DNA of 64,000 bases, from the NCBI RefSeq assembly GCF_000381265.1, contig NZ_KB906273.1:1-64000 (forward strand), read 5' to 3'. The notes under the pieces are model-generated. The model was not told the DNA's origin. It made no database searches and saw only the letters and a program-made list of their open reading frames with translations. The stretch is from Curvibacter lanceolatus ATCC 14669 (lineage in GTDB: Bacteria > Pseudomonadota > Gammaproteobacteria > Burkholderiales > Burkholderiaceae_C). The position numbers and the translations under genes were made by a program. The first letter of the stretch is position 1. Every line of letters begins with the position of its first letter. Below are positions 1 to 64,000 of this stretch, in pieces.

Positions 1-43
1 CCTGGCGCGAGCAGCGCAGGGAACCACGAAGTGGCCCTGACTT

Positions 44-120
44 CGGGTCGCCTTTTCTTTGGCTACTTTCTTTTGGCGAAGCAAAAGAAAGTGGCTCGGC
101 CGCCGGGACGAACCCCCGGC
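44..120. repeat. Intergenic palindromic element, possible bidirectional terminator
   Basis: An 11-bp arm ACTTTCTTTTG (65-75) is matched exactly by CAAAAGAAAGT (82-92) across a six-base loop, inside a stretch of T-rich then A-rich sequence that stands out from the GC-rich surroundings. From memory, near-identical elements recur between genes in Comamonadaceae genomes. The arms and flanking T/A runs could terminate transcription from either side. I see no gene in 1-283; the short frames there overlap the element or the amn start. Confidence 0.6.
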
Positions 121-283
121 CTCCGCCCTCAACCAAAGAGCAGAACCACCAGAGCGCAGCGGTACTAAAAAGCCACAAGCCAGTGGACAAGGCACACCCA
201 CACCAGAGGCCCCGCACCTCATCGCCAGATGAAAATCCCCCACCAAGCCCAAACCCGTCACAACCCAACGGCACAATGCACTC

Positions 284-1780
284 ATGCCGTACTTACCTCC
301 CTTCATCGCCCCGACCCGCCATCTCAGCGCCGAATCGGCGTTGCAACAGGTGCACACCATCTACGACCAGCAGATCGCCCACCTGCGCGACAGCATGCAG
401 CGCTTCGTGCAGGGCGAAACCCTGCCGGGCCATGTGCGGGCCTGCTACCCCTTTGTGCGCATCCACACCGAAACCGTGTCGCGCAGCATGCAAAACCCCG
501 AGATCGCCCACCTGGCCTATGGCTTCGTGGCAGGCCCCGGCCACTTTGAGACCACCCTGACCCGGCCCGACCTGTACCACGAGTACTACCTGGAGCAATT
601 CACCCTGCTGCTGCAGAACCACGGCGTCGAGCTGGAGGTGGGCACCAGCAACCAGCCCATCCCGGTGCACTTCTCGTTCAGCGAGCACGACCACGTGGAA
701 GGCCAGATGAGCGCCGATCGCCGCCAGCTGATGCGCGACGTGTTCGACCTGCCCGACCTGGCCGCCATGGACGACGGCATCGCCAACGGCACCTGGACAC
801 CCAAGCCCGGCGAGGCCCTGCCCCTGTCGCTGTTCACGGCGCCGCGGGTGGATTACTCGCTGCACCGGCTGCGCCACTACACCGGCACCTCGCCGCGGGC
901 GTTTCAGAACTTCGTGCTGTTCACCAACTACCAGTTCTACATCGACGAATTCGTGCGTCTGGGCCATGAAGAGATGAAGAAGCCCGACAGCGAGTACGTC
1001 GCCTTCATCGAGCCCGGCAACGTGGTGACGCGCCGCGTCGGCCTGGGTGCCGAAGCCGGCGACGAGCTGGGCGCCCCGCCGCCGCGCCTGCCGCAGATGC
1101 CGGCCTACCACCTGGTGCGCGCCGACCACAGCGGCATCACCATGGTCAACATCGGCGTGGGCCCGGCCAATGCCAAGAACATCACCGACCACATCGCCGT
1201 GCTGCGCCCGCATGCCTGGATCATGCTGGGCCACTGCGCCGGCCTGCGCAACAGCCAGCAGCTGGGCGACTACGTGCTGGCCCACGGCTATGTGCGCGAA
1301 GACCATGTGCTGGACGAAGAGCTGCCGCTGTGGGTGCCGATCCCGGCGCTGGCCGAGATCCAGCTGGCCCTGGAGGCCGCCGTCAGCGACGTGACCCAGG
1401 TGGCGGGCCCCGACCTGAAGCGCTTCATGCGCACCGGCACCGTGGCCAGCACCGACAACCGCAACTGGGAGCTGCTGCCCGACAACCAGCCGCAGCGCCG
1501 CTTCAGCCAGAGCCGCGCCGTGGCGCTGGACATGGAAAGCGCCACCATTGCCGCCAACGGCTTCCGTTTTCGCGTGCCCTACGGCACCTTGCTGTGCGTG
1601 AGCGACAAGCCGCTGCACGGCGAGATCAAGCTGCCCGGCATGGCCAACCACTTCTACCGCGAGCGGGTGGACCAGCACCTGCGCATCGGCATCCGCGCGC
1701 TGGAGATGCTGCGCGCCGAAGGCATGGCCCGCCTGCACAGCCGCAAGCTGCGCAGCTTTGCCGAGGTGGCGTTCCAGTGA
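284..1780 (+). CDS. amn: AMP nucleosidase
   Basis: The protein hydrolyses AMP to adenine and ribose 5-phosphate and so helps set the intracellular AMP pool. It has 498 residues, near the usual 480-500 of the bacterial family. The N-terminal half is the Amn-specific domain and the C-terminal half is a nucleoside-phosphorylase fold, with LGHCAGLRN near residue 320 and the nucleoside-binding DMES at about 416-419, followed by VSDKP. The ATG at 284 is the first good start; a longer frame-shifted reading from 183 is a shadow. The next gene lies about 130 bp downstream and is probably separate. Confidence 0.93.
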   Translation: MPYLPPFIAPTRHLSAESALQQVHTIYDQQIAHLRDSMQRFVQGETLPGHVRACYPFVRIHTETVSRSMQNPEIAHLAYGFVAGPGHFETTLTRPDLYHEYYLEQFTLLLQNHGVELEVGTSNQPIPVHFSFSEHDHVEGQMSADRRQLMRDVFDLPDLAAMDDGIANGTWTPKPGEALPLSLFTAPRVDYSLHRLRHYTGTSPRAFQNFVLFTNYQFYIDEFVRLGHEEMKKPDSEYVAFIEPGNVVTRRVGLGAEAGDELGAPPPRLPQMPAYHLVRADHSGITMVNIGVGPANAKNITDHIAVLRPHAWIMLGHCAGLRNSQQLGDYVLAHGYVREDHVLDEELPLWVPIPALAEIQLALEAAVSDVTQVAGPDLKRFMRTGTVASTDNRNWELLPDNQPQRRFSQSRAVALDMESATIAANGFRFRVPYGTLLCVSDKPLHGEIKLPGMANHFYRERVDQHLRIGIRALEMLRAEGMARLHSRKLRSFAEVAFQ

Positions 1781-1910
1781 AACCGCCCGCGGGGGCCCCG
1801 CGCCCCTGAGACCACTGTCTTGCGCTGGCGCAAGGCCGGCCGGATCAGGGGTTTTGCGGGCGCGCCAAAGCGGTCACAATGCGCCCATCCGGCCATTCAC
1901 GGAGAACGCC

Positions 1911-2252
1911 ATGGGGACAAGACAAAGCACCATCGACCACCTGTTGGACCAGCTCGCTGCGGCGGGGCCGGTGTCGGTGCGCAAGATGTTCGGCGAGTAC
2001 TGCCTGTACCTGGCCGGCAAGCCGGTGGGCCTGGTCTGCGATGACCAGTTGTTCCTCAAACCCACCGAGGCCGCGCGCCCGCTGCTCAAGAGCGCCGACG
2101 AAAAGCCCCCCTACCCCGGCGGCAAGCCCTACTTCCACATCGACCCTGACCACTGGGACGAGCGCGAGTGGCTGGTGGATCTGGTGCGCACCACCGCACT
2201 GGCCCTGCCCGAACCCGCACCCAAGCCGGCGCCGCGACCCAAGGCCGGCTGA
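1911..2252 (+). CDS. TfoX N-terminal domain protein
   Basis: This small 113-residue protein matches the TfoX_N domain: the helix ending with VRKMFGEYCLYLAGKPVGLVCD, followed by LFLKPTE and a KPPYPGGKPYFHID segment typical of the stand-alone family. Such single-domain proteins lack the TfoX C-terminal domain and their role is not established, though the full-length relative regulates competence. A GGAG ribosome site at 1901 supports the ATG at 1911; the frame remains open upstream to 1758 but overlaps amn. The tail is rich in Pro-Ala-Lys. Confidence 0.8.
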   Translation: MGTRQSTIDHLLDQLAAAGPVSVRKMFGEYCLYLAGKPVGLVCDDQLFLKPTEAARPLLKSADEKPPYPGGKPYFHIDPDHWDEREWLVDLVRTTALALPEPAPKPAPRPKAG

Positions 2253-2388
2253 GCGCGGCCGACCCGACACGGGTCTGTTTGCGCGGGCCCAACCCGCGCT
2301 TGACGTGGCAGACACACGCCGCAGCTAGGCTCGTGCGCACCGCCGCCAGGCCCTTGTCTGATGCTCCCTGGCGGGCGTGAACACGCCT

Positions 2389-2895
2389 ATGAAGATACTT
2401 TTTCGCTCCCCCTCCCTGATCTCTTTTGGCTTGGCCCTGTGGCTGGCAGGCGCCACCGCGCACGCCCAGATGGGCGGCATGGGGGGAGGAATGGGCGGTG
2501 GCATGGGGGGCGGTGGTGGCCGCGACGCCGGCCCGGGCAGCGAACCCGCTGCCAGCCCCCGAGCCGAAGGCTTTGTGAGCCCCACCGCCCGCCTGAACCA
2601 GTTTGCCGACCAACTGGTCACGCTGCGCCTGCGCCTGCAACTGGAGGGCGCCCAGAACGCGGCCTGGAACACCTTCCAGCGCAAGGCCGGCGACTGGGCC
2701 GCCGAGGTGTTCCGCAGCCGCTACGCGAACACCGAGGAAACCGCCCTGCAAGCCCTGGAGCGCCGCGCCAACGACGCACACCGCCGCCAGACCCTGCTGG
2801 ACGCCTTGCTGAACTCGGCCCGCCAGCTCGATGAGTTGCTGCGCCCCGAACAACGCAGCCAGTTCGACCAGCAGCTGCCCGCCCTGCTGCCTTGA
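2389..2895 (+). CDS. Periplasmic Spy/CpxP-like (LTXXQ-type) protein
   Basis: A signal peptide (MKILFRS then a hydrophobic stretch ending TAHA) is followed by a short Met-Gly-rich tract and a helical domain of about 120 residues rich in Arg, Gln and Ala. The arrangement, with repeated heptad-like Leu/Gln positions and RPEQRSQFDQ near the end, resembles Spy-related periplasmic proteins that act as chaperones or metal-responsive factors. The call rests on layout, not on a diagnostic motif. A GTG at 2377 would add four residues; the ATG at 2389 gives the cleaner signal peptide. Confidence 0.55.
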   Translation: MKILFRSPSLISFGLALWLAGATAHAQMGGMGGGMGGGMGGGGGRDAGPGSEPAASPRAEGFVSPTARLNQFADQLVTLRLRLQLEGAQNAAWNTFQRKAGDWAAEVFRSRYANTEETALQALERRANDAHRRQTLLDALLNSARQLDELLRPEQRSQFDQQLPALLP

Positions 2896-2973
2896 GGCCC
2901 GCTGGCGCCGACCAGGCGCCAGCACGGCCGGCCGGTCCTTTGCTAGGCTGCGATGACGCCACAGGACCTTGCC

Positions 2974-3837
2974 ATGCCCGTCAGCCCGCACGCCCACCCG
3001 CCCCCACTGCCCAACGTCCCCACCGTACCCGCCAGAGCCGGACCACCCGCGAGCCATGCCCTGGCCTTGCACTGGGACATCGGCGCGCACCGCTTTGAGC
3101 CTCATTTCCATGAGCAGTTCTTCGTGGCGGCCATCACCCATGGGGCCTGCCACTTCCAATGCGCGGGGCAGACCTGCACCGCGCACCCTGGCGATCTGGT
3201 GGTGATCGCCCCGTTCCAGATCCATCAGGCCCTGAGCAGCGAAGGCACCCGCTACCAGGCCCTGTACCTGAACGAGTCGGACCTGTGTCGGTCGGAATCC
3301 CCATCCGCGCCCGCTCACACGTCCCTCACTGAGGCCTCGACCGGGCCAGTCTGGCGGGGTGAGCCGGTGCTGCCCAAGCACCCGCTGGCCATGCCCTTGG
3401 CCCGGGCCCTGGCACAGCAGGACCTGGGCACCGCCCTGCGCATGGCCCACAGCGTGCTGGGCGCAGGCCTGGGCAGGGCCGATGGGCACAGACTGGCACC
3501 CCACCCACTGCAGCGCCCCGAACTGCGCGCCTGGCTGGAAGCCACGCAATGCCAGCCCACCTTGGCCCAGGGTGCCCGGGGCCTGCAACTGAGCCCGACG
3601 GCCTTCAGCCGGGCCTTTCAGCACAGATTTGGCATGCGGGCGGTGTTTTTCCGCAACCAGATGCGCCTGCAGCAAGCAGAAGACCTGTTGCTGCAGGCGA
3701 TCCCGGCCGGCCAGGTGGCCGCACACTGCGGCTATGCGGACCAGGCCCATCTCACACGTGAAATGAAGAAGTACAGGGGAGTGACGCCCCGCCACTACCC
3801 GCGGCACTACCAGGCCATGGCATGGCCTGGCCGCTGA
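2974..3837 (+). CDS. AraC-family transcriptional regulator
   Basis: The N-terminal half is an AraC-type cupin sensor (HFEPHFHEQFFVAAI-like segment, then a GDLVVIAPFQIHQ turn). The C-terminal 100 residues carry the two helix-turn-helix units, seen as LSPTAFSRAFQHRFGMRAVFF and QVAAHCGYADQAHLTREMKK, ending with the characteristic GVTPRHYPRHY. An AGGA at 2963 sits seven bases before the ATG at 2974; ATG 2953 is the alternative start. It lies directly upstream of the BacA-like gene and MFS exporter on the same strand, so it is the obvious candidate to control them. Confidence 0.85.
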   Translation: MPVSPHAHPPPLPNVPTVPARAGPPASHALALHWDIGAHRFEPHFHEQFFVAAITHGACHFQCAGQTCTAHPGDLVVIAPFQIHQALSSEGTRYQALYLNESDLCRSESPSAPAHTSLTEASTGPVWRGEPVLPKHPLAMPLARALAQQDLGTALRMAHSVLGAGLGRADGHRLAPHPLQRPELRAWLEATQCQPTLAQGARGLQLSPTAFSRAFQHRFGMRAVFFRNQMRLQQAEDLLLQAIPAGQVAAHCGYADQAHLTREMKKYRGVTPRHYPRHYQAMAWPGR

Positions 3838-3966
3838 CCCCCTCGAACCCGCCCGGTTAACCGCTCCCGCAAGAATATTCAAGACCGGGGTCGGCGCCCC
3901 TGACAACACTGCTCCCCAGCCGCCCGGCCCACGGTGGGCCAGGGCACCAGCCCAGGGAGACACCCC

Positions 3967-4656
3967 ATGCACACCCCAGCCCCCGCTGCCCGGGCCCTTG
4001 CCCCCCAGCACCGCCCCCCACCGGCAGCCAACGCCGCCTTCCGGTCCGCCACAGCGCCCGTTGCCGGGCTGCCCATCACCGGGCCGCTGCACCGCCGCCT
4101 GGCCACCCTGGGTGACGAGGGTGCCGAGCTGACCTGCAGCATGCACATCGCCCGGCGCTGGGGCGGTGCCCGCGAGACCGTCGGCTGCGCCTCGTTCGAG
4201 GCCGCCCGCGAACTGCTGCGCACCGGCCAGGCCGACGCGCTGCTGGTGCCGGCCGCCTACCCCCGGCTCAACACCTTCATCATGGACGCGGCGCTGAGCG
4301 CCAGCCAGGTGTTCATCATGCCCATCCCGGCCCTGGTGCTGGCCACTGGCGCAGGGCCCGCAGCACCGCGACTGCAGCAGCTGATTCACCACGCCGCGGT
4401 GGCCCCCTTGCTGCCCGAACTGGGCCTGAGCTGGGCACAGGCCCGGCAGGCCGGCTCGAACGCCGAGGCCTGTCGGCTGTTGCTGGCCGCACCCGAGCCC
4501 TCGGCCTGCATCACCAATGCCTTGTGCGCCGCCCACTTCGGCCTGAACGTGGTGCGCGAGCTGCGACCCAAACTGGCCATGCCCTGGATCTGCTTTGTGC
4601 ACCAAGCACCCTTGGACACGCGCTCGGCGCCTGGCCCAGCGGAGGCCCGACCGTGA
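3967..4656 (+). CDS. BacA-like / prephenate-dehydratase-fold protein
   Basis: This 229-residue protein has no signal peptide. By eye it follows the layout of Bacillus BacA (prephenate decarboxylase, bacilysin pathway) and of prephenate-dehydratase domains: a TLGDEG entry after the first strand, SFEAARELLRTGQADALLVP, and a C-terminal ITNALCAAHFGLNVV followed by MPWICF. In BacA the corresponding segments are TLGPEGT, IVPHAY and ALTNELARQKYGL then MSW. Identity looks low, so substrate is unknown. GGGAG at 3955 supports ATG 3967. Its stop overlaps the GTG start of the MFS gene, which implies coupled translation and perhaps export of its product. Confidence 0.5.
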   Translation: MHTPAPAARALAPQHRPPPAANAAFRSATAPVAGLPITGPLHRRLATLGDEGAELTCSMHIARRWGGARETVGCASFEAARELLRTGQADALLVPAAYPRLNTFIMDAALSASQVFIMPIPALVLATGAGPAAPRLQQLIHHAAVAPLLPELGLSWAQARQAGSNAEACRLLLAAPEPSACITNALCAAHFGLNVVRELRPKLAMPWICFVHQAPLDTRSAPGPAEARP

Positions 4657-5900
4657 GCGGCGGCATGGGCAACACCGGCCACGGCCCAGTCCACGGTGAC
4701 GGTGACGGCCAGGGCGCACCCGCCCCCTTGCAGCCCTGGGCCCTGCTGGGCTTGACGCTGGGGGTCACGGCCATCGGCGTCGAGGGCCTGGTGATCTCAC
4801 CCGTGCTGGGCGACCTGGCCAGCACCTTTGAAGCCAGCCCGGCCCAGGCTGGCTGGGCCGTCTCGGCCTACGGGCTGGCGCTGGCGGGGGCCGCCCCCAT
4901 CGTGGGCCTGTGGGGCGACCGGGTGCCGCGGCTGACCCTGTTGCGGGCTGCGCTGGGTCTGTTCGTGCTGGCGGGGCTGCTGTGCGCCCTGGCCAACAGC
5001 CTGGGCGCGCTGGTGGCCGCGCGGGCATTGTGCGGCGCGGCGGCAGGCGCCTTTTTGCCGGCCTGCTACGCCTATGTGGGCGACTGCACCGCCTTTGCCG
5101 ACCGGGCCCGGGCCATGGGCCGGGTGATGGCCGGCTGGTCACTGGCCCTCACCCTGGGCATCCCGGTCGGGGGGCTGATCGCCCAGTGGTGGGGCTGGCG
5201 CCTGGCCTTTGTGGCCGTGGCGCTGCTGGCGGCGGTGGCGGCCTGGCGGGTGAACCGCATGCCGGCCGCCCCTTTGCCGCGCCCAGCAGCGCCAGCCAGC
5301 CCAGCGGACACGACCCGGGCCTCGGGTTCGGGCTCTGCCAGCCGCCCACGGCTGGACCGCGCCGCGCTGCCGCTGCTGGCCCTGAACTTCTTCGACATGC
5401 TGAGCTTCTACGGGGTCTACACCTTTCTCGGGGTGACGGTGCAGGCCCGGCTGCAACTGGGCAGCGGTGGCTTCGCCTTGTTCGTGGCCTGCTATGGGCT
5501 GGGCCTGATGGCCAGCACCCTCAACGCCAGCGTGCTCGACCGCTTTGGCAAGACCCAGGTGCTGCGCGGGGCCTTGCTGCTGCTGGCCTGCCTGCTCCTG
5601 GTGCTGGCCCCGGCCACCAGGCACCCCACCACCCTGGCAGCCGCCATGCTGTGCTGGGGGGCGCTGCAGGGGCTGGCCCAGACCGGCACCGCCACGCTGG
5701 TCACCCAGGTGTCCGAGCGCGCACGCGGCCTGGCCATGGCCTGCCTGAGCTGCACCACCTACCTGGCGGTCAGCCTGGGTTCGTTCGGCGGGGGCTGGGT
5801 GCTGACCCAGCACGGCTTTGACGCACTGGCCCAAGGCGCCGCCCTGTGCGCCCTGCTGGCAGGCGTGCTGCTGCAGGGCTGGGTGCGCAAGACGGCTTGA
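4653..5900 (+). CDS. MFS transporter (DHA1-type drug/product exporter)
   Basis: A 415-residue major facilitator with about twelve hydrophobic segments. The cytoplasmic loop motif reads GLWGDRVPRLTLLR after helix 2, and a polar loop rich in Pro, Ala and Ser splits the two halves near residue 210. The frame is open upstream to 4524, but a GGAGG at 4641-4645 precedes the GTG at 4653, which shares bases with the stop of the BacA-like gene (GTGA overlap); ATG 4665 is the alternative. The coupling suggests that it exports or imports something made or handled by that protein. Confidence 0.8.
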   Translation: MSGGMGNTGHGPVHGDGDGQGAPAPLQPWALLGLTLGVTAIGVEGLVISPVLGDLASTFEASPAQAGWAVSAYGLALAGAAPIVGLWGDRVPRLTLLRAALGLFVLAGLLCALANSLGALVAARALCGAAAGAFLPACYAYVGDCTAFADRARAMGRVMAGWSLALTLGIPVGGLIAQWWGWRLAFVAVALLAAVAAWRVNRMPAAPLPRPAAPASPADTTRASGSGSASRPRLDRAALPLLALNFFDMLSFYGVYTFLGVTVQARLQLGSGGFALFVACYGLGLMASTLNASVLDRFGKTQVLRGALLLLACLLLVLAPATRHPTTLAAAMLCWGALQGLAQTGTATLVTQVSERARGLAMACLSCTTYLAVSLGSFGGGWVLTQHGFDALAQGAALCALLAGVLLQGWVRKTA

Positions 5901-5946
5901 GCCCCGGGGGCACCCAAGCCCCCCCGCACAGCCCCCGCATCAACGC

Positions 5947-6303
5947 TCACAGCCCCAGTTCGGCGGCCTCGGCGTCGGTGAACACGCGCGAGCGCGTGAG
6001 AAACGCCTTTCCCGTGGGCCCCTCGAGCGAGAAGGTGCCGCCGTGGCCCTCGATCACGTCGATGATGAGCTGGGTGTGCTTCCAGTACTCGTACTGGTTG
6101 GCGCCGATGTAGAACGGGATGCCGCCGATCTCGCCCAGGTACACATCGCCCGCGCCGAGGGTCAGCTCGCCGGGCAGGTAGGCATTGGCCGCGCTGTTGT
6201 CGCAACAACCGCCCGACTGATGAAAAAAGAAGCTGCCGTGCTCGGCGCGCAGTTGCTCGATCAGCGCCAGCGCCGCGGGCGTGGCGATCACTTTGTCGAC
6301 CAT
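5947..6303 (-). CDS. DUF779 family protein
   Basis: A 118-residue cytosolic protein with the DUF779 signature: FFFHQSGGCCDNSAANAY, then GDVYLGEIGGIPFYIG and YEYWKHTQLIIDVIEGHG. The adjacent Cys pair and acidic/His residues suggest metal or redox chemistry, but the biochemical function is not established. The family commonly sits beside acetaldehyde/alcohol dehydrogenases, as here downstream of acoD. GGAGG before the ATG at 6303 decides the start over an in-frame codon at 6321. A hairpin terminator separates it from acoD, so it may depend on readthrough or on its own promoter. Confidence 0.85.
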   Translation of the reverse strand: MVDKVIATPAALALIEQLRAEHGSFFFHQSGGCCDNSAANAYLPGELTLGAGDVYLGEIGGIPFYIGANQYEYWKHTQLIIDVIEGHGGTFSLEGPTGKAFLTRSRVFTDAEAAELGL

Positions 6304-6326
6304 GGAACACCTCCGTGTCACGAAAC

Positions 6327-6370
6327 AAAAAGCGCCCGGGCACCCGGCCAGGGCCGGGTGACGGGGCGCG
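6327..6370 (-). terminator. Rho-independent terminator after acoD
   Basis: On the minus strand CACCCGGC and GCCGGGTG (6341-6348 with 6353-6360) form a stem with a four-base loop, extended by outer GCGCC pairs, and end in TTTTT (complement of 6327-6331). It lies in the 104-bp gap between acoD and the DUF779 gene. Confidence 0.75.
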
Positions 6371-6407
6371 TCAAGGAGAGAGAAGTTTCAATCCAGCGTC
6401 AGCCGGA

Positions 6408-7928
<1,521 letters not shown>

Positions 7929-7991
7929 GCGTGTCTCCAGCTGTTGTCAGAAAAAAGTCGCCGGCCCATGCCTGGCGGACAGCACTGCTTC

Positions 7992-8006
7992 TCAAGAGCT
8001 GTGCCA
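7992..8006 (-). promoter_or_regulatory. Candidate sigma-54 promoter for acoD
   Basis: Reading the minus strand, TGGCAC (8006-8001) is followed after five bases by TTGA (7995-7992), close to the TGGCAC-N5-TTGC consensus with one mismatch in the -12 element. It lies about 65 bp upstream of the acoD start. A second, weaker candidate (TGGCAC 8027-8022 with CGGC 8016-8013) keeps the GG and GC pairs at ten-base spacing. Confidence 0.5.
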
Positions 8007-8189
8007 CCGGGTGCCGAGAGCGTGCCAAGACCCCGCAAATGCCTGCCCACCCGAACCGCAAGCCCTTGATTGACAATGATTTTTTCCAACGCTTAAGGAC
8101 AAACCCGAAGCCTCATGAAACGGCCAGGACGGCCTTGCCATGCGTCAAGAAGCAATGCCCGCGGACAACTTGCGGACGTTGCATCCCAA

Positions 8190-8260
8190 GACACCTGTCC
8201 AAAAGTGGAACACTTGGCCCGCGCAAACCCTGGCGTTGTCACACCCGCTGTCACACCGCC
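8190..8260. promoter_or_regulatory. Candidate activator binding region between acoD and acoR
   Basis: Three repeat elements sit together: GACACCTGTC (8190-8199), a dyad TGTCCAAAAGTGGAACA (8196-8212) and two copies of TGTCACACC-like sequence near 8238-8256. They are 190-260 bp upstream of acoD, a normal distance for enhancer sites of a sigma-54 activator such as AcoR. Binding is inferred from position only. Confidence 0.4.
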
Positions 8261-8302
8261 TAAACTCCCAGTCCAGAAGCGCTGCAAGCGCCCAGGAGAC
8301 AG

Positions 8303-10285
8303 ATGACCATGGCGACCACGCATCCCGTACCCGGCCCTGTGCTGCGCGAGGCCCGGCTGCGCCTGCAGCAAGGTGGCACCCTGCCGCTGGAAGCGGTGGA
8401 TGAGCGCGTGGCCCGCTCGTGGCAGCGCAGCCTGGCGGCGGGCCTCACGCCTGCCAGCGGCATGCACCATGTGGACCACCTGAGCGGCAGCGAGCTGCGC
8501 CAGTCGCTGGCCTGCAACATCGACCTCATCAACCACTCGCAACCGGTGATGGAGTACCTGTTCGAGCAGGTGCGCCACAGCCACAGCATGGTGGTGCTGG
8601 CCGACCGCCATGGCACGCTGATGCACACCCTGGGGGACGCCGATTTTCTGGGCAAGGCCGAGCGCGTGGCCCTGCAGGCCGGGGCCTGCTGGCACGAAAG
8701 CCAGCGCGGCACCAACGCCATCGGCACTGCCCTGGCCGAGGCCTGCGGCATCGAGATCCACGGCCCCGAACACTATCTGGAGCGCAACGACTTCCTGACC
8801 TGTGCTGCCTCGCCCATCGTCTCGGCCACCGGCGAGCTGCTGGGCATCCTCGACATCTCGGGCGATCAGCGCAGCCACCACCCGCACACCCTGGGCCTGG
8901 TCAACACCGCGGCACGCATGATCGAAAACCGCCTGTTCGCCACGACCTGCCGCCACAGCACCTGCCTGCACCTGCACCCCCAGGCGCACGGCATCGGCAC
9001 CCTGGCCGAAGGCGTGGTCGCGCTGTCCGAGGATGGCTGGATCATGGGCGCCAACCGGCAGGCCCTGGCCTGGCTGGGCCTGCGCCACCAGGACATCGGC
9101 GCCACCCCGATCGCGCGCGTGCTGGACACCCGCATCGACACCCTGCTGGCCCGCGCCGCCAGCCAGCACGACAGCCCCCTGGTGCTGCACCGCAAGGACG
9201 GCTCGGTGCTGCACGCCCTGGTGCGCGCCCAGCCCGGACAGCGCGTGGCGATGCGCTCCACAACGGCACCGCGGCGCAGCACCGGCCCGGCCACGCCCCC
9301 CGAGCAAGACGCCCTGGCCCAACTGGACACCGGCGACGCCGCCTGGCGAGCCATTGCCGACAAGGCCCGGCGCGTCTGCGGCAAGCCCATCCCCCTGTTG
9401 CTGCATGGTGAATCGGGCGTGGGCAAAGAGTTGTTCGCCCGCGCCGTGCACGACAGCTCGCCGCGGCGCCACCGCCCCTTTGTGGCCATCAACTGCGCCG
9501 CCCTGCCCGAGCACCTGATCGAGTCCGAGCTGTTCGGCTACAGCCCCGGGGCCTTCACCGGCGCGCGCAAGGAGGGCAGCCTGGGCCGCCTGCGCGAGGC
9601 CGACGGCGGCACCCTGTTCCTGGATGAGATCGGCGACATGCCCCTGGCCCTGCAGACCCGGCTGCTGCGCGTGCTGCAAGAGCGCCAGGTCAGCCCCCTG
9701 GGCGGCGGCGCTGCGGTGGCGGTCGACTTTGCGCTGATCTGCGCCACCCACCAGCCCCTGCGCGAGGCGGCCGAGGCCGGCCGCTTCCGGGCCGATCTGT
9801 ACTACCGCCTCAACGGCCTGACCCTGATCCTGCCACCCCTGCGCCAGCGCAGCGACTTCGAGGCCCTGACCCGCAAACTGCTGCGCGAACTCGGCGGCGA
9901 GCCCCCGCTGGACATCACCCCCGATCTGCTGCAGGCCCTGGCCGCCTACCCCTGGCCCGGCAACCTGCGCCAATACGCCAGCGTGCTGCGCACCGCCATC
10001 GCCCTGCTGGACGCCGGCGAGACCACCGTCGACTGGCCCCATCTGCCCGACGACATGCTGGCCTTGCTGCGCCCCGCCGCCGGCCCCCAGGCAGCGCCCG
10101 CATCAAGCCCAGCACTCGCCACGCCCCCCACGGCGATGGCGCCCTCGATGGGCCCCGATCAGAAGCTGGCCGACATCTCCCGCGCCGCCGTGCAGCAGGC
10201 GATCCAGAACGCCCGCGGCAACCTCTCGGCCGCCGCCCGGCAACTGGGCATCAGCCGGCAAACGCTGTACCGCAAGCTGGGGTGA
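8303..10285 (+). CDS. acoR: Sigma-54-dependent activator, AcoR family
   Basis: A 660-residue enhancer-binding protein. The first 300 residues form a GAF-type sensor region with the AcoR-like opening VARSWQRSLAAGL and QRGTNAIGTALAE. The AAA+ core has Walker A GESGVGKE (369-376), the sigma-54 contact loop GAFTGA (416-421) and a Walker B GTLFLDEIGD. The C-terminus is a Fis-type helix-turn-helix, LSAAARQLGISRQTLYRKLG. It is divergent from acoD and likely activates it in response to acetoin, acetaldehyde or a related metabolite. AGGAG at 8294 supports ATG 8303. Confidence 0.92.
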   Translation: MTMATTHPVPGPVLREARLRLQQGGTLPLEAVDERVARSWQRSLAAGLTPASGMHHVDHLSGSELRQSLACNIDLINHSQPVMEYLFEQVRHSHSMVVLADRHGTLMHTLGDADFLGKAERVALQAGACWHESQRGTNAIGTALAEACGIEIHGPEHYLERNDFLTCAASPIVSATGELLGILDISGDQRSHHPHTLGLVNTAARMIENRLFATTCRHSTCLHLHPQAHGIGTLAEGVVALSEDGWIMGANRQALAWLGLRHQDIGATPIARVLDTRIDTLLARAASQHDSPLVLHRKDGSVLHALVRAQPGQRVAMRSTTAPRRSTGPATPPEQDALAQLDTGDAAWRAIADKARRVCGKPIPLLLHGESGVGKELFARAVHDSSPRRHRPFVAINCAALPEHLIESELFGYSPGAFTGARKEGSLGRLREADGGTLFLDEIGDMPLALQTRLLRVLQERQVSPLGGGAAVAVDFALICATHQPLREAAEAGRFRADLYYRLNGLTLILPPLRQRSDFEALTRKLLRELGGEPPLDITPDLLQALAAYPWPGNLRQYASVLRTAIALLDAGETTVDWPHLPDDMLALLRPAAGPQAAPASSPALATPPTAMAPSMGPDQKLADISRAAVQQAIQNARGNLSAAARQLGISRQTLYRKLG

Positions 10286-10402
10286 GGCGGATTGAAATAA
10301 CACCAGGAAACAGCTGTCATCGGAACGCTCCAGCCGGCCATCGAACGGCAGGGCAGAGTCCAAGGCAACACCCAACAATCATCGAATTCATGGAGGCATT
10401 CG

Positions 10403-11467
10403 ATGATTGCGTTGGACCGATATCCCTACTTCCCGATGCTCCGGACGCGGCAGGCTGAACTCAAAGGCCTGGAACACCTCCGTCCGGAACAAAAACAGGC
10501 CATGCTGCCCATGCTGACCCTGGGCAGGTGGCCCAAAGCCACAGACTTCTCCAAAGGCGCCGAGAAAGCGGCCCAGGTCATGGCCGGCGCACCCTACTGC
10601 CTGGATCTGACCCAGGACCTCACCCATCTTCCCGATGTCCAACAGCGCTTGCGCAGCCCGCAGCACGGTTTCAAAGCTTGGCGAGACTTCGTCAAGGATT
10701 GGCCCCAAGCCCTACCGGTACTTCAAACCCACCCAGAGGCCTCATTGCGTGACTGGCTGCAACAGGCACGTGGGCTGGAACAGCAGGCCGGCCAGGTGGC
10801 CTTCCGAATCACGGACTTTGAGCATCATCCCCCGTTGGTCATCCAGGCCCTCAGCGCCATGGACGATCCAGCACGCGCAATTGTCTTCATCGATGCCCAG
10901 TTCATCCGCGCAGCGTTGCCAACGTACGTTCAAGCCACACTGCTCACGATCAACCACCTTCGATCAGCCTTTCCGAACCTGTTGATCGTGGTCAGTTCGA
11001 CCAGTTTTCCGGCCTCGGTCCTGCCATTTGCCGACCCCACTCAAAGCGCGGGAACCATCGACATCCTGGAGCGTGAATTGCACGCACGCATCGGCGGCCA
11101 TGCCGTGGTGGGCTACGGTGATCATGGGTCAATCCACTCGGTGGTCTACGATGAATCGAGCGCCATGCGCTGGGCAGCCCGTGTCGACTACCCTGGGGAG
11201 TTGAGCTGGGAGTTCGCACGCAGCCCGAAAGATCATTCTCGCCAGGGCTACATCATTGCAGCACAAGCCATCGCGGCCTCTGACCCCAGCCTGGGCACGC
11301 GGGGTCTGTGGGGTGAGGACATGATTCTGCAGGCAGCTCAGGGCCATCCGCACGGGGTCGCTCCTGTGTCGTGGATCGCCGTGCGTGTCAATCTCCACCT
11401 TGCGCGGCAGTTGAGCCTGTCTCAGCGCCTGCTGCAAGCCATCGATCAAACGGACGACGATGAATGA
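10403..11467 (+). CDS. Beta-family (phage-type) protein
   Basis: A 354-residue protein whose opening (YFPMLRTRQAELKGLEHL, then MLPMLTLGRW) matches the Beta/sce7725 family found in phages and mobile islands. It then has alternating beta-alpha segments such as AIVFIDAQFI and LIVVSS that suggest a TIM-barrel-like fold. No catalytic motif is obvious. Base composition looks clearly less GC-rich than neighbours. GGAGG at 10392 supports ATG 10403. Its 3' end overlaps the convergent sce7726-type gene by 22 bp. The family is often paired with sce7726 proteins; a defence role is suspected but not shown. Confidence 0.65.
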   Translation: MIALDRYPYFPMLRTRQAELKGLEHLRPEQKQAMLPMLTLGRWPKATDFSKGAEKAAQVMAGAPYCLDLTQDLTHLPDVQQRLRSPQHGFKAWRDFVKDWPQALPVLQTHPEASLRDWLQQARGLEQQAGQVAFRITDFEHHPPLVIQALSAMDDPARAIVFIDAQFIRAALPTYVQATLLTINHLRSAFPNLLIVVSSTSFPASVLPFADPTQSAGTIDILERELHARIGGHAVVGYGDHGSIHSVVYDESSAMRWAARVDYPGELSWEFARSPKDHSRQGYIIAAQAIAASDPSLGTRGLWGEDMILQAAQGHPHGVAPVSWIAVRVNLHLARQLSLSQRLLQAIDQTDDDE

Positions 11468-12144
11468 GCCCCTGAAACCTGTCTGACCAAGGCCTGCGCC
11501 GGCACGGCGAAGCGACTGAGAAAGGCCTGCAGACGGGCCTCGGGGGTGGGTGCCACGAGTCTGCCTTGGCGGGCCTCGGCCACGGCGAGTTGCTGAGCCC
11601 GTCTTGGCGCCAATCGATCTTCACGGGCACGCAGGCTGTTCAGCACCTGGGCCCGCACCAAGGTCTTGGGCAGGGTGCTGGCCTGGACAAGCAAGGCCTC
11701 TCGGGTTCCGTGCACAGGCCGATCTTGGGATCGCAACAGGCGACGCAGCTCAGGCACGGGCAGAAAACTCAACCAATCTTCGAGCCGCTGGCCCCGCAAC
11801 AGGCGCGGTGAGCGCACCACCTTGAAGCCCTGCTCGGCATCCACTGTCCAAAGCCCCACCTCAGCCGGGGCTTGTGACTGCACAGCGGCCAGGTGCCGCA
11901 AGGTGCACACCACCGTGACACGTTCAAAAAAACGGCAATAGCTGTCGAGTTGCCCCGGCAGCCGGGTCAGGCGGTCTCGGTCGCTCTTGATTTCGAAGGC
12001 CGCCAGACGGGCCCCGACCTGTACCAGGTCAACACGGCGCTCGAAGCGGTCGATGCACAACTCAGAGATGAAGGCTGCCGAAGACCCCTGCGCCTGGCGC
12101 CGCAGGCGTTCGATCAGACGCTGACGGATCTCTGTCTCGTTCAT
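11446..12144 (-). CDS. sce7726-family protein, PD-(D/E)XK nuclease-like
   Basis: A 232-residue protein. The N-terminal 80 residues look like a PD-(D/E)XK fold: an early acidic helix (NETEIRQRLIERL), Asp in RRVDLVQVG, and the FEIKSDRDRL strand that supplies E-x-K, followed by LPGQLDSYCRFFERVTVV. This order is typical of sce7726 proteins. The C-terminal part is Arg/Leu-rich and predicted helical, perhaps nucleic-acid binding. It is convergent with and overlaps the Beta-family gene, and lies 40 bp downstream of purT on the same strand, so it may be read with purT. Confidence 0.65.
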   Translation of the reverse strand: MNETEIRQRLIERLRRQAQGSSAAFISELCIDRFERRVDLVQVGARLAAFEIKSDRDRLTRLPGQLDSYCRFFERVTVVCTLRHLAAVQSQAPAEVGLWTVDAEQGFKVVRSPRLLRGQRLEDWLSFLPVPELRRLLRSQDRPVHGTREALLVQASTLPKTLVRAQVLNSLRAREDRLAPRRAQQLAVAEARQGRLVAPTPEARLQAFLSRFAVPAQALVRQVSGAHSSSSV

Positions 12145-12184
12145 CGCGGGTGTGCCTGATCTTGATCGGACCTGCCCAGCCCGC

Positions 12185-13387
12185 TCAAGCCACCCGCGGC
12201 TTGACCTTGGAGGCGGCCAGCTTGGCGGTGGCGCGGGCCTGATCGGTGTCGGTGCCGCGCGCCAGGGCCACGCCCATGCGGCGCTTGACGAAGCTCTCGG
12301 GCTTGCCGAACAGGCGCAGGTCGGTGCCGGGGATGGCCAGGGCCTCGTCCACGCCGTCGAACACGATGCCCTGGGCCTCGACGCCGCCGTAGATCACGGC
12401 GCTGGCGCCGGGGTTGCGCAGGCTGGTGTCCACCGGCAGGCCGAGGATGGCGCGGGCGTGCAACTCGAACTCGCTCTGGTGCTGGGTGCACAGGGTGACC
12501 AGGCCGGTGTCGTGCGGGCGCGGGCTGACCTCGCTGAACCAGACCTGATCGCCCTTGACGAACAGCTCCACGCCGAACAGGCCCTGACCGCCCAGGTTGT
12601 CGGTGACGGCCTGGGCGATCTGGCGCGATTTTTCGAGTGCGGCCGGGTGCATGGGATGGGGTTGCCAGCTTTCCACGTAGTCGCCGCTGACCTGCACGTG
12701 GCCGATGGGGTCGCAGAAGCTGGTGACGATCTGGCCGTCGGCCCCCACCGAGCGCACGGTGAGCTGGGTGATTTCGTAGTCGAAGTCGATGAAGCCTTCG
12801 ACGATCACGCGGCCGTGGCTCACGCGGCCGCCAGCCATGGCGTAGTCCCAGGCCTTTTGCACATCGGCCGGGCCGTCGATCTTGCTCTGGCCCTTGCCCG
12901 AGCTGCTCATCACCGGCTTGACGATGCAGGGGTAGCCGATGCCTGCATCAATGGCCGCCTGCAGCTCGGCCAGCGAATCGCAGAACTGGTAGGGGCTGGT
13001 GGGCAGGCCCAGGGTTTCACCGGCCAGGCGGCGAATGCCCTCGCGGTCCATGGTCAGGCGGGCGGCACGGGCGGTGGGGATCACGCGCACCACGCCGGCG
13101 GCCTCCAGCTCTTCGAGCATGGGGGTGGCGATGGCCTCGATCTCGGGCACCACCAGGTGCGGGCGCTCGGCTTCGATCAAGGCCTTGAGCTGGGCCGGAT
13201 CGCTCATGGTGATGGTGCGGGCGTGGTGGGCCACCTGCTGGCCCGGGGCGTTCTCATAGCGGTCGACCGCGATGGTCTCGACGCCCAGGCGCTGCAATGC
13301 GATCAGGACTTCTTTGCCGAGCTCGCCGGAGCCGAGCAGCATGACTTTGGTGGCCGAGGCCGACAAGGGGGTGCCGAGAGTGGTCAT
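12185..13387 (-). CDS. purT: Formate-dependent phosphoribosylglycinamide formyltransferase
   Basis: The enzyme makes formyl-GAR from GAR, formate and ATP, the folate-independent third step of purine synthesis. At 400 residues it matches PurT length. Seen are the N-terminal nucleotide loop [13 protein letters not shown], the ATP-grasp segment [28 protein letters not shown] and the metal-binding region [18 protein letters not shown]. It follows psd with a 57-bp gap on the same strand. It may share transcripts with psd and the sce7726 gene. Confidence 0.95.
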
Positions 13388-13444
13388 GGTTCTGGGGCGC
13401 TGTGCGCAGGTAGGGGTTTGAAAACAGAAACTGAAGGGGCGCGA

Positions 13445-14305
13445 TCAAGCCGGGCTGGCGGCGCTGTGGCCCATGGCCTCGCCCATGCGGATGGCGCGGG
13501 CCGGGGCCCAGTCGGGGTTGAACGCAAGCGTGTCTTTGGGGAACAGCATCACCACCGTGGAGCCCAGCAGGAAGCGGCCCATCTCGGCGCCCTTGGCGAT
13601 CACCACCTCTTGCGTGTCGTAACGCCATTCGCGCACCGTGCCCGGGCGCGGCGGGTTGACCACGCCGTGCCACACGGTGGCCATGCTGCCCACGATGGTG
13701 GCGCCCACCAGGGTGAGCACAAAGGGGCGGCGGGCCTCGTCCTCGAACACGCAGACCACGCGCTCGTTGCGGGCGAACAGGCCCGGAATGCCGCGCGCCG
13801 TGGCCGGGTTGACCGAGAACAGGTCGCCAGGCACGTGGATCATGCGCAGCAGCCGCCCGGTGCAGGGCATGTGGATGCGGTGGTAGTCACGCGGGCTGAG
13901 GTACAGGGTGGCGAACTCGCCGTCGTCGAACTGGCGCGCCAGCGCGGCATTGCCGCCCACCAGGGTCTGGGTGCTGTACGAATGGCCCTTGGCCTGGAAG
14001 ATCTGGTCGCGTTCGATGCGCCCGAACTGGCTGATGGCGCCATCAACCGGGCACACATAAGCCGCATCGGCCTGGGGGCGGGCCCCCTCGCGCAGCGGGC
14101 GGGTGAAGAACTCGTTGAAGCTGGCGTAATCGCTGGGCTGGCTGAGCTGGGCTTCAGACAGGTCCACGCCGTAGCGGGCCACAAAGCGGCGGATGATCCA
14201 GTGCGTCAGGGCGCCGGCCCGGGCGCTGGCGACAAAGCCGGCAAATCGGGTCAGGGCCAGCTTGGGAATCAGGTACTGCGGCAGCACCACTAGACGGTCG
14301 GACAA
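13445..14305 (-). CDS. psd: Phosphatidylserine decarboxylase proenzyme
   Basis: A membrane-associated enzyme that converts phosphatidylserine to phosphatidylethanolamine. The 286-residue proenzyme contains the self-cleavage LGST motif near the C-terminus (Gly 248-Ser 249), which generates the pyruvoyl group on the alpha chain, and the conserved YLSPRDYHRIHMP segment with the processing His. ASFNEFFTRPLR and CPVDGAISQFG are also typical. The 107-bp gap to the divergent nodI-type gene should hold both promoters. Confidence 0.95.
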   Translation of the reverse strand: MSDRLVVLPQYLIPKLALTRFAGFVASARAGALTHWIIRRFVARYGVDLSEAQLSQPSDYASFNEFFTRPLREGARPQADAAYVCPVDGAISQFGRIERDQIFQAKGHSYSTQTLVGGNAALARQFDDGEFATLYLSPRDYHRIHMPCTGRLLRMIHVPGDLFSVNPATARGIPGLFARNERVVCVFEDEARRPFVLTLVGATIVGSMATVWHGVVNPPRPGTVREWRYDTQEVVIAKGAEMGRFLLGSTVVMLFPKDTLAFNPDWAPARAIRMGEAMGHSAASPA

Positions 14306-14412
14306 GTTGGCCCCTGGAAGTTGATGGAACGTAACCTGCCATTTTATTCAGCCCCGGGGCCGGGTCACGGCGCAGACACGCGCCGGAGCCCCGACTGGGC
14401 CACAATGCCCCC

Positions 14413-15336
<924 letters not shown>

Positions 15337-15413
15337 ACGCCGTCAATGAACGCCGTCAGCCCCCCGGCCCTGCCCTACCCTGCCCCCCGCCCCCGATTTT
15401 TCTGCCACCGATC

Positions 15414-16265
15414 ATGTCCAGCCCCATCACCGATCCCACCCCCCTCAGCTACCCGCCCCCGCCCTCGGTGTGGCGGGCGCCCAGCCTGTCCACCCGCTGG
15501 TGGCCCGTGTTCCTGCGCAACCTGCTGGTGTGGCGCAAGCTGGCCATCCCCAGCCTGGTGGGCAACATTGCCGAGCCGCTGATGTGGCTGGTGGCCTTCG
15601 GCTACGGCATGGGGGCCCTGGTGGGGCAGATCACGGTGCATGGCCCCGACGGCGACACCCAGGTGCCCTACATCCTGTTCCTGGCCAGCGGCTCGATCTG
15701 CATGAGCGCGATGAACGCGGCCTCGTTCGAGGCCCTGTACTCGGCGTTTTCGCGCATGCACGTGCAAAAGACCTGGGACGGCATCATGAACGCCCCCGTG
15801 GGCCTGGACGACGTGGTGCTGGCCGAGATGCTGTGGGCCGCCTTCAAGGCCTTGTTCACGGTCACGGCCATCATGGGCGTGATGCTGGCGCTGGGCATCA
15901 GCCACAGCCCCAAGCTGCTGCTGGCCTGGGGCGTGCTGCTGGGCGTGGGGGCCATGTTCTCGAGCATCGCGCTGATCTTCAATGCCCTGGCCAAGGGCTA
16001 CGACTTCTTCACCTACTACTTCACCCTGGTGCTGACGCCGATGATGTTCCTGTCGGGCATCTTCTTTCCGCGCGAGCAGTTGCCCGAGCTGGTGCGCCTG
16101 GCCTCCGAGTGGCTGCCGCTGACCAATGCCGTCGAACTGGTGCGCCCCCTGTTCATGGACCGCTGGCCCGAACACGCGCTGCGCCACGGTGCCGTGCTGT
16201 GCGGCTACACCGTGGCCGCCTTCTGGCTGGCCCTGGCGCTGACGCGCAAGCGCTTCAGGGGCTGA
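15414..16265 (+). CDS. nodJ: ABC-2 type permease, NodJ type
   Basis: A 283-residue inner-membrane permease with six hydrophobic segments. It contains WWPVFLRNLLVWRKLAIPSLV before helix 1 and the ABC-2 signature region around PMMFLSGIFFPREQLP, followed by the NAVELVRPL turn typical of NodJ. The frame is open far upstream, but that part is an out-of-phase reading of the ATPase gene; the ATG at 15414 gives the usual length. It forms the membrane half of the exporter with the preceding ATPase. Confidence 0.85.
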   Translation: MSSPITDPTPLSYPPPPSVWRAPSLSTRWWPVFLRNLLVWRKLAIPSLVGNIAEPLMWLVAFGYGMGALVGQITVHGPDGDTQVPYILFLASGSICMSAMNAASFEALYSAFSRMHVQKTWDGIMNAPVGLDDVVLAEMLWAAFKALFTVTAIMGVMLALGISHSPKLLLAWGVLLGVGAMFSSIALIFNALAKGYDFFTYYFTLVLTPMMFLSGIFFPREQLPELVRLASEWLPLTNAVELVRPLFMDRWPEHALRHGAVLCGYTVAAFWLALALTRKRFRG

Positions 16266-16287
16266 GCGCAGCGCTCAGGCCAATCGG

Positions 16288-17856
16288 TCACGGCAAGCGC
16301 CGCTGCCAGGCCACCAGCAGGGCCGCCAGCAAGGCCATGGCCGCCAACAGGCGGTACAGGTCTTCGCAGGCCAGCAGCAGGGCCTGGTTGTCGAGCAAGG
16401 CCGACAGTTGGGCCAGCGCGCCCAAGTGGGCCTGCTCAGGGCTGAAGCCTCGGGCCTGCAGGGCCCCGGCCATGCTCGCCATCCAGTGGCTCACACCCGG
16501 GCGATCCGGGCTCAGCCCGACCAGCAGTTCATCGTGCAGCGCAAACTGGCGGTTCTGCAACATCACGGCGGCCACGGCACTGGCCCCTGAACTGGCCATC
16601 TGGCGCATCAGGTTTTTGCCCTGGTAGCCGTGGGCAAAACCGTGGTCGCCAAGCTCTCGAAAGGTCAGGCCGGCCACAGGCAGCACCAGCAGCACCCCGA
16701 AAACGCCCTTCAGCAGCAGGGCCGGCAGCAAGGCGCCCACCGACACCCCGGCCGGCTGGCTGGCCAAGCCCCATGCGCACAAGGCCAGCGACAGCAGGCC
16801 GGCCAGCATCAGCGGCCGCTTGTGCGGCAGCCGGCCAGCCCAACGGATGTAGGCCCAGGCCACCACCAGACTGGTCACACCGGCCAGGCTGTTGAGCGCA
16901 CCCGTGGTGGTCAAGGGCAGGCCCAGGCCGCGCTCGGCATAGATGGGAAAGAGGTAGGCCGCGAAGTTCGACAGAAAGTAGTGCACAAAGTACAGGCCCA
17001 GCCCCACCAGGTACACCGGGCTGTTGAGCTGGCGCAGGTGCAGCAAGGGCGTGGGGTGACGCCATTGATGCCACAGGAACCCCACCAGCAAGCCCGCGCC
17101 AGCCAAGCCCAACAAAGCCAGCCTCAGCGGGTGGGCCAACACATCCAGGCGGGCTTCGGAGAAGCCCCACTGCAGACACAGGGCCGCCAGCGCAAAACAC
17201 AGCAGGGGCCCCACCATGCTGCGCCACGAGGCCAGGTCCGCGGCCGGCCCGCCAGGCTGACGGCCCACCGAATCGGGCAACCAGCGCCACAGGCCCAGGG
17301 CCACCACCAGCACCGCCGGCAACACGCCCACGAACACCGAGGCCCACCCCCAGCGCTCGATCAGGCTGGCGGCGCACCAAGGGGCCAAGGCCGTGGCCGA
17401 CATCATCAGCACCATGAAACGGCGCATGGCCTGGGGTCGGTCAACAGGGGCAAACAAGAGCAGCACCAAGACCCGGGCGGCGGTGAAAAACGCGCCACCA
17501 CCCAGGCCCTGCACCCCCCGGGCCAGCGCCAGTTGCGGCAAGCTGCCACTGGCCGAGCAGCCCAGCAGACCCAGCGCAAACAGGCCCAAGGAGACGCTCA
17601 GCACGCGCCGATAGCCCCAGCGCTGCACCAGGCGCTGCTGCAGCACGATGGCCAGCAGGCTGCCAACGGCATAGGCAGCCTGAGCTCCGACAAACTCGGC
17701 CGGCGCGGCGGCAAGCCCCCCCATGACGTGGGCGGACGAGAACACAAACATCACGTTCTCAAAAAACTCCAGCGCCACCAGCAAGCCCAGCAGGGTCATC
17801 AGGCGGTGCTTGCGCGTGGCATGGCCTCGCAGCAACAGGTGCAGCAGGGGCTTCAT
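16288..17856 (-). CDS. MFS transporter, DHA2-type (about 14 TM)
   Basis: A 522-residue membrane protein with about fourteen hydrophobic segments, as in EmrB-like drug:proton antiporters. Seen are QRWGYRRVLSVSLGLF in the loop after helix 2, GGGAFFTAARVLVLLLF on helix 4-5 and the repeated Leu/Ala-rich helices to the end. Substrate is unknown. It converges on the NodJ-type gene with a 22-bp gap. Its promoter must lie in 17857-18325. Confidence 0.8.
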   Translation of the reverse strand: MKPLLHLLLRGHATRKHRLMTLLGLLVALEFFENVMFVFSSAHVMGGLAAAPAEFVGAQAAYAVGSLLAIVLQQRLVQRWGYRRVLSVSLGLFALGLLGCSASGSLPQLALARGVQGLGGGAFFTAARVLVLLLFAPVDRPQAMRRFMVLMMSATALAPWCAASLIERWGWASVFVGVLPAVLVVALGLWRWLPDSVGRQPGGPAADLASWRSMVGPLLCFALAALCLQWGFSEARLDVLAHPLRLALLGLAGAGLLVGFLWHQWRHPTPLLHLRQLNSPVYLVGLGLYFVHYFLSNFAAYLFPIYAERGLGLPLTTTGALNSLAGVTSLVVAWAYIRWAGRLPHKRPLMLAGLLSLALCAWGLASQPAGVSVGALLPALLLKGVFGVLLVLPVAGLTFRELGDHGFAHGYQGKNLMRQMASSGASAVAAVMLQNRQFALHDELLVGLSPDRPGVSHWMASMAGALQARGFSPEQAHLGALAQLSALLDNQALLLACEDLYRLLAAMALLAALLVAWQRRLP

Positions 17857-18325
17857 GGGGTGGCGAGGCGGCCTGAGCAGCCGCCGCAGGGCTGGCCGCA
17901 GCCCAAGATCCGCAAGACAGCGAGCCCAGGGGCTTGTGCTTGCCTGTGGTGGCCCTTGGCGCAGGTGTTCATCAGGGGCTTTCAGGAGGTGTGTGGGGGA
18001 TGTCGGAGGGGGGCGGTGGGTGAAGACTCAGACCAGACCGCCAGAGCCTGCGGCAATTTAAGCCCGGCTTGGCCAGCGCCAGGGCCAAGGGCGCAAATGC
18101 CGACATTTGTCGACAGCCCTTGCGTTTGAAATCACCGACCATCCCAACCAATCAACCGCTGGCGAATGCGGACCGGGGGCGCCCAAGGCCATCAGCGAGC
18201 CAAGCAAGCACAACACCTTGCACCCTCCCCGCCCCTACCCGCCCCTGCCCGCTGACGGGCCATCACAGGAGCACAGAACACAGACAAGCAGACGCGCGGC
18301 GGCCGAAGCAACCGGCTTCAGGGGC
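17857..18325. other. Intergenic region upstream of DHA2 MFS gene
   Basis: No gene is supported in these 469 bases. It holds two small dyads: CTTGGCC/GGCCAAG (18068-18074 with 18083-18089) and CAAATG/CATTTG around a four-base loop (18094-18109). The first may be a regulatory site for the MFS gene. The second may form part of the 3' end of the eight-gene operon, but no T-run follows it. Confidence 0.4.
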
Positions 18326-19648
18326 TCACACAGACGCCACCGGCTTTTGCAGGCCTTGCGCCAACGGCGCACACACCATGGCAGCCAGGCACAGCACCGC
18401 AGGCACGCCCCACAGGGCGCTGGGCCAGTGGTGCGACAGGCTGCCCATCAACACAGGCAATGCGCCACCCGCGATGGCCTGGGCCAGGTTGTAGCTGGCG
18501 GCGATGCCGGTGATGCGCAAGGGGGCCGGAAACAACCGGGCCATGGGCGCCAGAACCACCGGCACCAGGCCAGCGTTGAGTGCCCCGATGGCAGACCAGG
18601 CCCAAAACACCGTCTCGGGCGTGACCTGGGCATAGAACCACACAAGGCCGATGATGTTGAGCACGGCAAAGGCGATGATCACCCGTGCGCTGCCAAAGCG
18701 GTCCGCGGCCGCCGTGGTCAGCAGCGTGAAGACCATCGCACTGGCCGTCAGCCCCATCTGGGCGGAACTCATCAAGGCCCGGGGCCACTGCATCTCGACC
18801 TGGAAGTACGCCACCGGGTAGAGCTGCACCGTCTGGATCAGCCCCCCCGACACCAACGCCAGGCCGATGGCCACCAGCAACTCGCGCCGGTAGCGCGTGA
18901 ACAAGGCCGAGAACGGCAGCCGTTGCGCCGAATGGGCAGCCTGGGCCATCTGCAAGAACACGGGCGACTCCTTGACGCTGCGCCGCAGGTAGACCGAGAA
19001 CAGGCCGAACAAGCCGCCCGCCAGAAACGGCACGCGCCAACCCCAGCCCAGGTAGTCGGCTTGCGGCAACTGGCTGGACAGCAGCAGGATCACACCCGCC
19101 GCCAGCAATGACCCCAGGCCGAAGCCCACCGTCAACAAGCCGATGGCGAAACTGATGCGGTTCTCGGGCACCGTCTCCATCACATAAGAGGCCGCAGCCG
19201 GAAACTCGCCCCCCATGGCCAGGCCCTGACCTGTGCGGCAGAGCAGCAAGAGAATGGGCGCGGCGGCACCGATCTGGGCATAGGTGGGCAGCAGGCCGAT
19301 GCCCAGCGTGCCCAGGGCCATCAGCAGCAAGGTGATGCCAAACAGGCGCTTGCGCCCGATGCGGTCCCCCAGGGCCGCCAGCACCGTGCCGCCCAGCGGC
19401 CGCACCAGGTAGCCCACCGCGTAGATGCCCAGCACCTGCAACTGGGCCAGCCAGGGCGCGACATCCGAGGCCGAGAACAGCTTGCTGATCACCGGGCTCA
19501 TGTGCAGAAAGACCACGAACTCATAGAACTCCAACGCGCCCCCGAGCGTGGACAGGCTCAGCACCTTCCAATGCTCTGCGCTGATGGCGCCCGTGCCCGT
19601 GCCTGTTCCAGACCCCGGGGCGTTTTCAAAAGGTTCAACAGCAGCCAT
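18326..19648 (-). CDS. MHS-family MFS permease (metabolite:H+ symporter)
   Basis: A 440-residue permease of the metabolite:H+ symporter group, with twelve predicted helices. Typical segments are STLGGALEFYEFVVF at helix 1, ALGDRIGRKRLFG in the helix 2-3 loop, and RTGQGLAMGGEFPAA at helix 4. Members take up dicarboxylates, aromatic acids, betaines or similar compounds. It is the last gene of the eight-gene minus-strand operon, one base after the thiolase stop, so it most likely imports the pathway substrate or a related acid. Confidence 0.88.
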   Translation of the reverse strand: MAAVEPFENAPGSGTGTGTGAISAEHWKVLSLSTLGGALEFYEFVVFLHMSPVISKLFSASDVAPWLAQLQVLGIYAVGYLVRPLGGTVLAALGDRIGRKRLFGITLLLMALGTLGIGLLPTYAQIGAAAPILLLLCRTGQGLAMGGEFPAAASYVMETVPENRISFAIGLLTVGFGLGSLLAAGVILLLSSQLPQADYLGWGWRVPFLAGGLFGLFSVYLRRSVKESPVFLQMAQAAHSAQRLPFSALFTRYRRELLVAIGLALVSGGLIQTVQLYPVAYFQVEMQWPRALMSSAQMGLTASAMVFTLLTTAAADRFGSARVIIAFAVLNIIGLVWFYAQVTPETVFWAWSAIGALNAGLVPVVLAPMARLFPAPLRITGIAASYNLAQAIAGGALPVLMGSLSHHWPSALWGVPAVLCLAAMVCAPLAQGLQKPVASV

Positions 19649-19649
19649 A

Positions 19650-20870
19650 TCAGTCCACCTCCACCATCAAACTCACCACCGTGCCCAGCGAGCCCCCGAT
19701 GTTCAGGGTCTGCACGCGCCAGGCGCCTTCGATCTGACAGGCCCCGGCCTGGCCGGTGACCTGACGCGCCGCATCCAGCAGCATGCGAGCGCCGGTGGCC
19801 CCCACCGGGTGGCCGGCGCCGATCAGGCCTCCGCTGAGGTTGATCGGGCAGCGGCCACCGCGCTCGATGCTGCCGTCGGCAATCGCCTGCCAGCTCTGGC
19901 CGGGCGGCGTGAGCCCCAGGTGATCGATGGCCATGTACTCGGTGCTGGTGAAGCAGTCGTGCGTCTCCACCCCGTGCACCGCATCAATGCCTTCAATGCC
20001 CGCGCGGCGCCAGGTGTCCTCGATGGTCTGCCGCACGTGGCCAAACACATAGGGCTGGCCCCGGCTGCGCTCAAGCTTGTCGCGCAGGCGCAGCCCCGCA
20101 TTGCGGTGCCCCCAGCCGCTGATGCGCGCCAGGCCCTGGCAAGAGCGGCCCTGCGCCTGCAAAAAGCGCCCCGAGGCCAGCACCAGCGCGCAGGCGCCAT
20201 CGGTGATCTGGGCACAGTCCTGGCGCCGGCTGCCAGGCTCGATCACCGGGTTGGCCTGGTCGTCGTCGGTGAAACTCAGCGGGTCGAACTGCCAATGCCG
20301 GGTCTGGGCCAGCGGGTTGAGGCGGGCGTTCCCGTAGTTCAACTCGGCAATGCGGTTGAGGTACTGGCGGTCCAGCCCATAGCGCTCGGCATAGGTCTGG
20401 GCCACCAGACCAAATGCAGCCGGCCACATGAAGCGGCACTCGATGTCTTCCCGCCCTTGCCAGGAGGCCGCGTTCTGGTTGCGCGAGGCCTGGTCACCCG
20501 GCAGATTCTTGAGCTCTTCCACGCCCAGCACCAGCACGCAGTCGTAGCGGCCGGCCTCGATCTCGGCCATGGCGGCCAGCACGGCCAACGAAGAGGACGC
20601 ACAGGCGCCCTCATGGCGCATCGCGGGCACGCCCCACAGCTCGGGCACCACCTGGGCCACCATGGCGCCCAGGTGCCCCTGCTGCCGCTGCAGTTCGGCA
20701 AAGGCGTTGCCCACATGGATGCTGCCGATGTGCTCCGCCCCCACGCCGCTACCGGCCAGGGCGCCCAGCGTGGCTTCACGCACCATGTCGGAGATGTCCT
20801 GCCCCTGGCGCGACCAGGCGCGCGCAAAGTCGGTCTGGTAGCCGCCCAGGATGTAGATGGCTTCGCTCAT
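19650..20870 (-). CDS. Thiolase-fold acyltransferase (SCP-2/acetyl-CoA acetyltransferase-like)
   Basis: A 406-residue thiolase-superfamily enzyme. The nucleophilic Cys is at about 90 in RHEGACASSSLAVLAA, the first active-site His lies in HGVETHDCFTSTEY and the second in GGLIGAGHPVGATGARM. This spelling fits the SCP-2-like thiolases rather than the biosynthetic PhaA type, and some relatives lack full thiolase activity. In a degradative operon it would release acetyl- or propionyl-CoA from a beta-ketoacyl-CoA. Its ATG overlaps the preceding stop (ATGA, 20867-20870). Confidence 0.85.
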   Translation of the reverse strand: MSEAIYILGGYQTDFARAWSRQGQDISDMVREATLGALAGSGVGAEHIGSIHVGNAFAELQRQQGHLGAMVAQVVPELWGVPAMRHEGACASSSLAVLAAMAEIEAGRYDCVLVLGVEELKNLPGDQASRNQNAASWQGREDIECRFMWPAAFGLVAQTYAERYGLDRQYLNRIAELNYGNARLNPLAQTRHWQFDPLSFTDDDQANPVIEPGSRRQDCAQITDGACALVLASGRFLQAQGRSCQGLARISGWGHRNAGLRLRDKLERSRGQPYVFGHVRQTIEDTWRRAGIEGIDAVHGVETHDCFTSTEYMAIDHLGLTPPGQSWQAIADGSIERGGRCPINLSGGLIGAGHPVGATGARMLLDAARQVTGQAGACQIEGAWRVQTLNIGGSLGTVVSLMVEVD

Positions 20871-21832
20871 GACGGATTCCTTGGCTGTCGTTGAAGAAAG
20901 CGCCCGCAGGCTTGTCGGTACTCGTGCTCGATCTGGTCCACCACCTCAGACAAGGGCTGAATGGCCCGGATGCTGCCCACGCCCTGGCCTGCGGCCCAGA
21001 CATCGCGCCACTGGCGGGTACCGCTGTCATGGCTGTCGTAGCGGCGCTCGGGCGCCGACGGCAGCCGGTCCGGGTCCAGGCCATGGGCGCGCAAGGAGGG
21101 CTTGAGCCAACTGGCCGGCGTGCCGGTGATCGCGTCGCTGACGATGAGGTCGTCCACCTGGGCATCGACCAGCATCTGCTTGTAGGCCGGCGCCGCCAGG
21201 CTTTCCTGGACTGCGATGAAACGCGTGCCCATGTACACCGCGTCGGCGCCAGCCGCCAAGGCACCGGCCACGCCCCAGCCGTCGCTGATGGCGCCGCCCA
21301 CCACCAGCAGGCCATCGAAGAACTCGCGCACCGCACTGACAAAGGCAAATGGGTTCAAAGAACCGGTGTGCCCGCCGGCCCCGCCACAGATGCAGGCCAG
21401 CCCATCGGCCCCCGCCGCCACCGCTTTGCGGGCCAGTGTGAGGTTGACCACATCGGCCAGCACCCGGCCGCCGTAGCGCTGGACCACGGCCAGGGCCGGC
21501 GCCGGGCTGCCCAGGGCGGTGACCACCAGCGGTGGCTTGAAGCGGGCCACCAGTTCCAGGTCTTGCGCCAGCCGGGTGTTCGATGAATGGGTCACCAGGT
21601 TGGCGCACCACGGGCCCAGGGGGTGTGGGTGGGGCTCGTCGCGCGCCCGCGCCAGGCCCTCGGTGATCTGTTGCATCCACTGGCCCAGTTGGGCGATGGG
21701 ACGGGCATTGGGGGTGGGGAAGGCCCCCACCACGCCGCTGCGGCAGGCCGCCAGCACCATCTCAGGGCCGGACACCAGGAACATCGGGGCCACCACCACG
21801 GGCAGACGCGACTCGGAAGGCCATGGTGTCAT
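20867..21832 (-). CDS. Nitronate monooxygenase-like flavoprotein
   Basis: A 321-residue FMN-dependent TIM-barrel protein of the nitronate monooxygenase/2-nitropropane dioxygenase family. Visible are the N-terminal PVVVAPMFLVSGPEMV, the flavin-binding GADGLACICGGAGGHTG, and VVGGAISDGWGVAGALAAGADAVYMGTRF. Family members oxidise alkyl nitronates, but many operon-borne copies have other or unknown roles, including reduction of acyl-CoA-type substrates. The ATG at 21832 overlaps the hydrolase stop by one base; TTG 21835 is not needed. Confidence 0.85.
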   Translation of the reverse strand: MTPWPSESRLPVVVAPMFLVSGPEMVLAACRSGVVGAFPTPNARPIAQLGQWMQQITEGLARARDEPHPHPLGPWCANLVTHSSNTRLAQDLELVARFKPPLVVTALGSPAPALAVVQRYGGRVLADVVNLTLARKAVAAGADGLACICGGAGGHTGSLNPFAFVSAVREFFDGLLVVGGAISDGWGVAGALAAGADAVYMGTRFIAVQESLAAPAYKQMLVDAQVDDLIVSDAITGTPASWLKPSLRAHGLDPDRLPSAPERRYDSHDSGTRQWRDVWAAGQGVGSIRAIQPLSEVVDQIEHEYRQACGRFLQRQPRNPS

Positions 21833-22593
21833 CAACGGGCCTCCATGCCGGCCGCCTGCGGGGCCGTGGCGGGATGGACCTGCCGAACCCGCAGCAGCAA
21901 AGCCTGCACTGCAGATGCCACACCCTCAGGTGCCTCGTACGGACTCAGGTGCCCTGCCCCAGGCAGCCAACACAACTCGGCACCCGGAATCAAGGCCGCC
22001 AGCTCACGCGACAGGTCGGGGGGCGTCACCAGGTCGGCGTCGCCGCACACCACCTGCACCGGCATCTGCAGCCCACGCAGAAAGCCTCGGGCATCAGGGC
22101 GTCGCATCAGCAGACGGTGCTGTCGCGCCGCAGCCTCGGGGCCGATGGCACGCAGCTGCTCGCGTGCGCGCGCCATCCAGGCATCCTGCTCATGGAAGCG
22201 CGGGTGGCTGGCATAGCGGCTGAGCCCGGCCACCACCTTGTCGAAGTCACGCGCGATGGCGGCCACCGCCTTCTCGCGGGCCTGCAGCAGCTCGGGCGTG
22301 TCCGCCTGGGCAGAGGCCCCGAGCAGAACCAGACCGTACACCCGCCCCGGGTGCTGCTGCAGCATCTCGTAGGCGACCCAGGCCCCCATCGAGTAACCGC
22401 AGACCACCAGGGGCTGATCGGGGTGCAGGTCATGCAGCAGCGACCAGGCATCCTGCGCCATCTGGGCCAGCCCCGATTGGCTGGCCACTTCGGCAAGACG
22501 GACGTCCAGATCGGGGGGCAGCCAGGGCAGGACATCGGTCCAGATGTCGGGCGTGTTCAGCATGCCCGGAATGAGCAACAAGACAGGTTTCAC
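21832..22593 (-). CDS. Alpha/beta hydrolase
   Basis: A 253-residue alpha/beta hydrolase. The oxyanion region is LLLIPGMLNTPDIW, the nucleophile elbow is VCGYSMGAW, the acid is in VVCGDADLVTPP and the His is in GAGHLSPYEAPEGV. The substrate is unknown; in this operon it may open an ester, lactone or thioester. The frame runs open to 22845 but overlaps the acyl-CoA ligase; GTG 22593 (44 bp after the ligase stop) gives normal length, though its ribosome site is weak and TTG 22605 is possible. Confidence 0.8.
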   Translation of the reverse strand: MKPVLLLIPGMLNTPDIWTDVLPWLPPDLDVRLAEVASQSGLAQMAQDAWSLLHDLHPDQPLVVCGYSMGAWVAYEMLQQHPGRVYGLVLLGASAQADTPELLQAREKAVAAIARDFDKVVAGLSRYASHPRFHEQDAWMARAREQLRAIGPEAAARQHRLLMRRPDARGFLRGLQMPVQVVCGDADLVTPPDLSRELAALIPGAELCWLPGAGHLSPYEAPEGVASAVQALLLRVRQVHPATAPQAAGMEAR

Positions 22594-22637
22594 AGCAGCT
22601 TTCAAAACAGGGTTGTCATGGGGCCGGGTGATGGCAC

Positions 22638-24332
22638 TCAGGCCGCAAAGCGCTGACGCAGTTCCCGCTTGAGCAGCTTGCCCACCGGGTTGCGGGGCAA
22701 CTCGGGCAGCACCATCAGATGCTCGGGCAGCTTGTAGACGGCAATGCGCTGGGTGCGCAGGTAATCGGTGATCACCTCCAGGGTCAGCACATGCCCGGGC
22801 ACCGGGGCGACGCAGGCACAGACCCGCTCGCCCAGGGTCTCGCACGGAACGCCGATGACGGCCACCTCCTTGACACCCGGGCAGGCCTGCAGCAGCCCTT
22901 CAATCTCTTCGGAAGAGATGTTGATTCCACCGCGGATCACCAGGTCTTTGCAGCGCCCGACATAGCGGTAGAACTGCCCCTGGTCGCCGGCGATTTCGAA
23001 CAGGTCCCCCGATTTGTAATAGCCCTGAGCGTCAAAGGCCTTGGCCGTCAATTCGGGCGCGTTGAAGTAGCCGCTGAACACCGTGGGGCCGTCGTAACGC
23101 AATTCACCGGCTTGGCCGGGCTCGGTGATGTCGCGCTCGGTGTCCAGGTCGACCAGGCGGGTCTGCACCCCGCGGCGAGCGGCACCGGCGCGTGGGAAAA
23201 ACTGCGCCCGCTGGCGCGGGTCGGGCATGTCGAGCGCCCCCCCGCCCAGCGAGGCTCCCTCGTTGGAGCCGAAGTAGTTGACGATCTGCACGCCGTAGCG
23301 CTCGGCAAAGGTGCTGACCATCCACTCGGACAAAGGGGCTGATCCGGACCCGATGCGCCGCAGCCGTGTGAAATCGATCCCGCTCAGCAACTGCTCGTTC
23401 TGCAACAACATGTTGAGCACGGCCGGCGGAGCCACGGTGTAATCGATGGCCTCGTCGCGGACCTGCTGCAGGAACACCTCCAGGTTGAAGGGATGGTGCT
23501 GCACCAGGGTGGCCCCGAGCCGCAGCGCGGTGCAGAACGCCGTGGCGATGCCCGCCATGTTGATCATGGGGAAGGGGTTGAGGATGCGGATGTGAGGCCG
23601 CAACTCGGCCACCTCGATCACCCCCGGCAGCAGGGCCAGCCACTCGTTGTGACTGCGCGGCACGGCCTTGGGTGCCGCCTCCGTGCCCGATGTCCAGCAG
23701 AGGCTGAACACATCATCGGCGGTCACACCGGCCTCAGCGGCGCGGCGCTCGACCCGCGCCAGATCAGCGCTGGACAGCGGCACCGCCAGGGCCTGCCCGA
23801 TGTCTCGGACGCCCGCCGGCAGGTCTGCCCCCCAGGCCAGGAGGCGGGTGCCTGGATGCGCCTCCCGCAGCCACCCGTCAAAGAACGCAGCGGCCCGATG
23901 GGCCCCGCCTCCCCGACCGATGCGCGAACAGGTGACCACGGTGCGGGCCCCGCTGGTGCGCAGGATCTGCGACAGCTCATGTTCGCGGTACTGCACCGGC
24001 ACCGGGGTGATGACGATCCCCAGCCGGGCGCAGGCCAGATAGACCACGTGCTGCTCGACGCAGTTGGGCAACTGCACCAGCACCACGTCGTCGCGCTGCA
24101 GGCCCTCGTCGATGAGCAAGCGGCAGAAGGTGTCCACCTCCAGGCCCAGTTGCACCCAGGTGAGGCGCCTCGGTGCGCCGTCCGTGAAATCGGTGCGGTT
24201 GAAGGCATCGACAGCTGCCTCGGCGTCGGGGCGCTCACGGCGCTGGATTTCAAACAGGTCCCAGAGGGTCTGCTGTCCCCACCAGCCCTGCGCCTTGTAC
24301 TTCTCTGCTTTGTCGGGTGTAACCAGGATCAT
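22638..24332 (-). CDS. AMP-forming acyl-CoA ligase
   Basis: A 564-residue acyl/aryl-CoA synthetase. The phosphate loop is CWTSGTEAAPKAVPRS (with Glu and Ala where many have GxTGxPK), followed by YFGSNEGASLGGG in the A5 region, YKSGDLFE, RYVGRCKDLVIRGGINISSEEIE (A8 hinge), and NPVGKLLKRELR holding the catalytic Lys. It activates a carboxylic acid as the acyl-AMP then CoA thioester. In this operon it sits between the carotenoid-oxygenase-type enzyme and hydrolase, consistent with activation of the acid formed after cleavage and aldehyde oxidation. Confidence 0.88.
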   Translation of the reverse strand: MILVTPDKAEKYKAQGWWGQQTLWDLFEIQRRERPDAEAAVDAFNRTDFTDGAPRRLTWVQLGLEVDTFCRLLIDEGLQRDDVVLVQLPNCVEQHVVYLACARLGIVITPVPVQYREHELSQILRTSGARTVVTCSRIGRGGGAHRAAAFFDGWLREAHPGTRLLAWGADLPAGVRDIGQALAVPLSSADLARVERRAAEAGVTADDVFSLCWTSGTEAAPKAVPRSHNEWLALLPGVIEVAELRPHIRILNPFPMINMAGIATAFCTALRLGATLVQHHPFNLEVFLQQVRDEAIDYTVAPPAVLNMLLQNEQLLSGIDFTRLRRIGSGSAPLSEWMVSTFAERYGVQIVNYFGSNEGASLGGGALDMPDPRQRAQFFPRAGAARRGVQTRLVDLDTERDITEPGQAGELRYDGPTVFSGYFNAPELTAKAFDAQGYYKSGDLFEIAGDQGQFYRYVGRCKDLVIRGGINISSEEIEGLLQACPGVKEVAVIGVPCETLGERVCACVAPVPGHVLTLEVITDYLRTQRIAVYKLPEHLMVLPELPRNPVGKLLKRELRQRFAA

Positions 24333-24359
24333 GTCTACTCCTGTTGAGTTAAGAGGTGC

Positions 24360-25805
24360 TCAATAACCGCGGCGCAGGCGCGCCGCACTGACCCAGGTGC
24401 CATGGAAGCCATGGGGCACGCGGTGGGGCAAGCGGATGCGGGCCACCGGGCCGCGGCTGATGTCACGCGCATCAAAAACCACCACGAAGGAAGCCTGGCG
24501 GTCGTCGTCCCACATGAAGCCGACCAGGTAGCCGTCGTCCTCGGCTTGTGGGTTGTCTGCGGGTGCGAAAGGCGCCTCGCTGAACCAGCGGCCCGTGCCT
24601 TCGTGGTAGGTGGTGCAGACATTGCGTTCCAGGTCGTAGCGCACCAGACCGGCAAAGCGGGGCTCCTCGGGGCGCCGCTGGCGGGCCATGAGCACGTTCC
24701 AGGAGTAACGCGTCTTCAAGCCCTGCATCGCCGAATTGATGACCGCAAACTCCTGGTTGATGATGTCGTCGATGATGCGTTCGCGGGTCTGCCCGGTGCG
24801 CAGGTTGAAGCGCCACTCATAGAACATGAAGTCGTTCTCCAGGTGCGCCAGCATCTTGGGAAAGCCCGCCACATCGATCTCGCCCCGGGCATCGCGGGGC
24901 AGGCGGAAGGGGGTGCCCGTCATGACGATCTCGGTGCCGCCGTGGCCGTCGTCCTCCTCCCAGGCGTTGGAGACGTGGTACATGTAGGTCGGGCTGGCCT
25001 CGAACCACCGGATCTGATCGGGTGTGCCGTGCCGTGGCACCACGGCAAAGCGCGAGGGCATGTCGTGATAGAACTTCAGCTTGTGCCGGCCCGCGGCAAA
25101 GGCGTCCATGTCGTAGAACAGCGGGAAGTCGTGCAGGATGGTGTAGTTCGGGGTGATGGCCATGTCGTGCGGCAGACGGGGGCCAGGCAACTCGACAGGG
25201 ATGAAGGTGGTCAGTTGGTGATGCCTGTCCATCACCCCGTAGTGCATGTAGGGGGCCTCTTTGCCATAGGCAAAGAACAGGAACTCGCCCGTGGTCTCGT
25301 CCACTTTGGAGTGCGCCGAAATCGGCACGCCCTTCAGTCGCGGATCGAATTCCAGTCGCCCCTCGGTGGACAGGTCGTTGGGGTTGACCTGGTACACCGC
25401 ACCGCCCAGGTACCACATCGAGATCAGCTTGCCTGCGTAGAACTTCACATCGGTGTTCGAGGTGTTCTTCATCGGCATGTCCGGCCGGTTCTTGCGCGGC
25501 GGGTCTTTGATGCCCTGCCACAGGGCCTGGCCGGCCGCCAGTTCCTCCTGCAGGCCATCGGTCTGCACCCAACGGTTCATGTAGTGGGCCTTGCCGCCTT
25601 CGAAACGCACCGCGTGCAGCATGCCGTCGCCATCGAACCAGTGGTAGCGGCCCGCGGCCTCAAAGCGGCGGTTGGGCCCGTTGCGCACGTGCATGCCCGA
25701 CAGATCCTTGGGGATCTCGCCTTCGATGTCGGTCAGCTCCACCGAGTGCTCCTGGTCGATGGGGGCAAAGCCGCCCTGGAGGACGGGGATGTCGTTCATG
25801 TTCAT
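24360..25805 (-). CDS. Carotenoid oxygenase / lignostilbene dioxygenase family protein
   Basis: A 481-residue seven-bladed propeller of the carotenoid-cleavage-oxygenase superfamily. All four iron-binding His are seen: about 165 (ISAHSK), 213 (PHDMAITPNY), 277 (YHVSNAWEE) and 468 (HGFHGTW). Length and spacing are like lignostilbene dioxygenases and isoeugenol monooxygenase, which split an alkene into aldehydes using O2. AAGGAG five bases before ATG 25805 decides the start over 25823. The surrounding ligase, aldehyde dehydrogenase, porin and permease suggest catabolism of an unsaturated aromatic or terpenoid compound. Confidence 0.9.
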   Translation of the reverse strand: MNMNDIPVLQGGFAPIDQEHSVELTDIEGEIPKDLSGMHVRNGPNRRFEAAGRYHWFDGDGMLHAVRFEGGKAHYMNRWVQTDGLQEELAAGQALWQGIKDPPRKNRPDMPMKNTSNTDVKFYAGKLISMWYLGGAVYQVNPNDLSTEGRLEFDPRLKGVPISAHSKVDETTGEFLFFAYGKEAPYMHYGVMDRHHQLTTFIPVELPGPRLPHDMAITPNYTILHDFPLFYDMDAFAAGRHKLKFYHDMPSRFAVVPRHGTPDQIRWFEASPTYMYHVSNAWEEDDGHGGTEIVMTGTPFRLPRDARGEIDVAGFPKMLAHLENDFMFYEWRFNLRTGQTRERIIDDIINQEFAVINSAMQGLKTRYSWNVLMARQRRPEEPRFAGLVRYDLERNVCTTYHEGTGRWFSEAPFAPADNPQAEDDGYLVGFMWDDDRQASFVVVFDARDISRGPVARIRLPHRVPHGFHGTWVSAARLRRGY

Positions 25806-25855
25806 GGGGGCTCCTTGGCTCATTGAAAAGGGGTGATGAGGAGTGATGGGCTCGC

Positions 25856-26986
25856 TCAGAAGGTGTGCTTGATGCCCGCGTAGATGAACTGCGAGCGAAA
25901 GCCCGCCATGCCCGAGGGCAATGGCAAGGTGTTGGTGGGGTACCAGAAGTCGTAGGCCGCATGGGCCTGGTTGCTGACGGTGGAATAGCTCATGGCCACA
26001 GAGCTGCGCTTGGACAGTGCGTATTCGTAACCCACCGAGAACATGCGGGCGCCGGTGTCAGCCACCGTCTGACCCCGGGCCTGGAAGGGGCGCGCCTCGC
26101 CATAAGTGACATGCCAAAGGTGGGGGCCTTGCCGATAGATCACGGGAATGGCCCAGGCATCCCGGCGAAGCGATTGCTCGGTCACGGCCGAACCTTCCAC
26201 CTGGTTGCGATCCCAGAGCACCGCCAGTTTCAAACCGCTGTCGAACTGGTAGGCCGCCCCCAGCCGATGGGCATGCTGGTCATAGCTCAGCCCAGCCTGC
26301 TCTGGGCCGCCTGGCTGCCGCGCCCGGTACAGGGTGTTCCAATACAGGATCAGTTGGCCGTCGTTGTAGCTGGGGTTGAAATTGAGCGTGTGGTTACCAG
26401 GCCGATCGGGGCTTTGCGCGTCAAAGCTGTAGCTCGCATTGAAGCCGGTGTTCAGCCAACGTGGTGAGTCATACCGCACCGTGTTGGACAGCATGCCACC
26501 CGCAAAGTAGCGCAGATTGCGCCCGATCGAGCCCAACACGTTGAGGGTGCCGCTGGCATAAGGGCCGGCGTCATATATGGCGTTGTGGCTCAGGGGCGCA
26601 TCGGCCGAGTAATAGGTCGGCCAGCGCCCGACCAGGAGCCGGCCCCAGGCCGGATTCTTCACGCCCACCGCCTGGAAACGAGGCGCCGACAGCGGTGTCC
26701 CCATCTCGCCCGTGGTGACGAGCAGGCCGTACTCCAGGTGAAAGAAAACCGCTGTCTGTGCCCCGAGCGATTCTTCTCCGCGCACATAAATCCAGGAGGC
26801 GTTGTCGCTCACCGCCAGGTTGTTGCGGGGATTGGCCACCGGCCGGTCATCGACCTTGCCACCGCTGTATCGCAAGCTGTCCACACCGACCTTGATCTGG
26901 CCGCCGAGAAACACCCCGTCTTGAGCCCTCAGGTCCGCGCTCAGGGCGCAAGCAACACTGGCTACGAGGATCAAAAATCTGGACAT
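25856..26986 (-). CDS. Outer-membrane porin
   Basis: A 376-residue Gram-negative porin of the burkholderial OmpC-like group. A signal peptide (MSRFLILVASVACALSADLRA) is followed by QDGVFLGGQIKVGVDSLRYSG, the repeated amphipathic strands (FHLEYGLLV, RNLRYFAGG, LGAAYQFDSGLKLAVLWDRN) and the C-terminal Phe needed for assembly (IYAGIKHTF). GGAGG upstream supports the ATG at 26986, two bases after the preceding stop. As part of the operon it probably admits the hydrophobic or acidic growth substrate. Confidence 0.88.
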   Translation of the reverse strand: MSRFLILVASVACALSADLRAQDGVFLGGQIKVGVDSLRYSGGKVDDRPVANPRNNLAVSDNASWIYVRGEESLGAQTAVFFHLEYGLLVTTGEMGTPLSAPRFQAVGVKNPAWGRLLVGRWPTYYSADAPLSHNAIYDAGPYASGTLNVLGSIGRNLRYFAGGMLSNTVRYDSPRWLNTGFNASYSFDAQSPDRPGNHTLNFNPSYNDGQLILYWNTLYRARQPGGPEQAGLSYDQHAHRLGAAYQFDSGLKLAVLWDRNQVEGSAVTEQSLRRDAWAIPVIYRQGPHLWHVTYGEARPFQARGQTVADTGARMFSVGYEYALSKRSSVAMSYSTVSNQAHAAYDFWYPTNTLPLPSGMAGFRSQFIYAGIKHTF

Positions 26987-26988
26987 GA

Positions 26989-28770
26989 TCAGCCCTCCTT
27001 CGAGCAAGACAAGGGGCGAGCCGGGCGCCTCACCTGGGCAATGCGAAAGCGCGCGCTCACAAAGGCCAGATCGGTCAGGCAGGCGTTGCCGGCCGGGTTG
27101 AGCCCGCTCACGTGGTAGTCGCTGTAGGCCGCAGCGAAATTGAGAGGCATCGGGCCGGTGAGGTTGAGCGTGAGCTGGGCGCCGGCAACCGCATACGCCT
27201 CTTCAGCCTGGGCGATGAAGCCCGGGTCTTTCGCATAGACAAAGGCCGTAAGGCCGCCAAACTCGGTGACATCAGCGCAGGCCTGCTGCAGGGCCGCCTG
27301 CGCGTCTTCGCACACGATGAGAAAGGCCACGGGCCCGAAACGCTCCTCGCCGTACAGCGCTCGTTCGGACCGGTTCACCTTGATGAGCAGGGGTGACGCG
27401 GTGCGGGCCTGCGGGAACTCGGGGTGAACGTAAGGCGTGGCGTGCCGCAACACCTGACCGCGGCGCGCCCCCTCACCGGTGAGCTCTTCCAGCAGGGCCT
27501 GCGTCTGCGCCGACTGCAGGGTGGCCAGCATCATGGCGGCGCGGCGCGGGTCGCCGGCGATCTGATCGATGAAGTGCACCAGGCGCTCGCCCACCTGCTG
27601 CACCGACACCCGCCCTTGGGAGGTGAGCACGCCGTCATGCGGCAGGTAGATGTTCTGCGGGCTGGTGCACATCTGCGCACTGAACAGGCACAGGCTGGTG
27701 GCCAGGCTGCGCAATGCGGCGTCCAGGTCGTCGGCTTCGGCCAGCACCACGGTGTTGCAGCCCGAGGTTTCGGTGAACACCAGGGCTTGCCCGGCGTTGC
27801 GCTCCACCCACTGCCCGAAGCGGGCACTGCCGGTGAAGTCGACGATGGCGGTGGCCGGGTGCTGTACCAGGCGCTTGCCCTGAGGCTCGGCCACGCTGTC
27901 GAGGCACAGCGTGACCAGGTTGGGGTCGAAACCGGCCGCCTGCAGCACCCGCCGGAACACGCGCACCGAAATCGCCATCGGCAGCACACAGGCCGGATGG
28001 GGCTTGACGATCACCGCGTTGCCGGTGGCCAGGCTGGCCATCATCGAAGGCCAGGCGTTCCAGGTGGGGAAGGTGGCGCAGGCAAAGCACACGGCCACGC
28101 CACGAGGTACCTTGCGGTAGGTTTTTTCAAGGCAGATTTCAGCCGTACCGAACGGGCGTGCCCACCGGGCCTGGGAGGGCACGTTCTGCAAGGCCTGGTG
28201 GGCATGGACCAGGGCCTCGATGGCCCGGTCCAGCGCATTCACGCCGGAGCCGGTGAACGCCATGTTGAAGCTCTGCCCGGCGGTGTGCATCACCGCAAAG
28301 GCCAACTCGAAAAGGTGCTGGCGGTACAGCACATCGACCACCTCCATCAACACGCCGAGGCGGGTGTTGACCTCGGCACGGGCCCAATCCGGCATGGCCG
28401 ATCTGGCGGCGGTGAACAGGGCATCGGCGTCGGCTTGCGGGTAGGCAATGCCGAGGGGCTGGCCGGTGTAGGGGGAGGTCTCCTCGCCCAGCCAGGCAGA
28501 GGTGCCGGGTTGTGACAGCTCGAAGGGCCGGCCCAACTGGGCCTGGTAAGCCGCCCCTCCCGCGCGCCGGGCCTCGACCGCCGAGGGGTAGAGCTCGGGG
28601 TGGTCTACAAAGGCGCTCCAATGACCTCGATCACGGCAAGCCGCTTGCGCCGCCTCAAAGCGGGGCAGATGCCGCGCATACAGATCGGCGCCGCAGGCTG
28701 CCTCTGATGGGGCCGTGACAGAGGGTTTGTCGCCGCTCCGCTCCGGAACGAAATGGGTCGTGGTGTTCAT
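26989..28770 (-). CDS. PaaN-type aldehyde dehydrogenase family protein
   Basis: A 593-residue protein of the PaaN-like branch of the aldehyde dehydrogenase superfamily. It has KVPRGVAVCFACATFPTWNAWPSMMASLATGNAVIVKPHP around the NAD site, IVDFTGSARFGQWVE, the Glu of FTETSGCNTVVL and the catalytic Cys in FSAQMCTSPQN. Such proteins oxidise aldehydes in phenylacetate-type or other aromatic routes. The frame stays open to 29046, but the ATG at 28770 starts the recognisable family sequence. It is the first gene of the eight-gene operon; the 498-bp gap upstream should hold the promoter. Confidence 0.82.
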   Translation of the reverse strand: MNTTTHFVPERSGDKPSVTAPSEAACGADLYARHLPRFEAAQAACRDRGHWSAFVDHPELYPSAVEARRAGGAAYQAQLGRPFELSQPGTSAWLGEETSPYTGQPLGIAYPQADADALFTAARSAMPDWARAEVNTRLGVLMEVVDVLYRQHLFELAFAVMHTAGQSFNMAFTGSGVNALDRAIEALVHAHQALQNVPSQARWARPFGTAEICLEKTYRKVPRGVAVCFACATFPTWNAWPSMMASLATGNAVIVKPHPACVLPMAISVRVFRRVLQAAGFDPNLVTLCLDSVAEPQGKRLVQHPATAIVDFTGSARFGQWVERNAGQALVFTETSGCNTVVLAEADDLDAALRSLATSLCLFSAQMCTSPQNIYLPHDGVLTSQGRVSVQQVGERLVHFIDQIAGDPRRAAMMLATLQSAQTQALLEELTGEGARRGQVLRHATPYVHPEFPQARTASPLLIKVNRSERALYGEERFGPVAFLIVCEDAQAALQQACADVTEFGGLTAFVYAKDPGFIAQAEEAYAVAGAQLTLNLTGPMPLNFAAAYSDYHVSGLNPAGNACLTDLAFVSARFRIAQVRRPARPLSCSKEG

Positions 28771-29268
28771 TCGGTTCGCTTCCCTGAAGACACGCACTTT
28801 AAAAAGCGAACAAGCCAGCCTGGCCTGGGTTTCCCCGAGCATGCTCACGACGAGCGGCCAGTTGATGGGAGGTACTTGAAGATGCCGTTGAATGACGCTC
28901 AATCGTCTCGATGGGCCCCGCGATCTCAAGGATTGATGCGGCCTTATGACCGGGAGACATGTGCCTCTCACAAGCCGACATGGCGTGTCCAAAGGCCTGC
29001 CCCTGACAGGGGCAATCCCCCTCAGACACCCACGACTACCCGTCATCCCCGCCTGGCTCTGGCGTCATCGGGCCATTCGTCTGCACAACGCAGACGACCG
29101 GCCCCAAAACGACGCCCAATGAAATGTCCATGCCGTGCAATCTGCACCGGGCGGGCTCCCTGCTGCGGCGCACCGGCCCTGCAACAACGCCCGCGGGCCG
29201 CCTCACTGGGACGGTCCGCGGGCATCCTTGGATGTCAGGAAGAAATGCGGTGCAGGCTCAGCGCCTGC
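28771..29268. promoter_or_regulatory. Upstream region of catabolic operon with dyad
   Basis: No gene is supported in this 498-bp gap. The strongest structure is a perfect dyad, TCGTCTGC (29087-29094) and GCAGACGA (29100-29107), around ACAAC, with GGCC blocks on both sides. It could be the operator of an unlinked regulator or a 3' hairpin of the hydrolase gene to the right; no T-run follows on either strand. A -10/-35 pair was not convincing. Confidence 0.4.
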
Positions 29269-30147
29269 TCAATGGCTTTTCAGGTGCGGCAGCAAGGCTT
29301 CCAGCAGCAGGGCCGCGGCCCCTGGGGGCAGGTCGTGCCCCATCCCCTCGATGCCGACCAACTGGGCGCCCCGGATGCGGCGCCGCGTGTCCTCACCACA
29401 GGCATAGGGCACCAGCGGGTCTTGCTTGCCGTGCAGCACCAGGGTGGGCGTGCGGAGGGTGCGCAGCTCTTCGGCCCGGCCGCTGTCGCACAGCACGGCC
29501 AACAATTGGCGCGAGGTGCCCACCGGGTGGAAGGCGCGCTGCAGGCCCAGCAGAATGCGCTCGCGCATCTGCTCCAGGTCGGCCGGAAAGGCCGGGCTGC
29601 CGATCAGCCGGTACAGCTTGATGAAATGCGCCAGCGCCTGGGCCGGGTCGGCCGGGGCTGGGGTCACCAGGGCACCCAGCACCTCAGGCGCCGCCTGGGG
29701 CAGGCCGGCCGCACCGCTGCTGCTCATGATGCTGGTGAGGCTGAGCACGCGCTGCGGGGCGGCCAAGGCCACGCGCTGCGCGATCATGCCCCCCATGCTG
29801 ACGCCCACCACATGGGCCTTGCGCACGCCCAGCGCGTCGAGCACGCCCAGGGCATCGAGCGCCATGTCGTGCACGGTGTAGGGGGGCTTGACCGGCAGGC
29901 CCAGCGGCAGGCGCGCCAGGGCCCAGGGCAGGTTGGGCGGGCCCAGCTCGTCGAAATACTGTGACAGGCCCACGTCGCGGTTGTCAAAGCGGATCACGCG
30001 GTAACCGGCATCGAGCATGGGTTGCACAAAGTACGGGGGCCAGGCGATCAGTTGCATGCCCAGGCCCATGATCAGCAAGACGGCGGGGGCGTCGTGCGGG
30101 CCCTGGTCTTCCACTTCGATGTTGATGCCGTTGGCGGTGATGTTCAT
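29269..30147 (-). CDS. Alpha/beta hydrolase
   Basis: A 292-residue alpha/beta hydrolase, close in layout to aclacinomycin-methylesterase-like and haloalkane-dehalogenase-like enzymes. The oxyanion region is LLIMGLGMQLIAWPPYF, followed by RVIRFDNRDVGLSQ, nucleophile elbow VVGVSMGGMIA, acid in LVLHGKQDPLVPYACG and His in EGMGHDLPPGA. The natural substrate cannot be told. The ATG at 30147 gives the usual family start (MNITANGINIEVEDQG); the frame is open upstream to 30276. It is separated from the catabolic operon by 498 bp. Confidence 0.85.
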   Translation of the reverse strand: MNITANGINIEVEDQGPHDAPAVLLIMGLGMQLIAWPPYFVQPMLDAGYRVIRFDNRDVGLSQYFDELGPPNLPWALARLPLGLPVKPPYTVHDMALDALGVLDALGVRKAHVVGVSMGGMIAQRVALAAPQRVLSLTSIMSSSGAAGLPQAAPEVLGALVTPAPADPAQALAHFIKLYRLIGSPAFPADLEQMRERILLGLQRAFHPVGTSRQLLAVLCDSGRAEELRTLRTPTLVLHGKQDPLVPYACGEDTRRRIRGAQLVGIEGMGHDLPPGAAALLLEALLPHLKSH

Positions 30148-30282
30148 AAGGTGCCTTTCTCGGGGGGAGGAAAAGGCAGACCGGAACCGGCCTGCCACCT
30201 GTCGGCCCCTTTCAGGCGGGCGCCCGCGGGGCCGACGCCTCATTGGCCCACAGGGCCCGGCCCCGATGGGCCCCACCCGTCC

Positions 30283-32187
30283 TCAGACCTTGACCGCCGG
30301 CTGATAAAGATCGGGCTCCACATGCACCCAGCGGCCAAACAGCGCGATCAGCGCGGTGGCCACCACACCAGCCAGGGCCACCATGCCGCAGGCATGGCCC
30401 CAGCGGTTGTCAAAGGCCCCGAACAGCACGGTGCGGAAGGCCTGCACCACCCAGCTGAAGGGCAGCCAGGCGTGCACGGCCCGGAAGAAGCCCGCCGACA
30501 ACTCCACCGGCAGCACCCCGCCGCCGGCCGACAGCTGCAGGGTGAGCAGCAGCACGGTCAGGATGCGGCCGAACTCGCCGAACACATGCACCATGGCCGA
30601 CAGCACGGCCAGGAACACCACCGAAGCCAGCACCATGGTCAGCCCCAGCGCCGCCACCCGCGGCGTCTGCACCGACAACACAAACAGCAGCGTGATCTCG
30701 ACCAGCAGCACCTGCACCAGCACCACCAGCACCGGCACGGTCATCTTGCCCAGCGTCTTGGCCAGGCGCGGCACGTGGCCGTGCACGCGCAGCACCAGGC
30801 TCATGTTGAACAGGTAGCCCGCCATCACGGCGCCGATCCACAAGGCCACCGACACCATGTTGGGGATGAAAGCCGTGCCGTTGTTGGGCACCGGCGCGGC
30901 CACCTCCACGCGCAGCGCCACCGACTCGGCCAGGCCCGAGGCATTGCCTTCCAGCTTGGCCAGCGAGCTGGGGATGGCCGCCTCGATGGTCTTGATGCCC
31001 GTGAGCAGCTTGTCAGCGCCGTCAGCCAGCTTCACGCCGCCCGCGGTGAACTCGTCCAGTTGGCGATCCGGGGGCAGTTTGCTGGCCAGCTTGTGCACGC
31101 CCTCGCCCAGGGCCTGCACCCCGTCGGTGAGCTGGCCCACGCCGGTTTCCAGTTGGGCCTGGCCCGTGATCAATTGCCGATTGCCGGCCCCGGCCTGCTT
31201 GTTGGCGGCACGTGCCTGCTTCAAACCTTGCTGCAGCTTGTCGGCGCCATCGGCCAGTTGGCCGGCACCGGCCGCGATGCGGTCGCCCACCAGCCACAGG
31301 CCCTCGGTTTCAGACTGCAGCTTGCGCGCACCGCCCAGCAACTGGCCGGCGCCGCCCTCCAGCTGTTCCAGCCCGTTGCCGATCTGGGCCAGGCCACTGC
31401 CCAGCTCGCGCTGGCCGGCGCTCAGTTGCTGGGCCCCGGACTTGAGGGCACGCAGGTCGGTGCTGGCCGGCCAGTGCGACTCGATGGTGCGGATGCCACC
31501 GTTCACCTCCTTGAAGCCCTCGCCCACCTGGTGTGCCGCGTCGCGGTACTGGTGGCTGCCCTTGGCCAGGGTGTCGGCGCCTTCGCGCACCTGGCTCAAG
31601 GCGCGGCGCAGCTGGGTCAGGCGGTCTTCGGAGGCCGAGGCCGTGTCCAGCACCATGGACCAGCGCTGCTCATTGAGCATCTCGTTGACCTGGTGGTCCA
31701 GCTCCGAGGCAAAGCGCCGCGCCAGGTTGGCCGAGCTGTAGTTGTTGCCCTCCGAGGTGTAGATCACCATCTGGCCAGCGCCACGGGCCGTGCCGGGCAC
31801 CGCATTGGCGCTGAAGTTGGGCGGAATCAGCAGCGCAAAGGCCAGGTCGCCGCGGCGCACCGCCTCGCGGGCGTCCTCCAGCGATTCGTACATGCGAAAG
31901 CCGAAAGCCTTGCGGTCCAGCAAGGTGTCGGTCAGGTGCGTGCCCACGTTGGCATCGTGCCCGCGGTAATGCAGGCCCAGGTCGTGGTTGACGATGCCCA
32001 CGGGCAGCTCGGCCGTGTGGCCGCTCGGGTCCCACACGCTGGTAAGGTAAATCAGTGAATACAGAGCCGGCACCACACCCACCGCCAGAATGGCCAGCCA
32101 GACGCGCGGGTAACGGCGCAGCAGGGCCAGTTCGGCCCGGGCGATGGCTAGGGTGCCGTGGAACAGGGATTTCAGGTACTTGAGCAT
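30283..32187 (-). CDS. YhgE/Pip-type ABC-2 membrane protein
   Basis: A 634-residue membrane protein. One N-terminal helix (WLAILAVGVVPALYSLIYL) is followed by a long extracytoplasmic domain with GAxQL/GADKL coiled-coil repeats (about 190-400), then five C-terminal helices of an ABC-2 permease. This is the YhgE/Pip layout, seen in phage-infection protein and in type VII secretion partners of Gram-positive bacteria; in proteobacteria the role is unclear, perhaps export or envelope stress. It diverges from the 3-hydroxybutyryl-CoA dehydrogenase gene. Confidence 0.85.
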   Translation of the reverse strand: MLKYLKSLFHGTLAIARAELALLRRYPRVWLAILAVGVVPALYSLIYLTSVWDPSGHTAELPVGIVNHDLGLHYRGHDANVGTHLTDTLLDRKAFGFRMYESLEDAREAVRRGDLAFALLIPPNFSANAVPGTARGAGQMVIYTSEGNNYSSANLARRFASELDHQVNEMLNEQRWSMVLDTASASEDRLTQLRRALSQVREGADTLAKGSHQYRDAAHQVGEGFKEVNGGIRTIESHWPASTDLRALKSGAQQLSAGQRELGSGLAQIGNGLEQLEGGAGQLLGGARKLQSETEGLWLVGDRIAAGAGQLADGADKLQQGLKQARAANKQAGAGNRQLITGQAQLETGVGQLTDGVQALGEGVHKLASKLPPDRQLDEFTAGGVKLADGADKLLTGIKTIEAAIPSSLAKLEGNASGLAESVALRVEVAAPVPNNGTAFIPNMVSVALWIGAVMAGYLFNMSLVLRVHGHVPRLAKTLGKMTVPVLVVLVQVLLVEITLLFVLSVQTPRVAALGLTMVLASVVFLAVLSAMVHVFGEFGRILTVLLLTLQLSAGGGVLPVELSAGFFRAVHAWLPFSWVVQAFRTVLFGAFDNRWGHACGMVALAGVVATALIALFGRWVHVEPDLYQPAVKV

Positions 32188-32538
32188 CTTGGTTTGTCAA
32201 CGGCGTCGGCAGAACCTCAGACGGGCCGATTCGCACCGTGCGGAGTACACCACGGATCGAATTCCCCGGCGACGTGCCCCCTCAAAACCGTCGGTTCTGC
32301 CAGTCGTACCCATCATCGCATCAAGCCCCGTACCTGTGAACCCGTGTAACAACCCGCCAGCGCGCCGACATCCCTGACACCCAGTGCAGAGAGGATCCCG
32401 GACGCCGGCGCTTCGGAGTTCTGCGCCAGATCAAGCCCTGCACAGGGCTGCCGCACAACTGTCACGCGGCTTACCAAGGGTGGTGATCGAATCTGGATAC
32501 CATCTTGGCAACCGTTTTTACTTCAAGGAACAATCACC
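32188..32538. promoter_or_regulatory. Divergent promoter region (YhgE gene / hydroxyacyl-CoA dehydrogenase gene)
   Basis: This 351-bp gap separates two divergent genes and should contain both promoters. I see no ORF or RNA gene with support. A TTGGCA near 32505 and an AT-rich stretch near 32514-32520 may serve the plus-strand gene, and AAGGAA before ATG 32539 is its ribosome site. Confidence 0.35.
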
Positions 32539-33387
32539 ATGAGCATTCAAACCGTCGGCATCATTGGCGCAGGCACCATGGGCAACGGCATCGCGCAGGC
32601 TTGCGCCGTGTCGGGCCTGCAAGTGGTGATGGTGGACATCTCCGAAGCCGCCGTGCAAAAAGGCATTGCCACCGTGGCCGGCTCGCTGGACCGCCTGATC
32701 AAGAAAGAAAAGATCACCGCGGCCGACAAGGAAGCCGCCCTGGCCCGCATCCAGGGCAGCACCTCGTACGAAGACCTCAAAAAGACCCAGATCGTGATCG
32801 AGGCCGCCACCGAGAACCACGCGCTCAAGGTCAAGATCCTCCAGCAGATCGACGCCCTGGTGGCGCCCGAGGTGATCCTGGCCTCCAACACCTCGTCCAT
32901 CTCCATCACCCAGCTGGCCGCCGCCACCAGCCGCCCTGACCGCTTCATCGGCATGCACTTCTTCAACCCGGTGCCGATGATGGCCCTGGTCGAGATCATC
33001 CGTGGCCTGCAGACCAGCGACGCCACCCATGACGCGGTCAAGGCCCTGGCCGAAGCCCTGGGCAAGAGCCCGATCACGGTCAAGAATTCGCCCGGCTTCG
33101 TGGTCAACCGCATCCTGGTGCCCATGATCAACGAGGCCTTCTTCGTGCTGGCCGAAGGCATTGCCACCCCGGAAGACATCGACGCCGGCATGAAACTGGG
33201 CTGCAACCAGCCCATCGGCCCGCTGGCCCTGGCCGACATGATCGGCCTCGATGTGTGCCTGGCCGTGATGCAGGTCTACCTCGAAGAGTTTGGCGACAGC
33301 AAGTACCGCGCTTGCCCGCTGCTCAAGGAAATGGTCGCCGCCGGCCAACTGGGCCGCAAGACCGGCCGCGGCGTCTACACCTACTGA
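32539..33387 (+). CDS. 3-hydroxybutyryl-CoA dehydrogenase
   Basis: A 282-residue NAD(P)-dependent 3-hydroxyacyl-CoA dehydrogenase of the short bacterial type. The dinucleotide loop is IIGAGTMGNGIAQ at the N-terminus; ASNTSSISITQLA and the catalytic GMHFFNPVPMMALVEIIRG follow, and SPGFVVNRILVPMINEAF begins the C-terminal domain. It interconverts 3-hydroxybutyryl-CoA and acetoacetyl-CoA in fatty acid, butyrate or PHB metabolism. A crotonase-family gene follows 100 bp downstream. A G/C-rich hairpin with GGCCCC/GGGGCC arms at 33389-33410 lies between them but lacks a T-run. Confidence 0.93.
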   Translation: MSIQTVGIIGAGTMGNGIAQACAVSGLQVVMVDISEAAVQKGIATVAGSLDRLIKKEKITAADKEAALARIQGSTSYEDLKKTQIVIEAATENHALKVKILQQIDALVAPEVILASNTSSISITQLAAATSRPDRFIGMHFFNPVPMMALVEIIRGLQTSDATHDAVKALAEALGKSPITVKNSPGFVVNRILVPMINEAFFVLAEGIATPEDIDAGMKLGCNQPIGPLALADMIGLDVCLAVMQVYLEEFGDSKYRACPLLKEMVAAGQLGRKTGRGVYTY

Positions 33388-33486
33388 GGCCGGGCCCCCG
33401 ACGGGGCCGGTATCAGGGTTCGCCCCAGGGCCTGGGTGTCGCGCCGGTGAACGCCGGCGCCACGCCCGGCCCCCTAGCATGGGGCC

Positions 33487-34317
33487 ATGAACACCCCATT
33501 CCAGCCCCCCACCCCCACGCCGCTGCACCCCGAAGGCAGCATCGACACCGAAGTGCGCGGCAGCGTGCTGCTGATCGGCATCAACCGGCCCAACAAGCGC
33601 AACGGCTTCACGCCCAAGATGTACCGCGAGCTGGGGCTGGCCTACACCCAACTCGACGACGACCCCGCCCTGCGCGTGGGCGTGCTGCACGCCTTTGGCG
33701 AGCACTTCACGGCCGGGCTGGATCTGCCCACCATCGCGCCGCTGATGCAGCGCGGCGAAAAGGCCGTGCCCCTGGGCCTGGTCGACCCGGTGGACCTGGG
33801 CATGCCGGGCTACCGGCGCCGCACCAAGCCGATGCTGGTGGCCGTGCAGGGCATCACCTACACCCTGGGCATCGAGCTGATGCTGGCGGCCGACATCGTG
33901 GTGGCGGCCGACAACTGCCGCTTCTCGCAACTCGAGGTCAAGCGCGGCATCATGGCCACCGGCGGTGCCACCCTGCGCATGGCCGAGCGCGCCGGCCTGG
34001 GCAATGCCCTGCTGCACCTGCTGACTGGCGACGAGTTCGGTGCCGCCGAGGCCTTGCGCCTGAACTTTGTGCAGAAGGTGGTGCCCGCCGGGCAGGCCCT
34101 GCCCACCGCCCTGGCCCTGGCCGAGGTGATTGCCGAGCAGGCCCCGCTGGCCGTGGTGGCCACCCGGCAGAACGTGCTCAAGGCCATCGAACACGGGCCC
34201 CTGGTCGCCATGCACGACTTCATCGACACCCAGCAGCGCCTGTCGCGCAGCGAAGACGCCCGCGAAGGCGTGCAGTCCTTCATCGACAAGCGCCCGGCCC
34301 GCTTTACCGGGCGTTGA
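33487..34317 (+). CDS. Crotonase/enoyl-CoA hydratase family protein
   Basis: A 276-residue crotonase-fold protein. Seen are LLIGINRPNKRNGFTPKMYREL at the first oxyanion strand, FGEHFTAGLDLPTI, the second oxyanion GITYTLGIELMLAADIVVAA and SQLEVKRGIMATGGATLRM. The usual Glu pair of true hydratases is not clearly in place (TLGIELM and GIMATGG), so the reaction could be hydration, isomerisation or another CoA chemistry. It follows the dehydrogenase on the same strand and may share its pathway. Confidence 0.85.
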   Translation: MNTPFQPPTPTPLHPEGSIDTEVRGSVLLIGINRPNKRNGFTPKMYRELGLAYTQLDDDPALRVGVLHAFGEHFTAGLDLPTIAPLMQRGEKAVPLGLVDPVDLGMPGYRRRTKPMLVAVQGITYTLGIELMLAADIVVAADNCRFSQLEVKRGIMATGGATLRMAERAGLGNALLHLLTGDEFGAAEALRLNFVQKVVPAGQALPTALALAEVIAEQAPLAVVATRQNVLKAIEHGPLVAMHDFIDTQQRLSRSEDAREGVQSFIDKRPARFTGR

Positions 34318-34351
34318 ACACCCAATCCCACGCCTGGAACGTGGTTTTACT

Positions 34352-34377
34352 CAATTAAATTGCACACAATTTAATTG
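34352..34377. promoter_or_regulatory. OhrR operator, perfect palindrome
   Basis: CAATTAAATTG (34352-34362) and CAATTTAATTG (34367-34377) are exact inverted repeats around CACA, 18 bp before the ohrR start. AT-rich AATT dyads of this form are the known binding sites of OhrR-type MarR repressors, which release DNA when their Cys is oxidised by organic hydroperoxide. No second copy lies in front of ohr. Confidence 0.85.
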
Positions 34378-34395
34378 CCGGCAATAATTCAGCCC

Positions 34396-34857
34396 ATGGA
34401 CCCCAACGCACCACCCGACACCCCCAGCCCCGCAGCACTGCGGCTGGACAACCAGGTCTGCTTTGCGCTGTATTCGGCCTCGCTGGCCATGACCAAGCTG
34501 TACAAGCCCCTGCTCGACGAGATCGGCCTGACCTACCCGCAATACCTGGTGATGCTGGTGCTGTGGGAGCAGGACGGACTGACCGTGTCGGCCCTGGGCG
34601 AGCGCCTGTTCCTCGACTCGGGCACCCTGACCCCCCTGCTCAAGCGCCTGGAAGGCGCCGGGCTGCTGGGCCGGCTGCGCGATGTGCAGGACGAGCGCCG
34701 CGTGCGCATCACCCTGACACCCGCCGGCCGCGCCCTGCGCGACACCGCCGAACGCATTCCGGCTTGTGTGCTGCAGCAAAGCCAGTGCAGCCTGCCCGAA
34801 CTGCTGGCCCTGACCGAGCAGCTCAAGACCCTGCGCGGCCACCTGGCCGGCGGCTGA
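34396..34857 (+). CDS. ohrR: Organic hydroperoxide-sensing MarR repressor
   Basis: A 153-residue MarR-family repressor. The peroxide-sensing Cys is residue 22 in [13 protein letters not shown], the same position as in Xanthomonas OhrR; further Cys at 123 and 130 make it a likely 2-Cys type that forms a disulphide on oxidation. The wing region [20 protein letters not shown] and [10 protein letters not shown] are the DNA-binding part. ATG 34396 is preferred over TTG 34375, which lies inside the palindromic operator. The ohr gene follows 76 bp downstream, so the single operator probably controls both. Confidence 0.93.
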
Positions 34858-34933
34858 GACCCGACTCACTTTTCTGTCTGTTTTTTCAACCACCCACCCG
34901 TCTGCCAGTCAGACATTTCACAGGAGCAGCACC

Positions 34934-35362
34934 ATGACCACCCACCTCGACAAAGTTCTGTACACCGCCGACGTCACCTCCACCGGTGGCCGCGAAGGCC
35001 GCGCCGTCAGCTCGGACGGCCTGCTGGACGTGAAGCTCAGCCCCCCGAAGGAACTGGGCGGTGCCGGCGGCGCCACCAACCCTGAGCAGCTGTTTGCCGC
35101 GGGCTACTCGGCCTGCTTCATGGGCGCGCTCAAGCACGTGGCCGGCGCCGCCAAGATCGCCATCCCGGCCAGCGCCACCATCCAGGCCAAGGTCGGCATC
35201 GGCCCGATCCCGGCTGGTTTCGGCATCGAAGCCCACCTGACCATCACCCTGCCCGGCATCGAACGCGCCGTGGCCGAAGACCTGGTGGCCAAGGCCCACG
35301 GTGTGTGCCCCTACTCGAACGCCACCCGCGGCAACATCGACGTGACCCTGACCGTGGTCTGA
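34934..35362 (+). CDS. ohr: Organic hydroperoxide resistance protein
   Basis: A 142-residue thiol peroxidase of the Ohr/OsmC family that reduces organic and fatty-acid hydroperoxides with lipoyl proteins as electron source. The catalytic and resolving Cys are at 61 (YSACFMGA) and 125 ([13 protein letters not shown]); Arg 20 and Glu 51 complete the conserved catalytic set. AGGAG precedes the ATG. It is downstream of ohrR on the same strand and has no operator of its own. Confidence 0.95.
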
Positions 35363-35376
35363 TCGCCCAGCGGTTC

Positions 35377-35403
35377 GTCGCAGCCGTTCTGGCCGGCTGT
35401 GAC
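35377..35403. terminator. Possible hairpin between ohr and the convergent GGDEF gene
   Basis: GTC-CAGCC (35377-35385) pairs with GGCTG-GAC (35395-35403) with one unpaired base on each side. It sits in the 46-bp gap between convergent genes. No T-run follows, so intrinsic termination is uncertain. Confidence 0.3.
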
Positions 35404-35408
35404 GCCGT

Positions 35409-36686
35409 TCAGGCCGCCACCGTGCGCTCTTCGAGCACCACGCGGTTGCGGCCTTCGCCTTTGGCGCGGTAGAGCGCCTTGTCGGCCTCACCCAAGGCCT
35501 TCTCCAGGCCGTCCACGCCCATCGGCGCCAGGCCGATGCTCACCGTCATGCCAGGCAGCACCTTGCCGTCGGGCAATATGAACTGGTGCCGCTCCAGGGT
35601 GTGGCGCAGGCGTTCGGCCAGGGCCAGACCGGCTCGCACATCACACCCCACCAGCACAAAGGCGAACTCTTCGCCACCAAAACGACAGATCAGATCCTGG
35701 GTGCGCAGCGCCTCGCGCAGCAGCCGGCCGCACTGGCGCAACACCTCGTCCCCGGCCGCGTGGCTGTGCTCGTCGTTGACCCGTTTGAAGAAGTCCAGAT
35801 CGGCCATGCCCACCAGGGCCGGTCGGTGCTCACGCCGCAGGCGATGCAGCAGCTCATAGGCCTGCGCCATGAAGTGGCGCCGGTTGGGCAAGCCGGTCAG
35901 GCTGTCATGGTGGGCCTGAAACTCCAGTTGATGGCGCACCAGCTCGTTTTCGGTCATGGTGGCCGCCAGGGTGTTCAGCGCCTCGCCCAGCACCACCACC
36001 TCGCGCACCGCAGAACGCGGCAGCATGGGCAGCGCCTGGCCGGCCTGCAACTTCAGCAGGGCCTGGTGCACCCCCAGCAGGGGCTGCAGCACACGCCGGT
36101 GCAACAGCCACAAAAAGACCAGGCTGAACAACCCGGCCAGCACCATCGTGGCCAGCAATTGGTAACGAGCCTGGCGCGCCACCTGCGTCAGGGCGGCCAA
36201 ATCGGTTCCTGGCAGGTAGGCGGCCTGGCTCATGAGGTCGTCCGCCGTGTGCATCAACTCCGCAGCCAAGGGCTCCCAACGGGCACGCCAGGCCGCGCGC
36301 CCCTGCGTCGACCGGGCCAGATCGGCCGCGGCCTCCCCCAACAACTGGGTGGCGCGCTCGGCCTGCTGGGCCACCCTGGGATCTTGTTGCAGGCTGGGGT
36401 GTTGGCTGACCAGGGTGACCAGCAGCAAGGCTTCACGCCGCTCCACCCTGGAGTCGGTCAACAGCAAGCGATCGCCCTCGTGGTGGATCTGCAACAGGTT
36501 GCGCCCCAGCCGCTGCAAACGCAGGACCTCGGGCCCCATGCGCTGCTGCAAGTTCTGGGTGGCTTGCTGCACCTGTTGCTGCTGCTGGTCGATCAGCCAC
36601 GCCGCGCCCAACAACACCACCATGAACAAACCCGCCAGCAGCGAGAAAAACCAGATTGATCGGAAGTCCCGATGAGCGGCAGGCAT
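35409..36686 (-). CDS. Membrane diguanylate cyclase (HAMP-GGDEF)
   Basis: A 425-residue protein that makes cyclic di-GMP. Helix 1 (about 10-32) and helix 2 (about 176-197) bracket a periplasmic helical domain; a HAMP-like linker leads to the GGDEF domain with the active-site GGEEF (337-341). The product-inhibition RxxD site (RTQD, 328-331) is five residues upstream as expected, so the enzyme is probably active and feedback-controlled. It is ten bases downstream of a periplasmic binding-protein gene, which may feed ligand information to the periplasmic domain. Confidence 0.92.
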   Translation of the reverse strand: MPAAHRDFRSIWFFSLLAGLFMVVLLGAAWLIDQQQQQVQQATQNLQQRMGPEVLRLQRLGRNLLQIHHEGDRLLLTDSRVERREALLLVTLVSQHPSLQQDPRVAQQAERATQLLGEAAADLARSTQGRAAWRARWEPLAAELMHTADDLMSQAAYLPGTDLAALTQVARQARYQLLATMVLAGLFSLVFLWLLHRRVLQPLLGVHQALLKLQAGQALPMLPRSAVREVVVLGEALNTLAATMTENELVRHQLEFQAHHDSLTGLPNRRHFMAQAYELLHRLRREHRPALVGMADLDFFKRVNDEHSHAAGDEVLRQCGRLLREALRTQDLICRFGGEEFAFVLVGCDVRAGLALAERLRHTLERHQFILPDGKVLPGMTVSIGLAPMGVDGLEKALGEADKALYRAKGEGRNRVVLEERTVAA

Positions 36687-36696
36687 GGCGGGGCCT

Positions 36697-37455
36697 TCAG
36701 TTCACCCGGATGGACAGGTACTGCGAGTTGATGCGGTCGTAGACCCCGTCGCGCTCCAGGCGCTCCAGGGCCGCGTCCACCTGGGTTCTCAGCTCGGGTT
36801 TGAGTGGCGTGATCCCGAAGGAGGCCGCCCCGGTCAGTTCGGGCTCACGGCGCGGCTGCACACTCAGATCCAAGGCCTGCAGGCTCGGGTCTTTCATCAG
36901 ACCGATCACGCTCATCATCGGGGCCAGCATGCCATCGGCCTTGCCCTGGCGCAGTTGCACGGCCAGATCGGCGTTGGACAGCACCTCCACCCGCTGCCAT
37001 TGGCGCTGGGCGGCAAAGCGCGCTTGCGCCGAGCCCTGAACCACGGCCACCCGCACACCGGTCTGCTCGGGCAGCAGGCCCGGGCGGGCCACCCAGGCCG
37101 AGATCGAGGTGTAGTACGGCCGAGCCAGCAGGATCTGGGCCCGCCGCTCAGGCGTGGGCAGCAGGCTCATGGCCGCCACATCGATGCGGCCCTGCTTCAG
37201 ATCGTCGATCGAGCTGGCAATGGTGGCCGAAACAAAGCGGCAGTGCCGACCCAGTTCCTTGCACAGGGCACGCGCCATGTCGATGCTGTAGCCGCTGTAC
37301 TCACCCCGGGCATCGCGGAACGACATCGGGGGCGAGTTGTCGAGCACCCCCAGCACCAGTTCATCGGCCGCGTGGGCCACAGGGGCGCCCGCCAGTGCCA
37401 AGGCCAGCAGCCAGGCACGGCGGCTCAGACAGGGAAGCAACTTCAGTTCAGCCAC
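36697..37455 (-). CDS. Periplasmic substrate-binding protein (SBP_bac_3 family)
   Basis: A 252-residue protein with a signal peptide ending APVAHAAD, then VLDNSPPMSFRDARGEYSGYSIDMARALCKELG and DLKQGRIDVAAMSLLPTPERR, both characteristic of family-3 solute-binding proteins. No ABC permease or ATPase gene is nearby, so it is unlikely to serve transport. The GTG start at 37455 overlaps the upstream PheC-like gene by 13 bp and the next gene is a diguanylate cyclase, so a sensory role in cyclic di-GMP control is plausible. Confidence 0.82.
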   Translation of the reverse strand: MAELKLLPCLSRRAWLLALALAGAPVAHAADELVLGVLDNSPPMSFRDARGEYSGYSIDMARALCKELGRHCRFVSATIASSIDDLKQGRIDVAAMSLLPTPERRAQILLARPYYTSISAWVARPGLLPEQTGVRVAVVQGSAQARFAAQRQWQRVEVLSNADLAVQLRQGKADGMLAPMMSVIGLMKDPSLQALDLSVQPRREPELTGAASFGITPLKPELRTQVDAALERLERDGVYDRINSQYLSIRVN

Positions 37456-38213
37456 TTGGCGGCCATGCGCTGGTAGTCACCCTGGGCCTGGATCAGGTGC
37501 AGCCACTGGTCCACATAGGCCTTGGTCAGGGTGTCGCCGCGCGGCAGCAGGTAGGCCATCTCGCCGTACTGCAGGGGCTTGTCGGGGTTCACGGCGCACA
37601 AGCCGGGGTGCAGCTTCTGCTGCACCAGGGTCTCGGCCGACTCGGTCACGAACACATCGGCGCGGCCGCTGAGCACCTCGTTGAAGATGGTCAGGTTCTC
37701 GGGGTGGATGGTGAGCTGGGCGGTCTTGAAGTTGGCGCGGGCAAAGCGTTCGTTGCTGCCGCCCGGGTTGGCCACCACCTTGACGCCCGGCTGATCGATG
37801 GCCGCCACGGTCTGGAAGCGCGCCACATCGGCGCAACGCACCAGCGGCGTCTTGCCGTTGACCATGTAGGGCGCGCTGAACCAGGCCCGCTTCTGGCGCT
37901 CCAGCGTGACCGAGATGCCGCCCACCGCGATGTCGCAGGCGCCCCCGGTGAAGTCGTCCATCATCTTGGCCCAGGTCGTCTTCACGAACTGCACCTTGAC
38001 GCCCAGCGAGGTGGCCAGAGAGGTGGCCAGATCCACATCCAGACCCTCAAAGCTGCCATCGGGCAGGGCAAAGCTGAAAGGTTTGTAGTCACCCGGGGTA
38101 CAGGCCTTGAGCACACCGGCCTTCACCACCTCATCCACCCCACCGGCTTGCGCGGCATCGCAGAAGACAACAGCCAGGGCGGCCAGAAGGGCTTTGTGAG
38201 GAAACTTTGGCAT
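37443..38213 (-). CDS. PheC-like periplasmic cyclohexadienyl dehydratase / binding protein
   Basis: A 256-residue exported protein of the solute-binding fold. By eye it is close to Pseudomonas PheC: TPGDYKPFSF, NGKTPLVRCADVARFQT, IDQPGVKVVANPGGSNERFARAN, HPENLTIFNEVLSGRAD, LHPGLCAV and YVDQWLHLIQAQGD. Lys 121, Asn 149 and Glu 194 line up with the residues I recall as catalytic in PheC (K100, N128, E173 of the mature enzyme). It may therefore convert prephenate or arogenate in the periplasm; a plain binding role is the alternative. AAGGA supports ATG 38213; 38255 is longer. Confidence 0.65.
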   Translation of the reverse strand: MPKFPHKALLAALAVVFCDAAQAGGVDEVVKAGVLKACTPGDYKPFSFALPDGSFEGLDVDLATSLATSLGVKVQFVKTTWAKMMDDFTGGACDIAVGGISVTLERQKRAWFSAPYMVNGKTPLVRCADVARFQTVAAIDQPGVKVVANPGGSNERFARANFKTAQLTIHPENLTIFNEVLSGRADVFVTESAETLVQQKLHPGLCAVNPDKPLQYGEMAYLLPRGDTLTKAYVDQWLHLIQAQGDYQRMAAKWLN

Positions 38214-38293
38214 GACGACAATCCTTACAGAAATAAACAAATCACGGTGGGGCATGATAAATCGCCGCCTGTCGAATGCCTCCGCATCCGGTA

Positions 38294-40027
38294 TCAGCCG
38301 CTCAGTCGTGCGTAGGTTGCGAGCAACGCGCTCTTGTTGACAACACCGAGCAGCCGGGGGTCTGCAGATGACTCGATCACCGGCAAGCGCTCCCCACGGT
38401 GCTCCATGAAGCGCTGCAGGGCCTCGGACAGGCCCATGCCGGCGGTCAGGGGCTGCAGTTCCGAGCTGATCAGATCGCCAGCGCGCAGGCGCTCCAGGTC
38501 GGGCAGGCGCTCGGCGGGGCTGAGGCGCTTCAGAGGCACCACGCCTTGAAAGTGCTGCTGGTCATCCACCACATACAGGTACTTCACCGGGTGGTGCATG
38601 AAGAGCCGGCTCATTTCATCCAGACCATCCTGCAGCCCCACCACGGTCTGCGCCGGCTCGATCAGCTCACGCACACCCAGGGCGCGCAGGCGCTGCTGCT
38701 CGGCCTGCCACCCCTGGCGGCGGCTGGTGATGTCGTACATGGCGCCGGCATGGGCCGAGCGGGCCACAAAATAGGCGATCACACTCGCCACCATCAGGGG
38801 CAGCATCACCTGGTAGCTCAGCGTCATCTCGAAGATCATCAGGATGGCCATCAGGGGCGCCTGCGTGGCCCCTGCCAGAAACGCGCCCATGCCCACCATG
38901 GCGTAGGCCAGCGGCGCCGAGGCGGCCTGCGGCCACAAAGCCTGCGCGCCCTGCCCGAACAGGGCGCCGACGATGCAGCCAAAAAAGATGGCGGGCGTGA
39001 ACACGCCCCCCACCGCCCCCGAACCCACCGTGCACAAGGTGGCCACCACCTTGGCCACCAGCAGCACCAGCAACAAGGCCCAGGGCCAGTCGGAATGCAG
39101 CACCGAATTGACCACGCTGTAGCCATTGCCCCACACCTCGGGCAGGGGCACCGAGATCACCCCCACCACCAAGCCACCCAGCGCCAGCCGCAGCGGCAAA
39201 GGCAGCGGCAGGCGCCCGAACAGCGCACGCGACTGCCCCAGCAGGCGCAGGAAAAGCGCCGCGCCCGCCCCCAGCAGCAGGCCCATCAAGGCAAACAGCA
39301 GCACCTCGCCCCCGGCCACGGCCGGGAAGGGCGGCATGGCATAGGGCGGTTGGTAACCGGGCATCTGGCGCATCACGATGTTGGCCACCACGGCCGCCAC
39401 CATGATCGGCCCCAGGCTCTCCATGGCCATCGAGCCCAGCACGATCTCGGCCACGAAGAACGTGCCCGCAATCGGGGCACTGTAGGCGGCTGTGATGCCG
39501 GCCGCCGCGCCGCAGGCCACCAGCAGCCGCAGGCGCGCCACCGGAAAGCGCAAGCCCTGCCCCAGCATCGAGGCACTCAGCGCCGCCAGCTGCACCATCG
39601 AGCCCTCGCGCCCGATCGAGCCGCCGCTGGCAATGCTCAGCAACGAGGAAGCGCTGCGCAGCAGACTGGACTTCAACGGAATGCGCCCGTCGCCCAGCAC
39701 CGTGGCCTCCATGTAGTCGCTGTGGGCCTGCGGGTTGGCGGCGCGGCGTGCCAGCACCAGCAGCGCCCCGGCCAGCAGCCCGCCCAGCGTGGGCACCAGC
39801 ACCCGCTCCCAGGCCGGCAAGCTGCGTGCCAGCGCCACCAGGCTGCCGCTCTGGCCCAGCAGGTGGTGATCCAGGCGCAGCAGGGCCCAGCGAAACGCCT
39901 CGGTGGCCAGGGCCCCCAGCACGCCGGCCACCACGGCCCAGCCCAACATCCACTGCCATTCGGCAATGCGAAAAAAACGCTGCAGCCCCGCCCGCACGGT
40001 GAGCCAGCGAAAGGCCAGATGCTTCAT
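38294..40027 (-). CDS. CLC-family chloride channel/antiporter with CBS pair
   Basis: A 577-residue CLC protein with ten or more helices. Ion-path motifs are GGSIGREGSMVQ (gating Glu at about 141), AAYSAPIAGTFFVAE and GGVFTPAIFFG. The C-terminal 130 residues hold a CBS-domain pair (VRELIEPAQTVVG and AGDLISSELQPLTAG) that likely binds adenine nucleotides. The layout fits the bacterial ClcB/EriC group. It is 81 bp downstream of the PheC-like gene start on the same strand, apparently independent. Confidence 0.9.
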   Translation of the reverse strand: MKHLAFRWLTVRAGLQRFFRIAEWQWMLGWAVVAGVLGALATEAFRWALLRLDHHLLGQSGSLVALARSLPAWERVLVPTLGGLLAGALLVLARRAANPQAHSDYMEATVLGDGRIPLKSSLLRSASSLLSIASGGSIGREGSMVQLAALSASMLGQGLRFPVARLRLLVACGAAAGITAAYSAPIAGTFFVAEIVLGSMAMESLGPIMVAAVVANIVMRQMPGYQPPYAMPPFPAVAGGEVLLFALMGLLLGAGAALFLRLLGQSRALFGRLPLPLPLRLALGGLVVGVISVPLPEVWGNGYSVVNSVLHSDWPWALLLVLLVAKVVATLCTVGSGAVGGVFTPAIFFGCIVGALFGQGAQALWPQAASAPLAYAMVGMGAFLAGATQAPLMAILMIFEMTLSYQVMLPLMVASVIAYFVARSAHAGAMYDITSRRQGWQAEQQRLRALGVRELIEPAQTVVGLQDGLDEMSRLFMHHPVKYLYVVDDQQHFQGVVPLKRLSPAERLPDLERLRAGDLISSELQPLTAGMGLSEALQRFMEHRGERLPVIESSADPRLLGVVNKSALLATYARLSG

Positions 40028-40063
40028 GGCGCCCGACGATAGCAGAGGCCCCGCACGGCCGAA

Positions 40064-40990
40064 TCAGGTCGCACCCGGGTCGCCCACCGCCAGCCGCTCC
40101 AGCAACATGCCGCGCAGCGCCTGCGCCGCCACCGATAGTGCTTGCCCCTTGCGCCGCGCCAGCACCAGCGGCCGAGCCAGGGCCGGCTCGTTGAAAGGCA
40201 GCGCCACCAGGCTCGCATCGCGAAAGTGAAACAGCGTCAGCGCAGGCACCAGGCTCAGGCCCAGGCCGGCGCGCACCAGGGCCGCCAGCGTGGCCAGGTG
40301 CTCCACCTCCAGCACGCTGGTGCGCCAGGTGGGCACCGGGTTCAGGCGCTCGATCTGCTGGCGCACGCTGCTGCTGCGCGCCAGGTGGATCAGTTCTTCA
40401 CCGGCCAGATCGTCCCAGCCCGCCCCAGCGGCAGCGCGCTCGGCCAGGCGGTGACCGGTCGGGCAGACCAGCCAGTAGGGCTCGGTGCACAACAGCTCGG
40501 TGTCGAACTCGCGCAGGTCGCCGCCCGCCGTCAGGGCAAAGTCCACCCGCCCCTCGCGCAGCAGCGCGGTGGCGCCCTGGGCCAGGGTGTCATGCAGGGT
40601 GAGCTGCACCTGGGGGTGGCGCTGGCGCCACTCGGCCACCAGCCCGGGCAGCCACACCGCCGCCATCGAGGGCAGGGCCGCCACCGCCACCCGCCCGGCC
40701 TGCAGGCCGGCCAGCGCCTGCAGCCGGCCCAGGGCCTGCTGCAGCTCCTGCTCCAGGCGCAGCACCTCTTGTGCCAGCAGCTCGCCCTCGGGCGTCAGGC
40801 TGACCTGGCGGGTGGAGCGCTCGAACAGGCGAGCGCCCACCGCGGCCTCCAGGCGGCGGATCTTCTGGCTGAAGGCGCTTTGCGATAAGTGACAGCGCTC
40901 CGCCGCGCGGGTGAAGTGGCGGGTCTGCACCAGGGCCCCAAAAGCCTCCAGGTCGGCCGACGACCAGCGGATCGGATTCAGTGGTTTCAT
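40064..40990 (-). CDS. LysR-family transcriptional regulator
   Basis: A 308-residue LTTR. The N-terminal winged helix reads LEAFGALVQTRHFTRAAERCHLSQSAFSQKIRRLEAAVGARLFER, followed by a linker helix and the two-lobed effector domain. It is divergent from the AtuA-type gene with a 61-bp gap containing a direct repeat, so it probably regulates that gene and itself. The inducer is unknown; the Bug-type binding protein two genes away points to a carboxylic acid. Confidence 0.92.
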   Translation of the reverse strand: MKPLNPIRWSSADLEAFGALVQTRHFTRAAERCHLSQSAFSQKIRRLEAAVGARLFERSTRQVSLTPEGELLAQEVLRLEQELQQALGRLQALAGLQAGRVAVAALPSMAAVWLPGLVAEWRQRHPQVQLTLHDTLAQGATALLREGRVDFALTAGGDLREFDTELLCTEPYWLVCPTGHRLAERAAAGAGWDDLAGEELIHLARSSSVRQQIERLNPVPTWRTSVLEVEHLATLAALVRAGLGLSLVPALTLFHFRDASLVALPFNEPALARPLVLARRKGQALSVAAQALRGMLLERLAVGDPGAT

Positions 40991-40992
40991 GG

Positions 40993-41016
40993 ATCAATCC
41001 ATTCAATCAATCCATT
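40993..41016. promoter_or_regulatory. Direct repeat in LysR/AtuA divergent promoter
   Basis: ATCAATCCATT occurs twice (40993-41003 and 41006-41016), one 13-bp period apart, in the short gap between divergent start codons. TTTACAAAT just after it may be part of the AtuA promoter. The position fits a LysR-type site, but the repeat is direct rather than dyad. Confidence 0.5.
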
Positions 41017-41051
41017 TTACAAATGCACTCCAGCCCACCACACTGCGGCCC

Positions 41052-42431
41052 ATGTCTTCACCCCTACCCCCTTTGCTGATCGGCTGCGGCGCCGGCTTTT
41101 CGGGCGACCGCTGGGACGCCGCCGTGCCCGTGGTGCGCACCCTGATCGCGCGCGGCGGCCCCGCCGTGCTGATGTTCGAAACCCTGGCCGAACGCACGCT
41201 GGCTTTGGCCCAGCTGCAGCGGCGCCAGAACCCGGCCGCCGGCTTCGAGCCCACGCTGGAGCGCTTCATCCGCCCGGTGCTGGCCGACTGCGTGCGCCAC
41301 GGCATTCCCATCGTGGGCAACTTCGGCGCGGCCAACCCACGCGGGGCGGCGGCCTGCCTGCAGGCCCTGGCGGCCGAGCTGGGCCTGGGCGCGCTGCGCG
41401 TGGGCGTGGTCGAAGGCGACGACGTGCTGGCCCAGCTGAGCCCCGATCAACTGGCCCAGGTGCGCGGCCCGCGCACCGACGCCCCCGTCAGCGCCAACGC
41501 CTACCTGGGGGCCCAGGGCATCGCGGCCTGCCTGCGCGCCGGCGCCCAGGTGGTGGTGACCGGCCGCGTGGCCGACCCGGCCCTGGCCCTGGGCCCGCTG
41601 TTGGCCCACTTTGGCTGGGCCAACGATGACTGGGACCGGCTGGCCGCCGGCACCATTGCCGGCCACCTGCTGGAGTGCGGCGCCCAGGTGTGCGGGGGCT
41701 ACTTTGCCGACCCGGGCCTGAAAGACGTGCCCGACCTGGCCCATGTGGGCTTTCCGGTGCTGGAGGTGCAGGCCGATGGCCGTTTTGTGGTGGGCAAGGC
41801 CGAGGCCACCGGCGGCTGCGTGGACGAGCGCACCGTCAAGGAGCAGCTGCTGTACGAAATCCACGACCCCGCCGCCTACCTCACGCCCGACGTGGTGGCC
41901 GACCTCAGCGAGGTCACGCTGCAGCCCCTGGGCCCGGACCAGGTGCAGGTGAGCGGTGTGCGCGGCCACGCCCGGCCCGACACCCTCAAGACCACCGCCT
42001 GCTTTGAAGGCGGCTGGCTGGCCGAGGGCGAGATCTCTTACGCCGGCCCCAATGCCGTGGCCCGCGCCCGGCTGGCCGCCCAGGTGGTGCGCAGCCGCCT
42101 GGCCGAACTGGCCCCGGGCCTGCAGCCGGTGCGCTGCGACCTGATCGGCGTGGCCAGCCTGTTTGCCGACGACGCCGGCACCTGGGCCGCAGGCCAGGAC
42201 GGCCTGGAACCCGCCGGCCTGATGCAGGACGTGCAGGACGTACGACTGCGCGTGGCCGCGCGCGCCACCCAGCGCAGCGAGGCCGAACTGCTGACCCGCG
42301 AGGTGCTGGCCCTGTACACCTGCGGCCCGGCCGGCGGCGGCGGCGTGCGCAGCGCCATCACGCCACGCCTGGCCAGCGAGTCGTGGTTCGTGCCCCGGGC
42401 CTGGATCAAGGAACACTGGAGCCTGCTGTGA
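41052..42431 (+). CDS. AtuA/DUF1446 acyclic-terpene-utilisation-like protein
   Basis: A 459-residue protein of the AtuA (DUF1446) family. Seen are IGCGAGFSGDRWDAAVPVV at the N-terminus, IPIVGNFGAANPRGAAACL, the VTGRVADPALALGPLLAHFGW segment and GTIAGHLLECGAQVCGGYFADPG. AtuA is needed for citronellol/geraniol catabolism in Pseudomonas, but the reaction is unsettled and many homologues work on other carboxylic or branched acids. The frame is open upstream; ATG 41052 gives the family start. It is coupled to the small partner gene that follows. Confidence 0.88.
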   Translation: MSSPLPPLLIGCGAGFSGDRWDAAVPVVRTLIARGGPAVLMFETLAERTLALAQLQRRQNPAAGFEPTLERFIRPVLADCVRHGIPIVGNFGAANPRGAAACLQALAAELGLGALRVGVVEGDDVLAQLSPDQLAQVRGPRTDAPVSANAYLGAQGIAACLRAGAQVVVTGRVADPALALGPLLAHFGWANDDWDRLAAGTIAGHLLECGAQVCGGYFADPGLKDVPDLAHVGFPVLEVQADGRFVVGKAEATGGCVDERTVKEQLLYEIHDPAAYLTPDVVADLSEVTLQPLGPDQVQVSGVRGHARPDTLKTTACFEGGWLAEGEISYAGPNAVARARLAAQVVRSRLAELAPGLQPVRCDLIGVASLFADDAGTWAAGQDGLEPAGLMQDVQDVRLRVAARATQRSEAELLTREVLALYTCGPAGGGGVRSAITPRLASESWFVPRAWIKEHWSLL

Positions 42432-42808
42432 CACAATCCGCCCCCATCGCGACCACCCCAGCCCCCCACGCCATGACACCCGACACCGCCACCGTGCCCC
42501 TGGCCCGACTGGCCCACGGGCGCACCGGCGACAAGGGCAACACCTCCAGCATCAGCGTGATCGCCTACGAGGCGCAGCACTGGCCCCTGCTGGTCGAACA
42601 GGTGACCGAGGCCCGCGTGGCCGCGCTGTTCGCCAGCCGCCGGCCCACGCGGGTGACGAGGTACCTGCTGCCCCGATTGCAGGCCATGAACTTCGTGTTG
42701 CATGACATCCTCGAGGGCGGCGTGAACGACGCACTGAACCTGGACGCCCACGGCAAAAGCCTGTCGGGCCTGCTGCTGACCCTAGCAGTGCAGGCCCCCA
42801 GGGCCTGA
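42428..42808 (+). CDS. AtuA-associated small ferredoxin-fold-like protein
   Basis: A 126-residue protein that contains LARLAHGRTGDKGNTSSISVIAYE, YLLPRLQAMNFVLHDILEGGVNDALNLDAHGKSLSGLLL, the sequence found as the C-terminal domain or separate partner of AtuA proteins. Its GTG start overlaps the AtuA stop (GTGA) with GGAG seven bases ahead, so the two chains are probably made in equal amount and form a complex. ATG 42473 is the alternative start but has no ribosome site. Confidence 0.82.
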   Translation: MTQSAPIATTPAPHAMTPDTATVPLARLAHGRTGDKGNTSSISVIAYEAQHWPLLVEQVTEARVAALFASRRPTRVTRYLLPRLQAMNFVLHDILEGGVNDALNLDAHGKSLSGLLLTLAVQAPRA

Positions 42809-42843
42809 GCCACCGCCCCCCAACAAAGACAAGGAGACTTTGC

Positions 42844-43818
42844 ATGAACACACCTCGCCGCACCCTGCTGCACACCACACTGGCCGCCGCTGTCGCCGTC
42901 CTGGCCGGCCCCGTGCTGGCCCAGAGCTTCCCCGACAAGGCCATCACCTTCGTGGTGCCCTTCACCGCCGGCAGCGCCACCGACCAGCTGGCCCGTGCCC
43001 TGGCCAATGCCATCACGGCTGACACCAAGACCCCGGTGGTGGTGGACAACCGCCCCGGCGCCAACGCCTTCATCGGCGCGCAGCTGGTGGCCAAGGCCAA
43101 GCCCGACGGCTACACCGTGCTGATCGCCACCAACACCACCCACGCGGCCAACGAGCACCTGTACAAGAAGCTGCCCTACGACCCGGTGAAAGACTTCGAA
43201 CCCATCACCGCCCTGGGCCGTGGCGGCCAGTTGATGGTGGTGCGCCCCGACTACCCGGCGCGCAGCGTGGGCGAGTTCATCAAGCTGGCCAAGGCCCAGC
43301 CCGGCAAGCTGTCGTTTGGCGCGGGCAGCTCGTCGAGCCGCATCGCGGGCGAGATGTTCAAGCAGCTCACCGGCACCTACATCCTGGCCATCCCGTACCG
43401 CAGCAACCCGCCGGCCGTGACCGACCTGCTGGGCGGCCAGATCGACGTGATGTTCACCGACATGGCCACCGGCCTGCCCCAGGTGAAGGCCGGCAAGCTG
43501 CGCGCCCTGGGCGTGACGCCGCGCCAGCGCAGCGCCCTGGCCCCCGAGGTGCCCACCATCGAAGAAGCCGGTGTGAAAGGCTACGAAGCCACCTACTGGT
43601 TTGCCGCCTACGCCCCGGCCGGCACCCCCGCCCCGGTGGTGGCCAAGCTCAATGAACTGCTGCACAAGGCCGCCCACAGCAGCGCCCAGGCCGCCTTCTA
43701 CCAGCCCACCGGCACCGAGACCTACCTGAACACGCCCGAGGAGCAGCGCAAGTTCCAGGCGGTCGAATCGCAGAAGTGGGGCCGCATCATCAAGGCGGCG
43801 GGCATCGAGCCCGAGTGA
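42844..43818 (+). CDS. Bug/TctC-type tripartite tricarboxylate receptor
   Basis: A 324-residue periplasmic receptor. A signal peptide ending GPVLAQ is followed by FPDKAITFVVPFTAGSATDQLARAL, DNRPGANAFIGAQLVAKAKPDGYT and KLPYDPVKDFEPITALG, the standard Bug signatures. It binds an organic acid for a TctAB permease, which is not in the window, as is common for orphan Bug proteins. It follows the AtuA pair by 35 bp and likely captures the substrate of that system. Confidence 0.92.
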   Translation: MNTPRRTLLHTTLAAAVAVLAGPVLAQSFPDKAITFVVPFTAGSATDQLARALANAITADTKTPVVVDNRPGANAFIGAQLVAKAKPDGYTVLIATNTTHAANEHLYKKLPYDPVKDFEPITALGRGGQLMVVRPDYPARSVGEFIKLAKAQPGKLSFGAGSSSSRIAGEMFKQLTGTYILAIPYRSNPPAVTDLLGGQIDVMFTDMATGLPQVKAGKLRALGVTPRQRSALAPEVPTIEEAGVKGYEATYWFAAYAPAGTPAPVVAKLNELLHKAAHSSAQAAFYQPTGTETYLNTPEEQRKFQAVESQKWGRIIKAAGIEPE

Positions 43819-43837
43819 TGGGGCCCGAGTGAGTTGA

Positions 43838-44302
43838 TCAGCCCGGGTCAGCGGTGCGCACCGCAGGCCGGGCGTCCTGACGCAGGGCCTTCAGCTCGGC
43901 CTGCATCGCATGCAGGTCGGCGCGCAGGTGGCGGATCTCCTTGAGCACGGCGTCGTCCATCTCGCGCTCGTCCACCTCGACCAGCATGGCCGCCACCGAG
44001 GCCGTGACCAGCGACAACACCGCCAAGCCCAACAACACCACGGCCACGGCAAAGGCCTTGGACCAATGCGTGGTCGGCACGATGTCGCCATAGCCCACCG
44101 TGGCCGCGGTGGTGAAGGCCAGCCACAGGCCGTCCCAGAAGGTATGCACCCCGGGCTCGACGATCCAGAAGCCCAGCCCGCCCAGGGTCATCATCAAAAA
44201 GGCCAGCAGCAGCGAGTACAGCAAGCCCCTGCGACTGATGAAACGAATGTGACGGCGCCTGCGTGTGACCATGCCGGCATTGTGTGCGCCGAGGCGAGGC
44301 AT
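43838..44302 (-). CDS. Two-TM potassium channel protein
   Basis: A 154-residue ion channel. Helix 1 is SLLLAFLMMTLGGLGFWIV, the pore carries the K+ selectivity filter TVGYGD, and helix 2 is FAVAVVLLGLAVLSLVTASVAAML. A cytoplasmic coiled-coil helix (about 105-150) replaces a ligand-binding RCK domain, so gating is probably by voltage, pH or membrane state, or through a partner. The start is ATG 44302 or 44272; both lack a strong ribosome site. Confidence 0.88.
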   Translation of the reverse strand: MPRLGAHNAGMVTRRRRHIRFISRRGLLYSLLLAFLMMTLGGLGFWIVEPGVHTFWDGLWLAFTTAATVGYGDIVPTTHWSKAFAVAVVLLGLAVLSLVTASVAAMLVEVDEREMDDAVLKEIRHLRADLHAMQAELKALRQDARPAVRTADPG

Positions 44303-44381
44303 TCGCCTTGACCCTCGTCAAGCCGACGGGCTCAATTCGCCATCGGGCCGCACGGGCCGCAGGGCGGAGGACAATGGCGCC

Positions 44382-45446
44382 ATGCCTGAAGACTCCATGC
44401 CCCGCAGCCCCGCCGCCGACAACGCCCTGCACCCCTACGCCCGCCTGATGCCCGACACCGTGCTGGATGCCCTGGCCGGCATCGGCCTGTATGGCGACGG
44501 CCGCCTGATGGCCCTGTCCTCGTACGAGAACCGCGTCTACCAGGTGCAGCTCGAAGACCCGGTGCAGGGCCACCGCGTGGTGGTGGTGAAGTTCTACCGC
44601 CCGGGCCGCTGGAGCGAGGCCCAGATCCTCGAAGAACACGCCTTCTCGGCCGACCTGCAGGCCGCCGAGGTGCCCGCCGTGGGCCCGCTGACGCTGCAAG
44701 GCCGCACCCTGCACCAGCACGAGGGCTTTGCGTTTTCGGTCTCGCCCCGGCGCGGCGGCCGCCAGCCCGAGCTGGACGACGGCGAGGTGCTGGAGTGGAC
44801 CGGCCGCTTTCTGGCCCGGCTGCACCAGGTGGGCGCCCAGCGCCCCTTCCAGGTTCGGCCAGCGCTGAACCTGCACACCTTCGGCCGCGCTGCGGTGGAC
44901 GGCCTGCTGCAGGGCCGGGTGCTGCCGGCCGATGCCGAAGGCCCCTGGCGCCAGGCCTGCGAGCAGGTGCTGGCGCGCATCGCCGCCCACCCCCTGGTGC
45001 TGCCGGACGGGCGCTTTGACGGCCAGCAGATCGAACTGATCCGCCTGCACGGCGACTGCCACCCGGGCAACATCCTCTGGACCCCCACCGAGGTGGAAGG
45101 CGGTGGCCCCCACTTTGTGGACCTGGACGACGCCCGCACCGGCCCGGCCGTGCAAGACCTGTGGATGCTGCTGTCGGGCGACCGGGCGCAGCAGAACCGC
45201 CAGCTCGGCAGCCTGATCGACGGCTACGAACAGGTGTGCGAATTCGACCGCCGCCAGCTCAGCCTGATCGAGCCCCTGCGCACGCTGCGCCTGATCCACT
45301 ACAGCGCCTGGCTGGCCAGCCGCTGGGACGACCCCACCTTTCCGATCAACTTCCCGTGGTTCGGCAGCAGCGACTACTGGCATGGCCAGACCCACCTGTT
45401 GCACGACCAGCTCGAGGCCCTGGACGCCGACCCGCTGGTGGCTTGA
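44382..45446 (+). CDS. srkA: Stress response serine/threonine kinase SrkA
   Basis: A 354-residue kinase of the APH/choline-kinase fold (SrkA/RdoA/YihE). The catalytic loop is LIRLHGDCHPGNIL and the metal-binding segment is FVDLDDARTGPAVQDLWMLLSG; VVVVKFYRPGRWSEAQILEEH carries the ATP-contacting Lys. The C-terminal FPINFPWFGSSDYW is typical. SrkA counteracts stress-induced death in enterobacteria. GGAGG at 44366 supports ATG 44382. It diverges from the K+ channel gene. Confidence 0.9.
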   Translation: MPEDSMPRSPAADNALHPYARLMPDTVLDALAGIGLYGDGRLMALSSYENRVYQVQLEDPVQGHRVVVVKFYRPGRWSEAQILEEHAFSADLQAAEVPAVGPLTLQGRTLHQHEGFAFSVSPRRGGRQPELDDGEVLEWTGRFLARLHQVGAQRPFQVRPALNLHTFGRAAVDGLLQGRVLPADAEGPWRQACEQVLARIAAHPLVLPDGRFDGQQIELIRLHGDCHPGNILWTPTEVEGGGPHFVDLDDARTGPAVQDLWMLLSGDRAQQNRQLGSLIDGYEQVCEFDRRQLSLIEPLRTLRLIHYSAWLASRWDDPTFPINFPWFGSSDYWHGQTHLLHDQLEALDADPLVA

Positions 45447-45467
45447 TGTCAACCCAACCCAACTGTC

Positions 45468-45480
45468 TGTTAAATTAACA
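45468..45480. promoter_or_regulatory. AT-rich dyad TGTTAAATTAACA
   Basis: A 13-bp palindrome with a single central base lies 20 bp after the srkA stop and about 205 bp before the HD-GYP gene. It is conspicuous in GC-rich DNA and could be a regulator site. No matching regulator is known. Confidence 0.3.
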
Positions 45481-45685
45481 AGCGGTTACATTCAGACCCA
45501 TCAGTTCAATCCGATCGGGGCGCGACGGGCCTTGTGCCTGACGCACCAGCGCCCTGCTTGTAACGATTTGCACACAAGCCCTGATGCACGTCAATTGCCG
45601 CGACCGAATCCGACCAAAAATGATCACAAATGAGGCCACGCTGGCCTGAGTCAAACGCCAGCTCGGCCCAGCAAAACCCACCGCC

Positions 45686-46855
45686 ATGGACCCAGCCCTG
45701 CCCACACCCGCCGACGACAAGCGCAACACCATCCTGGTGGTGGATGACACCAGCGCCAATCTGGCCGTGATGGGCGAGCTGCTGAGCCCCTTGTACCGCG
45801 TGCGCGTGGCCAACTCGGGTCAGCGGGCCCTGGCCGCGGTGCACACGCCGCCCCGCCCCGACCTGATCCTGCTGGACATCATGATGCCGGGGCTGGACGG
45901 CTACAGCGTGCTGGAGCGCCTGCAGGCCGACCCGGCCACGCGCGACATCCCGGTGATCTTCGTCACCGCCATGTCGGGCGATGACGACGAAGAACGCGGC
46001 TTGAGCCAGGGCGCCGTCGACTACGTGGCCAAGCCGATCCGCGCCGCCATCCTGCTGGCACGCGTGCGCACCCACCTTGAACTCAAGCAGGCCCGCGACA
46101 GCCTGCGCCAGCAAAACGAGAACCTGGAACACCTGGTGCAGCAGCGCACCGAGGAAAACGAGCTGATCAAGGACGTGAGCCTGAACGCCCTGGCCCTGCT
46201 GGCCGAGAAGCGCGACAACGAAACCGGCAACCACCTGCACCGCACCCAGGCCTATGTGGAGTTGCTGATCGAGCACCTGCGCGAGCACCCACGCTTTGCC
46301 CAGGCCCTGCGCCCGCCCTACGACAGCCTGATCGCCAAGGCCGCACCGCTGCACGACATCGGCAAGGTGGGCATCGCGGACCAGATCCTGCTCAAGCCCG
46401 GGCGGCTGACGGCAGAAGAGTTCGAGGTGATGAAGACGCACAGCCAGATCGGCGCCGACGCGCTGCACGAGGCCATCCTGCGCGTGCAGGCGGGCCACGT
46501 CCAAGGCCTGGCACCGGGCCCCGGCCCGGCGCTGGAGTTTTTGCAGATCGCCCAGCAGATCGCCTTGAGCCACCACGAGAAATGGGACGGCAGCGGCTAC
46601 CCCAGCGGCCTGGCGGGCGACGACATCCCGGTGGCCGCGCGCCTGATGGCCCTGGCCGATGTGTTTGATGCGCTGAGCTGCAAGCGCCACTACAAGGAGC
46701 CCTTCCCCATCGACACGGTGGTGCGCATCATCACCGAAGGCCGGGGCCGGCATTTCGACCCCGATGTGGTGGACGCCTTCCTGGCCCTGCAGCCCCGCTT
46801 TGTCGAGGTGGCCATGCGCTACGCCGACATCCCCCCACGACACGCCCTGGGCTGA
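45686..46855 (+). CDS. Response regulator with HD-GYP phosphodiesterase domain
   Basis: A 389-residue cyclic di-GMP phosphodiesterase. The receiver domain has phospho-acceptor Asp 64 in [12 protein letters not shown] and Lys in YVAKPI; a coiled coil (about 130-160) leads to an HD-GYP domain with HDIGK (223-227), [11 protein letters not shown] (296-306) and downstream [13 protein letters not shown]. All metal-binding signatures are present, so it should be active. The hybrid kinase gene begins 40 bp downstream and is the likely phosphodonor. Confidence 0.93.
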
Positions 46856-46895
46856 CGCGCCTTCGTGGCCCCACTGCAAAGACAGGCACTTCACC

Positions 46896-50897
<4,002 letters not shown>

Positions 50898-50909
50898 CCG
50901 GCCCCCGCC

Positions 50910-52616
50910 TCAGTGGATGGCGCCGCGCAGCACCAGCTCGACCATGTCGATCTCGCGCATCAGCACGCGGTAGGTCTCGTCGTTGATCTGGTGCCGCTCG
51001 CGCAGGCCGGCCAGTTCTTCGCGCTCGACCTGCAGCGCCATCAGGCGCAGGCGCTGTTCGAGGGCCAGCACCCCTTGCGACACCAGGCGCGACTCCTCAT
51101 CGCCCACCGCTTCATTGAGTCGGTGGTGGTACAGGTGCTGCACGCGCTGGCGCACCTCGTCGGCAGCCTCGCGGGCCGGGCCTTGGGCCGCCTCGGCCAC
51201 GGCATCCACCTCGGCATCGACCTCGGGTGAACGCAGGGCCAGCAAAGCGGCCCGTGAGGCCCGCTTGCGCGCCCAGCGCAGCTCGCGGTGGCGCCGCAGG
51301 CTGCCCGGCCCACTGGCCGTGCCCAGGCGCTTGAGCAACCACGGCAGGCCGATGCTGCCCCCCAGCAGCGACACCACGATGATCGTCGTCGCCTGAAAAA
51401 TCAGCAGCTCCCGCGCCGGAAACGGCGTGCCATCGTTGAGCAGCGTCGGCAACCCCAGCACCGCCGCCAAGGTGATGCCGCCACGGATGCCGCCCAGCGA
51501 GGCCACCCCCACCCAGCTCAAGGGCACCGGCCGCACCGTGCCGCGGCGCCAGCGCCGGGGCAACCAGGCCGGCAGGGCCGCCCCCACCGCCAGGCTCACA
51601 AAGCGCACCGCCAGCAAAGCCAGGGCAATGCCCGCCGTGCTCCCCAGCAAGGGGCCCAGCGCATGCCCGTGGTGCACCGGGGCGCCGGCCTCTTTCAAGT
51701 CTTGCAGCGGCTCTTGCAGGTTCTGCAGCAGCTCGGGCAGTTGCTGGCCCAGCAGCACGAACACCAGGCCCGTGAAGGCAAAGCGGATCACCTCCCAGGT
51801 GCCCTGGGCCTGCACATGGAAGGCATTGAAGCGCGTGCTGCGCACATCGAACTGGCTGGCCGCCATGCCCGCCGCCACCGCGGCCAGCACGCCCGACAGG
51901 CCGAAGTGCTCGGCCAGCAAATAAGGCCCGAAAGGCATCAGCAAGATCACCAGCACCGGCGGGGCCGACTCGGCCCCCTCGCGCCAGAACAGAAAGCGGT
52001 CGTGCAGCGCCGCAAACACCCGCGCAAACACCAGGCCCACCAGCACCCCGCCGCCCGACATCCACACCATGTCGAGCAAGGCCCGGCCCAGCGAGAACTG
52101 CTGGGTGAGCGTGGCCGCCACCGCGAACTTGACCGCCACCAGGGCCGAGGCGTCGTTCATCAGCGACTCACCCTCAAGAATGGTCTGGAGCCGGGGCGGC
52201 ATGGGCAGCCGGTGCGCCACCGCCGACACCGCCAGCGCATCGGTGGGCGACAACACGGCCGCCAGCACAAAGGCCACCGACAGCGGCATGGCCGGCAGCA
52301 GCCAGTGGATCACATGCCCCACACCCAGCACCGTGACCAGCACCAGGCCCACCGCCAGCAGCAGAATCGGCCACATGTTGGCGCCGAACTCGCGCTTGGG
52401 CATCTGCCAGCCATCGGCAAACAACATCGGTGGCACCAGCAGCAACATGAAAGTGGCCGGGTCCAGCTCGACCCGCAGGCCCGAGGCCGGCCAGGCGACC
52501 AGCGCCCCCATCAACAGCTGCAGCAAAGGCTGCGGCACCCGCGGCCAGAAGCGTGCCATCACGCCCGAACAGGCCACCAGCAGCAACAAGGCCAAAAGAG
52601 AAAGAACACTCTGCAT
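50910..52616 (-). CDS. CPA1-type Na+/H+ antiporter
   Basis: A 568-residue cation:proton antiporter with about twelve helices. The ion-binding region reads LSPTDALAVSAVAHRLPMPPRLQTILEGESLMNDASALVAVKFAV, the CPA1 signature with the essential Asp pair. A cytoplasmic C-terminal domain of about 160 residues is charged, helical and Arg/Glu-rich. ATG 52616 is preferred over TTG 52631. It converges on the hybrid kinase gene with a 12-bp gap and diverges from the EAL gene. Confidence 0.9.
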   Translation of the reverse strand: MQSVLSLLALLLLVACSGVMARFWPRVPQPLLQLLMGALVAWPASGLRVELDPATFMLLLVPPMLFADGWQMPKREFGANMWPILLLAVGLVLVTVLGVGHVIHWLLPAMPLSVAFVLAAVLSPTDALAVSAVAHRLPMPPRLQTILEGESLMNDASALVAVKFAVAATLTQQFSLGRALLDMVWMSGGGVLVGLVFARVFAALHDRFLFWREGAESAPPVLVILLMPFGPYLLAEHFGLSGVLAAVAAGMAASQFDVRSTRFNAFHVQAQGTWEVIRFAFTGLVFVLLGQQLPELLQNLQEPLQDLKEAGAPVHHGHALGPLLGSTAGIALALLAVRFVSLAVGAALPAWLPRRWRRGTVRPVPLSWVGVASLGGIRGGITLAAVLGLPTLLNDGTPFPARELLIFQATTIIVVSLLGGSIGLPWLLKRLGTASGPGSLRRHRELRWARKRASRAALLALRSPEVDAEVDAVAEAAQGPAREAADEVRQRVQHLYHHRLNEAVGDEESRLVSQGVLALEQRLRLMALQVEREELAGLRERHQINDETYRVLMREIDMVELVLRGAIH

Positions 52617-52821
52617 CAACAACCCAGACAAAGCACCGACGGCCGGCGAGCGAAGGCCCCGACTGTAGACGCCCGCGGCGCCCCCAGCGCGTGAAGCCCA
52701 GGCAAAGCGGGGGCAAAAATGTTAACAGGCAAGCGGCAACACAAGCCCTTTCACCCAACAACCCAGGCCGCAGAACAAGACAACACCCCCATGCTGCTGC
52801 CAAAATGGCCCCGGGAGGTTG

Positions 52822-54225
52822 ATGCAACCGATGCCGAACGCTGCCGCTCGACTCATCCGCCAATGGCGCCGTCTGTGGGTAGCCCCCGAACTGGGGCTGC
52901 TGTACCACCGGCGTGAGCGGCGCGTGCGCCTGCTGACCAGCGCCATGATGATCTTCATGGGCGTGGTGTGGGGCCTGTTCTTTGCCTCCAAGGGCCTGTG
53001 GTTGGTGGTGGCCATGGACGCCACCCTGTTCAGCTTCGGCCTGATCAGCCTGGCACTGACCTGCCTGAACCAGCGCCAGGCGGCCAATCTCGTGATCTTT
53101 GGCAGCCTGCTGGTGATCGTCATCGGCAACGCCGTGCTGCTGGACCCACCGACCGCCACCGTGCCCCGCTCCACCCACCTGTACCTGCTGGCCCTGGGCG
53201 TGGCCGCGCTGGTGGCGTTTCGCGACGACGACCCGCGCCTGCGTTACGGCGTGGCCCTGAGCTGCCTGAGCGCCTTTGTGGTGCTGGCCGCCACCACCGC
53301 CAACTTTGTGCCCGGCTACGCCCTGCCCGACGCCATCCGCGTGCCCGGCACCTGGCTGCAGACCCTGGCCGCCACCGTGATGCTGATCCTGCTGGTGCAC
53401 GTGCTGCTGACCGACGCCACCGAGCGCTCCGAACTCGAAGCCGAACTGGTGCAGGCCCTGGTGCTGCACCAGTTCGAGCTGCACTACCAGCCCCAGGTGG
53501 ACGCCCGGGGCCAGGTGCTGGGCGCCGAAGCCCTGCTGCGCTGGCAGCACCCCACGCGCGGCCTGGTCATGCCCGGCCAGTTCATTGACCTGGCCGAACA
53601 GAGCGGCCTGATCGTGCCCATGGGCCAATGGGTGCTGGAGACCGCCTGCGCCCAGCTGCAGGCCTGGTCGCAACACCCCGTGCGCGCCACCTGGTGCCTG
53701 GCGGTGAACATCAGCCAACGCCAGTTCCGCCAGCCCGACTTTGTGCCCCAGCTGCTGGAACTGCTGCAACGCCACAGCTTCAGCCCCAGCCGGCTGGAAC
53801 TGGAGCTGACCGAAACCATGCTGGTCGAAGACATGGACGACATCAAGCTCAAGATGCTCACCCTGGCCGCCTGCGGCGTCACCTTCTCGCTGGACGACTT
53901 CGGCACCGGCTACTCATCGCTGAGCACCCTGAAGCGCCTGCCCCTGAACAAGCTCAAGATCGACCAATCCTTTGTGGCCGATGTGCTCACCGAACCCAAC
54001 AGCGCCGCCATCGTGCGCATGGTGCTGGCCCTGGGCAGCACCATGAACCTGCAGGTGATCGCCGAAGGCGTCGAAACCCAGGAACAACACGCCTTTCTGC
54101 TGGACAACGGCTGCCAGCAGTTTCAGGGCTATCTGTTCAGCCGGCCTGTGCCGGTGAGCGGGTTGGAGGGCTGGGTGGAGGGGCTGCGCGCCGGGCTGCC
54201 GGGGCCGGTGGGCGGTCGGGTTTAG
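52822..54225 (+). CDS. Membrane EAL-domain phosphodiesterase
   Basis: A 467-residue protein with five or six N-terminal helices in about the first 195 residues, then an EAL domain that hydrolyses cyclic di-GMP to pGpG. Catalytic signatures are present: AEALLRW (EAL at 236-238), NISQRQF, ELTETMLVEDMDD, the DDFGTGYSSL loop at about 358 and KIDQSFV, AEGVET. It lacks GGDEF, so it should act only in degradation, with the membrane part as sensor. GGAGG at 52814 supports ATG 52822. Confidence 0.92.
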   Translation: MQPMPNAAARLIRQWRRLWVAPELGLLYHRRERRVRLLTSAMMIFMGVVWGLFFASKGLWLVVAMDATLFSFGLISLALTCLNQRQAANLVIFGSLLVIVIGNAVLLDPPTATVPRSTHLYLLALGVAALVAFRDDDPRLRYGVALSCLSAFVVLAATTANFVPGYALPDAIRVPGTWLQTLAATVMLILLVHVLLTDATERSELEAELVQALVLHQFELHYQPQVDARGQVLGAEALLRWQHPTRGLVMPGQFIDLAEQSGLIVPMGQWVLETACAQLQAWSQHPVRATWCLAVNISQRQFRQPDFVPQLLELLQRHSFSPSRLELELTETMLVEDMDDIKLKMLTLAACGVTFSLDDFGTGYSSLSTLKRLPLNKLKIDQSFVADVLTEPNSAAIVRMVLALGSTMNLQVIAEGVETQEQHAFLLDNGCQQFQGYLFSRPVPVSGLEGWVEGLRAGLPGPVGGRV

Positions 54226-54839
54226 GGGGTGGTTGTCCCCGAGGGCTTTGGCTTGAAGATGTGCACCACCTCGCCCCGCGCCAGCATCTCGACCAGTTGT
54301 GCGATTCGCCTGGCCCGGGTGGCCGCCATGACGGCCGTCTGCACGCGCCAGATCACGGCATAGCGGTTGCTGGCGTTGAGGGTCGAGAAAAAGGCCTGTG
54401 CCGGCGGGCAAGCAGCCAGCGCAGCCTGCAAGTCCTCGGGCACGGTGGCGGTGCGAGCGCCGTCGTAGGCGCGCTCCCAGCGGCCATCGGCCTTGGCGGC
54501 ATCGACCTGGGCTTGGCCCGCGGCTTGCATTCGCCCAGTGTCGATGAGCGCGGCCACCTTGGCCACATTCGCCTTCGACCAGACACTGCGCGGGCGGCGC
54601 GGGGTGAAGCGCTGCAGAAAGTACTGCTCATCGAAGCCTTTTTTCTGACCATCGATCCAGCCCCAGCACAGGGCGATCTCCACGGCTTCGGGGTAGGTGA
54701 CGCTGGGAACACCAGACCCCTTTTTTGCGATCTGGAGCCACAAACCCTCGGAGCTGGCGTGATGCTTGCGCAACCAGGCCTCAAAGGCCCGGGCGGACTT
54801 GAACGGCTTCACATCGGGGAGGGCTTGAAGAGCGGCCAT
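54222..54839 (-). CDS. YdeI/OmdA-family protein
   Basis: A 205-residue protein of the YdeI (bacteriocin-protection-like, OmdA) family. Typical segments are FEAWLRKHHASSEGLWLQIAKKGSG, YPEAVEIALCWGWIDGQKKGFDE, FTPRRPRSVWSKANVAKV and FFSTLNASNRYAVIWRVQTA near the end. Family function is poorly defined. The ATG at 54839 starts the domain; an open frame continues to 54980. It converges on the EAL gene with a 4-bp overlap. Confidence 0.88.
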   Translation of the reverse strand: MAALQALPDVKPFKSARAFEAWLRKHHASSEGLWLQIAKKGSGVPSVTYPEAVEIALCWGWIDGQKKGFDEQYFLQRFTPRRPRSVWSKANVAKVAALIDTGRMQAAGQAQVDAAKADGRWERAYDGARTATVPEDLQAALAACPPAQAFFSTLNASNRYAVIWRVQTAVMAATRARRIAQLVEMLARGEVVHIFKPKPSGTTTP

Positions 54840-54998
54840 GCTGCAGAGTCTGCCGCAAAAAAGGTTGGCCCATGACGGCATGCAGGCCCCCTTTTTCAAG
54901 GTCCCTCGACGTGCGAGAGCCGATGTCTCAAAACGTGCGTGAGCCACGCATGCCAACCATGGCAGCGCTGATCGCTGCAAAGTGGACGCTAGCCCACC

Positions 54999-55622
54999 CT
55001 AACGCTCATTCAACCAGACCCCATCGGCACGCTCCCACAAGGCGTCGCGACCTGACTGGCCGTACCAGGCCAGAAACTGGGCTCGGTAGCCTTGCCAGGG
55101 GTCGGCCAGCACCGGCCTGGGGTCATCGCTCAGGGCATAGGCCATGCCTTCGAGCAACCAGGAGGGCTTGAGCAGCAACAGCACCGAGCCCAGCTTGTCG
55201 GCTTGAAGCTGATGGATCAACTCATGGCGCATGTAGTACGGCTTCCAGGCCTTGGGGCCGATGACGGTGCCCACCGTGCCCACGGTCACGGCCGATCTGA
55301 CCCCCAGGCCAAAGCCCTCTGCGCAGGCCGGCAAGGAACAGAACACCACTCTGGGCTGCATCAGATCCACACCGAAGCGCTCGGCGATGAATTCGTTGCC
55401 CTCGCGGTAAAGCGCCTGCGCCTCGCCCAACCGGTCAAGCTGATCGACGCACACCTGCTCCACGCAGCTCACCCCATTCAGCGTGGGCACGGCAACACGC
55501 ACCGGCTTCACCAGAGCCCAAGCCAGCGCGGGCACGACCACCCCAAACAGAATCAGGGTGCGCTTGATCAGAGGGGCTCGGCGGGGCATTGGAGGGAAGT
55601 GGGTTGGATGTTGGATGGCCAT
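54999..55622 (-). CDS. Short membrane-anchored HExxH metalloprotease-like protein
   Basis: I do not recognise the family. A 207-residue protein has one N-terminal helix (LILFGVVVPALAWALV), two nearby Cys (VSCVEQVCVD), a CSLPAC segment and a gluzincin-like site: HELIH followed 20 residues later by Glu in WLLEGMAYALSDD. This spacing matches zinc proteases in which the third ligand is Glu. The Cys pairs and anchor suggest that it faces the periplasm. The start may be ATG 55622 or 55589. Activity is inferred. Confidence 0.65.
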   Translation of the reverse strand: MAIQHPTHFPPMPRRAPLIKRTLILFGVVVPALAWALVKPVRVAVPTLNGVSCVEQVCVDQLDRLGEAQALYREGNEFIAERFGVDLMQPRVVFCSLPACAEGFGLGVRSAVTVGTVGTVIGPKAWKPYYMRHELIHQLQADKLGSVLLLLKPSWLLEGMAYALSDDPRPVLADPWQGYRAQFLAWYGQSGRDALWERADGVWLNER

Positions 55623-55863
55623 TTCAAATGGGGGCTGATGTGGGCCCCCAAGCGATCGCGGTCATCCTATCAAGCGCCAACCGGCGCCACCCCTGCAACG
55701 CTGCCATCAACAACGGCCCTCGCGCGTTGATGGCCGATGCCTGGGTCGATATCCAGGGCGACTGCCAAGAACGGCTAACGCCCAAGCGAAGGGCGCTTCC
55801 AGAATCAGGCCGTCACAACCACGCCTGCCATCCGCGCTCGCTTGAGCCGGAGCACGAATCACC

Positions 55864-57864
55864 ATGAACCAAGACCACCCGCCGGAAGTGCCTTCGCCTG
55901 AGGGGGTACCGCGCCTGTCCCCCCGTGAGGCGGATCGCCTCGGCATGAACACGCCCATCACTCGGCGAGACTTCACAGGCTCGACACTGCTTGGTGCGGG
56001 CGCAGCGCTGCTGGCGGCTGCCGCACCCGGCGCCATCCAGTCCGCCCGCGCTCAGACGGTCAACGCACCCATGACCGGACTGGACGCCAGTTGGACCGGG
56101 CCCGGGGGCATCGGGGACTATGGGAAGGCGAACGGCAACACGCACGAGGTTCTCAATGCGGCACACGGCCACATCCGAAATCAGGACCTCGACACCTATC
56201 TGGATTCGGCCACCGATACCGGCGAGGTCTTTGACCTCCTGGTGGTTGGCTCCGGCATCTCGGGGCTGACCTCGGCCTACACCTACCACCAGAATCGCCC
56301 GACAAGCCCTGTCTTGCTGCTGGACCAGCACCCGGTCTTCGGGGGCGAAGCCAAGCAAAACGAGTTCGAGGTCGATGGCACCCACCTGTGGGCGCCGCAG
56401 GGCTCGACGGGCATGGTGTTCCCTGTCAATCGCGCGAAGGAATACAACTTCTATTCAGACTTCTACGAGCAACTCGACTTCCCCCGCGAGTTCGAGTTCC
56501 AGCAGCCGCGCAACCTGTCTTCAAAGATGCTCGTTCCGGGCGACATGTGGGGGCCGATGCACATCCAGTGGGAGGCCGCGGACATCGGGTACTTTTTCGA
56601 ATCCAAGGGATTCGTCAAGAACATGTGGCGCGACGGGCTGCGAAACACGCCGCTCAGTGACAAGGAGCGCCTGGACTTCATGACCGCCGAGTTGTTCCGC
56701 ACACCGAACCGCCGTCCCGACTGGGAAAAGTGGCTGGATTCGATGACGTACTCAGAGTACCTGCGCAAGGAGGTCGGCATCAACTCCCCGGCCTTCGAGA
56801 AGTACATCAGCCCCGTCAACGCGGCCATGGGCTGCGGCCTGGGTGCCGACGTGATCTCCGCCTATTCGGCCTTCAATTTCATGGCGCCAGGTGCGGTCTC
56901 GCAGGGCCGCGACCTGAACAAGGGGCTGGCCGACCCGGCAGACCAGGTCTACCTCGTCACGCTGCCGGGTGGCAACGCCAGCATCGCCCGGCGCCTGGTG
57001 CAGAAGATGATTCCGGGGGCGTTCAAAGGCAAGGGACTGAGCGACCTGCTTCTCGACCGGATCAACTTCGGCGTGCTGGACCAGGCAGCGAACACCGTGC
57101 GCATTCGACTGTCGAGCACTGTCGTGGCGGTCAAGCACGATGGCGATCCCGAGAAGGCAAAGCGGGTGATCGTCTGGTACGAACGCGGTGGCCGCCTCCA
57201 CAAAGTCCAGGCCAAGGGCGTGGTGATGGCCGGCCAGCAACACGTCAATCGTCACATCTGTCGAGACGTCAGCGGTGAGCACCGGGAGTCGATGCAGGGC
57301 TTCCACCATGCGCCGATGCTGACGATCAATGTGGCACTGCGAAACTGGCGCTTTCTGGACAAGCTGGGCATCAGCTGCGCCCGCTGGTTTGAAGGCTTCG
57401 GGTGGTGGACCGGATTGCGCCGCAATGTCCTCATCGACGGCAAGGAGACGATGCCGCTGGACCCGAACAAGCCCGTCGTGCTGACGCAATACAACCCCTT
57501 CCTGTTGCCGGGGCTGCCACATGCTCAACAGTGCACCTCGGCGCGCATGCAGCTGTTCGGCATGAGCTACGCCCAGATCGAAGGCTCGGTTCGCGCCCAG
57601 TTCACCAAGATGTTCTCGTCGGCTGGGTTCGATGCGAAACGCGACATCGCGGGGATCACAACCAACCGGTGGGGCCACGCCTATGTGGTCGATCCTCCTG
57701 GCTTCTTCTTCGGCAAAAACGGCAAACCGGCCCCGCGCGAGATCCTGCGCAAGCCCTTCCATCGCATCGCGTTCTCTCACTCCGAGCTGACCGGCACGCA
57801 GATGTGGGAGACCGCCGCAGACGAAGGGCAACGTGCCGCAACCCAGCTTCTCAGCGTGATCTGA
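55864..57864 (+). CDS. Tat-exported FAD-dependent oxidoreductase, spermidine-dehydrogenase-like
   Basis: A 666-residue flavoprotein with a twin-arginine signal (GMNTPITRRDFTGSTLLGAG). The FAD loop is LLVVGSGISGLTSAYTYHQN, followed by FGGEAKQNEFEVDG, which corresponds to GGHARRNEF in SpdH-type spermidine dehydrogenases. Length and the N-terminal leader of charged residues before the Tat motif also match that group. It probably oxidises an amine or related compound in the periplasm; the substrate is not certain. A SnoaL-like exported protein follows, and an AraC regulator faces the pair. Confidence 0.7.
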   Translation: MNQDHPPEVPSPEGVPRLSPREADRLGMNTPITRRDFTGSTLLGAGAALLAAAAPGAIQSARAQTVNAPMTGLDASWTGPGGIGDYGKANGNTHEVLNAAHGHIRNQDLDTYLDSATDTGEVFDLLVVGSGISGLTSAYTYHQNRPTSPVLLLDQHPVFGGEAKQNEFEVDGTHLWAPQGSTGMVFPVNRAKEYNFYSDFYEQLDFPREFEFQQPRNLSSKMLVPGDMWGPMHIQWEAADIGYFFESKGFVKNMWRDGLRNTPLSDKERLDFMTAELFRTPNRRPDWEKWLDSMTYSEYLRKEVGINSPAFEKYISPVNAAMGCGLGADVISAYSAFNFMAPGAVSQGRDLNKGLADPADQVYLVTLPGGNASIARRLVQKMIPGAFKGKGLSDLLLDRINFGVLDQAANTVRIRLSSTVVAVKHDGDPEKAKRVIVWYERGGRLHKVQAKGVVMAGQQHVNRHICRDVSGEHRESMQGFHHAPMLTINVALRNWRFLDKLGISCARWFEGFGWWTGLRRNVLIDGKETMPLDPNKPVVLTQYNPFLLPGLPHAQQCTSARMQLFGMSYAQIEGSVRAQFTKMFSSAGFDAKRDIAGITTNRWGHAYVVDPPGFFFGKNGKPAPREILRKPFHRIAFSHSELTGTQMWETAADEGQRAATQLLSVI

Positions 57865-57891
57865 GCTTTCTCATCCAATCCAATGCACCCT

Positions 57892-58422
57892 ATGAATCAC
57901 CTCAAAAAAATCATCCTGACCGTGCTCGTTGCCTGTGCCGTACCCTGCGTGTCTGCGATGCCTGCGGCTGACAAAACACCAGCCGATCAGGCAACGTCGT
58001 CGCCAGCACTGCAGGCCTTCAAGAAGGCCATCCGGGCCAAGTACGACCTGAAGGAGCGAGCCTGGGCCGCCCAGGACGCTGACGGGCTGGTCAAAGGCTT
58101 CTACTCACCCCATGCGTTCTCTGCCGCAGAGGGGGAACCGACGTTCTTTGCCATGGGACGCCCGCAGTTCCTGGAGCTCTACAAGACCTTCGTCGCCGAC
58201 ACGACGAAGGTCCGCATCGAGTCGGTCCACACCTACGTGAACGGCAACATGGGCTGGGACTGGACCAACTTCTACGCCGACGTGAAGCCGGAGAAGGTGA
58301 AGGACTACCCGCCTTCGCCAGTGCGCATCCTGTTCGTGTGGGAGAAGATCAACGGCCAGTGGCTTTGCTCGGGGGACGTCGTTCTTCTCGGCACCTTCAA
58401 CAAGGCCGCCGGCCAGAAGTAG
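57892..58422 (+). CDS. Exported SnoaL/NTF2-like protein
   Basis: A 176-residue secreted protein with a signal peptide (MNHLKKIILTVLVACAVPCVSA) and a SnoaL/DUF4440-like fold. Visible are AIRAKYDLKERAWAAQDADGLVKGFYSPHAF, an early helix then the turn of the fold, and a beta sheet ending SPVRILFVWEKINGQWLCSGDVVLLG. It follows the flavoprotein by 27 bases on the same strand and may be its accessory or second enzyme. ATG 57883 is possible, but the signal peptide starts better at 57892. Confidence 0.7.
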   Translation: MNHLKKIILTVLVACAVPCVSAMPAADKTPADQATSSPALQAFKKAIRAKYDLKERAWAAQDADGLVKGFYSPHAFSAAEGEPTFFAMGRPQFLELYKTFVADTTKVRIESVHTYVNGNMGWDWTNFYADVKPEKVKDYPPSPVRILFVWEKINGQWLCSGDVVLLGTFNKAAGQK

Positions 58423-58430
58423 GAGGCAGC

Positions 58431-59426
58431 TCAGGCGCGCAGCCGCGCGCGCCGCAGTGTCTCGGACGGAAGCTCGCCGAAGAGGCTGCGGTAGTCGTGG
58501 CTGAATCGGCTGAGGTGCCAGAAGCCGAAGGCCTCGACGGCGTCCTTCACCTGCACGCCAGGCGAGCCCATTGCCAGCATTCGACGTGCCCCGCCCAGCC
58601 GCATCGCACGCAGATAGGCATGCGGACTGATCTGAAGCACTTCATTGAAGCTCCACTGCAACCACCGACGGGACACGCCCAATGCCAGGCACAACTGCCC
58701 AATCGAGGGGGGATCGTCTTGATGCTCTCTCAAGTAGTCGCGGGCTCGGCGCACCACATCGATGTGCGGCGCCTCGCTTCGGTCAGACCGCGCGGCGTAC
58801 AGATGATCGACGATGCTGGGCCCGAGAAGCTCCATGACACCTTGCTGCAGGTGATGCCTCAAGGCCTGCGCGTTCGCCGCGTCGGATCGGGCGTCAGCAC
58901 GGTCGAGCAGCAGGTGCAGCCGCTGTGACAGGCTGGCTGCAAGCGACGCATCGTTGGCAACGGCAGGCCTGTCCGACAGCCAGCGCTCGATGTCGGCATG
59001 CTCGGTGTGCCAGAGGTATTCGCCAAGCAGACAGCGATCAACGACGATGGAGATCAGTTGGGTCGGCATCACGATCGAGTCGATTTCGCGTCGCGTGTCG
59101 AAAGCACTGAACCCGTCACGCCATGGGATGCCATTGAGCATGCCAACGCCCTGCATGGCCCTCGCAACCCCGAAAGTGATCGTGCCCTCTGGGCCGCAAC
59201 CGAAATGGTTCGTCGCAACGTTGCGATAGTCCTCGAACAGCAATTGAATTGCCGGCAGGTGGAGGTCGACAGAATGCCCGGCCAACGCCCCGCGCGAAAC
59301 CTGCAGGCATTGGATGTGCCAACCAGGAATGCTCTCCATGGCCGCAAAATCGGCAGAGAACTCACGCTCCCGACGAACCAGGGGCGCCATGGCATCGCTC
59401 GGACCGGCTTCGAACTGACGTTCCAT
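58431..59426 (-). CDS. AraC-family transcriptional regulator
   Basis: A 331-residue regulator. The C-terminal part carries the two AraC helix-turn-helix units, SIGQLCLALGVSRRWLQWSFNEV and VKDAVEAFGFWHLSRFSHDYRSLFGELPSETLR; the N-terminal 200 residues form a sensor domain of the EutR/FeaR sort without a clear cupin motif. It converges on the flavoprotein pair with 8 bp between stops and is the likely local regulator. ATG 59426 begins the recognisable domain; the open frame continues to 59663. Confidence 0.85.
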   Translation of the reverse strand: MERQFEAGPSDAMAPLVRREREFSADFAAMESIPGWHIQCLQVSRGALAGHSVDLHLPAIQLLFEDYRNVATNHFGCGPEGTITFGVARAMQGVGMLNGIPWRDGFSAFDTRREIDSIVMPTQLISIVVDRCLLGEYLWHTEHADIERWLSDRPAVANDASLAASLSQRLHLLLDRADARSDAANAQALRHHLQQGVMELLGPSIVDHLYAARSDRSEAPHIDVVRRARDYLREHQDDPPSIGQLCLALGVSRRWLQWSFNEVLQISPHAYLRAMRLGGARRMLAMGSPGVQVKDAVEAFGFWHLSRFSHDYRSLFGELPSETLRRARLRA

Positions 59427-59779
59427 CGTGGCGGTGTATTCAGGATGTTGAAGCGGCGCCCGCAGCGGACTTTTGCGCTGGTGGCGATGACGCCATTGCT
59501 CGCGCCGCACGGCAGGTACTTGGGGGCATCTTAGACAACTCACCAGGCCGGTCATGATCCCAAATCGGCAACTGCTGCTCCGGCACGCTTCGATGCCGGC
59601 GAATTGTTCGTGCCTCAGGTTGAACGCCAGGCTTACGGCAACGGCCACCCGGTGCGTTGGCACTCATTGGATGTGGTTGGATGCGGTCATCGATCGCGCA
59701 CTGATTTTCTTTCGAGCCGGGGCGCTCGTTGCTGACGATGTGAGCCCAATTCAAATGTAGCCCGCCACCGCATCGGTGG
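59427..59779. other. Intergenic region upstream of AraC gene
   Basis: I see no supported gene or RNA in these 353 bases. The open frame extending the AraC gene to 59663 has no family-like sequence. The promoter of the AraC gene should lie here. AT content rises near 59690-59760 just before the Rpn remnant, which may mark an old insertion boundary. Confidence 0.35.
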
Positions 59780-60031
59780 GTGGCAACTTCCACGATGGCC
59801 TACCTCGGCCTGCGGGCCCCAAGCCTGATCAAGCAAAAGCAACTGCAGCTGGGCCAACGGCCGGCGCTGATCACGCTGGTGCTGTACACCGGCCAAGCCC
59901 CTTGGACGGCCCCTACCGATGTGACCCAGTGCTTTGCCCCCAGCCTGCCCGGCCCCGCCAGCAACTCCGCCAGCAACCCCGCACTGCGCATGGCACCGGG
60001 CTCCATAAAAGGCAAGGGCCTCGATTCCTGA
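59780..60031 (+). pseudogene. Remnant of Rpn/YhgA-like recombination-promoting nuclease
   Basis: An 83-residue frame reads MAYLGLRAPSLIKQKQLQLGQRPALITLVLYTGQAPWTAPTD, which follows the middle of Rpn/PDDEXK_2-family proteins (typically MVYLGLLYQxLIK then LPxVLPVVLYNGxxPWTAA). The N-terminal nuclease half and the C-terminal part are missing, so this is a decayed fragment. It lies between the AraC regulator and the gamma-glutamyltransferase gene. Confidence 0.65.
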
Positions 60032-60113
60032 CCGCCTCATCGGCATGGATATTGCAAAGTTTTTTGCCTGCAGTGTAAAACTGCATGTCTTTTGGCTGTC
60101 ACAGGGATCTGGA

Positions 60114-62069
60114 ATGAAGAAAAAAGTGTGGCTTTGGGCCTTATCGCCCGTGGTTGCAGCCTTGGCGCTGCATGGGTGTGGAGGCTCCGACTCGAGCCTC
60201 ATCGTGGACAACAATGCCCAGAGTTGCTCTGTGGCCTCCAGCACCGGCTCACCCGTGGTGGTGGGCTCGGGTCTGGCCGGTGATCCTGCAGCACCCGAGG
60301 CCGCCTCGGGCTACCGGCTCGGCTACAAGGCAAAGACATCAAGCAACTACATGGTGGTGGCCAACACCCCCTTGGCCACCCGGGCCGGGTGCGATGTGCT
60401 CAAAGCTGGCGGCACAGCGGTCGATGCAGCCGTGGCCGTGCAAGCCGTGCTGGGTCTGGTCGAGCCGCAGTCCAGCACGATTGCGGGCAGTGCCTTCATG
60501 GTGTACTACGACGCGGCCACCAAGCAGGTCGTCGCCTACGATGGCCGCGAAGCTGCCCCAGCGGCCGCCACAGGCTATTACCTGGCGCGCCAGAACCAGG
60601 CTGACGCGTCGTCACCAGCTCCCGTGCCCAGCGCACGGCGCAGCGGTCGTTCCATCGGTGTGCCGGGCGTGATGCGCATGCTCGAACTGGCCCACAAAGA
60701 GCATGGCAAGCTGGTCTGGGGCCAATTGTTCGATGAAGGTGTCAGCCTTGCCACCAATGGCTACAAAATCCCCACCCGCATGGGCGATGCGATTGCCGCC
60801 AACGCGGCCAGCCTGCGGCTGGACGCCAACGCCGTGGCGGCCTTTTTCAATGCCGACGGCACACCCAAGACCAGTGGCAGCGTGACCACCAACCTGCCCT
60901 ACGCGCAGTCACTCCGAGCCCTTGCGACAGGCGGCGCAGATGCTTTGTACTCTGGCGCCATTGCCGAGGCCATCGTGGCCAAGGCGGCCCAGTCGGTGGG
61001 CGATGACACGGCCAAGACCCCCATGACCCCGAGCCTGATGACGGTGGCCGACCTCAAAGCCTATCGGGCCAAGAAGCGTGACCCGGTCTGCACCAGCTAC
61101 CGCAGCAGCTACTACATCTGCACCATGGCGCCCCCCTCATCGGGTGGCATTGCCATCGCTCAGTCGCTGGGCATTCTGGAAAACTTCGACCTCTCCCAAT
61201 ATGGCCCCACGAACCCCAGCAACGAAGGCGGCGTGCCGAGCGTGATGGGCGTGCACCTGGTGTCCGAGGCCGAGCGCCTGGCCTACGCCGACCGCGACAA
61301 GTATGTGGCCGACACCGACTTCATCCCGCTGCCCGCCAAGGGCGTCTCGTCGATGATCGACAAGGCCTACCTCAAGCAGCGGGCGGCGCTGATCAACGCC
61401 AGTGGCAACTCGATGGGCACGGCAAGCGCGGGCAACCTGGGCGACATTCCGCTGGGTGTGGACAAGACCATCGAGCACGGCACCACCCACTTCTCCATCG
61501 TGGACGCCTACGGCAACGTGGTCTCCATGACCTCGACCGTCGAATCCAGCATGGGCTCTTTCCACATGGTGGGCGGCTTTTTGCTGACCAACCAGCTCAC
61601 AGACTTCTCGGCCCTGCCCACCGACAGCGCAGGCGTGCTGGTGGCCAACCGCGTGGCCCCGGGCAAGCGCCCACGCAGCACCATGGCGCCCACGCTGGTG
61701 TTCAAGGGCACAGCGCCCGGCGACTTTGTGATGGCCACCGGCTCGCCCGGCGGCGGCACCATCATCCAGTACGTGCTCAAGACCGTGGTCGGTGCACTGG
61801 ATTGGGGTCTTGATGCGCAACAGGCCACCTCGCTGGTGAACCTGGGCGCCGCCAACAGCGCCACCACCAACGTTGACGGTGCCAACACATCGCTCGACCT
61901 CACGGGGCTGGTCAGCGGCCTCAAGGCCAAGGGCCACACCGTGAACAATGCGGCGCAATCCAGCGGCGTTTCCACCATCATGCGCGTCAACGTCAATGGC
62001 CAGATCAAGCTCCAAGGCGGTGTAGACCCACGCCGCGAGGGCATTGTGCTGGGTGACGGGGCACTGTGA
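60114..62069 (+). CDS. Lipoprotein gamma-glutamyltransferase
   Basis: A 651-residue gamma-glutamyltranspeptidase that cleaves glutathione and transfers gamma-glutamyl groups. A lipoprotein signal with lipobox LHGC places the mature N-terminal Cys near residue 22. The autoprocessing Thr is in HGTTHFSIVDAYGNVVSMTSTV, giving a large and a small subunit; SMGSFHMVGGFLLTNQLTDF, RPRSTMAPTLV and SPGGGTIIQYVL follow in the small subunit. AGGGA precedes ATG 60114 (the frame is open to 60045). A strong terminator follows 33 bases after the stop. Confidence 0.92.
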   Translation: MKKKVWLWALSPVVAALALHGCGGSDSSLIVDNNAQSCSVASSTGSPVVVGSGLAGDPAAPEAASGYRLGYKAKTSSNYMVVANTPLATRAGCDVLKAGGTAVDAAVAVQAVLGLVEPQSSTIAGSAFMVYYDAATKQVVAYDGREAAPAAATGYYLARQNQADASSPAPVPSARRSGRSIGVPGVMRMLELAHKEHGKLVWGQLFDEGVSLATNGYKIPTRMGDAIAANAASLRLDANAVAAFFNADGTPKTSGSVTTNLPYAQSLRALATGGADALYSGAIAEAIVAKAAQSVGDDTAKTPMTPSLMTVADLKAYRAKKRDPVCTSYRSSYYICTMAPPSSGGIAIAQSLGILENFDLSQYGPTNPSNEGGVPSVMGVHLVSEAERLAYADRDKYVADTDFIPLPAKGVSSMIDKAYLKQRAALINASGNSMGTASAGNLGDIPLGVDKTIEHGTTHFSIVDAYGNVVSMTSTVESSMGSFHMVGGFLLTNQLTDFSALPTDSAGVLVANRVAPGKRPRSTMAPTLVFKGTAPGDFVMATGSPGGGTIIQYVLKTVVGALDWGLDAQQATSLVNLGAANSATTNVDGANTSLDLTGLVSGLKAKGHTVNNAAQSSGVSTIMRVNVNGQIKLQGGVDPRREGIVLGDGAL

Positions 62070-62102
62070 TGACGGCTGCTTGAGCAGAGTCACAAGGCAT
62101 GA

Positions 62103-62137
62103 ACGGCGCACCGCTACGGCGGTGCGCCGTTTTTCTT
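62103..62137 (+). terminator. Rho-independent terminator after gamma-glutamyltransferase gene
   Basis: ACGGCGCACCGC (62103-62114) pairs perfectly with GCGGTGCGCCGT (62119-62130) across a TACG loop and is followed by TTTTCTTT. A 12-bp stem with this tetraloop and T-run is a textbook terminator. Confidence 0.92.
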
Positions 62138-62157
62138 TGAGGGGGCTGCAGCCAAGG

Positions 62158-62252
62158 GTTCAGGCGTTCAGGCGTTCAGGCGTTCAGGGCATTCAACGCC
62201 GGCTTCGGCCTATTCAGAGCACTTCAGAGCACTTCAGAGCCCTTCACAGACC
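62158..62252. repeat. Two short tandem repeat blocks
   Basis: GGCGTTCA is repeated three times in a row (about 62163-62187). Then TTCAGAGCAC occurs in two tandem copies with a third diverged copy (62213-62246). They lie just after the terminator of the upstream gene and before debris. Such short-period arrays may vary in copy number. Confidence 0.7.
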
Positions 62253-62760
62253 TGCACAAAAAAGCCTGCGCCATGCAAGGCAAGCGACGTGAATCTCGCC
62301 AATCGCCCCCCCCCGCGCTGAGCGCACGGCCCCGCCCCTGCCAGCCCCGCGAACCCGGTGGTGCTCTGCCAATGCAGGGCCAACCGCCTCAGAGGCGTTC
62401 CCTGTTGTCGTCGCGATCTGGCTTGTTCGCCGGGCTGGCAGAGGCCGATGCCGGTTTCAGGCTGAGGGCCGATGCCGAAGTACTTGGTCTGGGCCTTGGC
62501 CTTGGCCTGGAGCATGCCAGCGTTGGCAGCCCTGGCCACCGGCTGACAGCCTGAAGACGGACACCGCTTCGACCAGGTCATGCGCCGGGTTGCGCAGGCT
62601 GTTGGCAAACTGAGGCTGCCAACCACCCGACTTGTTTTCACGCAATGAGGGTGAACGGGATGTTGAAGGCACGCAGTGAGACGTGCACCAGGCGTTGCCG
62701 TTCTGGTCATCACGCCCCGAAAACCTGGCCAGCACAGGTGTGCCAGCCTTGGAATCAAGA
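62253..62760 (-). pseudogene. Possible remnant of methyl-accepting chemotaxis protein C-terminus
   Basis: On the minus strand the frame at 62612-62547 reads QFANSLRNPAHDLVEAVSVFRLSA, which resembles the C-terminal end of burkholderial chemoreceptors (SLQNQAxxLVxAVxVFRL). Neither side has the rest of the signalling domain in frame, and downstream sequence is low-complexity (AKAKAQ). It is best read as debris. No intact gene is supported between 62138 and 62764. Confidence 0.4.
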
Positions 62761-62764
62761 CAAG

Positions 62765-62789
62765 AAAAAACCTCTGCGTCGGAGAGGTT
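62765..62789 (-). terminator. Rho-independent terminator on the minus strand
   Basis: AACCTCT (62769-62775) pairs with AGAGGTT (62783-62789) across seven bases; on the minus strand the hairpin is followed by TTTTTT and C (complement of 62765-62770). The only minus-strand transcript that could reach it from the right inside the window is from the CRISPR array or from the structured region at 62790-63110. Confidence 0.7.
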
Positions 62790-63159
62790 GCGCCGCTAAC
62801 TGACGGTGTTTTCAAGCACCCACCTTTTCGGGCTGCAGCGGTTAGGGAGTAGGAATTGCCTTGGGCAACCCACCGGGACTGCAGCGGGATACCGGTGGTG
62901 GGTCTGGCGGTTTGGGCGGGAAGGGTTGGCGCATCTGCAGCCCGTTGGGGTAGGGCTGGTGAATCGAACTCGGGGGATTCAGGTTGGACTGCAAGCAGGT
63001 GCCCTGCACCCCCGACCAAAACGTCCGAAACGGTCCGGGCATCCAACTACCCAGGGGTCGATACAGTGCAGAGCGCAACAATTCTATAACTCGGAACCGA
63101 ACGGAAACCTGATCAGCCCGGCACTGGGGAGCACCTCCAAAAACTGTGTCGCTGCTCCG
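62790..63159. other. Structured non-coding region beside the CRISPR array
   Basis: No convincing gene is seen. Several hairpins occur: TTGCC/GGCAA (62856-62868), CCACCGG/CCGGTGG (62870-62876 with 62892-62898) and overlapping GCAGG/CCTGC and GGTGC/GCACC near 62994-63010. On the minus strand TATAGAAT near 63090 looks like a -10 element, but a matching -35 box is weak. It may be the 3' trailer of the array transcript or a small RNA gene ending at the 62765 terminator. Confidence 0.4.
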
Positions 63160-63187
63160 CCATCAGCCCCACCTTCGTGGGGAACAC
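63160..63187 (-). repeat. Highly degenerate terminal CRISPR repeat
   Basis: Twenty-one of 28 positions match the consensus, with changes at positions 1-3, 7 and 14-16 of the plus-strand form; the final GTGGGGAACAC is kept. The spacer between this and the next copy is 39 bases, longer than the 33 elsewhere. This is typical decay at the trailer end. Confidence 0.75.
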
Positions 63188-63226
63188 GCGACCACTTGGT
63201 GCCTGTGGTCGTGGTACTTGAGCAGA

Positions 63227-63254
63227 GGGGCATCCCCATGCCCGTGGGGAACAC
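63227..63254 (-). repeat. Mildly degenerate CRISPR repeat
   Basis: Three mismatches to the consensus (GGGG for GGTT at positions 3-4, CATG for CACG at position 13). It is spaced 61 bp from the first exact copy, the normal period of the array, so it is the second-oldest repeat. Confidence 0.9.
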
Positions 63255-64000
63255 GTCTGGTATGGCCTGGGCATGTGGCCCGAGTTCGGTTCATCCCCAC
63301 GCCCGTGGGGAACACGCTGGACTTCCCGGACGAATTGATCATCGACAACGGTTCATCCCCACGCCCGTGGGGAACACCTCATCGCATTCTCCGGTAAAGA
63401 CACAAAAGCCGGTTCATCCCCACGCCCGTGGGGAACACACCGATGCCGCTGGCTACGCCGGCCTCAACACCGGTTCATCCCCACGCCCGTGGGGAACACA
63501 ATCGAAGTGTGAGCAAGTTCGGGATGCGCTGTGGTTCATCCCCACGCCCGTGGGGAACACGAAACCTCCAGGGGTGAGAGCTCGCGGGGGATCGGTTCAT
63601 CCCCACGCCCGTGGGGAACACAGCGCCGCAATGATTGCAGGCATAACTACCCCCGGTTCATCCCCACGCCCGTGGGGAACACCTCCAGAAGTTATTTTCT
63701 GGAAACACATTCAGCGGTTCATCCCCACGCCCGTGGGGAACACGACAAGGGCTCCCAGACGACTGAGCGCGACGGCGGTTCATCCCCACGCCCGTGGGGA
63801 ACACAATTCGGCCCAGGCCGTCGCCAATTACCAGCTCGGTTCATCCCCACGCCCGTGGGGAACACAAACCATGCAGGGGTCCACATCAGACGCCTCCCGG
63901 TTCATCCCCACGCCCGTGGGGAACACACTGTTGGCGGCACCGCCTGGCACCCGGCCCACGGTTCATCCCCACGCCCGTGGGGAACACCCCGTCGAGGTGC

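What the first reader, a model, noticed from the sequence alone, without database searches (positions are those of the whole stretch)
18326..28770. Eight-gene catabolic operon built round a lignostilbene-type oxygenase
Seen: PaaN-type aldehyde dehydrogenase, porin, carotenoid-oxygenase-family enzyme with all four iron His, AMP-forming CoA ligase, alpha/beta hydrolase, nitronate-monooxygenase-like protein, SCP-2-like thiolase and MHS permease, all on one strand with gaps of 50 bp or less and two start/stop overlaps. Known: lignostilbene dioxygenases and isoeugenol monooxygenase split an alkene to aldehydes. Inference: uptake by porin and permease, C=C cleavage, aldehyde oxidation, CoA activation and thiolysis form a complete side-chain pathway for an unsaturated aromatic or terpenoid. 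The flavoprotein may act on an acyl-CoA step. No regulator is linked.
Basis: partly seen in the sequence, partly recalled or inferred. Interest (0 to 1): 0.7.

Follow-up and report, generated by a model that had tools for sequence, protein, structure and literature searches.

The report
Alkene-cleaving catabolic operon, substrate unknown
Eight bacterial genes in a row look like a pathway that imports a plant- or alga-type compound, snips one of its carbon-carbon double bonds with oxygen and burns the pieces; much of the same enzyme set recurs in distant bacteria, but what it eats is not known.

Summary
In detail: eight minus-strand genes, window 18326-28770, gaps of at most 44 bp, two overlaps, purifying selection (dN/dS 0.05-0.28). 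The core is a real module: among 250 family genomes, thiolase (>=72% identity) and NMO-like (>=68%) orthologues occur in the same 15, each with a carotenoid oxygenase within 20 kb. Most or all of oxygenase, CoA ligase, flavoenzyme and thiolase recur together in Alphaproteobacteria, Chloroflexota, Bacillaceae and Amycolatopsis, and on Cupriavidus plasmids. 'Lignostilbene-type' is not supported: the oxygenase is in another clade, nearest plant CCD1/VP14 among four characterised references, and Tyr101 and Lys134 are absent in 47 of 47 rows. Against strict linkage, 18 loci carry a 66-74% oxygenase without ligase, thiolase or ALDH, most on short contigs. The 'PaaN' enzyme is not needed for phenylacetate. 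Best reading: uptake of an organic acid, O2-dependent C=C cleavage, aldehyde oxidation, CoA activation, redox step, thiolysis; order and substrate are inferred. The operon lies in a 14-kb segment missing from the same site in two same-genus genomes. Nine paper searches listed no description.

The parts
26989..28770 (-). Aldehyde dehydrogenase, PaaN_2-like, first gene of the operon
   Evidence: TIGR02288 587.8 bits over cut-off 578.75; orthologues >=60% in 11 of 250 family genomes, all 11 with the module
25856..26986 (-). Outer-membrane porin
   Evidence: Porin_4 89.8 bits; 36-37% relatives beside the module on pENH92 and pRK1-2
24360..25823 (-). Carotenoid-oxygenase-family enzyme (CCD), proposed alkene-cleaving step
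   Evidence: RPE65 409.7 bits; four iron His in 36 of 36; AlphaFold model pLDDT 90.1
22638..24332 (-). AMP-forming acyl-CoA ligase
   Evidence: AMP-binding 197.3 and AMP-binding_C 52.5 bits
21832..22593 (-). Alpha/beta hydrolase (PcaD-like fold family)
   Evidence: Abhydrolase_1 65.5 bits; Ser-Asp-His in 12 of 12 aligned; start inferred
20867..21832 (-). NMO/FabK-like flavoprotein
   Evidence: NMO 68.7 bits; GGH motif in 22 of 22; same 15 genomes as the thiolase
19650..20870 (-). SCP2-type thiolase
   Evidence: PRK06289 575 bits; Cys90, HDCF 304-307 and His354 in 16 of 16
18326..19648 (-). MFS permease of the metabolite:H+ symporter (MHS) type, last gene
   Evidence: MFS_1 101.3 bits, TIGR00883 270 bits, below cut-off; 45-47% relatives on two Cupriavidus plasmids
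28771..29268 (.). 498-bp gap upstream of the operon, presumed promoter region
   Evidence: No gene called; no sigma-70-like match, so position is inference
29269..30147 (-). Second alpha/beta hydrolase just upstream, possibly associated
   Evidence: Abhydrolase_1 78.3 bits; 98% orthologue beside the G194 operon
16269..30282 (.). Accessory segment that holds the operon, with an EmrB-like MFS (16288-17856) at one end
   Evidence: Replaced by about 13 bp in G252; EmrB-like gene not found beside the G194 operon

Best explanation
The operon is a transferable catabolic module for an alkene-bearing compound, most likely an organic acid of plant or algal origin (apocarotenoid-like or other terpenoid, or a phenylpropanoid without a free 4-hydroxyl). 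Porin and symporter take it up. The carotenoid-oxygenase-family enzyme adds O2 across one C=C and leaves two carbonyl fragments. The aldehyde dehydrogenase oxidises an aldehyde to an acid; the alpha/beta hydrolase opens an ester or enol-lactone; the ligase makes the CoA thioester; the NMO/FabK-like flavoenzyme does a redox step on the acyl-CoA, most likely enoyl reduction; the SCP2-type thiolase cuts a 3-oxoacyl-CoA to acetyl-CoA and a shorter acyl-CoA. Shown: gene content, conserved catalytic residues, co-occurrence, selection, mobility. Inferred: every reaction, their order and the substrate class.
For: Thiolase and NMO orthologues in the same 15 of 250 genomes, all 15 with a CCD on the same contig; ALDH orthologues in 11, all within the 15. 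43 of 84 loci with a CCD have at least two of ligase, NMO and thiolase within 10 kb, 23 of 37 where 7 kb is held on both sides. Relatives in Alphaproteobacteria, Chloroflexota, Bacillaceae and Actinomycetes. MHS and porin travel with the module on two plasmids. Catalytic residues conserved: CCD His 36 of 36, thiolase Cys/HDCF/His 16 of 16, hydrolase triad 12 of 12. dN/dS 0.047-0.275.
Against: No substrate, expression or activity data. 26 of 84 loci have the CCD with none of ligase, NMO and thiolase (6 of the 37 with long flanks), so the CCD can work without them. ALDH and hydrolase are not in all clusters. That the substrate is an acid rests on transporter types (specificities recalled). Two thiolase-type clusters lack the SCP2 thiolase and have a classical one instead.
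Confidence: 0.6

Rival explanations
1. It is a lignin-type pathway: the oxygenase cleaves 4-hydroxylated stilbenoids or isoeugenol-like phenylpropenes to benzaldehydes and the other genes degrade them.
Against: Tyr101 and Lys134, which hold the 4-hydroxyl (PMC8191317), are absent in 0-mismatch fashion: 47 of 47 rows lack both; separate clade; far below curated lignostilbene cut-offs.
Confidence: 0.15
2. Two functions side by side: the oxygenase makes or removes a signal or pigment fragment on its own, and the ligase, NMO and thiolase degrade an unrelated acid.
For: 18 loci with a CCD of 66-74% and no ligase, thiolase or ALDH nearby, 13 of them within 250 bp of an srkA-like gene; Pararhodobacter aggregans has a hydrolase-NMO-ligase-thiolase group next to a CCD group.
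Against: Linkage of CCD with NMO and thiolase in 15 of 15 family genomes and across phyla.
Confidence: 0.12
3. The ALDH is a true PaaN and the operon is a variant phenylacetate or aromatic ring-opening pathway.
For: ALDH passes the TIGR02288 equivalog cut-off; nearest solved relative covers its whole length at 457 bits.
Against: The genome has PaaZ (992 bits) and PaaA (533 bits) 10 kb apart on contig C7; no PAA oxygenase in the operon.
Confidence: 0.05
4. A biosynthetic or carotenoid-modifying cluster rather than a catabolic one.
For: The nearest characterised enzymes in the tree are plant CCD1 and VP14, which make apocarotenoids (roles recalled).
Against: Porin, uptake-type permease, ligase and thiolase in the same operon. 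I did not search the genome for carotenoid synthesis genes.
Confidence: 0.05

Closest known systems
Plant carotenoid 9,10-dioxygenase CCD1 (Osmanthus fragrans, 9m6z/9m3e/7vud) and VP14 (3npe)
   Same: Fold, four His; highest sequence score in the PDB (241 bits), 31-34% identity; attached next to the window clade in the tree
   Different: Eukaryotic, not in a catabolic operon; identity low; substrate unknown here
Lignostilbene dioxygenases LsdA, LSD4, NOV1
   Different: Tyr101 and Lys134 replaced; separate clade; 166 bits for LsdA; no CoA ligase or thiolase reported in the passages read
Beta-ketoadipate-type ending (PcaD hydrolase, CoA activation, thiolase)
   Same: Order of hydrolysis, CoA activation and thiolysis as proposed; hydrolase best resembles PcaD models
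   Different: Hydrolase far below PcaD cut-offs (86.8 of 255.85 bits); ligase instead of CoA transferase; begins with a carotenoid oxygenase
Pinoresinol pathway of Novosphingobium rhizosphaerae LY (PMC12607616, passages)
   Same: A carotenoid-oxygenase-family enzyme cleaves an alkene inside a catabolic gene set
   Different: PinU is of lignostilbene type; no thiolase or nitronate term in the text

Membership tests
Carotenoid cleavage oxygenase (RPE65) superfamily | Pfam RPE65 match and four iron-binding His in a seven-bladed propeller | tested here: met
   409.7 bits; H171, H219, H283, H474 in 36 of 36; fold matches
Lignostilbene dioxygenase | Phe59 | tested here: met
   Phe63; Phe in 29, Tyr in 7 of 36
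Lignostilbene dioxygenase | Tyr101 and Lys134 | tested here: not met
   Ile105 and Trp137; 0 of 36 and 0 of 47 (there the Lys134 column falls on Tyr138, one place further) carry them; only LsdA itself served as positive control
Lignostilbene dioxygenase | Curated NCBIfam scores (800 and 650 bits) | tested here: not met
   218.7 and 200.5 bits
8'-apo-carotenoid 13,14-cleaving dioxygenase | Curated NCBIfam score (675 bits) | tested here: not met
   248.5 bits
SCP2-type thiolase | Nucleophilic Cys, HDCF and GHP motifs | tested here: met
   16 of 16; HDCF as thiolase motif from PMC12329534, passages
PaaN (TIGR02288) | Curated score | tested here: met
   587.8 of 578.75 bits
PaaN (TIGR02288) | Role in phenylacetate ring opening | tested here: inconclusive
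   Own PaaZ and PaaA elsewhere in the genome make it unnecessary, but activity was not tested
FabK enoyl-ACP reductase | Curated score (453.1 bits) | tested here: not met
   89.4 bits
Nitronate monooxygenase family (Pfam NMO) | Pfam gathering score | tested here: met
   68.7 of 28 bits
Nitronate monooxygenase family (Pfam NMO) | Oxidation of nitronates | not testable with these tools
   No assay
PcaD enol-lactonase | Curated score (255.85 bits) | tested here: not met
   86.8 bits; Ser-Asp-His triad present
MHS permease (TIGR00883) | Curated score (443.45 bits) | tested here: not met
   270 bits, best family match, full length

The most novel reading that the evidence does not exclude
A not yet described, phylum-crossing catabolic route in which an uncharacterised bacterial branch next to plant CCD1/NCED cuts an anionic isoprenoid or other plant alkenoic acid, and the cut itself makes the 3-oxo group that an SCP2-type thiolase cleaves after CoA activation, so that ordinary beta-oxidation steps are bypassed. 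Abscisic acid is one testable candidate: cutting its 2,3 double bond would give dehydrovomifoliol, a product known from ABA-degrading bacteria, for which the papers I looked at name no cleavage gene.
Probability: 0.25. Interest if true: 0.72.

Novelty: new variant of a known kind. Interest (0 to 1): 0.48.

Why it matters
Bacterial carotenoid-oxygenase-family enzymes are usually named by analogy with lignostilbene or apocarotenoid cleavage. A clade that travels with its own CoA pathway across phyla and on plasmids would be a catabolic route with an unknown natural substrate, relevant to the turnover of plant and algal compounds in soil and fresh water. Its recurring gene set makes the search for the substrate tractable.

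Tried and rejected
Isoflavone catabolism (ifc cluster, PMC11069340, passages): no 'carotenoid', 'nitronate' or 'thiolase' in its text. Pinoresinol pathway (PMC12607616, passages): lignostilbene-type enzyme, no 'thiolase' or 'nitronate'. Mycobacterial island MmGI-1 (PMC4263727, passages): its carotenoid oxygenase gene lies outside the island. Lignin-dimer review (PMC12997858, passages): only lists lsd genes. Abscisic acid papers: PMC9599779 (one passage; no 'oxygenase', 'thiolase', 'operon'), PMC6938937 (term search, no hit), PMC12509608 (whole text, no cleavage gene). Betaproteobacterial aromatic regulons (PMC6449761, one passage): a lipocalin-like gene in a bph operon. Paper searches listed no paper on this module in the part of the listings shown; most subscription journals and preprints are not held.
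Full report
What is there. Eight genes run on the minus strand from 28770 to 18326: aldehyde dehydrogenase (ALDH), porin, carotenoid-oxygenase-family enzyme (CCD), AMP-forming ligase, alpha/beta hydrolase, NMO/FabK-like flavoprotein, SCP2-type thiolase and MHS-type permease. With the porin start at 26986 and the hydrolase start at 22593 the gaps are 2, 32, 27, 44, -1, -4 and 1 bp. Against the operon of G194, the only fetched locus with the same eight genes in the same order, each gene shows purifying selection, dN/dS from 0.047 (thiolase) to 0.275 (porin).

The genes belong together. In 250 genomes of the family, thiolase orthologues of at least 72% identity occur in 15 (one more genome matches at 56%); NMO orthologues of at least 68% occur in exactly the same 15; all 15 are among the 22 genomes with a CCD match at 1e-60, with CCD, NMO and thiolase on one contig within 20 kb. 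The best CCD in the other 14 of these genomes ranges from 45 to 97% identity: eight are of the window type (73% or more, two of them cut by contig ends), six carry only paralogues at 45-60%. ALDH orthologues of at least 60% occur in 11 of 250, all within the 15. The hypergeometric p of 3.7e-19 ignores relatedness. NMO also has a more distant copy in most genomes: 234 of 250 have a match at 1e-70, at about 40-50% in the rows shown, so only the high-identity copies are informative.

Beyond the family. A scan of genome contigs kept 79 named loci (best 80 of more candidates); with five plasmid loci 84 carry a CCD of at least 40%. Of these, 43 have at least two of ligase, NMO and thiolase within 10 kb and 26 have none; of the 37 with at least 7 kb on both sides, 23 and 6. 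All four are seen in Neobacillus L120 and Anaerolineae L116; three in Bacillus L121, a Brevibacillus MAG L119 and Chloroflexi L115 (NMO, CCD, ligase); Pararhodobacter has CCDs, ALDH, NMO and thiolase; Amycolatopsis L125 has CCD, ligase and thiolase; Herbidospora has CCD and ligase. In the two actinomycete loci examined a luciferase-like flavoprotein is present instead of NMO, and both have a double-domain HxlR regulator like that of Comamonadaceae. On pENH92 of Cupriavidus necator NH9 and pRK1-2 of C. basilensis the module (NMO 50-51%, ligase 47-48%, CCD 42-43%, a classical thiolase rather than the SCP2 type) comes with an MHS permease (45-47%) and a porin (36-37%), so the window's transport genes are not bystanders. 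A Sphingopyxis granuli plasmid has ligase, NMO, SDR, ALDH, hydrolase, TonB receptor, Rieske oxygenase, CCD and a classical thiolase.

Counter-evidence. Eighteen loci (L072, L073, L075-L090; CCD 66-74%, many of them MAGs) show no ligase, thiolase, ALDH or operon hydrolase; one has a 28% NMO-family match. Only 2 of the 18 have 7 kb on both sides, so contig ends explain part of this, but in 13 of 18 the CCD sits within 250 bp of an srkA-like gene and in 7 within 3 kb of a nodJ-like gene. The oxygenase therefore seems to have a use without the module.

Not a lignostilbene dioxygenase by the tests available. The CCD scores 241 bits against plant CCD1, 186 against VP14 and 166 against LsdA. In a 60-row tree the 50 rows of the window clade and its paralogues are set off by a branch with support 100/99; CCD1 and VP14 attach next to them, and a 100/98 branch separates both from LsdA, the Novosphingobium enzyme and other Burkholderiales CCDs; the root is by midpoint only. 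LSD4 uses Phe59, Tyr101 and Lys134, the last two to hold the 4-hydroxyl (PMC8191317, abstract and passages). The LsdA alignment puts Phe63, Ile105 and Trp137 there; 0 of 36 and, with paralogues, 0 of 47 rows have Tyr and Lys at these places (in one search the Lys column falls on the neighbouring Tyr138). Five of the other Burkholderiales CCDs have Phe and Glu there, so LsdA is the only positive control. The model (pLDDT 90.1) fits LsdA, NOV1, VP14 and CCD1 about equally. This speaks against 4-hydroxystilbene or isoeugenol-like substrates; it is not an assay.

Other enzymes. The thiolase keeps Cys90, HDCF and His354 in 16 of 16; PMC12329534 (passages) gives HDCF for SCP2 thiolases and YDCY or YDHF for the related aldolases, so thiolysis is expected. 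The hydrolase keeps Ser, Asp and His in 12 of 12 (a thirteenth row was dropped for a stop codon). The NMO-like protein keeps the GGH His in 22 of 22 but is far below the FabK cut-off. The ALDH passes TIGR02288, yet the genome has PaaZ (992 bits) and PaaA (533 bits) on another contig, so the PaaN name does not show a role in phenylacetate breakdown.

Mechanism. Uptake, O2-dependent C=C cleavage, aldehyde oxidation, ester or lactone hydrolysis, CoA activation, flavin redox step, thiolysis. Only the parts and their conservation are shown. That the substrate is an acid rests on the transporter types that replace each other between clusters (MHS, Bug-type, LIV-type; specificities recalled). That cleavage creates the 3-oxo group rests on the absence of acyl-CoA dehydrogenase and hydratase from the core; both are inferences, and general beta-oxidation genes elsewhere could serve (an HADH and an ECH gene lie at 32539-34317, outside the operon; names by sequence likeness, not scanned).

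Setting. In G252 the nodJ-like gene (98% over the half held) abuts the ABC2 gene, and window 16269-30282 is replaced by 13 bp; in G251 the same two genes are adjacent. Only 2 of 9 genomes of the genus, the window's included, have the CCD. The segment has the G+C content of its surroundings (0.670 and 0.674). Whether it was gained here or lost in the others is not settled. The EmrB-like gene at 16288-17856 was not found beside the G194 operon.

Novelty. Nine paper searches listed nothing on a CCD-ligase-NMO-thiolase module. The enzymes are of known families; the clade and the combination appear undescribed in what I could search. Rated a new variant of a known kind.

Noticed in passing
window 14413-16265 and 44382-45446; L076-L083, L086-L090: The stretch between nodIJ-like ABC genes and an srkA-like kinase gene is a recurrent site for a lone CCD in Comamonadaceae MAGs and for the operon here; a possible hot spot of gain and loss.
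   Followed up: partly
L035 (G082), L041-L043 (G147), L044 (G186): Clusters with four CCD paralogues each: four in about 13 kb in G082, four in about 35 kb in G147, four on one 15.7-kb contig in G186.
   Followed up: partly
L095 363-4951: Pararhodobacter aggregans has a second hydrolase-NMO-ligase-thiolase group (33, 50, 36, 52% identity) upstream of its CCD group, without a CCD of its own.
   Followed up: no
L136 9104-11386: A Nostoc plasmid protein of about 760 aa carries the CCD match only in its last 460 residues; about 300 residues precede it.
   Followed up: no
L071: The module in Polaromonas sp. P2-4 appears as many partial matches in shifted frames, perhaps assembly errors.
   Followed up: no
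L072: A MAG record titled Bordetella parapertussis holds a lone CCD beside transporter-like genes; the species label may be wrong.
   Followed up: no
G000:C5:90106-91023: A second NMO/FabK-like gene (41%) of a kind present in most of 250 family genomes; role unknown.
   Followed up: no
window 46896-50897: A 1333-aa reading frame behind another at 45686-46855; not annotated.
   Followed up: no
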